Below are positions 1 through 28,545 of a stretch of DNA of 28,545 nt, in pieces (the first letter of the stretch is position 1; each line of letters begins with the position of its first letter). The translations under genes were made by a program, and so were the position numbers. The stretch is taken from positions 1 to 28,545 of IMG/VR virus record IMGVR_UViG_3300045119_000242; one strand, written 5' to 3'. The notes below the pieces were generated by a model, which made no database searches, was not told where the DNA came from, and saw only the letters and a list, made by a program, of their open reading frames with translations. This stretch comes from a virus.

Positions 1-166
1 GCGGATGCGAGGCGACCGGCGGGAGCTCGATCCCATAGCCCGGATCGATCGGGCCGCTCGGCGGCACCGGCTGGTGACTTGGATATTCGCCGCCGACGCC
101 ATAGCCGGGATCGACGGGGGTTTCGCGAACGTGGATCGGTGAGTGACTAACTGCGACGTACGGCAT
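1..166 (-). CDS. Pro/Gly-rich protein, N-terminal part, cut by the left edge
   Basis: The open frame starts at ATG 166 behind a strong ribosome site (GGAGGAA, about 5 bases upstream) and runs off the window after 55 codons. It begins MPYVAVSHSP and carries two copies of a [V/I]DPGYG motif separated by a Pro/Ser-rich stretch, so it looks like a short repetitive, probably disordered protein. It is the last visible gene of the leftward operon, 34 bases after the previous stop. I recognise no family and assign no function. The good ribosome site and the operon position are the support. Confidence 0.55.
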   Translation of the reverse strand, partial: MPYVAVSHSPIHVRETPVDPGYGVGGEYPSHQPVPPSGPIDPGYGIELPPVASHP

Positions 167-200
167 TGCTAGTTCCTCCGCTGGTGGTGGGTTGATGACA

Positions 201-401
201 TTAACCGGCTCGTCGTGACGGAATTGCGGCCTCGCGCAGATGCTCGGCGATCGCCTTCATCAACGCGATCTCGCGCTCGGCGCGGCGCGTCGTCATCCGC
301 CCGTTGGAGATCATCCGCGGATAAACGCTCTCGCGATAGCGGACTTCGCGCTCGGCGCAGCGGATCAGCTCGTCGAGGGTCGGCGGGAATAGGTCCGGCA
401 T
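201..401 (-). CDS. small conserved-type phage protein (66 aa)
   Basis: A 66-residue soluble, charged, probably all-helical protein. The core (LDELIRCAERE, YPRMISNGRMT, EREIALMKAI) matches my memory of a short hypothetical protein common in phages of alphaproteobacteria, in which a Tyr-Pro and a Gly-Arg/Lys-Met-Thr turn link two helices. Its ATG at 401 shares a base with the stop of the upstream gene (TGATG), so translation is probably coupled. No catalytic motif is visible and the function is unknown. Confidence 0.65.
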   Translation of the reverse strand: MPDLFPPTLDELIRCAEREVRYRESVYPRMISNGRMTTRRAEREIALMKAIAEHLREAAIPSRRAG

Positions 402-634
402 CAGGCAAAAACCTCCTCATGCATAGCGCCGACGAGATCGCGCAGCTCCTCAATCGAGCGGGCCCAAATGGTGACTGCGCTGCGATCGTCATCGCCCGAC
501 GTCGAATGATCGAGTAATGGCTGACACGTTTTGAGCCAGATCCGCAGCCCGAAAAACACGTCGCCCTGTCGTGAGGTTTGCTCGACGATCTCGACGCCCT
601 CGCCCAGCTCCTCGGAGTAGACCTGTACCCGCAT
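401..634 (-). CDS. hypothetical protein (77 aa)
   Basis: A 77-residue acidic protein (MRVQVYSEELGE, then a VFFGLRIWL strand, then a C-terminal helix EELRDLVGAMHEEV) that looks like a small alpha/beta fold. ATG 634 directly follows the TAA of the upstream gene and its stop overlaps the start of the next one, so it belongs to the leftward operon. No motif that I recognise. Confidence 0.65.
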   Translation of the reverse strand: MRVQVYSEELGEGVEIVEQTSRQGDVFFGLRIWLKTCQPLLDHSTSGDDDRSAVTIWARSIEELRDLVGAMHEEVFA

Positions 635-1084
635 TTATTGCCTCCCCACCATTGCGAGCGCGCGCAGCGACTCGACGGTCCAGTGTCGGGCCGTTTTCGG
701 GTCGACGCCGAGGCGGCGCCCGAGATCGGCCCAGCTCTCGTTGTCGATCAGCGTGATCTCGATCAGCCCGGCGGCGAATGTCCCGAGCGTCGAGCGGACG
801 CGCCGCAGCCGGGCCAGCGCGTCGAGGCGTACCTCGAGCACGCGGCCCGGCAAGCCGCAACCCGTTCCCCCGTCGAGGCGGCGCGGCGGCCAGGACGCGC
901 GGAGCGCGATCATCAACGAGCTGCGGAACGCTACCGCGGCCCGCCATTCGCGCTCGGTGATCGCCCCGTCCGCTCTCAGACGGTCGATCCGCGTCCGGAC
1001 AGTCCAGTAAGGCCGGAAGGCGCCGCCATCGAGCCGCGGCGCCTCGACGCCAAGGTGTTGCGTGTAGAAAATGCTCGGCTCCAT
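635..1084 (-). CDS. small HTH protein, possible RinA/ArpU/Q-like late transcription activator
   Basis: A 149-residue basic protein. The C-terminal 40 residues (ITLIDNESWADLGRRLGVD, then KTARHWTVESLRAL) form a clear sigma region 4-like helix-turn-helix: a helix beginning SWADLGRRLGV, a turn, then a recognition helix KTARHWTVESL. This layout (about 150 residues, C-terminal HTH with SW..L...L.V...T) is what RinA/ArpU/Q-type phage late activators show, and the gene sits near the end of the early leftward operon, where such an activator is expected. The HTH is seen; the late-activator role is inferred. The N-terminal 100 residues contain no motif I recognise. It could equally be a small-terminase-like DNA-binding protein. 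Confidence 0.6.
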   Translation of the reverse strand: MEPSIFYTQHLGVEAPRLDGGAFRPYWTVRTRIDRLRADGAITEREWRAAVAFRSSLMIALRASWPPRRLDGGTGCGLPGRVLEVRLDALARLRRVRSTLGTFAAGLIEITLIDNESWADLGRRLGVDPKTARHWTVESLRALAMVGRQ

Positions 1085-1087
1085 CCG

Positions 1088-1318
1088 TCACGTCCCGAGC
1101 GTCATCGAGACGTCGATCAGCATCGCCGCGACGCTCTCGGCTTCCTCGCGAGTGTCATAGCGGCGCGTCACTGGCGCGCGGTCGTGACAGGGACAGGTCC
1201 GGATGACATACCAGCCGGTATTGCCGCCTCGATAGGCGCGACCGCGGCCCCGCGTAAACCGGATGCCCGTCTGATCGATGATCGCGAGATATTGCCCGGA
1301 GTTGTGGTTGTCGATCAT
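1088..1318 (-). CDS. hypothetical protein with CPC motif (76 aa)
   Basis: ATG 1318 is chosen because it forms an ATGA overlap with the stop of the 30-residue ORF upstream. A longer frame exists to 1489 but would overlap two coupled genes. The protein (MIDNHNSGQYLAIIDQTG, then GWYVIRTCPCHDRAPVTRRYDTREEAESVA) looks like a small beta-rich domain followed by a helix. The TCPCHD segment could bind a metal but has only two Cys and one His. Function unknown. Confidence 0.6.
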   Translation of the reverse strand: MIDNHNSGQYLAIIDQTGIRFTRGRGRAYRGGNTGWYVIRTCPCHDRAPVTRRYDTREEAESVAAMLIDVSMTLGT

Positions 1319-1407
1319 GCGGCAACGGCTCCCAGGTACATATTCAGCCATTCGACGACGAGCACCCAATCGATCGGGGCGGGCTTGGGTTGGCGGCGGC
1401 GTTTCAT
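1315..1407 (-). CDS. 30-aa micro-protein
   Basis: A 31-codon ORF whose ATG overlaps the stop of the gp41-like gene (ATGA at 1407-1404) and whose stop overlaps the next start (ATGA at 1318-1315). It therefore bridges exactly the 93 bases between two genes. The peptide starts with a basic, Pro-rich head (MKRRRQPKPAPIDW) and continues as a hydrophobic helix (VLVVEWLNMYLGAVAA). The head-to-tail overlaps are the support. Alternatively the 1088-1318 gene begins further upstream and this ORF is noise. Confidence 0.5.
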   Translation of the reverse strand: MKRRRQPKPAPIDWVLVVEWLNMYLGAVAA

Positions 1408-1751
1408 GTCGTGAGCCTCTGCTGCTGCCGCCGCTTGCCTTTACGGTGTTTTTTCGTTTTTTCGGGCTGCGCTGATCCAGGCGGCGCAATAAAGCCGTTG
1501 AGGAAATTAAACGCCTCGGTCAGACGGCTGATCGGCATCGCGCGGACCAACGTCCGCGGGACACCGCCAGCCACCGAAACCAAAGCAATCTGATACCGGC
1601 GGAGGGCGTAAATGGTCGTCCCGCCGATGAATTCCCTTTCTGCTATTTCCAGCATTCGCGCGGTCGGTTCCGCAAGGTGCAAGCGGTCGTAAGTTTTACC
1701 TCCAACCTTTATCGGTGAATCGAGCACAAGGTCGAGTGTCGGCGCGCTCAC
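1404..1751 (-). CDS. second copy of a Mu gp41-type tail assembly chaperone, in the early operon
   Basis: A 115-residue protein. The start is GTG 1751, which forms a GTGA overlap with the VRR-NUC gene and has GGGAGGG upstream; the longer frame to 2288 is antisense-style read-through. It aligns along its length with the gp41-type gene at 26883-27236. Shared blocks are a LHL-EP block, EIAERE, RRYQIALV versus RKYQIALV, and a final Phe-Leu-x-x-Phe segment. Mu gp41/lambda G-type proteins coat the tape measure protein during tail assembly. This copy lies 25 kb from the tail operon, ends in a very basic tail (KTKKHRKGKRRQQQR), and has no GpE-like extension: the -1 frame hits TAA near the end. It may be a regulator, a replacement chaperone or a relic. 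Homology is visible; the role is inferred. Confidence 0.75.
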   Translation of the reverse strand: MSAPTLDLVLDSPIKVGGKTYDRLHLAEPTARMLEIAEREFIGGTTIYALRRYQIALVSVAGGVPRTLVRAMPISRLTEAFNFLNGFIAPPGSAQPEKTKKHRKGKRRQQQRLTT

Positions 1752-2185
1752 GCTGCGACCCTCCCGCGCAACGGAATTCCCCAGCCGTGAAGCGTGGCGA
1801 GCATCTCCTCGGGCGAGTGACAGATCCCGATCCCTTGCACGCCCGCCGCCAAGAGCTGCGGGAACACGTCCTCTTGCCCCGCCAGGATCCGGGGCGAGCC
1901 GCGGCGCGTGTAGACCTTGCGGGTTTTCGACAGCGTGCCGCCGTGCCGCTTCAGCTCGATACACCAAGCTCCGTCGTAAATGATCCAGATGTCCGGAAGC
2001 CCGCGCTTCAGCCCGAGCCGGGAATATCGCGCCGCCTGCTGCGCTGTCAGTTGCACGGCGCCCGCGGGATAGGTGAACCACATAGCGGGCGGCATCAGCA
2101 GGCGATCGAGCGCGTCGGCGCAAGCCGCGTGCGTGTCGAGCTCCAACGGCTCGGGCGCGGTGAGACGGAAGCGGGCGGCGGACAT
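1748..2185 (-). CDS. VRR-NUC domain nuclease
   Basis: A 145-residue stand-alone VRR-NUC protein, the usual phage length. The PD-(D/E)XK core is visible: GLKRGLPDIWII holds the Asp and CIELKRHGG the E-x-K pair. The later Gln-bearing helix (GQEDVFPQLLAAGV) and the closing segment ICHSPEEMLATLHGWGI are typical of the family. Members cut branched or structured DNA, and in phages they probably resolve recombination or replication intermediates. It starts at ATG 2185, overlapping the upstream stop (TGATG), and its stop overlaps the gp41-like start. The family call is firm; the exact substrate is inferred. Confidence 0.88.
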   Translation of the reverse strand: MSAARFRLTAPEPLELDTHAACADALDRLLMPPAMWFTYPAGAVQLTAQQAARYSRLGLKRGLPDIWIIYDGAWCIELKRHGGTLSKTRKVYTRRGSPRILAGQEDVFPQLLAAGVQGIGICHSPEEMLATLHGWGIPLRGRVAA

Positions 2186-2430
2186 CAGTCACCGAACAAC
2201 CGATCTTGCGAGGCGGCGCCGCGCGTCTCCCGGTCGACGCACCAGCTATGGGCCCAGCGGTTCTCGCGTTCGGGCAATGACACGCCATGCCCGCCGCCGC
2301 CGCTGCGGTTCTTCACCCAGCCCTTGACGAATTGATGCGTCCCCTCGGCGCGGACATCGAGCTCTAGCCCGCAGAATTGACACTTCGCGCGATAGCGCGC
2401 CGGGACCAGCTCGATCGGGATCTCGCTCAT
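2185..2430 (-). CDS. small zinc-ribbon-like protein (81 aa)
   Basis: An 81-residue protein with a CQFCGL knuckle near residues 17-22 and a second possible ligand pair in the C-terminal half (HSWCVD), with His residues between. It probably binds one zinc and may bind nucleic acid or another phage protein. Start and stop both overlap neighbours (ATGA upstream, TGATG downstream). No family is recognised beyond the Cys-x-x-Cys pattern. Confidence 0.65.
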   Translation of the reverse strand: MSEIPIELVPARYRAKCQFCGLELDVRAEGTHQFVKGWVKNRSGGGGHGVSLPERENRWAHSWCVDRETRGAASQDRLFGD

Positions 2431-2843
2431 GCGGCGCCCGCCGGGTCGCCGAATTCGAGATCGACGCGCGGCGCCGGTTGCTTCCGCGGTCGACCCCGAG
2501 GCCGCTTGATCGGTTGCTCGGCGAACGGTTTAGGGCGCGCCCTCGTCTCGGTTTGGCGCATCGCCGCCTCCCCGAGCGGCGTGTCGACGAGCATCCCGAG
2601 CGCGGTGCGATAGCTGTCGAGGAGCGCATATCGGGAATGCCGCGCTTCCGACTCCATCCGCAATTCCCGGACAATTTCCCGGAGGATGGTGGTGTCGAAA
2701 CCGCCGTCCTTTGCCTCCTTGTAGACCTCGCGGATGTCGCCGTTGATGGTGTCGCGCTCGTCGTGCAAGTGACAGACGCGATCGGCGTAGGATCGCAACG
2801 CGGCGCGGTTCACCATGCCGCCCTCGGTGTCAGTGTCAGACAT
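2427..2843 (-). CDS. GapR/DUF2312-like DNA-binding protein with C-terminal AT-hook
   Basis: A 138-residue protein. Residues 15-60 (YADRVCHLHDERDTINGDI, then REVYKEAKDGGFDTTIL and REIVREL) match the GapR/DUF2312 coiled-coil pattern, in which REVYxEAKxxGFD is diagnostic. GapR is a nucleoid protein of alphaproteobacteria that binds AT-rich, overtwisted DNA. Unlike host GapR (about 90 residues) this protein has an extension ending in an AT-hook (KRPRGRPRKQP, about residues 113-123). A phage copy could organise phage DNA or compete with host GapR. The domain and AT-hook are seen; the role is inferred. It is in the leftward operon, 17 bases after the antirepressor-like gene. Confidence 0.78.
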   Translation of the reverse strand: MSDTDTEGGMVNRAALRSYADRVCHLHDERDTINGDIREVYKEAKDGGFDTTILREIVRELRMESEARHSRYALLDSYRTALGMLVDTPLGEAAMRQTETRARPKPFAEQPIKRPRGRPRKQPAPRVDLEFGDPAGAA

Positions 2844-2860
2844 GGGTTTTGCTCCCCCTT

Positions 2861-3535
2861 TCAGTGTTTCGTCTTGTTAGGCGGACCATCGAACGGGTGA
2901 CGCGGCCCGACCAGAATCGGGCGGCGCAGCCGCATAATCATTTCTTCGACCCCCGTCACCATGCCCTCGATCCGCTGCAAGGATTGCCCGGTGAGATCGT
3001 CACCGTTTCTGATCTGGCGGAGGACTTGGAGGAATGCTTCGCGCAGGCCAGCGAGCATGAATTCGAGATCCGCCTTTGTGGCGAGCGGCGCGGCATCAGG
3101 TGCCGCCGCAGGCATCGGCGGGACTCCTTCGTCGCCGAATAGGTCGCTCTGCAAAAGTGTCGCGCTAAAGTTAGGGTTGGTCGCCCGACCGTTGATGAAA
3201 TAATCGAATAGCGCGTCGGCGCATTCCTCTTGGTAGAGGATCACACGCTCACGCGCTCCCGGACCCTTGATGCGCTCCGGTGAAATTGTAGCAAGCCAGA
3301 AATTGAGTCGGTTCAGTTGCAGCACTACCGCTTGCTGCGAGCCCGCAGCGCCGGAATTGAGGGTTATTACGCCCGCTGATTTTTGCAAGACCGGGTGCCG
3401 CAAAATGCGTTGGCGTTGACCACTCAATTCTATTCCGAGAGCATCGCAGATTGGCTTTATCGGAATCGTGATTTCCGCAGCGGTTTTAACGCCGAGTAGC
3501 CGGTCGCCGTGAAAGTTCACTTCATAGACCTGCAT
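2861..3535 (-). CDS. antirepressor-like protein, P22_AR_N domain
   Basis: A 224-residue protein. The first 120 residues carry the P22_AR_N/Bro-like layout: VNFHGDRLLGVKT, IPIKPICDALGI, SGQRQRI, a central LNRLNFWLATI, and RVILYQEECADALFDYF. The domain occurs in phage antirepressors that bind and inactivate a lysogeny repressor. The C-terminal part (about 125-224) is helical and charged, with an acidic Ala/Pro linker first, and has none of the usual second domains (KilAC, ANT) that I can recognise. The target could be the product of the 5182 or 14329 gene or a superinfecting phage's repressor; this is inferred. The start overlaps the upstream gene by 14 bases. Confidence 0.8.
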   Translation of the reverse strand: MQVYEVNFHGDRLLGVKTAAEITIPIKPICDALGIELSGQRQRILRHPVLQKSAGVITLNSGAAGSQQAVVLQLNRLNFWLATISPERIKGPGARERVILYQEECADALFDYFINGRATNPNFSATLLQSDLFGDEGVPPMPAAAPDAAPLATKADLEFMLAGLREAFLQVLRQIRNGDDLTGQSLQRIEGMVTGVEEMIMRLRRPILVGPRHPFDGPPNKTKH

Positions 3536-4127
3536 CGGTGTCGATCCCTAGTTGCTGGCGGCTTGCCGTCATCTGTTCCGGTGTGAACTCGGTCGCGGTG
3601 ACGCCGAGCCCGCGGGCGACGTCGCCGATCGCCGGGCGCGGCGCCTTGCCGACGATGGTCGAGCGGTTGAGCGTCTCGGCAATGTGCTCGCGATAGACCA
3701 GCGACCAGTGGATCCCGCGGGCTGCGGCATAGGCGTCGACGTCGGGAGATCCCTTTGCCCGCGCCCAGCGGTTGATCTGATCGCGCCCCTCGCGGCGCAG
3801 CTCCTCGCCGCACCGCCGCCGCGCCTCCTCCCGTTCGGCACGGTGCGGATCCTCGATTGCCTCCGCGGCGGGCGTCGACATGCCCTCGATGCAGAGGCGG
3901 CGGATATCCCCCGGCAACGGTCGGCGTGGCTCGGGCTGGCGGCGCCATTCCTGGCAAGCGCGCTCAACAGTCGCCAAGGGAAACTCCCGCAGATCCTCGA
4001 TCCAATCCTCTAGTTGCGTGCGGCGCGCCTCGACCGGATCGTCCCCGGTCCAGTAGTGTTGCAGCAACCGCGTCACTGTCACGGAGAGCGCGTGCAGCGT
4101 CTCTCGCGAGGATTGCCTCGACGGCAT
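3522..4127 (-). CDS. phage replication-associated protein, possibly helicase-loader-like
   Basis: A 201-residue charged protein. The conserved-looking core is LLQHYWTGDDPVEARR, DWIEDLREFPLATVERACQ, EWRR, RRPLPGDIRRLC. This W/DW-L-F-P/EWRR/P-DI pattern follows winged-helix replication proteins in many alphaproteobacterial phages. The C-terminal half is Arg/Glu-rich and helical. It directly follows the winged-helix gene, as lambda P follows O, so a helicase-loader or replication-accessory role is an inference from position. ATG 4127 lies 164 bases inside the upstream ORF in another frame, unusual here; in-frame GTG codons near 4083 and 4077 would shorten the overlap. Confidence 0.65.
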   Translation of the reverse strand: MPSRQSSRETLHALSVTVTRLLQHYWTGDDPVEARRTQLEDWIEDLREFPLATVERACQEWRRQPEPRRPLPGDIRRLCIEGMSTPAAEAIEDPHRAEREEARRRCGEELRREGRDQINRWARAKGSPDVDAYAAARGIHWSLVYREHIAETLNRSTIVGKAPRPAIGDVARGLGVTATEFTPEQMTASRQQLGIDTDAGL

Positions 4128-4725
4128 CGTCTCGCCCCTTCAAGAGTTTTTCCACGGGAGACATTCGTCGACCCCGGCGACGACTCCCCTCCGCCGCGCG
4201 GAGGGGAATGTCCCCCGTAGGGGGACTCGGGAGGTTCTTTTCTTCTTCTTTGAGTCTGGCCGCTTTTTGGGGGTGATTTGCTCCGCTAATTGGTCCGCGG
4301 CGCGACGGGACAACGTGAAAATCGCCGTACTTACAGATCGTTATGAGCGTTGAATTTGATCTGCCAATTGATCCGCAAAAATCGATTAATTGGTCCGCGC
4401 GTAAATCGCGCAGGAATCTCAATACCTTACTGCGATGCCATTTCCAGGCGTCGCCGAGCGAGCGGCGCGAGGCCCGGAGTTGTCCGCGTTCCAGCCCGTC
4501 GCCCGGCGCCCATCGCGCCTGTTCGACAAGCCACATAAACGCCTCGCCGCGAGAGTAGGCGGGCGCCCCATTGCGGAAGATCGGGAGATCGAGCCAGCCG
4601 CGCGGCAGCATGACGAAGCCCCGGCGCCAGCGCGGCAGCGGCACGACGTCGGCTGTGGTGCTTAAAGTTTGGGCGGCGTCCCGGTCGGCGCCGTTGGGAT
4701 TGCTGTCATGCGGGCTATCCACCAT
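3964..4725 (-). CDS. winged-helix replication-type protein (first gene of the leftward operon)
   Basis: A 253-residue protein. Residues 35-135 hold a winged-helix domain of the phage replication-initiator type: WLDLPIFRN, YSRGEAFMWLVEQARWAP, a beta turn, LRASRRSLGDAWKWHRSKV as helix and recognition helix, RFLRDLRADQLID, and a wing ending STLITICKYGDF. Such proteins probably bind the phage origin, although a regulatory role is possible. Residues 150-210 are basic and low-complexity and the last 50 overlap the next gene out of frame, so the true C-terminus is doubtful. A long leader (about 180 bases) precedes ATG 4725. Confidence 0.75.
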   Translation of the reverse strand: MVDSPHDSNPNGADRDAAQTLSTTADVVPLPRWRRGFVMLPRGWLDLPIFRNGAPAYSRGEAFMWLVEQARWAPGDGLERGQLRASRRSLGDAWKWHRSKVLRFLRDLRADQLIDFCGSIGRSNSTLITICKYGDFHVVPSRRGPISGANHPQKAARLKEEEKNLPSPPTGDIPLRAAEGSRRRGRRMSPVEKLLKGRDDAVEAILARDAARALRDSDAVAATLLDRGRSGRGAPHATRGLDRGSAGVSLGDC

Positions 4726-4739
4726 CTGCCCTAGCTTCC

Positions 4740-4780
4740 GGGATCGAGGGAAAACCCGAGCCCGGGATCAGGAAAACCCC
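4740..4780 (-). repeat. imperfect direct repeat in the leftward leader
   Basis: Two copies of a GGGATC-A/G-rich-AAAACCC unit, at 4740-4757 and 4764-4780, 24 bases apart. The second copy lacks one or two bases of the first. They lie within the untranslated leader just upstream of the winged-helix gene and overlap the hairpin at 4751-4789. They could be protein-binding sites or only part of the RNA structure. Confidence 0.45.
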
Positions 4781-4789
4781 CAGCTCGGG
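4751..4789 (-). terminator. hairpin plus TTTT in the leftward leader, possible attenuator
   Basis: Read on the minus strand, CCCGAGC (from 4789) pairs with GCTCGGG (ending 4755) across a 21-base loop, and TTTT follows at once (4754-4751). The layout resembles an intrinsic terminator inside the leader of the leftward operon, between the promoter and the first gene. The U-run is short and the loop long, so termination would be weak or conditional. Confidence 0.35.
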
Positions 4790-4911
4790 CCGCGGAAGCA
4801 CCTAAGCTGCGCCCGAGAATTGATCCCTGTCAATATGCGGTCCCCGAGTAGCGGCGCGATCCGCGTCAAGTAAATGCTTGATCTTCCTCAGGTGTCGTCG
4901 AGCGCCGAGTG

Positions 4912-4939
4912 ATATTATTAAAATTTGAACATTCGCCAA
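4912..4939 (-). promoter_or_regulatory. putative leftward early promoter
   Basis: On the minus strand, TTGGCG (4939-4934) as -35 and TAATAT (4917-4912) as -10 are separated by 16 bases. The -35 lies inside the left operator, so repressor binding would block it. The transcript would lead into the winged-helix gene with a leader of about 180 bases. Confidence 0.5.
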
Positions 4940-4948
4940 CGGGCGAAT
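4931..4948. promoter_or_regulatory. operator O1 (perfect inverted repeat)
   Basis: ATTCGCC-AACG-GGCGAAT is a perfect 7-bp inverted repeat with a 4-base spacer. Its 16-bp core matches the O2 site in 13 of 16 positions. It overlaps the -35 of the leftward promoter. It is a likely target of a phage HTH repressor or Cro-like protein. Confidence 0.65.
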
Positions 4949-4997
4949 TTTTAACCCTTAAAGTCAGGTTTTTAATACATCTTCCAAAAAGGCTATA

Positions 4998-5013
4998 TTT
5001 GCCATCTGGCGAA
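4998..5013. promoter_or_regulatory. operator O2
   Basis: TTTGCCATCTGGCGAA is an imperfect palindrome with the same half-sites and spacing as O1, 66 bases further right, between the two promoters. Together O1 and O2 define TTYGCCANCNGGCGAA. Confidence 0.6.
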
Positions 5014-5031
5014 AGTCATTAAAAAGTGATC

Positions 5032-5037
5032 TTCGCC
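5032..5037. promoter_or_regulatory. operator half-site O3
   Basis: A single TTCGCC half-site 34 bases after the start of O2, ending 2 bases before the -35 of the rightward promoter. The other half is degenerate, so it may be a weak or cooperative site. Confidence 0.35.
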
Positions 5038-5039
5038 GG

Positions 5040-5068
5040 TTGACAAGCCCCCAACCGGGGAACCTAAT
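5040..5068 (+). promoter_or_regulatory. putative rightward early promoter
   Basis: A perfect TTGACA -35 at 5040-5045 is followed 17 bases later by CCTAAT (5063-5068), or 19 bases later by TAATCG, as a weak -10. It sits just right of the operator cluster and would transcribe the HTH gene at 5182 and the recombination operon. Confidence 0.45.
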
Positions 5069-5181
5069 CGTCGGGACGGCAGCGTGATCCCATAGGTGGG
5101 GGGATCCCCTCCCCCAAAAGCCGCAAATCGTGTTAACGCCCCGGAGATCAACCGGGTCTGCGAACGGGAGAATTTTGTCCC

Positions 5182-5382
5182 ATGCAGCTTCTTCGATGGA
5201 TTGAAAAGACGGGCCGGACCTTAACCGGCTTTGCTCACGAAAGCGGCTTTCACGTCAGCACGGTTTACCGATGGGCGCACGGCGAACGGGTCCCCAGCGC
5301 GGAGGCTCTGATCGAGATCGATCGGATCAGCAAGAGCGAGGTTACGGCGAAAGACTTTGTGAACGGACGGCGACGGCGATGA
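5182..5382 (+). CDS. small HTH regulator (Cro-like), first gene of the rightward operon
   Basis: A 66-residue protein. A helix-turn-helix is visible at about residues 14-36: TLTGFAHESGFHVSTVYRWA, then HGERVPSAEALIEIDRIS. A single HTH on a very short chain immediately beside operators fits a Cro/YdaS-type repressor of the early promoters. No separate CI-like repressor with a dimerisation or protease domain is visible, so this protein may be the main switch protein. The start has a GGGAG ribosome site 11 bases away, a little far. Its stop overlaps the next start (ATGA). The fold call is good; the role is inferred. Confidence 0.75.
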   Translation: MQLLRWIEKTGRTLTGFAHESGFHVSTVYRWAHGERVPSAEALIEIDRISKSEVTAKDFVNGRRRR

Positions 5383-5534
5383 TCGACGGGCGTTCCTATC
5401 TCCGCCCCGCCGGACGCCCGCGGCGCTTGCGATGGCTCCATCTCTGGCGGCTGGCGGTCGCTGGCGGGCTTGTCGTCGCGTCGTGGGGATTGATCGTCCT
5501 CCTCGTCGTCCTCGTCCTGCGGGCCGCGGCATGA
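5379..5534 (+). CDS. single-span membrane micro-protein (51 aa)
   Basis: ATG 5379 overlaps the upstream stop (ATGA) and the stop overlaps the nuclease start (ATGA), so the ORF exactly fills the gap. The first 25 residues are strongly basic; residues 26-48 form one hydrophobic segment (AVAGGLVVASWGLIVLLVVL). By the positive-inside rule the N-terminus should face the cytoplasm. The function is unknown; phage early operons often carry such membrane peptides. Confidence 0.65.
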   Translation: MIDGRSYLRPAGRPRRLRWLHLWRLAVAGGLVVASWGLIVLLVVLVLRAAA

Positions 5535-6400
5535 GGGCGCCGACGATCATCCGCGTGTCCGCCCTCTCGGGTTATCCCGATTGCGAGCGGCGCGGCGCAA
5601 CGCGGCTGTTCTGGCGCGAGATCACGGCGGCGGGCTTCAAGCTCCGCCGGACGATGCGCGGGATCGGTGCCGCCGTCGGCAACGCGGTGCACCGGGCCGC
5701 GGCGGTGACGCTCGACGAAAAGGCGCGCTCGGGCCGACTCCCTCCGGTGACGGTCGCGACGGACATCGCGCGGGACTGGTTGCGCGAGGAGCTGGCGGCG
5801 GGCGAGGTCCGGTTCGACACGCCACAAGGCGCGACGCACAATCGGCAAGAGGCGGAGCTGCAAACGCTCGGCATGACCCGCGGTTATCACGGGATCATTG
5901 CGCCAACGGTCGAGCCGATCATCGTCGAGGAGCGGCTCGAAGCGGAGATCGAGCCAGGGCTGATCCTATCGGGTCAACCCGATGTCGTGGCGCGCGAGCC
6001 GAATGCGGTGCGGGATCTCAAAACCGGCGCGCGTGCGCCGTCGAGCTTTGCGCCGCAGCTCGGAGGCTATTCGCTGTTGTCGCGCTCGCATCATCTCGAC
6101 ATCGAGCGCGCGTCGATCGATTTCATCCAGCGGGCGCGGGTGAACAAGCCGCAGCCCGATCCGGTGTCAAAGATGGTGTCGGTTGTGACAGCCGAGACGG
6201 CGGCGTCGAACATTCTCAGGCACATAGCCGGTGACATTTCGACATTCCGCAACGGCGATCCGGCGCGGCGCATCCTGCCCGGCGATCCGTGGGCGTTCAC
6301 CGCAAATCCGTCGTCGATCTTGTGCTCGCCGAAATACTGCCCGGCGTTCGGGACGGACTTTTGTCACGAAGGCGATCCGGCCAAGGAGTCCGGTGAATGA
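5531..6400 (+). CDS. PD-(D/E)XK exonuclease of the RecB/AddB/Cas4 type with Fe-S-type cysteines
   Basis: A 289-residue nuclease starting at ATG 5531 (ATGA overlap). All landmarks of the RecB-type fold are visible: GNAVH with His54, GQPDVV with Asp151, RDLKTG with Asp162 and Lys164, and QLGGY (Gln176 to Tyr180). Four cysteines are placed as in Fe-S nucleases of the AddB/Cas4/Dna2 group: Cys18 before the nuclease core and Cys265, Cys270, Cys278 after it (C-x4-C-x7-C). The spacing differs from the common C-x2-C-x5-C. Followed in the operon by a putative annealing protein and an SMC-like ATPase, it probably resects phage DNA ends for recombination. No adaptation genes or CRISPR array are nearby, so a Cas4 role is not suggested. 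Confidence 0.85.
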   Translation: MRAPTIIRVSALSGYPDCERRGATRLFWREITAAGFKLRRTMRGIGAAVGNAVHRAAAVTLDEKARSGRLPPVTVATDIARDWLREELAAGEVRFDTPQGATHNRQEAELQTLGMTRGYHGIIAPTVEPIIVEERLEAEIEPGLILSGQPDVVAREPNAVRDLKTGARAPSSFAPQLGGYSLLSRSHHLDIERASIDFIQRARVNKPQPDPVSKMVSVVTAETAASNILRHIAGDISTFRNGDPARRILPGDPWAFTANPSSILCSPKYCPAFGTDFCHEGDPAKESGE

Positions 6401-6849
6401 GCGGCCCCCAGCTCGTCCACGACGATCGCGAGCGCGATCGCCAATGGGCGGAACGTGTGGCGAACGACCGCTTGGCGGAATTAACCGCGAACCTCTTGCG
6501 CGTCATTGCAGGCGGCGGAAAGCGATACACGATTATTGGTGAGGCGCAGGCATTTGTTGCGGCGGTCGTTGCGTATGTCGAGCTGACCGATACCCTTCCC
6601 GATGTCTCGGAATCCCTCCGGTTAAATCCCGCCCTGGATAGGCATAGGGCGGCGGGCGGGGAGCCCTACAGCGATCAGGGAATCGTCGAGGCGCAAGATA
6701 GCATTATCGCCGCCGCGCTACGGATCGTCGCGGCGCGAATGATCGGGCAAAATTCCCAGCTATCCGCCGCACGGGGCGCATTCCTCGGCGCGATGCGCGA
6801 GTTGTCGGAACGGCAAGCCGAAACGCGGGGGAAATTTTATGGGCGATAG
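6397..6849 (+). CDS. hypothetical helical protein (150 aa)
   Basis: A 150-residue, mostly helical protein. It begins MSGPQLVHDDRERDRQWAER and has long helices around residues 20-65 (LAELTANLLRVIAGGG, AQAFVAAVVAYVEL) and 95-145. It starts at ATG 6397 overlapping the nuclease stop. I recognise no domain; the position between nuclease and annealing protein suggests an accessory role in recombination, which is only an inference. Confidence 0.65.
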   Translation: MSGPQLVHDDRERDRQWAERVANDRLAELTANLLRVIAGGGKRYTIIGEAQAFVAAVVAYVELTDTLPDVSESLRLNPALDRHRAAGGEPYSDQGIVEAQDSIIAAALRIVAARMIGQNSQLSAARGAFLGAMRELSERQAETRGKFYGR

Positions 6850-6931
6850 AAAGCGCGGCCTTTGGCGCCGGGTTTTATGGCCCCGGGTTATGTCGCAAGA
6901 GCAACAGCGGCGAGGCCGCATAGGAGGAATG

Positions 6932-7906
6932 ATGCAGACCGCAGCCCGCCCCCAGCTCGTTAGCCCGCGCGCGGCGCAGACCCTCGAAGCGGTGCGCTCC
7001 GTCGCGGGCGGCTTCGATGTTGATGCGTGGCACGTCATGGATCAGCGGGATAACGCCCTCGTCGCCGACGAGGCGTTGCACGGCTCGGCGAGCGATAAAT
7101 TCGTTTATCACTTCAAGATCAACGGGACCGACGTTTCCGGGATCAGCGTCGTCGGCGCGCGGCATCTCGCGAATCTTTATCGCGGCCTAAAGCATCGCCT
7201 CGTCGGGTCCGTGCAAAAGACGGGCAGCCTCTTTGAATATCGCGCTTTCCCCCATGAGAATTTTGCGGGCGACACGCGATGCAGCATCGTTCCGGAGCTC
7301 GAAAGCGAGCCCGATTTTTATTCCTGTCTTTGCGAGATCACGGATCTAAAGACGGGCAACACGATTCAGGTCGAGGCGCGCGAGGAAAAGATCGGTCATA
7401 GCCGGGAGTCGGGCGATTACGAGAAGCCCCATTATCAGAAAATCGCGCAGTCGAAGGCGTACCGGAACGCGATCCTCTCGCTGATCCCGCAGGACATCGC
7501 GATCCGCTGGAAAGCCGAGATGCTGAAATTAGGCAAAGGCGAGACGATTACGGGCGGCGTGATCGAGGAGAAGCGGTCGAGCGTGTTGCGGTTCGCCGCG
7601 CAGCGGGCGATTGCGATCGATCGGCACGCGGTCGAGGCATTGACCCTCGATCAGATCGCGGGCCTTGGCGATGCGGCGCGCGACGGAAAGCTCCCCGCCT
7701 TCGTTGCCGCGGCGCAGGCTCTCGGGCTGGCGGTGTCGCAGAGCGAGGCGGCTCCCGCGGGCGAGGCGCAGCAGCAGCAAGAGCCCGCCCGGCGCCAGCG
7801 CGGACGCCCCCGCAACGAGGCGCCGCCCAAGCCGGACGCCCAAACGCCCGAGCCGGACGCCCCGCCGCAGGACGCGCCGCCGCGCGGGCGCGTGTCGTTC
7901 GATTAG
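6932..7906 (+). CDS. putative single-strand annealing recombinase with AT-hook-like tail
   Basis: A 324-residue protein. The start at ATG 6932 (or the adjacent ATG 6929) is favoured because AGGAGG lies just upstream at 6922-6927; a frame to ATG 6839 exists but overlaps the previous gene. The core (DKFVYHFKINGTDVSGISVV, then ARHLANLYRGL, then HYQKIAQSKAYRNAILSLIP, then IRWKAEMLKLG) is beta-strands followed by helices ending in a conserved-looking Gln/Lys/Arg helix, as in Erf/RecT/Rad52-type annealers. Its place after an exonuclease supports that role, as in lambda exo-bet. The C-terminal 80 residues are Pro/Ala/Gln-rich with an AT-hook-like RRQRGRPRNE. No signature of a named family is certain; the role is inferred. 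Confidence 0.55.
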   Translation: MQTAARPQLVSPRAAQTLEAVRSVAGGFDVDAWHVMDQRDNALVADEALHGSASDKFVYHFKINGTDVSGISVVGARHLANLYRGLKHRLVGSVQKTGSLFEYRAFPHENFAGDTRCSIVPELESEPDFYSCLCEITDLKTGNTIQVEAREEKIGHSRESGDYEKPHYQKIAQSKAYRNAILSLIPQDIAIRWKAEMLKLGKGETITGGVIEEKRSSVLRFAAQRAIAIDRHAVEALTLDQIAGLGDAARDGKLPAFVAAAQALGLAVSQSEAAPAGEAQQQQEPARRQRGRPRNEAPPKPDAQTPEPDAPPQDAPPRGRVSFD

Positions 7907-7917
7907 GAGCTCGAAGC

Positions 7918-8118
7918 ATGACTCAGGATCAGGCGATCGCCGTTTTGGTGCGCGCCCAAACCGCGAGTTATTCGCTGCAAGCGGCAGTCGATCAGATCGA
8001 CGATCCGGTCGATGCCCGGATTCTAGGGCACCTACGCAATGCCTTTCGGCACGCCCGCCACGTCGAGACTCTATGCCGTCAACAGCTATTGAAAGCGATC
8101 GAGCGGGGGGCGGCATGA
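7918..8118 (+). CDS. hypothetical helical protein (66 aa)
   Basis: A 66-residue all-helical protein (MTQDQAIAVLVRAQTASYSL, then ARILGHLRNAFRHARHVETL). ATG 7918 follows the annealing-protein stop by 11 bases with AGGAG upstream. Its stop overlaps the next start. No motif recognised. Confidence 0.65.
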   Translation: MTQDQAIAVLVRAQTASYSLQAAVDQIDDPVDARILGHLRNAFRHARHVETLCRQQLLKAIERGAA

Positions 8119-8543
8119 AAGGCGATCGCCAGCGGCGCGCGGCTGAACATATCGCGCGGATCAACGCGGAATGGGCGGAGGCCAGCAAGCGCAAGCGCGA
8201 GCTCGCCGACATTATCGCCGAGCACATTGTCGGCATGGAACGGCGCGACATAATCGATGCGATTCAAGCGGCGCTCGGCGGCGTCGGTTGGAACAACATG
8301 GCTTGGGAAAACAATTTCGTCCGGCCCGAAACGCTCCGGTTAATCCGCCAACTACATGCGCGGCTGATCGCCCCGGCGGATCTCGAAGCGGCCCCGATCC
8401 GTCTCATCGTGGCGGCGCGCGAGTTGCTCGATGCGATCCCGCCGTTTGCCCTAAGCGACGATCGAAAACACGCTTGGCCTTGCGTCAAACAGGCGGCGCA
8501 AGCCGTCGTCGAGGCTCTCGACGAATTGGAGCTCGAAGCATGA
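8115..8543 (+). CDS. hypothetical protein (142 aa)
   Basis: ATG 8115 forms an ATGA overlap with the previous stop. The 142 residues begin with a charged helix (AAEHIARINAEWAEASKRKR), continue with HIVGMERRDIIDAIQAAL and a WNNMAWENNFVRP segment, and end in a helix of acidic and hydrophobic residues. It may be an accessory or partner of the SMC-like ATPase encoded immediately downstream, judged only by coupling (ATGA at 8540). Confidence 0.65.
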   Translation: MKGDRQRRAAEHIARINAEWAEASKRKRELADIIAEHIVGMERRDIIDAIQAALGGVGWNNMAWENNFVRPETLRLIRQLHARLIAPADLEAAPIRLIVAARELLDAIPPFALSDDRKHAWPCVKQAAQAVVEALDELELEA

Positions 8544-10231
8544 TCAGCGTCCGGATCCGCGACTTCCGCGGCTGCGAGCGGGCCGACCTCGAGCTCCCGC
8601 CGATCGCCCTCCTCGGCGGACGCAACGGCGCGGGCAAGACTTCGATCGCGCAAGCCGCTGGCGCCGCCGCCTATGGCAACGCCCTCCCGGTGGCGGGATT
8701 GTCCCGCGGTTCCGCGGGCGTTCTGGTCCGCGTCGGGCAATCGACGGCTTTTGTCGAATTGCGGGGCGAATCGGGAACGACCCGGATCGATTGGCCCGCG
8801 GCGCAGGCGACAACCAATGGCACGCCGCCCAGGTCGAGCGAGTATGCCGCCGGGCTGACGAGCATCGCCGCCCTCGACGCCAAGGATCGCGGGCGAGTCC
8901 TGGCGGTCTATCTCAAAGCCGATCCGACAAAGGACGATCTCGCCGCCGCCCTGCGCGATCTCGATGCGGGCCCGGTGATCGATCGGGTTTGGCAATTGAT
9001 CGAGCAACATGGTTGGGATGGCGCCCATCAGCTCCGCCGCGAGACAGGCGCCGAGCTGAAAGGCCGATGGCGGCAGATCACGGGCGCCCATTATGGCTCG
9101 CGGGTTGCCGCATCCTGGCGCCCGGAGACGATCGTCGAGGAGGGCGCCGTCGAGACGAATCTCGTCGCCGCGGTGAATGATGCGACGGCGGCGCACAATC
9201 GCGCGGTCGGCGAGGCCGCGATCGCCGCGGTCGATCTCGATCGTCTGCGCCAGGAAGCGGCGACGATCGAGGAGCGCACGGCAGGGCTCGCCGAGGCGGA
9301 GGCTGCGATCGAGCGGCAACAGCAAGCCCTCGAAGCGGCGCAGCAAGCCCGCATCGCCCTCCCGCCGGACACCAGCGATCGAGGCGCCGAGATGCCGTGT
9401 CCGCATTGCGGCGGGCTTCTCATCCTGCGGCGGGTGTCGCTCGTCGAGACGCGGCTCGAACAGGCGCCGCTCGGCGTCGATCCCGGCGAATTGAAGCGGC
9501 GGCGGCTCGCGATCGCCGAGGCGGACGGCGCGATCGCCCATGAGACGGACGCGCTCAACGGGGCGCGACGCGCAGCAGCTCGGGCGCGAGAGCTGCTGCA
9601 GACCGCCACTGACGCCCGCCAGAGGCTCGACAGCGCACCCCAGGCGTCCGGCGCCAGTGGTAGCGTCGAGGCGGCGAGAGACGCCCTGGCGACCGCCGAG
9701 CGCCGCCTGCAGGCGTTCCGCCAGCGCGCCGAGGCGGACAACATTGCCGCGAACATCCGCGGAAACGAATTGCTTCTCGAACAGCTCGCGCCGGATGGCT
9801 TGCGGGGACGCAAGCTCGCCCGGGTGCTCGATGTCTTTAACGGCTCGCAGCTCGCCCCGCTTTGCGAGGCGGCGGGCTGGAAAGCCGTCGCGATCGATCC
9901 GGCGATGTCGCTCGCCTATGGCGGGCGCCCCTATGCGCTGTTGTCCTCGTCCGAGCAATATCGGGTCCGGATCATCCTGCAGCTCGCGATGGCGCGGCTC
10001 GACGGATCCGAGCTCGTCGTGATCGACGCGGCGGACATCCTCGACGCGCAGATGCGCTCGGGCTTGTTCGATCTCCTCGCCGACTCGCAGATCCCCCCGG
10101 CGCTCGTCTGCATGACGCTATCGCGGCGGGAACAGCTCCCCGATCTCGCCGCCGCGGGCCTCGGCGCGTCCTATTGGATCGAGGCGGGGATCGCCGAGCC
10201 GATCGCCCAGGCGCGGGAGGCGGCGGCGTGA
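8540..10231 (+). CDS. SMC/Rad50/SbcC-like ATPase with CxxC hook
   Basis: A 563-residue protein starting at ATG 8540 (ATGA overlap). Residues 1-40 hold the N-terminal half of an ABC-type head with Walker A GGRNGAGKTS (27-36) and the SMC-style opening (ISVRIRDFRGCERADLELP). Residues 205-285 and 310-400 are Ala/Glu/Arg-rich coiled coils flanking CPHC (287-290), the position of a Rad50 zinc hook. The second head half has a signature-like LSSSEQYR (468-475) and Walker B ELVVIDAADIL (491-501), in which the usual catalytic Asp-Glu pair is replaced by Asp-Ala-Ala-Asp. At under 600 residues it is far shorter than SbcC (about 1000). No SbcD-type phosphoesterase is adjacent; the PD-(D/E)XK nuclease upstream may be its partner. 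Confidence 0.85.
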   Translation: MISVRIRDFRGCERADLELPPIALLGGRNGAGKTSIAQAAGAAAYGNALPVAGLSRGSAGVLVRVGQSTAFVELRGESGTTRIDWPAAQATTNGTPPRSSEYAAGLTSIAALDAKDRGRVLAVYLKADPTKDDLAAALRDLDAGPVIDRVWQLIEQHGWDGAHQLRRETGAELKGRWRQITGAHYGSRVAASWRPETIVEEGAVETNLVAAVNDATAAHNRAVGEAAIAAVDLDRLRQEAATIEERTAGLAEAEAAIERQQQALEAAQQARIALPPDTSDRGAEMPCPHCGGLLILRRVSLVETRLEQAPLGVDPGELKRRRLAIAEADGAIAHETDALNGARRAAARARELLQTATDARQRLDSAPQASGASGSVEAARDALATAERRLQAFRQRAEADNIAANIRGNELLLEQLAPDGLRGRKLARVLDVFNGSQLAPLCEAAGWKAVAIDPAMSLAYGGRPYALLSSSEQYRVRIILQLAMARLDGSELVVIDAADILDAQMRSGLFDLLADSQIPPALVCMTLSRREQLPDLAAAGLGASYWIEAGIAEPIAQAREAAA

Positions 10232-10473
10232 ACACCGTCGAGCAACTCGAACAGGGAATGATCCTGGCGGCGTTGTTCGAGGAGGTCGAGCCGCTCGTCC
10301 GGTTGCTGCGGGGCGAGCTCGTAAATGCCCGGCAAGCGATGATCGTCGCAATGGCGGTTTGGATCGGTGAGGTTGTCGCGGCGCATCCGGGGATCAGGGA
10401 GCGCGATCGCGACGAACAGTTAAACCGGCTGATCGGGCTCATCGAAGCGTCTTATGCGAGGCGGCGGCGGTGA
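10228..10473 (+). CDS. hypothetical protein (81 aa)
   Basis: GTG 10228 forms a GTGA overlap with the ATPase stop. The 81-residue protein is helical, with a central hydrophobic helix (ARQAMIVAMAVWIGEVVAAH) that is too amphipathic to be a clear membrane span, and a basic C-terminus (YARRRR). No family recognised. Confidence 0.6.
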   Translation: MNTVEQLEQGMILAALFEEVEPLVRLLRGELVNARQAMIVAMAVWIGEVVAAHPGIRERDRDEQLNRLIGLIEASYARRRR

Positions 10474-10784
10474 AACTCTCTTACGACGCCGAGCGCCGCG
10501 CCGATGATCTGTCGGCGGAGATGGTGCGCGCGATCGCCCGCGAGCTCGTCGAGGATCCCACCAACCCGAGTCATACCTACATCGTGTTGCGCGCCCTGGC
10601 GCGATGCCTCGGTCCGACGCTCGCCGACGCCAATCGTAAGGTAGCTTGGTTTTGGTCCGAGGAATTGAGGCGGGAGCTGCGCCGCGCCCAAAGGTCCGGA
10701 GTATCGGTGAAATCCGGACAGAGAATTGATAATCGCGGCGCTCGGGCGCCTCGCCAACTGGCAAACGGGAAAGCGGGGGCGTAG
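10470..10784 (+). CDS. hypothetical protein (104 aa)
   Basis: GTG 10470 overlaps the previous stop (GTGA). The 104-residue protein is rich in charged helices (ERRADDLSAEMVRAIARELV; WFWSEELRRELRRAQRSG) and ends in a basic, probably disordered tail. The function is unknown. Confidence 0.6.
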   Translation: MKLSYDAERRADDLSAEMVRAIARELVEDPTNPSHTYIVLRALARCLGPTLADANRKVAWFWSEELRRELRRAQRSGVSVKSGQRIDNRGARAPRQLANGKAGA

Positions 10785-10788
10785 GTTT

Positions 10789-10995
10789 ATGGCCCGCGTC
10801 CGCCTTACCTTCCGCGAGCGAGATGTTACAGCCGCCATTCGAGCGGTCAAGCGAGCGGGCGGAACGGTGGCGCGGGTCGAGATCCGGGATGGTGGCGTAA
10901 GCATAGTGCTTACGGAAAAGCCGGGCCTCGATGCGGACAACACGACAATCGATGAGGATCAAATCAATGCCTTCGTTGAGAATAAAATACGTTAA
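10789..10995 (+). CDS. hypothetical protein (68 aa) overlapping the integrase start
   Basis: ATG 10789 follows the previous stop by 4 bases and is preferred over an earlier in-frame ATG at 10726 inside the upstream gene. It is a small alpha/beta protein: a strand, the helix DVTAAIRAVKRAGG, two strands (VARVEIRDGGVSIVL) and an acidic tail. The pattern resembles short phage proteins preceding integrases in alphaproteobacterial prophages. The last 29 bases overlap the integrase. Confidence 0.6.
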   Translation: MARVRLTFRERDVTAAIRAVKRAGGTVARVEIRDGGVSIVLTEKPGLDADNTTIDEDQINAFVENKIR

Positions 10996-12040
10996 TCTGT
11001 TCGAGACGCGATGGGGAAAGCCCATCTGCTATTTCCGGCGCGGCGGCGTCCGGATCCCTCTCACGGCGAAGTTTGGCTCGGCGACATGGTGGGCGCAGTA
11101 CACCGCCGCGCTCAACGGCCAGCCTTTGCCGCCGGATGGTCCGGGCGTCGGCGCCGAGCGCACGATCCCGCGCTCCCTCGATGCGGTCGTCGTCTCGTTG
11201 ATGCAGACGGCGGATTATCAGGGCTTGGCGCATCACTCGAAGCGGTCCTATCAGGCGGGCTTCAAACAGCTCCGCGAGCATTTCGGCAAAAAGGATATTC
11301 GCGTGTTCGAGCACGCGGCGCTGAAAAAGATTTTCGATGGCGTCGCGAAGAAAAAGCCCGGATCGGCCAATGAATTGCTCCGCGTTATGCGGGCGATCTT
11401 CAAGCACGCGCGGACGCTCGGCTATCGCAATGATGATCCGACGACGGGCTTGAAAAAGCGCGGCCTTGTCAACGAGGAGGGGCATTATTCCTGGCTAGAC
11501 GAGGATATCGAGCGGTATCGCGCGCATCATCCCCTCGGCACGGCGGCGCGGCTCGCGTTGGAGATCGCGCTCAACACGGGTTTGCGGCGGAGTGATCTCG
11601 TGCTCCTCGGGCGCCAGCATGTCCGCGACGGGAAGATCCGCATCAAGCCGGTAAAGACGGCCAAGAAAAACATTTGGGTTTCGATCCCGGTAACGCCCGC
11701 GCTTCGCGCCGCGATCGATGCGATGCCGCCGCGGGATAGTGGACTCGCGCTCCTCGGCAATCCGGCGAACGGCGGCAGGGATTACAGCGCGGACACATTC
11801 GGCAAGGCGTTTGCCGGATGGTGCAACGAGGCGGGCCTCCCGCCGCAAGCTCGGGCGCACGGTCTGCGGAAGGCGATTGTCCGGATCCTCGTCGATCTCG
11901 GTGTCGAGTTCCTCGACATCATGGCGATCACCGGCCACCGCGATCCGAAAACGCTCATGATCTATGCGCGGGATCGCAATCAAGCCAAGCTCGCCGAGCG
12001 CGCGATGGGCAAGATGATCGCGGCGGGAGGCGCGGCATGA
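10967..12040 (+). CDS. int: tyrosine recombinase / phage integrase
   Basis: A 357-residue site-specific tyrosine recombinase. ATG 10967 is chosen for its GAGGA ribosome site 8 bases upstream; an in-frame ATG at 10931 lies earlier. Residues 7-54 form a short N-terminal domain (YVNLFETRWGKP, YFRRGGVRIPL, YTAALNGQPLP), probably binding arm-type sites. Residues 70-165 are the core-binding SAM-like domain. The catalytic domain shows Arg207 in LNTGLRRSDL, a Lys-rich strand near 230-236, His298 and Arg301 in HGLRK, His324 in TGHRD and the nucleophile Tyr333 in LMIYAR: all the expected residues. It should integrate and, with a partner, excise the phage genome. I see no obvious excisionase. Confidence 0.93.
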   Translation: MPSLRIKYVNLFETRWGKPICYFRRGGVRIPLTAKFGSATWWAQYTAALNGQPLPPDGPGVGAERTIPRSLDAVVVSLMQTADYQGLAHHSKRSYQAGFKQLREHFGKKDIRVFEHAALKKIFDGVAKKKPGSANELLRVMRAIFKHARTLGYRNDDPTTGLKKRGLVNEEGHYSWLDEDIERYRAHHPLGTAARLALEIALNTGLRRSDLVLLGRQHVRDGKIRIKPVKTAKKNIWVSIPVTPALRAAIDAMPPRDSGLALLGNPANGGRDYSADTFGKAFAGWCNEAGLPPQARAHGLRKAIVRILVDLGVEFLDIMAITGHRDPKTLMIYARDRNQAKLAERAMGKMIAAGGAA

Positions 12041-12435
12041 ATCAAGTTGATAAGGAAAAATGGCGGCGCCTTGTTCCGATCCTAATCGTCGGCGCCTTGT
12101 TAATCGGCGGGTATGAAGTCCTGAGTAACAAAAGCCCGCCGCCGGTCTTATCGGAGCCGCAGCCGCAGCCCAGCGGCTCAGCGGCAAAGCTCGGCGATGT
12201 CGATCCGCGGCTCCTCGCTGAGGCAGCCGCGGGCCTCGATGCGAAGATGCATGAGGTAGCGGCATGGTGCGAGGCGCATCCCGGCGCCGACGGCCCGAGT
12301 CCGTTGTGGCATTGCGACCCGCTCATGATCGTGACGTCGTTCAATATGCAATTGCAATGGTGCGACGCGCATCCGGGGCAGAAAACCGAGCTTTGCGACA
12401 TCGCGCGTCGTGAGTTGGCGCGTGGTGCGAAATGA
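12037..12435 (+). CDS. membrane-anchored protein with paired WC-xAHPG motifs (132 aa)
   Basis: ATG 12037 overlaps the integrase stop (ATGA). After a short basic N-terminus (KEKWRR), residues 13-29 form one hydrophobic segment (VPILIVGALLIGGYEVL), then a Pro-rich linker, then a soluble domain with two near-identical motifs (AAWCEAHPG and LQWCDAHPG) and two further cysteines (WHCDP, ELCDI). The topology suggests an N-terminal anchor with a periplasmic domain, possibly held by disulfides. The repeated motif suggests internal duplication. It may be a lysogenic-conversion gene; function unknown. Confidence 0.65.
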   Translation: MNQVDKEKWRRLVPILIVGALLIGGYEVLSNKSPPPVLSEPQPQPSGSAAKLGDVDPRLLAEAAAGLDAKMHEVAAWCEAHPGADGPSPLWHCDPLMIVTSFNMQLQWCDAHPGQKTELCDIARRELARGAK

Positions 12436-12464
12436 TCTTTTGAGCGCGAGGATTTGGAGATCCT

Positions 12465-13067
12465 ATGAGCATCGAGCCGCTCGCCCGCGGGATCTCCCGC
12501 ATCGTCCCGCCCATCAAGCGGAGCTGCGGCGGCTGCACCCTCTGTTGCCAGCTTATCGGCGTGGCGGAGCTCAACAAAAAATCATTCGAGGATTGCGTCC
12601 ACCGTCACGGCGTCTTGCACGCCAGCGGGCCCGGCTGCGGCATCTATGCCAGCCGCCCCCGATCGTGCGCCGCATGGGCTTGTATGTGGCTCCGCAGCGA
12701 TCCTACGGACTGGCCCGAGGCGGAGCGGCCCGATCGCGTCGGCTTCGTCGTCGACGAGCTCGTCGACCTGATCCGCCTAAACGGTGTCGAGACGCCCGCG
12801 GCGCAGATTTGGGTATCGCAGGGCTTCGATGATGCATGGCGGCAGGATCCGGGGACGGCGATCATCGCCGCCCTGATCAACAAAGGGCTTGCCGTGCTTT
12901 GGCGCCTCTATGGCGGCAAGGAGTCGATCGCCTTCGCGCGCAACAAGGATGGCGAGATCGAGCGGTCGCTCCCGACGCCGATCGTCCGCGACGATCGCCT
13001 CGGCGATGAGCGGGAACGCTCGCGCCGGGTTGCCGAGATCGCCGCGCGCCGGGGAGCGAAGCTATGA
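12465..13067 (+). CDS. YkgJ/UPF0153-type cysteine-cluster protein
   Basis: A 200-residue protein with the family's N-terminal Cys cluster: SCGGCTLCCQ (residues 20-29), then a later Cys at EDC, CGIY, RSCAAWAC. The pattern (C-x2-C-x2-CC ... C ... C-x-IY-x-x-RPxxC) is that of the putative zinc- or iron-chelating YkgJ family, of unknown biochemical role. The C-terminal half is extended and charged. A GGAG ribosome site precedes ATG 12465. Such genes recur in phages near regulatory or accessory modules. The family call is good; the function is unknown. Confidence 0.82.
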   Translation: MSIEPLARGISRIVPPIKRSCGGCTLCCQLIGVAELNKKSFEDCVHRHGVLHASGPGCGIYASRPRSCAAWACMWLRSDPTDWPEAERPDRVGFVVDELVDLIRLNGVETPAAQIWVSQGFDDAWRQDPGTAIIAALINKGLAVLWRLYGGKESIAFARNKDGEIERSLPTPIVRDDRLGDERERSRRVAEIAARRGAKL

Positions 13068-13336
13068 TCCGGATTTTCCGGGGCGAGGTTGGCTGGATCT
13101 GGCGCAGCCGCGAGCCCGCGAGAAGCCCGCCCGATCCGAGATATCCCCGCGGCACCGAGCTCGATGTCACAAAAGGCGCAAGCGTCCGCTGTTCGCTGCG
13201 CCTGCCATATCCCGCGCAGGGCGTCGGGACATGGTTGATCCGCTGCGAGGCTTGCGGATGGCAAGGCGCCGTGACAGCCGCCGGGCGCGACGACGATCCG
13301 ATGATCGTTTTGATCCCGTGCAAATCCGATGCGTGA
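13064..13336 (+). CDS. small phage protein with zinc-knuckle-like CEACG (90 aa)
   Basis: ATG 13064 overlaps the previous stop (ATGA). The C-terminal half (VRCSLRLPYPAQGVGTWLI, RCEACGWQGAVTAAGR, DDPMIVLIPC) has the cysteines and the Pro-Tyr-Pro and TAAGRxDDP elements that I recall from a widespread short hypothetical phage protein. A zinc-binding role is likely (Cys, C-x2-C, final Cys). It is the last clear gene of the rightward operon. Confidence 0.65.
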   Translation: MIRIFRGEVGWIWRSREPARSPPDPRYPRGTELDVTKGASVRCSLRLPYPAQGVGTWLIRCEACGWQGAVTAAGRDDDPMIVLIPCKSDA

Positions 13337-13340
13337 GAAA

Positions 13341-13541
13341 GCACTCTGGCAAACCACCTGCGCCCGGTTTGCTCAATCGAGGGAAAAATCGTTGAGTTTC
13401 AATGCTGAAAAATTCGCGTCTGATATCCCGGCGAAATGCGGCGATCTCGCCATATCAGACACATAGCACTAGCAAACCACCCTCAACGGACCCAAACAGC
13501 ATCAATAGGTTGGCCGGATGCCCCGAAAAACTGGCAAACCA
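13341..13541. repeat. cluster of GCAAACC repeats, possible integrase arm sites (attP candidate)
   Basis: Four GCAAACC heptamers occur in 200 bases: in GCACTCTGGCAAACCACC (13341-13358), inverted at 13366-13372, in GCACTAGCAAACCACC (13466-13481) and in CTGGCAAACCA (13531-13541). The first and third share GCACT plus GCAAACCACC. They flank the inverted repeat at 13418-13460. Clustered short repeats around a core, just downstream of the integrase transcription unit, resemble an attP with arm-type sites. No host junction is available to prove it. Confidence 0.45.
13418..13460. repeat. strong inverted repeat (14-bp stem with 3-base bulge)
   Basis: GTCTGATAT (13418-13426), then CCC, then GGCGA (13430-13434) pairs with TCGCC (13447-13451) directly joined to ATATCAGAC (13452-13460), with a 12-base loop. 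An alternative inner hairpin GGCGA-TC-TCGCC also forms. No T-run follows on either strand, so it is not a standard terminator. Its location between repeat copies suggests a recombination core, a protein-binding site or an RNA structure before the GIY-YIG gene. Confidence 0.6.
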
Positions 13542-14060
13542 GATAATGCCGATCAACGTCCCGTCCCGCAACGGCGAGACGGTAAGCTGAGATATCTAAA
13601 GAGCTTCACTGACCGGCACGGCAAGCGCCGAAATTATTTCAGGCGTCGCGGGCTTTTGATCGCCCTACCGGGCCGACCAGGGAGCGCCAAATTCATCGAG
13701 GCATATCGCGCAGCTCTTGCCGGAACGCCGCTGCCCCCGGCGAGAAAGGAAGCGGCTATTACATCATTGGAGCGAGCCAGCAACGGGCATCGCCCGGCGA
13801 TTGGTGTCTATCTCTTGATGCTCGGCGGGGAGATTGTTTACGTCGGCTCTAGTTTGAACATGCATCATCGGGTTGCCGGTCACAGGATCGCCGGTCGTCC
13901 CTTCGATCAGGTTTTTTATATTGGCACCAAACTAACGGAGCGCATCCGGTTAGAACGCGCATTGATCGCCGCGCTCGCGCCTCGACAGAACCGGATCGGC
14001 GTCAAGGTCCGGCGAGATCGCGAATTACCGGCTCACGAATCCGGTTGGGCAAAGGGATGA
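13518..14060 (+). CDS. fusion of integrase-type N-terminal domain with GIY-YIG nuclease
   Basis: A 180-residue protein. Residues 24-75 (RYLKSFTDRHGKRRNYFRRR, then IALPGRPGSAKFIEAYRAAL, AGTPLPP) align with residues 7-55 of the integrase at 10967: Y-V/L, F-x-x-R-x-GK, YFRR-x-G, Y-x-AAL-x-G-x-PLPP. Residues 94-160 form a GIY-YIG domain: GVY (96-98), YVG (108-110), Arg118 and His122, Glu146 in RLERALI, Asn158 in RQNR. All catalytic landmarks are present, so it is probably an active endonuclease guided by an integrase-like DNA-binding domain. The start is the only ATG in frame and includes one GCAAACC repeat. There is no Tyr-recombinase catalytic domain. Domain calls are firm; the role is unknown. 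Confidence 0.8.
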   Translation: MPRKTGKPDNADQRPVPQRRDGKLRYLKSFTDRHGKRRNYFRRRGLLIALPGRPGSAKFIEAYRAALAGTPLPPARKEAAITSLERASNGHRPAIGVYLLMLGGEIVYVGSSLNMHHRVAGHRIAGRPFDQVFYIGTKLTERIRLERALIAALAPRQNRIGVKVRRDRELPAHESGWAKG

Positions 14061-14114
14061 GGCGGGCCTCGTCGAGCTCAATCTTGCGATCGAGCAAGCC
14101 CGCAAGCGGGGCTG

Positions 14115-14243
14115 ATGTATTCGCGAGATTCTGAGCTTCAAATAATCGCGGATTTTCTGGCTCGCGGGTTGCGGCGCGTTCAATCCCCATCGGGCCCGCG
14201 TCGATTATTTCGCCAGGATCTTGCCGCACGCCCCGACGCATAG
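14115..14243 (+). CDS. possible 42-aa protein
   Basis: A short frame MYSRDSELQIIADFLARGLR ending ARPDA. The ELQIIADFLARG helix resembles the start of short hypothetical phage proteins. The ATG overlaps a TGA (TGATG) that closes an open stretch ending in EAGLVELNLAIEQARKRG, which is in the +1 frame of the GIY-YIG gene. A competing ORF lies on the other strand (14002-14241). The evidence is weak, with no clear ribosome site. Confidence 0.35.
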   Translation: MYSRDSELQIIADFLARGLRRVQSPSGPRRLFRQDLAARPDA

Positions 14244-14287
14244 CTGATCAGCCCAGCCCTCGCTTAGGCACTTTCCCCGATATTTCC

Positions 14288-14305
14288 TAAAGGATGTATT
14301 CTTTA
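14288..14305. promoter_or_regulatory. 18-bp near-palindrome upstream of the 14329 HTH gene
   Basis: TAAAGGATGTATTCTTTA is an inverted repeat with one mismatched pair and a central GT, 23 bases upstream of ATG 14329 in a locally AT-rich patch. A second short repeat (GGCGC ... GCGCC, 14312-14327) follows. It is a plausible operator, perhaps autoregulatory. Confidence 0.4.
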
Positions 14306-14328
14306 GACCCAGGCGCGTAAGGGCGCCG

Positions 14329-14574
14329 ATGGAGTCTGAGGAGCTATTAACGCGGGCGGGCCGCTTGCTTTACGGGCAGCGGTGGATCCCGCAACTCTCA
14401 AAGGCGCTCGGTTTGCCTAACGGCGAGGTGCGGCTATGGCACTCGGGGCGCCGGAAGATCCCGGCGGTCCTGTGGCTCGATCTGCGCCGGTTGCTCCGGA
14501 TCCGGCAACGCGAGCTGTCCGCCTTGCAGCGGGAGATCAGGGCGGAGATCGAGCGCGACGACGAGGCGCCCTAG
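14329..14574 (+). CDS. small HTH-like protein (81 aa)
   Basis: An 81-residue protein. The centre reads WIPQLSKALGLPNGEVRLWH, then SGRRKIPAVLWLDLRRLL. This is a helix-turn-helix pattern (LSKALGL, turn, EVRLWHSGRRKIP) of the kind used by short prophage transcription factors that read like truncated Cro/CI domains. The C-terminal part is a charged helix (RQRELSALQREIRAEIERDD), perhaps for dimerisation. It converges on the leftward tail operon and ends 3 bases from the stop of the membrane protein on the other strand. It could be a lysogeny or late-gene regulator. Confidence 0.65.
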   Translation: MESEELLTRAGRLLYGQRWIPQLSKALGLPNGEVRLWHSGRRKIPAVLWLDLRRLLRIRQRELSALQREIRAEIERDDEAP

Positions 14575-14577
14575 CTG

Positions 14578-14745
14578 TTATCGGATCGGCGATCCGAAAG
14601 CGCCGATCCCGAGCAAGCCGATCAGGATAAAAAAGATCAGGGAGAACGGCCCAAACGGTTGCGCGGCGGGATTGCGCCAGTACCAGCCGCCCGAGAATAC
14701 GAGCGAGACGACGTAAAGGATCCAGAACCAGATGCCCGTGGTCAT
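14578..14745 (-). CDS. two-span membrane micro-protein (55 aa), last gene of the tail operon
   Basis: A 55-residue ORF with a strong ribosome site (GGGAGGAGGA, 6 bases before ATG 14745). It has two hydrophobic segments: residues 5-23 (IWFWILYVVSLVFSGGWYW) and 33-50 (PFSLIFFILIGLLGIGAF), joined by a short polar turn (RNPAAQPFG). Both termini should be on the same side of the membrane. The position after the tail fibre and before the operon end would suit a lysis protein (holin or spanin partner), but no lysin is visible nearby, so this is speculative. Confidence 0.72.
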   Translation of the reverse strand: MTTGIWFWILYVVSLVFSGGWYWRNPAAQPFGPFSLIFFILIGLLGIGAFGSPIR

Positions 14746-14763
14746 GGTGAGTCCTCCTCCCTC

Positions 14764-15798
14764 TTACGGCACATAGACGCCGCCGGTCGAGACGGCCCCG
14801 GCGATCGAGCCGGGGAAATAGTTCTGTCCGTAGCCGTCGCAGCGGATGACCGCGTTTGTCGTCGCCGAGTAGCGTTGCCCGGTCGCGGCGCCGACCCAGG
14901 TGTAGCCCGGACGCTGAAAGCCGAGCGTTCCGTTTTGCAACGCCATCGCAAAGGCCCCGGTAAAATTTGGCGTGCCGGTCAAGGTGAAATTGAAATTCGG
15001 CAGTCCGCCGCCCACGGTGATGATCCCGGTCGAGGCAACGCCCAGGTGATTATAGGCGCCGCCGCTGATCGAGTAGGGCCCGGCGATTTGCACGATCGAA
15101 CCCATGTCGGCGAAAATGTGCGTGCCCGCGGTGGGCCCGAAATTCATGTTTTGGAGCTGCAGTTGCGCGCCGCCTTGCACATTAAAGCCGCTGGCGTTTT
15201 GCGCTGTCCCGGTCGCCTCGATGGTCACGCCATCGAAATCGACGATCATCGCGCCGTACATATCCACGGCGTTGTTGTTGTTGCCCGCGATCACCACCGC
15301 GGCGGGCGTCGTCGGATCGCCGCGGAAGATGATCCCGGCTTGCGATCCGACCGGCGTCCCGAGGAAATTCGTATGTCCATACGTGCCATGCGCGAGATGC
15401 ACGGTAATCGTCTGCGCCCCGACATCGAGCTTCGACATGATGTAATTCCACGCCGCTTGCGGCGTGGCGAACGCGGTGCCGGGCGTCAGCCCGTCGTTGG
15501 TATCGAAGCCCGAGGGCGAGACGTAGAGATCGAGCGGCCCGGTTAGACGGCGGCGGGTGTTGTTCGCGATCAGCGCCAGGATCGCGGTGATCACCTGGTT
15601 ATTCGTCGTTTTGCTCGGCACCAGCGCATCGGCGGCGATGATCGCCATCAATTCCTCTTGCACGGTGTTGAGCCAATCGGCTTCGACGATCGTCGCCGCC
15701 TGTCCTCCGACGGTGCCCGCGGTAAAAAAGCCGGGATTGCCGACCGGCTTGACCGTCGGCAGAGTCGTTGAGGCGGTAGGGTTATCAATTCGGAACAT
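14764..15798 (-). CDS. tail fibre/spike protein with probable beta-helix
   Basis: A 344-residue protein. ATG 15798 is preferred over GTG 15807 because GGGAG lies 8 bases upstream. Residues 1-85 resemble a tail-fibre attachment region (FRIDNPTASTTLPTVKPVGN, then PGFFTAGTVGG, WLNTVQEELMAII). From about residue 90 (LYVSPSGFDTNDGLTPGTAF ATP, given as two pieces) the repeated short Gly/Asn/Thr strands fit a pectate-lyase-like right-handed beta-helix, as in receptor-binding spikes. No S74 chaperone is present. It probably binds a host surface glycan; whether it has enzymatic activity cannot be told. Confidence 0.7.
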   Translation of the reverse strand: MFRIDNPTASTTLPTVKPVGNPGFFTAGTVGGQAATIVEADWLNTVQEELMAIIAADALVPSKTTNNQVITAILALIANNTRRRLTGPLDLYVSPSGFDTNDGLTPGTAFATPQAAWNYIMSKLDVGAQTITVHLAHGTYGHTNFLGTPVGSQAGIIFRGDPTTPAAVVIAGNNNNAVDMYGAMIVDFDGVTIEATGTAQNASGFNVQGGAQLQLQNMNFGPTAGTHIFADMGSIVQIAGPYSISGGAYNHLGVASTGIITVGGGLPNFNFTLTGTPNFTGAFAMALQNGTLGFQRPGYTWVGAATGQRYSATTNAVIRCDGYGQNYFPGSIAGAVSTGGVYVP

Positions 15799-15979
15799 GC
15801 ACGGCACTCCCGTTTGGCACCGGCGGCGGCGCGGCGGCGGCGCTCGCTTGCTCGGTGATCTTTCCGATGATCGTTGCGACGACGCGGTAAGGCGCCTCGC
15901 TCAAAATCGCTAGAGCTTGATTCCACTCCGCCGCGGTGAGCGTCACGGCGAGCGGCATCTCAGGATTGATCGGTGTCAT
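15785..15979 (-). CDS. small tail-associated protein (64 aa)
   Basis: A 64-residue protein whose ATG overlaps the upstream fibre stop (ATGA at 15979-15976) and whose end overlaps the downstream fibre by 14 bases. The core (LTAAEWNQALAILSEAPYRV, VATIIGKITEQ) is a helical pair that recurs as a small protein next to tail fibres in phages, followed by an Ala/Pro tail. It may be a fibre assembly factor; this is inferred from position only. Confidence 0.62.
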   Translation of the reverse strand: MTPINPEMPLAVTLTAAEWNQALAILSEAPYRVVATIIGKITEQASAAAAPPPVPNGSAVHVPN

Positions 15980-17532
15980 AGGCGGGCCTCGATCGCTTCG
16001 ATGCGCGCCGCTAGGTCTTTGACGAGCGCCGCCAGCTCTTTGACAGCATTCACCAGCGCATAGACCAGATTCCCCGGTGCGAGCGTTGCGACGGTGCGCC
16101 CATCATCGGTGAATTCGCCGACGAGCTCGGGCAAGTGCGGCGCTACCTCGTCGGCGATCAGCCCGATATGCTGATCGGCGCTCGCAAACGTCGTTCCCTC
16201 CTTGTACCGAAACGAGATCGGTCGAAGCGCGAGGATTGCATCGAGGCCGCGCATGTAGGGCGCGATGTCCTCTTTCAGCTCGCGGTCGGATTGGACCAGC
16301 CACGCGCCCGATGCATTGTAGGTTCCGACGCTATTGAACACGGCATATTGAAACGATGCGTCAAGGCTCTGCCAGATGAATTGCCCGCCGCTGACCGGCA
16401 CTCTTTGGTAGATCGCCCCGCCGCTCGAAAAAATCGAGACGGTGTTGTTGTTCCATAGAAGCTGATAGCCGTCGTTTAAATGGATTCCCCCACCGTCGAT
16501 CACCGCGAAATTTGTCGATGCCGCCCGATCTTGGAAAATGTGTTGGGTTTGCCGCTGGTAGTTGGCTGGCGAACCGCTGTTGCCCAGGACCAGCGTGGGA
16601 AGACCGCCGTTGTCATAGACGTTAGTCCAGCCGGTGTTTGCCGCCGCACCCGAGAGCGCCTCGCCGCCTGCGATAAAGATGGCACCATTCGACAGCGAAA
16701 GATTCCCGCTCGTCAGCGTGACGCCGCCGCTCGATACCGTCAGCGGGCCGCTCAAAGTGACGATCCCGGTCTGATCAATCCGTAAAAACGGCGTCCCGTT
16801 GGCGTTGCCGGTTGAGAGGCTGGCGAGGCCGATCCCGAAAAGCGCGCCGCTGTTGAACAGGCCAAAAACCGGGCGCCCGAGTGTCGTGTCGTTGAGCACC
16901 AGCGACGGCGCGCCCGAGGCGGCGAAGATATGCCCCGACCCGCCTGCGGTGACGGTGCCGGTAAAGGTCGGATTGTTGATCGGCGCGAGTAATGCCGCCG
17001 CCGAGTCTACATAGAGCTTCGTCGCGGCGTGTAGGTTCGCGGTCGGCGGGCCGGAGAGCGTAAGGAGTCCGGTCATCGTGTCGCCAGCCTTTTGCACGGC
17101 GCCAGCCGCCGCGGCGCCCATCGTGTCGACATAGGCTTTCGTCGCGGCGTGTAGGTTCGCGGTCGGCGGGCCCGACAGCGTGAGAAGCCCGGTCATCGTG
17201 TCGCCCGCAAGCGGCACGGCGGCGACCCAGGCGCCGGAATCGCGCCCGTAGGTTTTGCCATCGGCGGGCGCCTCGGGGATGCCGCCGCCGCCGCCGCTCC
17301 CCGCGTGCGCGTCGACATAGCCCTTCGTCGCGGGCATCATGACATCGGTCGGATCGTTCCACAGGTACACCGGACCCGTCAGACGGCCCCCGGCGAGCGG
17401 TAGAAATGGCCCGCCCGTCGTCGCGGCTTGCAATGCGGTGATCTCTTGCTTCGCCGTGGTGAAATTGGCCCGCACCGACTGCGTTTCCGGTTTGCCGGTG
17501 ACGGGAAAGGTGTCGTCAATTTGGCTGGACAT
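15976..17532 (-). CDS. tail fibre with C-terminal S74 intramolecular chaperone
   Basis: A 518-residue trimeric-fibre-type protein. The N-terminal 60 residues (MSSQIDDTFPVTGKPETQSV) resemble a fibre attachment domain. Residues about 45-185 hold tail-fibre repeats of the type TGxLTLxGxPxANLHAATKxYVD (two nearly identical 40-residue copies plus degenerate ones). A beta-rich shaft follows. Residues 415-518 are the S74 chaperone domain: [47 protein letters not shown] and a coiled coil. Ser415 and Lys420 match the residues expected at the autocleavage site, so the domain probably trims itself after trimerisation. Confidence 0.85.
   Translation of the reverse strand: MSSQIDDTFPVTGKPETQSVRANFTTAKQEITALQAATTGGPFLPLAGGRLTGPVYLWNDPTDVMMPATKGYVDAHAGSGGGGGIPEAPADGKTYGRDSGAWVAAVPLAGDTMTGLLTLSGPPTANLHAATKAYVDTMGAAAAGAVQKAGDTMTGLLTLSGPPTANLHAATKLYVDSAAALLAPINNPTFTGTVTAGGSGHIFAASGAPSLVLNDTTLGRPVFGLFNSGALFGIGLASLSTGNANGTPFLRIDQTGIVTLSGPLTVSSGGVTLTSGNLSLSNGAIFIAGGEALSGAAANTGWTNVYDNGGLPTLVLGNSGSPANYQRQTQHIFQDRAASTNFAVIDGGGIHLNDGYQLLWNNNTVSIFSSGGAIYQRVPVSGGQFIWQSLDASFQYAVFNSVGTYNASGAWLVQSDRELKEDIAPYMRGLDAILALRPISFRYKEGTTFASADQHIGLIADEVAPHLPELVGEFTDDGRTVATLAPGNLVYALVNAVKELAALVKDLAARIEAIEARL
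17007..17220. repeat. 120-bp tandem duplication inside the fibre gene
   Basis: Positions about 17007-17100 are repeated at 17127-17220, exactly 120 bases apart (40 codons). The copies differ at scattered bases. They encode the LTLSGPPTANLHAATK repeat of the fibre. Such repeats allow length change by recombination. Confidence 0.8.
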
Positions 17533-18205
17533 CGATCACCAACCCTTCATCCCAGATCGAGAATCCCTCGTCCCAAATCGAGAACCCGTCATCCCAGCGC
17601 GACGAATTGAGCGTGTAGCTAAAGACGATCTCGGTGTGCGCGGGCTTCAGCGCCTCGAACATGCATTCGAGCACCTTATTGCCCCAGGTCGCGAGCGGAT
17701 CGCCCGCGGTCGAGATCGATGCATGGAAGTAGATCACCTGAACCGGATTGGCGATCACGCGCCATGCATAGGCCCATTTCTCGTCATAGACCGGATCGCC
17801 CGCGCGCCCGCGGCTGGCATAGAACGGGACATATTCCTCGATCTCGATCTCGAACCCGAGCGAGGCGGCAAGGCGGATAAAGTATTCGCGGCTCTGTCCG
17901 CCGCGGGCCGCGAATTTTCCGCAGACGGCGGCGACTCGTTGCTGTTGCGTCGGGAGCGGCCCGGTGCACGGGTCCGGCAGTCCGAGGGTTGCCTCCCATT
18001 CGGGGAGGAGGCCCGACGTCGAACACGGGAAAATGTCATAGATCAGCTCGCCGAGGCGCGTGTTCAGCCGCGCCCATAGCGGCATCAGCGTCAACAGGTC
18101 GGCGTCTTGCAACCAGCCCCATCCGCGGTGCCAGATTCGGCCCCGCGGCAACAGCCGTTGGAATTGCCCGAGATAATCCTCGGCGGTGTAGACCGGCGGC
18201 GGCAT
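17516..18205 (-). CDS. Mu gp48-like tail/baseplate protein (YmfQ/DUF2313)
   Basis: A 229-residue protein with the family's N-terminal pattern (YLGQFQRLLPRGRIWHRG, LWARLNTRLGELIYDIFP), then LLPEWEATLGLPDPC, GPLPTQQQRVAAVCGKFAAR, GGQSREYFIRLAASLGFEI and the closing CMFEALKPAHTEIVFSY. It belongs with gp47 at the edge of the Mu-type baseplate. The C-terminus is unusual: a 7-residue unit (WDDGFSI, WDEGFSI, WDEGLVI) is repeated three times, from a 21-bp tandem repeat at about 17535-17600. It overlaps the fibre start by 17 bases. Confidence 0.85.
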   Translation of the reverse strand: MPPPVYTAEDYLGQFQRLLPRGRIWHRGWGWLQDADLLTLMPLWARLNTRLGELIYDIFPCSTSGLLPEWEATLGLPDPCTGPLPTQQQRVAAVCGKFAARGGQSREYFIRLAASLGFEIEIEEYVPFYASRGRAGDPVYDEKWAYAWRVIANPVQVIYFHASISTAGDPLATWGNKVLECMFEALKPAHTEIVFSYTLNSSRWDDGFSIWDEGFSIWDEGLVIDVQPN

Positions 18206-19317
18206 TAGATGACCGTCAGCGTCCCCATGACGGGGAGGGCGCCATCGGGCGCCTGCAGCGCATCATCCGGCGCGGTCATCGTAAAATGGTTGACGCCCGG
18301 CGTCGCGAGGATCGCCTCGTAAAGATCGGACGGCCAAACGACGCCCGCGACCTCGCCGATGATCAGAAAGGCGTCGACGAGGCTCGCGGTGATCTGATCC
18401 CGCATGTCGGCGGTGTTCGGGTCGAGCCCTTCGAGGGTGACGTCGACAGAGAACGGCACGGGCGCCGCGACATAGACGAGGGATGTCACCGGCTGGACCG
18501 GGTAAATGTGCTCGGCGACGAGCAATTGATCGCCCGTCGCGGTCGGGCCGCGAGACTCTTCCGTCGCGCATCCGTCCGCGCCCTGCGGGAACCCGCCAAA
18601 GGCCGACTCCGCGTCGTCGAACATCGGGAACACGACGACGGATCCGGGCCCGTAGCCGCCGCCGACAATCCACGCCCGGGTGCATCCCGATACCTCGAGC
18701 GCCCATTCGGTGTAGTCGGCGACGGCGCCGCCCTGCGGCGGGGCGCGGTATTTGGCGAGCATCCGCGTCCGGAGAGCCTCGTCGGTTTCCTGATCGGCGC
18801 CGCCCGTCGTCGCGCCGATCGTGACGCCCGCGGAGTTGATGCCGCTGATCGGCGAGCCGATGTTGATCACGGTCCCCGGATCGCAGTTTGTCGCGGCGCC
18901 GAGCTCGTCGGCGAGCATCGGCACGATCACCGAGCCCGTCCCGTCGATCACGCCATCGGCGGTCGTGACATAGGTCGTCCCATCGATGCGGCGCAGCGGC
19001 GTCCCGGACGGGATCACGTTCGAGGGGTTGCCCGTGAATTGCGCCGAGCCGCTCGCCGCCGTCGCCTCTTTCGGGTAGATCCCGATCAGCGCCGCCCAGG
19101 CGTAAAGATATTCGCTCGCCGCGGTGAACGGGACGCCCATCCGGGCGATCCAATCGGCGTAACCGTAGACCGAATAAGCGAGGCCCGCCATGCACCACGC
19201 GAGCACGCGCAGGACGGCATTTCTTAGCAGCCCGGTAAGCCCGGGGACGCCCGATGTCGTAACATCCTCGATCGATTGATTGCGAAGATCGGTGAGCGTC
19301 GGGCGGGCGAACGGCAT
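18205..19317 (-). CDS. baseplate J / Mu gp47-like protein
   Basis: A 370-residue baseplate wedge protein. Typical features are the N-terminal FARPTLTDLRNQSIEDVTTS, LRNAVLRVLAWCMAGLAYSV, AAVTASGSAQFTGNPSNVIP-like segment (the beta domain that starts the J module), the central GTVINIGSPISGINSAGVT, ETDEALRTRMLAKYRAPPQG, and the C-terminal ELxDxI-like helix. The length is in the usual range. It connects the baseplate hub to the sheath. Its start overlaps the gp46 stop by one base (19317) and its stop overlaps gp48. Confidence 0.88.
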   Translation of the reverse strand: MPFARPTLTDLRNQSIEDVTTSGVPGLTGLLRNAVLRVLAWCMAGLAYSVYGYADWIARMGVPFTAASEYLYAWAALIGIYPKEATAASGSAQFTGNPSNVIPSGTPLRRIDGTTYVTTADGVIDGTGSVIVPMLADELGAATNCDPGTVINIGSPISGINSAGVTIGATTGGADQETDEALRTRMLAKYRAPPQGGAVADYTEWALEVSGCTRAWIVGGGYGPGSVVVFPMFDDAESAFGGFPQGADGCATEESRGPTATGDQLLVAEHIYPVQPVTSLVYVAAPVPFSVDVTLEGLDPNTADMRDQITASLVDAFLIIGEVAGVVWPSDLYEAILATPGVNHFTMTAPDDALQAPDGALPVMGTLTVI

Positions 19318-19871
19318 CAGAGCCTCGGGACGGCGATCGGGGATTGCAGGACGGCGAGCCCGGTCCAGGCCCAGCCGTACATAAAGCGCGTTGCGGTGCC
19401 GTCCGGCTTGGTGATCGCGACGGCGATCGCGAGATGCCCCGAGGCGAGCCAGGATGTGTTGCAGACGATCTCGCGCGCGATCCCGTCATCGATCAGCCAT
19501 TGCAGCGCATCGAGCGCCCAGCGGCGGGCAAGCCCGAGCGTGTTGCGGGTTTTCTTCGCGCGGTCGAGCTGCCACAGATTCGAGCCGATCACCGGGTTGT
19601 CGTCGTAATAGCTCGCCCACCAGCCGCGGGTGTCGCTGGTGCCATCGGTCGGCGTGAAATCGGGCGTCGCGAGGCGATCGGAAAACAGCGACACCAAACA
19701 GGCGGTTTCGAGATCCTGGCCGGTTTCGAGATCGCCCTCGGCGAGCGCCCAATCGCCGAGCGTGTTGACGTTATCCCAAACGATCCGGATATCGCCGTCG
19801 CAGGCGGCGGGAGGCAATGGCGCCTCGGCGATCGGCACGGGGAGCCCGTCAGCCTCGATCCAGCCGGTCAT
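19317..19871 (-). CDS. Mu gp46-like baseplate protein
   Basis: A 184-residue protein of the GP46 family. Visible are the early [12 protein letters not shown] region, the [16 protein letters not shown] motif, [38 protein letters not shown] and [13 protein letters not shown]. These are the family's W/W and DRxK elements. It is homologous to the T4 gp25-type lysozyme-fold wedge protein that links the baseplate to the first sheath ring. ATG 19871 overlaps the gp45-like stop. Confidence 0.88.
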
Positions 19872-21811
19872 GCCGCGCCTTCGAGCGCATCGAGCCGCGC
19901 CGCGAGCTCTTTGACGGAATTGATCAACGCATAAACCAGATTCCCCGGCGCAAGCGTTGCGACGGTGCCGCCTTTGTCATCGGTGAATTCGCTGACGAGC
20001 TCGGGCATATGCGGCTCGACCTCATCGGCGATCAGCCCGATATACAGGTCACTCGGCTCGTCGCGATGAAACGGGGATCCAGCCCGATAACGATAGCTGA
20101 CTGGTTTAAGCGCGAGGATTGCGTCGAGGCCGCGGGTGTAAGGAGCGATGTCCTGTTTAATATCGCGACCAGAAAAAGTGTTCCAGACGCCACTGTTGTT
20201 GTAAGTATTGGTGCCATTAAAAGCCGCATAACTCACAGATGCAGCCGCGTTTTGCCAATAATATATCCCGCCCGAGCCGCCGCGCGTATAAAATGCGCCG
20301 GGGGAGGCGTCAATAAAGCTTGTGCCGCCGATGGCGATAACGGGGTTCGCTGCGCCGGTCACGGTTAAGTTGCCGGGACCTATTGTCACCGCTCCGGTGG
20401 CGCGGTTGATCGTCAGCGGATAGTCGATGCCAGTGCCCGCATCGTTGTAACGCGCGATCCCAAAGTTCGAGCCCGCGTTGCCAGTGCTTTCCGCTGAACC
20501 GTCACCAAGGTCGATTTCCCAGCGCAGATTTGCGCCTTGGTAGCCCAGCAATTGATTGCGGTTCCCCGCGGCACTTCGCACAGCTAACGCAGACCAACCG
20601 GAAGCGAGGGCAATCGTCAAATTTCCGGTCAGCGTGCCGCCGGTCAGCGGCAAATAAGGCACCGCAGTCGAGATCGTCGCGGGCGTCGTGCCGGTGTTGA
20701 TCGCGATGCCCGCCCCGGCTTGGTATGTCGTCCCGGCGGTTCCCGCCGGGCCTTGCGGCCCGGTGGCGCCCTGCGGTCCTGCGGGTCCGGTGTTGCCCGT
20801 CGCGCCTTGCGGCCCGGTGGCGCCGGTCGGGCCCGTCAAGCCGATCGGGCCTTGCGGGCCCGTCGCTCCGGTCGGCCCCGCGGGCCCGGGAACGGTCGAG
20901 TCGGCGCCCGTCGCGCCTGTCGGCCCGGTGGCGCCCGTGTCGCCTTTCGCCCCTTGCGGCCCGGTGGCGCCCTGCGGCCCGGTGTTGCCGATCGGCCCCG
21001 TCGCGCCGGTCGGCCCCGGCGGCCCCGTCGCCCCGGTCAAGCCGATCGGGCCTTGCGGTCCGGTCGGGCCGATCAGCGAGGTTCCGGGAGTCGGCCAGCC
21101 GCCATTTTTCGGCCCGTAAATGTTATGCGGCACGGTGTCGATGTAGAAATCGCCCGCCTGTCCGACGGTTCCCGGCGGCGCGCCGGTTCCGTGCAACACG
21201 GTATTGCCCGCCGGTCCGGTCGCGCCGGTCGGCCCCGGCGGTCCTTGCGGTCCTGGCGGGCCCGCGGAGCCGCCGCCCCCGGTGATCGGGTTGCCGTTCT
21301 GAAAAAAGCCGCCGCTCGCGTCGATCTTGCCGAGCGCCTTGATGTCCTTGGTCGCGGTCGTGATCGGCGAGTCGAGCGTGACGGTATCGGTCCCCTTGAT
21401 CGTCGCCGCCTTGCTGTTGATCGCCGCGGAATTGCCCGCATTGAGCGCGACAGCCTTTTCGCGGCTGAATTTGAGATTGTCGCCCTCGTCCGTGTAGAGC
21501 CCGACCTCGCCCGGCTTGTATTGCCGCGGGCGCGATTTCTGCTGGCCGGTTGCGACGATGATCGGGTTTGCCCGCTGTCCGGCGATGAAAAGCGCGGTCG
21601 CGTCGGTTCCCGGCGGCGGGTGCGAGTGAATCCCGTAGATGTTTTGCACCGCGACGTTATCGATCCGCTCGGGCGAGCCGTTGACCTCGATCTGCGCCTT
21701 CAAGACCGAGCCGGTGTCGTCCGTCGTGGCGATCCGCACGGGCGCGACGGACATCAGGATCCGGCGATAGAGGCGATCGACCTGCGATTGCAGGGATTGC
21801 GGCGTTATCAT
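19868..21811 (-). CDS. gp45-like baseplate spike fused to collagen repeats and an S74 chaperone
   Basis: A 647-residue protein. ATG 21811 is chosen because it overlaps the gp44 stop (ATGA); an upstream frame to 22129 is antisense-like. Residues 1-175 are a Mu gp45/baseplate assembly V protein ([46 protein letters not shown]), which in Mu ends near 200 residues. Residues 184-203 and 248-360 are Gly-x-y collagen-like repeats, separated by a short module ([19 protein letters not shown]). A beta shaft and an S74 chaperone (547-647: [38 protein letters not shown]) follow. Fusion of a central spike protein to a fibre is unusual; either the fibre is on the spike or the gp45 part is recruited as an anchor. 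Confidence 0.85.
20732..21262. repeat. collagen-like Gly-x-y coding repeats
   Basis: Runs of 9-base units (plus-strand GGCCCGGTGGCGCCC-like blocks) encode about 45 Gly-x-y triplets in the gp45 fusion, in two arrays (21203-21262 and 20732-21070) with a 43-residue non-collagen insert between. Longer near-identical blocks such as CAAGCCGATCGGGCCTTGCG (20837 and 21038) occur within the array, suggesting expansion by recombination. Confidence 0.8.
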
Positions 21812-22989
21812 GGGCTGTTGCCGCTCGCGTCGGGCTTGGTAGGGTTGTTCCCCTGGACATTTTCGAGGAGCGGCGGAAGCGGCTGGAAAACCGTCGGCTC
21901 CGGCTCGAACGCCGATTGCGGCATCAGCATAACGATCGCGTGTTGCCCCATCTCGTCGCGGGTGTAGGAGAGCTGTCCGATCAACCAATTCGCCGACGGC
22001 AATTTGAGCGCGGGGAGGCGGATCGGGGCGAGATGGTTGACATCCCATAGCGTGCCCGCGGTATCGCGCCAGGAATCGGCGGTGACGGTGACGGCTTGCG
22101 AGTGTCCGGCGCGCCGGTTCGCCTCCCATTTCACGCGGGCTTCGAGGATCGGCCCGGTGTTGTCGACCTGTTCGGAGATGATGATCCGGCGCCGGAAGCG
22201 AGGGACTTGATCATCCTTGACGATAACGCCCCGCGGGACATGCCCGCCGCTCTCGGTCGTGAGCCCGAGCGCCGAGGTGTAGAAGCCCTCATATTCCGAG
22301 AATCGCTCGTCCATCGTGAACGTCACTTCGGCTTGCTCGACGTTGGCGCCTTGCACAAAGCCGCTCGCCATCTTTTGCGATCCGGCTTTCGCGAGCTGCA
22401 GCGTCCCATCGGGCAGATCGTAGGCGACGAGGGATGAATAGCGGGTGATCCGATCGATGATCTCCCAAGGCGTCTCGCCCAAATTGATGTTGAATTGCGG
22501 GATCTCTTTGCCGGGCCCGTCGAGGCTCGACACCGTGACCCCGTAGGGCTTGGCGAGCTGCTGCGCGATCGCCAGCGTCGTCCCGCCGAGGATCTGATAG
22601 GTCGGATTCTCCTTGTCGCCGACGAAGGCGGCGCAGTCGACCAGATCGGAGCTCTTGCTGCGCCCGGTGATTTTGACGGTATGGGCCCGCGAGCTGACGA
22701 TCGCCGTGTAGCGGTCGATCCAGCCGGTAATGACGAGATCGCCGCCGATTTTGACCTGACAGGCATCGCCCGGCTTGATCGCGATATCGGTCGACGGGCT
22801 CGGATAGTGCTCCGTCACCTGTACCTCGAAATTCGCCGGGATCGTCCCCATCGTGCGGTTGACGGCGGCGCGTTGCCAGCCGCCCCATTCCTTGCCGCCG
22901 ATGATCAATGTGAGCGTGTCCGGGCCCGTCGCCTTTGGTTTGGGCGCCGCGGCTGTTACCTCGAGATCGTCGAGAACGGCGTCGACCAT
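21808..22989 (-). CDS. Mu gp44 (P)-like baseplate hub protein
   Basis: A 393-residue protein of the phage late-control D/gp44 family. N-terminal [20 protein letters not shown], then [60 protein letters not shown] and the closing [20 protein letters not shown] are typical. It forms the trimeric hub that bears the spike and surrounds the tape measure. A short Ala/Pro/Lys N-terminal tail (about 20 residues) precedes the domain. Its stop overlaps the gp45 start and its start overlaps the upstream stop. Confidence 0.88.
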
Positions 22990-23549
22990 CAGCGGGACAG
23001 CGCCGGGAATTCGAGCGGCATAAAGAGCGGATGCGGCGGATCAGCCGAGGCGACGAGCTCGGGCTCGCGGCTGGTGTCCTGATAGAGAGTCCATGCCTCC
23101 GCGAGCGATGGCATCGAGACGCGCGTCGTGACGTCGACGAGGGCGGCGAGATTGGCGCCGCGGACGGCCAGATCGAGGGCGACGGCGGCGCGCAGCGTGC
23201 GAAGCGCCTGATAGGTTGCATCGCGCATCGCGTCGGCGGCGCGGATCGCCTCGGCGTCGAGCGCGTCGCAGACCAAGAGGCGCAGCGATTGCGCGTCCTG
23301 ATACGAGATCGGCTGGTAAAGCTTGGCGGCGCGTCCGAGCGCGGAACAAGCGGCACAACGTAGCGTCGAGGCGAGCGCCTGTTGCACCTTCCTGGCTCGA
23401 TCGGCGAGCGGACCCTTTCCGGGGAGCGGCGGCGGCATCCAGCCCGCCAGCGGCAGCAGCAGGCGGATCGCGTCCGCCGGATCCGCCGTCGCGTCGGACA
23501 ATGCCGTCGCGAGATCGACGGCGGCGGCCCCGAATGCTTCAGCCGTCAC
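22989..23549 (-). CDS. C-terminal half of Mu gpN (gp43)-like DNA circularization protein
   Basis: A 186-residue ORF starting at GTG 23549 (GTGA overlap with an open stretch upstream). It matches the C-terminal part of gpN proteins: SLRLLVCDALDAEAIRAADA, QALRTLRAAVALDLAVRGAN, a LAALVDVTTRVSMPSLAEAW helix and the LYQDTSREPELVASADPPHP end. The N-terminal part is in a separate ORF, 23632-24444, in another frame with 82 bases between. Family members are usually one protein of about 450-500 residues. There is no good ribosome site, so translation may depend on coupling or a frameshift. Confidence 0.72.
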   Translation of the reverse strand: MTAEAFGAAAVDLATALSDATADPADAIRLLLPLAGWMPPPLPGKGPLADRARKVQQALASTLRCAACSALGRAAKLYQPISYQDAQSLRLLVCDALDAEAIRAADAMRDATYQALRTLRAAVALDLAVRGANLAALVDVTTRVSMPSLAEAWTLYQDTSREPELVASADPPHPLFMPLEFPALSR

Positions 23550-23631
23550 CGCTGGCGCACCGCTGCTAACCGCCTACGGGGCGGAACGGGTCCGCCGGTA
23601 GGGTAGTGGCGGGGATCCCCTTCCATGCGCC
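23550..23631 (-). other. junction between the two gpN halves
   Basis: The first half ends at TAG (23634-23632). The second half begins at GTG 23549, after an in-frame TAG a few codons upstream. In the third frame a stretch is open throughout and ends at TGA 23548-23546, which overlaps that GTG. It contains an ATG at 23626 and could encode a 26-residue peptide (MEGDPRHYPTGGPVPP...). The junction could be a degraded or frameshifted linker or a coupled micro-gene. Confidence 0.5.
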
Positions 23632-24444
23632 CTACAGCGCCCCAGCGGCGCCGTTGAGCGTGTCGGCGGCATCGAGCACGGCTTGCCGCGTCGTGATCGA
23701 GGCGGACAGCGCCGAGGCGACGGTCGAGCCGATCGGGAGGAGCGTCCCGCGGCGCCCGCTGGAATAGCGCCCATAGTAGCCCGACAGCCCGGCGACGGCA
23801 TTCAACGAGCGCGTCGCATCGTCGACCAGATTGACCGCTGTCGTCGCATAGCCCGAGATCGAGCTCACAGAGACGGCGGGAACAATCGAGACATCGGCGA
23901 GCGAGCGCCCGAGATCCGATGTCGAGGCGGCGTCGAGCCCGCTCGCGGCGGCGTCGACAGCCTCGCCGGTTGCCGTCTGCGATTGCGGAAAGGTGAGCTC
24001 GCCCGCGACGATGAATTGAAAGGCGATCTCGACGAGGCGCCCGCGCTCGCGGCGATCGGTCGTCGAGAAATCGACGAGCACGCACTCGACCGAGCCGAAT
24101 GTCGGATGCACCAGCGTCCCGGCGCCCGCTGTTTCGCAAGCCCGGATCATCGCGTTGCGTTGCTGGTACACGTCATCGCCGACGAGGAAAGCTTGAAAGG
24201 CGAAGCGCCGCGGCAGGCGGCCGAGATCCTCGATCCATACGGTGTCGCGGTAGGGATATTCATGCGGCACGGTGCGGCGCCCCGCGTGCGTCTCGGCGGC
24301 ATCCATGACAAAGCCGACGCCGCGCCAGGATCCGGGCTGCAGTTGCTCCCACCACGACGAGTCGAGCCAGGACGCGCCGCTCTGATCGGTTTGGAGCCGA
24401 GAGCCTGCGGTCTGAACAAGCGGGCCGATCCCTAAGTCGCTCAT
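23632..24444 (-). CDS. N-terminal half of Mu gpN (gp43)-like DNA circularization protein
   Basis: A 270-residue ORF, ATG 24444 overlapping the tape measure stop. It carries the family's DNA-circularization N-terminal domain: GVGFVMDAAETHAGRRTVPH, EYPYRDTVWIEDLGRLPRRF, FQAFLVGDDVYQQRNAMIRA, LVHPTFGSVECVLVDFSTTD and RLVEIAFQF. Despite the old name, the Mu protein is a baseplate/tail component. Here the reading frame ends soon after the helical middle, and the C-terminal region is encoded separately (22989-23549). As a natural split or a broken gene it is unusual. Confidence 0.82.
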   Translation of the reverse strand: MSDLGIGPLVQTAGSRLQTDQSGASWLDSSWWEQLQPGSWRGVGFVMDAAETHAGRRTVPHEYPYRDTVWIEDLGRLPRRFAFQAFLVGDDVYQQRNAMIRACETAGAGTLVHPTFGSVECVLVDFSTTDRRERGRLVEIAFQFIVAGELTFPQSQTATGEAVDAAASGLDAASTSDLGRSLADVSIVPAVSVSSISGYATTAVNLVDDATRSLNAVAGLSGYYGRYSSGRRGTLLPIGSTVASALSASITTRQAVLDAADTLNGAAGAL

Positions 24445-26753
24445 ACGTTCTGCAATTGCTGCTGTTCGACGCGGGGCGGGTTGAGGTTGATTCCGGCGCC
24501 CGCCGCGGAGGCGGTGACGCTCGCCCCCGGCGGCGGGTTGCGATGCGTGATGTTCACGTCGACCGAGCCCGAGACGGGCGGGCCTCCGGTGACTTGCGCC
24601 GGGGCGCCGCTCGCCTGCGGCGGCATTTGGGCGGCAGGCGCGGCGGCTTGCGGCGGCGCGGCGGCTTGCTGCGGCATCCGGGCGGCAGGCGCGGCGGCTT
24701 GCTGCGGCGTGGCGGCGGCAAGCCCGGCGGCTTGGCGCGCATATTTCAGCCGATCCGGCCCGGTCATGTACGGCGTTACGACCCGGCTACCGATGCGCGT
24801 GCCAAAGTATTTCGGGATGACATCGGCGGGCGTCTCGAATTCCTTGTGCGTGACGCGGCTCGCCGCCTCGATCCCCTGCGTTTCCTTCAAGTGAGCGAGG
24901 AAACCGGCGTATTTGCCGGTTAGCTCATGCTTCAGAAAGCCGACATTCGCCGCATGAGAATGCGGGTCGAGCCCCTGTTCTGCCGACCACTTTTCAAAGT
25001 CGACGCGGCGCGAGCCGGTCCATTGCCCATAGCCGAGCCCGCCGCGCCCCGAGATCGGGCGCCCTTCCTGCAGGCTCTTAAATCCGGCGCTCTCATATCC
25101 GAGGTTGCCGACAAGGCCCGCGGCTTGATCGCGGGTGAGGCCCAGCGAGGTTTCCAGATCCGCGACGATACCGCCCGCGCGTTGCTGATAGAGCGATCCG
25201 GCTTTCGCGGGCCCGGCGACGTTCGCCGTGCTCGTCGGCGTCGCCTCCCCGGCGCCGCCTTCCGCGGGCGTTGCCGCGGCGGGCGTCGGCCCGGCGGGCG
25301 GCGTGTAGGAGGCGGGCGTCGGCGCCGCGGCGGTCGCGGGCGCGGGCGCTCGCATCCCGCCCATGCGCCCCGGCCCGCGTGCGGACGGCGGAGCTGGTGC
25401 GGTCGTGCCAGCGGGCGGCGCAGCCGTTGCGGGCGCCGGGTTGCCGCCGAGATCCAGCACCGGGCCCGCCGGGGAGGGCGCAGCAGGCGCCCCAGGCGCC
25501 CCCGCCGGGGAGGGCGCAGGCGTGCCGCCGAGCACCGGGCCAGCGTTGGGCGTCCCCGCGGCTGGCGGCGGCGCCAGTGGATTCTTATCGGTCGGGAAAT
25601 AGCCCTCGGCCCAAGGCGCTTTGCCTTTCATGATGTTCTGAAATGATTTCCACAAACCCGCGCCGGGCGCGAGGTTGCCCGGATCGGCGATGACCGACTT
25701 AGCCCCTTCGTAGGCGGCGAACAGGGCGGCGAGCGGCGCGAGCGCGCGCGTAATCGTCAGGCCAAGGGTTGCAACGCTGGTTGTCAGCGATGCCACGGCA
25801 CCGACCGCCTTGATCCCGATCTGCAGAGCGAACAGTCCGCCGAGCGCGGTCACGGCGATGCCGATCGCGTCGAGCGCGACGATCACCGCCGGTTTGTGAT
25901 TCCGGACAAGCTCCGACATCCAGTTGAGAACCGGCGTGAAGTACGGCGCCAGCATCGCGCCCATATCCTCGCCGAGACGGCTAAACGCGACGTTGACCTC
26001 GCTCAGAGCGTCGTGGAATTGATGCAGACCGTCGATCTGTTCTTTCGTCAGCGCGCCGTATTTCGCCGCCTCCGCCTCCGCCTCTTGCCTCGTTTTTCCG
26101 GCGAGGCGGTATTGTTCCACGACATCGAACAGCGCGCGCCCGCCGAGCTCGGTCGCCACAGTCTCGCGGTCGCGGGCATCCGTGATCTTGCTGATCCGGT
26201 CGATCTCGTCGCCTTCAAGATCGACAGCGTTGCGTAAGTTGCCGTTGTTGTCGCGGAGCGCGATCCCGAGATTTCTCAACCGCTGCGCCGCGACGGCATT
26301 GCGCCCGAGAAAGGCGTCGTAACTCGTTTTCGCGACGTTTTTCAGCGACTCCGTCATCGTGTCGGCGGATCCGCCTGCGATGCGGAACCCGTTTTGCATC
26401 GTCTGCAGGCGTTGCGTCGTGGTGTTGACGTAGGACGAATCGAGCTGCAGAGCCCGAGCAAAATTCGCGGTCGATTCGGCGAGCTTTGCCATCCCGGCGA
26501 GCGAGGCCGCTCCGGTGATCGTGCCGAGCACCGGGACGATGCGCGCCAGCGAACTGAACGCGGTCCCCGCCGCGCTCCCGATCTCGCCAAAGCCCTCCGC
26601 AACCTTTTTTAGCCCGCTGGAATCGACGATGCGCGCGAGTTGCCGCTGTTGCCGCTCGATCGGCGCGCGCATCTGCTGAATGCGGCGCGTGATCGCTTCG
26701 AGGGTTTTCGTCGCCTCGTCGACAACGGAAAAGGTGACGCTGTAACCAGCCAT
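24441..26753 (-). CDS. tape measure protein with embedded tail lysozyme domain
   Basis: A 770-residue protein and the longest gene here. Residues 1-285 are helical with coiled coil (ATKTLEAITRRIQQMRAPIE). Residues 286-348 are hydrophobic (probable membrane segments: PAVIVALDAIGIAVTALGGL). Residues 394-513 are a Pro/Ala/Gly linker. Residues 518-675 form a phage tail lysozyme-type domain (DQAAGLVGNLGYESAGF, GGLGYGQWTG, YFGTRIGSRVV) with Glu554 in the catalytic position. Residues 676-725 are an Ala/Pro/Gln repeat. The protein sets tail length and probably helps open peptidoglycan during DNA entry. It is flanked by the chaperone and gpN genes, as in Mu. Confidence 0.88.
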   Translation of the reverse strand: MAGYSVTFSVVDEATKTLEAITRRIQQMRAPIERQQRQLARIVDSSGLKKVAEGFGEIGSAAGTAFSSLARIVPVLGTITGAASLAGMAKLAESTANFARALQLDSSYVNTTTQRLQTMQNGFRIAGGSADTMTESLKNVAKTSYDAFLGRNAVAAQRLRNLGIALRDNNGNLRNAVDLEGDEIDRISKITDARDRETVATELGGRALFDVVEQYRLAGKTRQEAEAEAAKYGALTKEQIDGLHQFHDALSEVNVAFSRLGEDMGAMLAPYFTPVLNWMSELVRNHKPAVIVALDAIGIAVTALGGLFALQIGIKAVGAVASLTTSVATLGLTITRALAPLAALFAAYEGAKSVIADPGNLAPGAGLWKSFQNIMKGKAPWAEGYFPTDKNPLAPPPAAGTPNAGPVLGGTPAPSPAGAPGAPAAPSPAGPVLDLGGNPAPATAAPPAGTTAPAPPSARGPGRMGGMRAPAPATAAAPTPASYTPPAGPTPAAATPAEGGAGEATPTSTANVAGPAKAGSLYQQRAGGIVADLETSLGLTRDQAAGLVGNLGYESAGFKSLQEGRPISGRGGLGYGQWTGSRRVDFEKWSAEQGLDPHSHAANVGFLKHELTGKYAGFLAHLKETQGIEAASRVTHKEFETPADVIPKYFGTRIGSRVVTPYMTGPDRLKYARQAAGLAAATPQQAAAPAARMPQQAAAPPQAAAPAAQMPPQASGAPAQVTGGPPVSGSVDVNITHRNPPPGASVTASAAGAGINLNPPRVEQQQLQNV
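24629..24701. repeat. 51-bp spaced direct repeat in the tape measure tail
   Basis: A 22-base G/C-rich unit at 24629-24650 recurs at 24680-24701, in frame (17 codons). It encodes the Ala/Pro/Gln-rich C-terminal repeat of the tape measure protein. Such in-frame repeats may alter tail-protein length without loss of frame. Confidence 0.65.
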
Positions 26754-26757
26754 CAGA

Positions 26758-27236
26758 TCATCCGTCGCTGCGTCGGCTGGCGATGATCCGGTTTGTCTGT
26801 TCGAGCCACCAGAGGAGCTCCGTCCCGGTCAGCTCGAAACCCGCGCGCGGCCCCCATCCCCAAAACCGGCTCAGGTCGGCGATCAGCTCTCGATAATTGA
26901 CGGGCCACCGCTCAAAAATCGCGCTAAAAAATCGGAGCCCTCCCGGACCTGTGAAATCCGCATCCGCTCGACGATGGCAACGTTCACCTTCGCGGCGCCC
27001 GCGACGAGCGCGATCTGATATTTGCGGACGGCGCTCGGGTGCATCCCGTTCGCGAGCTCGCGCTCGGCAATCTCGACCGCTTTTGCGGATGGTTCTTCGA
27101 GATGCAGCGTCGAATAGCGGTTGTCGTTGATCACGATCGCCGGTTCGATCTCGATGTCGAGGGTCTGCGGCTCCGTCGTCATGAGCACGTTGTCGGGATT
27201 GAGCTTGCCGCCGTTGAGGCGCGCTGAGTCGCTCAT
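26758..27236 (-). CDS. frameshift product gp41-GpE-like (tail chaperone long form, 159 aa)
   Basis: The gp41 frame leads at T TTT TTA (26931-26925) into the -1 frame, which stays open to TGA 26758. This adds 55 residues (SAIFERWPVNYRELIADLSR, FWGWGPRAGFELTGTELLWW, LEQTNRIIASRRSDG) with the GpE/T-type pattern (W-P, FGW-like, LT-x-x-EL-x-W). In lambda (G/GT) and P2-like phages a minority of ribosomes make the long form, which recruits the tape measure protein. The long frame that continues upstream in this register is antisense-like and not coding. The frame, site and context agree. Confidence 0.82.
26883..27236 (-). CDS. Mu gp41-type tail assembly chaperone (short form)
   Basis: A 117-residue protein. 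ATG 27236 lies 2 bases after the tube stop. The core (IVINDNRYSTLHLEEPSAKA, VEIAERELANGMHPSAVRKY, QIALVAGA, RISQVREGSDFLARFLSG) is the gp41/E/14 tail chaperone family. It binds the tape measure protein before the tube polymerises. Near its end is a slippery heptamer that makes the long form. A paralogue lies at 1404-1751. Confidence 0.86.
   Translation of the reverse strand: MSDSARLNGGKLNPDNVLMTTEPQTLDIEIEPAIVINDNRYSTLHLEEPSAKAVEIAERELANGMHPSAVRKYQIALVAGAAKVNVAIVERMRISQVREGSDFLARFLSGGPSIIES
26925..26931 (-). other. slippery heptamer for programmed -1 frameshift (T TTT TTA)
   Basis: Read on the minus strand, zero-frame codons GAT TTT TTA contain T TTT TTA, a canonical X XXY YYZ site. GGGAGGG (26944-26938) ends 6 bases upstream, a ribosome-site-like element of the kind that stimulates -1 slippage in dnaX. 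After slippage the next codon is AGC in the GpE-like frame. Confidence 0.82.
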
Positions 27237-27238
27237 GG

Positions 27239-27604
27239 TTATTGCTCCGCGACGGAGACGCCATCGAAGCGGACCTCGAACGTCCCCTCGGCGGCTTTGA
27301 CTTCGAGCGCGGCGGTGTTCCACATATTCGAGCCGCCGACGATCTTGCCGTTGGCGAGCGAGACGAGAACCTCGACGCACCGCATGTCGTTAAAATCGCC
27401 GACGGTGATCGATCCGGAGTCCCGCAGCGTCGCTTGGATATAGCCCTGTATCGGGACTTCACTGAAACCGTGAACGGTGTCGAGCCCGACGAGCGTCTCG
27501 CGTTTCCAGCGCGCCGGGCTCCAAGTGACATCTGACACCACCATGTAAGCGGTGCCATCAATGCTAATTCCTGTGATTCCAGCGAGTCTCTCACAAGCGG
27601 CCAT
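27239..27604 (-). CDS. Mu gpM-like tail tube protein
   Basis: A 121-residue protein, the usual length for the family (about 118). Visible: RLAGITGISIDGTAYMVVSD, WSPARWKRETLVGLDTVHGF, EVPIQGYIQATLRDSGSITV and VGDFNDMRCVEVLVSLANGK. It polymerises to form the inner tail tube. The ribosome site is very strong (AAGGAGGAGG, about 6 bases upstream), consistent with the high copy number of tubes. Its start overlaps the upstream small gene by 14 bases. Confidence 0.9.
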   Translation of the reverse strand: MAACERLAGITGISIDGTAYMVVSDVTWSPARWKRETLVGLDTVHGFSEVPIQGYIQATLRDSGSITVGDFNDMRCVEVLVSLANGKIVGGSNMWNTAALEVKAAEGTFEVRFDGVSVAEQ

Positions 27605-27920
27605 TCGAACCTCCTCCTTTCAAAATTTTGCGACGATAGGCGCGGGCATACGCGACTCGCTTGTCTCGATGCCGCGCGTAGGACGCACGATTTGCGGCGC
27701 GGACAGGTTCCGGATCCGCGGCATATTTGGCGCGGCGCCGCTCGTTGAGGGTATCGATACGGCGAGCGCGCCACCGCGCAAACCTTGCGGCCCGTTTCAC
27801 GGGATCGCGACGCTTCTCGCTCTCACGCGAGGATGTAAGCGCCCGGTCCGGATGACGGGCGCGCCATCGCGCGGTAGCTAGGCGTTGCCGCTCGCGACGG
27901 CGTTCCGGATCGCGAATCAT
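27591..27920 (-). CDS. Arg-rich helical protein inserted between sheath and tube genes (109 aa)
   Basis: ATG 27920 overlaps the sheath stop (ATGA); a longer frame to 28124 is within the sheath gene. The protein is about one-third Arg/Lys, with repeated units of the form RxxxARWRARHPD, RAARFARWRARRID, AKYAADPEPVRAANRASYA, RHRDKRVAYARAYRRK. Such helical Tyr/Trp-Arg repeats resemble the N-terminal parts of phage HNH/endonuclease VII-type proteins, but no HNH or zinc site follows. It could be a truncated homing-type endonuclease or a DNA/RNA-binding moron. It lies between the two most conserved adjacent tail genes. Confidence 0.62.
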   Translation of the reverse strand: MIRDPERRRERQRLATARWRARHPDRALTSSRESEKRRDPVKRAARFARWRARRIDTLNERRRAKYAADPEPVRAANRASYARHRDKRVAYARAYRRKILKGGGSNGRL

Positions 27921-28545
27921 GATTTCCGGAATTGCAGCAAGATCGCGATCTGGCGGAGCTGGTTCACCAGATCGACCGGCGCCAGGATCTTCACCAGCCC
28001 GTTTCCGGCGTCCTCGGCGACGATGTTTTTCGCGAACGTCGTCGAGTTTTGGACATAGCCCGCGATCTCTAACGCGCGATATTCGCTGATCACGGACGCG
28101 CGGATCATCCCCGCGGTGACGCAATTCGAGCCCGCGGTGACGAGCGTCGCATCCGTGACGAGCTTTTTCCGGGCGTAGCGGGCGAGGAGGTAGTTCGCCA
28201 GATCGCGCGCGACGAACATCAGCCCGTACATGGTTTCGACATCGAGGTATGAGTTGTCCGTCGCCCCCGCGGCGTTTTTTTGGTAGGTCGTCGCCATCCT
28301 CTCGATGATCACGGTCCCGTCGTCGCCGACGCGATAGGTGCTCAACCCGTCATAAAGGAGCGTATTGCGCTCGCCGATCGACCAGCGCGAGGCGACGGGC
28401 GGCGCCTTCAGATCGGTGGAGATGTATTGCAGCGGCAAGCCGGGATCGACGCGCAGGGATGCCGCGCAATGCGCCCCGACATGCGCCGCCCAGGCCCAGG
28501 CGGGATCCGGCGAGTCGTTAAACGCGATGATCGACATATGCTGAT
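27917..28545 (-). CDS. contractile tail sheath protein (Mu gpL-like), C-terminal part, cut by the right edge
   Basis: The frame is open to the window end, so the gene starts outside; an internal Met lies at 28537. The 209 visible residues have the sheath C-terminal layout: RVGDDGTVIIERMATTYQKN, SYLDVETMYGLMFVARDLAN, YLLARYARKKLVTDATLV, TAGMIRASVISEYRALEIAG, VKILAPVDLVNQLRQIAILL. Mu-type sheaths are near 490 residues, so more than half is missing. The sheath contracts to drive the tube into the host. Confidence 0.9.
   Translation of the reverse strand, partial: QHMSIIAFNDSPDPAWAWAAHVGAHCAASLRVDPGLPLQYISTDLKAPPVASRWSIGERNTLLYDGLSTYRVGDDGTVIIERMATTYQKNAAGATDNSYLDVETMYGLMFVARDLANYLLARYARKKLVTDATLVTAGSNCVTAGMIRASVISEYRALEIAGYVQNSTTFAKNIVAEDAGNGLVKILAPVDLVNQLRQIAILLQFRKS

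Follow-up and report, generated by a model that had tools for sequence, protein, structure and literature searches.

A phage gene joining an integrase-type N-terminal domain to a GIY-YIG nuclease: a candidate attachment-site-directed nuclease

We describe a phage gene whose product combines a homologue of the N-terminal domain of tyrosine integrases with a GIY-YIG nuclease domain. The gene lies in a 28,545-nt stretch of viral DNA (IMG/VR record IMGVR_UViG_3300045119_000242, positions 1 to 28,545; here called the window), downstream of a complete integrase gene and next to a cluster of short repeats. The same architecture recurs in further lineages, each time with nuclease active-site positions intact and repeats close by. 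With slightly less than even confidence, we propose that the fusion is an attachment-site-directed nuclease that cleaves the DNA of attachment regions, either in conflict between elements or in homing. In this reading, we infer that the repeats act as arm-type sites and that the protein binds and cuts DNA, and we likewise infer its target and its benefit. The features of the window are listed in Table 1.

Table 1 Features of the window around the fusion gene
Feature	Position	Strand	Basis or remark
Tyrosine integrase, 357 aa, N-domain homologous to that of the fusion	10967..12040	+	Pfam, PHROGs
Integrase N-domain stretch matching the fusion	10979..11137	+	tblastn, E 7e-9, 45%
Intergenic stretch, putative attP region	13337..13517		left border of block near-identical to L011
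Candidate arm-type site GCAAACC	13349..13355	+	repeat scan
Candidate arm-type site GCAAACC, inverted	13366..13372	-	repeat scan
Candidate arm-type site GCAAACC	13472..13478	+	repeat scan
Fusion gene	13518..14060	+	180 aa, ATG start; integrase-type N-domain, linker and GIY-YIG domain
Candidate arm-type site GCAAACC	13534..13540	+	within start of fusion gene
Fusion N-domain, residues 23-75	13584..13742	+	modelled beta-beta-beta-alpha, arm-type-binding-domain-like
GIY-YIG nuclease domain of fusion, residues 94-160	13797..13997	+	conserved positions, model, Foldseek
Downstream small gene, 81 aa	14329..14574	+	PHROG 12690 (unknown function); also after the fusion gene in L004/L005

Two predicted domains in one protein

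By conserved positions and predicted fold, the C-terminal domain of the window protein is a GIY-YIG nuclease domain, as an earlier note made from the letters of this DNA had claimed for residues 94-160. G96-V97-Y98, V107-Y108-x-G110, R118, H122, E146 and N158 were invariant in all seven lineages carrying the fusion, and structure comparison aligned the active-site positions with those of UvrC; we take Tyr, Arg, Glu and Asn to be the catalytic positions of this fold. An AlphaFold model of the full-length protein from a 14-row alignment reached a mean pLDDT of 80 and a pTM of 0.47, with pLDDT values of at least 90 in most blocks of both domains and low values in the linker and tail. Foldseek matched the model to the GIY-YIG domain of UvrC (1yd6; E 5.9e-4, probability 1.00, target TM 0.67). 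A Pfam search with the window protein alone returned no match, and PHROGs gave a GIY-YIG match only at E 0.02. With an E limit of 1, PF01541 was matched by four of the seven family members (best E 0.0031), T5orf172 and Phage_integrase by none of the seven. Judged by sequence, the tyrosine-recombinase core (R, H-R, Y) is absent, with GIY-YIG in its place, and the earlier observation that this core is missing therefore stands. We also considered a degraded integrase remnant and rejected it on the conservation of the nuclease active-site positions in all seven lineages.

Sequence homology and modelling agree in grouping the N-terminal domain with the N-terminal domains of integrases. Residues 23-74 of the fusion, given as 24-75 in the earlier note, aligned without gaps to the N-terminus of the window integrase (24 of 52 positions identical, 46%) with a Smith-Waterman score of 107, while 2,000 shuffles of the N-terminal part scored 30.9 on average (s.d. 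4.8) and 59 at most. The integrase N-domain was also matched by tblastn (Table 1), and a profile of the fusion N-domain picked up integrase-length frames. Pfam returned no match to this domain in the window protein or the other members, and neither did a PDB sequence search with the N-domain profile. Modelled alone from 13 rows, the domain had a mean pLDDT of 75; Foldseek with this model gave no significant match. We then realigned 867 candidate chains to the model using VIA-align. Its three top entries were the integrase arm-type domains 3jtz, 3rmp and 3ju0 (Z 4.0, 4.0 and 3.7; 50-52 of 58 residues), followed by an unrelated structure at Z 2.8 and lower-scoring rows, and the list also included lambda Int (Z 2.6 and 2.4) and Tn916 Int (Z 2.1). 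A Z of about 4 is low and, on its own, may reflect merely a common arrangement. The kinship proposed for this domain is thus upheld by sequence, with a model whose closest structures, at low Z, are arm-type domains.

Recurrence and rarity of the architecture

Scans of a viral collection and of one genome set with one genome per species yielded nine records with the architecture, comprising the window and eight others. These represent seven lineages once L011 is merged with the window and L013, which is cut by a contig end and retains only part of the N-domain, is merged with L012. Identity among lineages ranged from 43% to 75%. Relative to the window fusion, values were 100% for the sister phage L011, 73% for L012 and L013, 58% for L006 from a Bradyrhizobium metagenome-assembled genome (MAG), 45% for L048 and L058, 44% for L014 and 43% for L049. 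Rescanning the viral collection with a larger alignment (A5), the L058 protein or the L014 protein added no new member. The same pairing thus occurs in phage lineages beyond the window, where the earlier note had suggested looking for it, and in the other records the fusion is a single uninterrupted frame. A sequencing or assembly artefact was rejected on this recurrence in nine records of seven lineages; in particular, the sequencing error joining two genes that the earlier note had envisaged does not fit eight further records.

A widespread chromosomal gene was likewise unsupported. The fusion was detected in one of 391 family, one of 385 class and one of 397 order genomes, each time in the same Bradyrhizobium MAG; the family and class scans used alignment A2 and the order scan the GIY-YIG alignment A3, at limits of 1e-3, 1e-9 and 1e-6, with at most 9 or 15 of the first-look candidates scored per genome. 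In the family scan, with at most nine candidates scored per genome, 99 of the 391 genomes matched the alignment, mostly through the N-domain of frames as long as an integrase; both domains were covered in the G004 row alone. Among 50,697 phage records searched with three queries (7, 14 and 9 matching records) and 72,556 plasmid records (3 and 5 matching records), none covered 80% of a query in one place. The earlier note knew of no described system with this architecture, and our literature search, mostly at the level of titles and abstract openings, likewise returned no description of a protein that pairs an integrase arm domain with a GIY-YIG nuclease.

Unfused relatives of the GIY-YIG domain occur in other surroundings. 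Of five such regions in named records, three contain a gene for SSB, an exonuclease or ERF at a distance of one or two genes; the other two are a plasmid transfer region and a region with unannotated genes and thymidylate synthase. An annotated integrase adjoins the relative in none of the five. In Sinorhizobium phage NV1.1.1 (L055 3638-4333), an unfused relative shows a weak N-terminal HTH_17 match (E 0.06), and unfused relatives may therefore carry other DNA-binding domains.

Association with integrase genes

In the window, the integrase gene, three small genes and the fusion gene follow one another on the same strand. For the integrase, a start at 10967 is the most likely; translated from 10931, the frame gave a Phage_integrase match in Pfam (E 2.4e-15). 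All five phage lineages that have at least 1.5 kb of sequence ahead of the fusion gene encode a complete integrase of this N-domain type there, on the strand of the fusion gene. The gaps between the two genes measure 1,477 bp in the window, 653 bp in L058, 218 bp in L049 and -4 bp in both L014 and L048, where the integrase stop and the fusion gene have four bases in common (ATGA in L014; GTGA in L048, with an inferred GTG start).

Several neighbouring genes deserve mention. Between integrase and fusion gene, window positions 12465-13067 encode a cysteine-rich protein of 200 aa (PHROG 9155, unknown function), whose C-terminal part is conserved ahead of the fusion gene in L004. The product of the small downstream gene weakly matches a transcriptional-regulator PHROG (E 0.09). 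A promoter scan of 13300-14340 found none, and the same interval contains one terminator-like site, no more than in shuffles. Directly downstream of the L014 fusion lies a gene (6014-7384) for a 456-aa protein that, by eye, resembles C5-type DNA methyltransferases and could protect the phage's own site. Other nuclease genes occupy comparable places: separated by one gene from an integrase of the same N-domain type, Pseudanabaena phage Pam5 carries a MUG113/T5orf172-type GIY-YIG gene (L056 2160-2759) and Agrobacterium phage Rivra an annotated HNH gene (L057 2399-2737).

We compared the N-domains of fusions and integrases within and between loci. Across the five fusion-integrase pairs, no other of the 120 possible pairings exceeded the summed cognate N-domain score, and one equalled it. 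When each integrase was compared with 47 N-domains, its own fusion ranked first in the window and L058, second in L014, 19th in L049 and 38th in L048; in the reverse direction, the own integrase ranked 25th, 1st, 1st, 16th and 11th, respectively, among 41. At the protein level, resemblance to the own partner is therefore clear in L058 and suggested in L014 and the window; the ranking among 47 N-domains did not reveal it for L048 and L049. Similarity of N-domain DNA within a locus was clear in L058, weak in L014 and about at shuffle level in the window, L048 and L049, and the N-domain DNA of L006 was closest to the integrase of a different phage, L014 (score 78). An N-domain tree (48 rows, 58 columns) was poorly resolved, with four of 45 inner branches starred and the fusions not grouped beyond chance; the first 15 residues of the domain were missing from its row for the L058 integrase but were restored for the rankings.

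The L058 locus stands out in these comparisons. Its fusion and integrase have a common unusual insertion, RHGNGKF...TPLG, and the N-domain protein scores 172 against its own integrase and 92 against the next one. At the DNA level, the N-domain equals that of its own integrase in 105 of 134 columns. The nuclease domain scores alike with all six other fusions (175-194). Because of the shared insertion, the top N-domain score, the DNA identity and the equidistant nuclease domain, we read the L058 N-domain as captured or gene-converted from its own integrase, in this lineage only.

An integrated element in a Bradyrhizobium genome

In the Bradyrhizobium MAG, comEC is split by a 12.8-kb element, with both halves of the gene on one contig. 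The left part of comEC was present in all 30 other genomes searched in the genus, and the gene was unbroken in the five read across this point. Both junctions carry a copy of an imperfect repeat some 16 bases long, GCATCCGAGTTTTCAG at the left and GCATCCAACCTTTCAG at the right. Just inside the left end, the fusion gene comes before any other gene, however short. The right end holds a tyrosine integrase (Phage_integrase, E 2.3e-25), and neither of the two N-domain matches in that genome is this integrase. The 14-mer ACAAATCCCAGAAC has exactly two copies in the contig, one near each end of the element. This layout of attL and attR with arm-type sites shows that the fusion gene can be located directly at an attachment site. 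Since the resident integrase lacks this N-domain, the repeats in this element are probably those of a different integrase type; a strict own-partner model is weakened by finding the fusion in company with such an integrase. By eye, no phage structural gene was recognised in the 12.8-kb element, and an HNH-like gene was named at L071 10951-11463 (element sequence in L071 6393-14000 and L006 5082-11701).

Linkage to integrase genes bears on the main rival of the attachment-site-directed nuclease reading, namely that the fusion is a recombination accessory whose GIY-YIG domain nicks or cuts at arm-type sites and so assists the partner integrase in integration or excision. The four-base overlaps in L014 and L048 suggest coupled production with the integrase, and, in the available text on Tsy transposons, a GIY-YIG gene sits with tyrosine-recombinase genes and its removal impaired transposition (PMC10293859). 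However, this N-domain is common on integrases without a fusion, as indicated by the 99 of 391 family genomes (at most nine candidates scored per genome), the fusion is sporadic among phages and the MAG element pairs it with a different integrase type. We therefore rate an accessory role as unlikely, while treating it as the foremost competitor of a nuclease directed at attachment sites.

Repeat clusters beside the fusion gene

Three to four short repeats cluster beside the fusion gene in all seven lineages, individually weakly in some. We regard them as putative arm-type sites. The four GCAAACC copies at 13349-13540 of the window account for four of the 11 copies in its whole length and fall inside 13300-13560, the stretch that had earlier been proposed for a binding and cleavage assay. 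The other clusters consist of GACAAACC (three copies, L004), AAATCCC (four, L006), GGCAAAC (three, L014), TCCCACCC (four, L048), TTAGTAAC (three, L049) and GCTAAACC (three, L058).

Clustered 7- and 8-mers were scanned for each locus, and in six lineages the cluster beside the gene was among the top six rows. It was the first row in L006, L048 and, for 8-mers, L049; in L004, L014 and L058 (7-mers), simulated sequence gave scores in the same range, and coding repeats elsewhere in the window scored above its GCAAACC cluster. For the intervals flanking the gene, single-locus P values were 0.003-0.063 against shuffles and 0.010-0.130 against random places in the same locus. Combined, they reached 1e-7 and 2e-5, respectively, values that are optimistic as the intervals were picked after the repeat scan.

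Clusters also occur in isolated phages whose integrase is of this type. Three of four such phages carry one immediately behind the integrase gene, comprising GGCTAACC (five copies) in Rivra, GTCTAACC (three) in Mae-JY35 and TTTGGCTA (three) in Pan3, each at P 0.005, the floor of 200 shuffles; Pam5 had none (P 0.17). Several of the motifs from the fusion loci and these phages terminate in AACC. The Rivra cluster was already known from a test of fusion-free intervals before this comparison. That test covered 35 intervals downstream of fusion-free integrases and found no cluster excess (combined P 0.86; two intervals, including that of Rivra, reached P <= 0.05), with 34 of the 35 taken from bacterial genomes, in which the att sites may lie elsewhere. 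Nor was there an excess in 36 intervals upstream of fusion-free integrases (two at P <= 0.05; combined P 0.88). A scan of seven sources for tRNA genes as attachment sites found none.

The position of the window repeats, three directly ahead of the gene and one within its start, would also suit a regulator. Bound to arm-type sites, it would compete with the integrase, or repress either the integrase or its own promoter, with cleavage secondary or lost. Against this, repeats in L014, L048 and L058 lie at the 3' end of the fusion gene rather than its start. Moreover, the active-site positions are invariant in all seven lineages, which argues that cleavage is selected and makes a regulator with little cutting less likely. 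We consider such a regulator improbable.

A border of near-identity at the repeats

Comparison of the window with its sister phage L011 revealed a border next to the fusion gene. The two are 96.3% identical over 12445-13337 and 99.6% over 13337-19657, without a substitution from about 13500 to 15000, and relative to L011, the window lacks 148 bases at 13337. The near-identical block begins at the repeat cluster and takes in the fusion gene; its right end is merely the end of the L011 record. Since a second block (20747-27605) is 98.5% identical, the contrast in identity at 13337 is only local. The available text of one report describes nuclease genes as marking borders of exchange (PMC10448857), and the border beside the fusion gene, seen in one pair of metagenome records, fits this pattern. 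Elsewhere in the window, segments at 16026-16284, 17002-17221, 19897-20167 and 20742-21077 match the sister record in a shifted register at 72-84% identity; they lie in a minus-strand region that, by eye, is tail-fibre-like.

This border, together with the sporadic presence of the fusion, is what a plain homing endonuclease might leave behind, that is, one whose borrowed N-domain binds arm-type sites and that benefits itself alone without effect on lysogeny or rivals. The border comes from a single pair of metagenome records, however, and a search for empty-site relatives with the integrase as query returned only the sister phage. Of the readings weighed here, we give this one the least credence.

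Proposed mode of action

Under the preferred reading, that of an attachment-site-directed nuclease, the N-domain would take the nuclease to the repeats in the way an integrase grips arm-type sites beside the crossover core, and the GIY-YIG domain would then cut or nick phage DNA near them. The likeliest benefit would lie in conflict between mobile elements, through damage to the attachment region of related phages that are unintegrated or incoming. Repair of the break might copy the gene with its flanks, as happens with free-standing homing endonucleases. Control of superinfection, competition between prophages and homing, all put forward in the earlier note, are likewise hypotheses. As the phage itself carries the repeats, self-cutting would have to be avoided somehow; the protein may bind without cutting where no cleavage site is in range, as described for I-TevI.

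A more specific proposal, which we regard as possible but on balance doubtful, is that the fusions of temperate phages and integrative elements, one of the latter in Bradyrhizobium, form an undescribed nuclease class that captured an integrase arm domain, recently re-captured it in at least one lineage and cuts attP-type DNA while sparing attL and attR. By cutting the attachment regions of incoming or excised relatives but sparing attL and attR, such a nuclease would let the prophage state separate self from rival.

If true, phages would be using the tag that addresses their own integration machinery as a nuclease target. This would add an attack point to temperate-phage competition and, with attP set against attL/attR, a new rule for telling self from non-self. 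It would also provide a small natural pair of site-reading and DNA-cutting domains, and it raises the testable question of whether integrase arm domains can be reused to aim other enzymes.

Comparison with known systems

The structures closest to the modelled N-domain, from the HPI integrase (3jtz), a P4-like integrase (3rmp, an entry concerned with attP recognition) and the HAI7 integrase (3ju0), share its fold and size. In all three, the arm-type domain is part of a recombinase, whereas in the fusion a nuclease replaces the recombinase core.

T4 GIY-YIG homing endonucleases such as I-TevI and the Seg proteins resemble the fusion in joining a nuclease to a modular DNA-binding part and in having nuclease genes at exchange borders. 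In I-TevI, this part is C-terminal and of the HTH type, whereas that of the fusion is N-terminal and of the integrase type.

Tsy transposons, as far as the available text of their description goes, encode a tyrosine recombinase, an HTH protein, TnsF and a GIY-YIG nuclease, the last of which improves transposition but is not essential (PMC10293859). They share with the fusion the linkage of a GIY-YIG gene to a tyrosine recombinase gene; unlike the fusion, the Tsy nuclease has no arm-type domain named on it in that text.

Similar in design is Odn (gp88) of phage ICP1, which, according to the available parts of two reports, combines a T5orf172 nuclease with a RepA_N replication-initiator domain and cuts the replication origins of a rival (PMC8263062; PMC10448857). 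On that account, both proteins join a domain of the GIY-YIG superfamily to a DNA-binding domain like that of a DNA-processing protein, and Odn is directed at the sites of such a protein from another element. The fusion differs from Odn as described there in carrying an integrase arm-type domain, in giving no T5orf172 match and in adjoining repeats of its own phage. By analogy, it would be the attachment-site counterpart of Odn.
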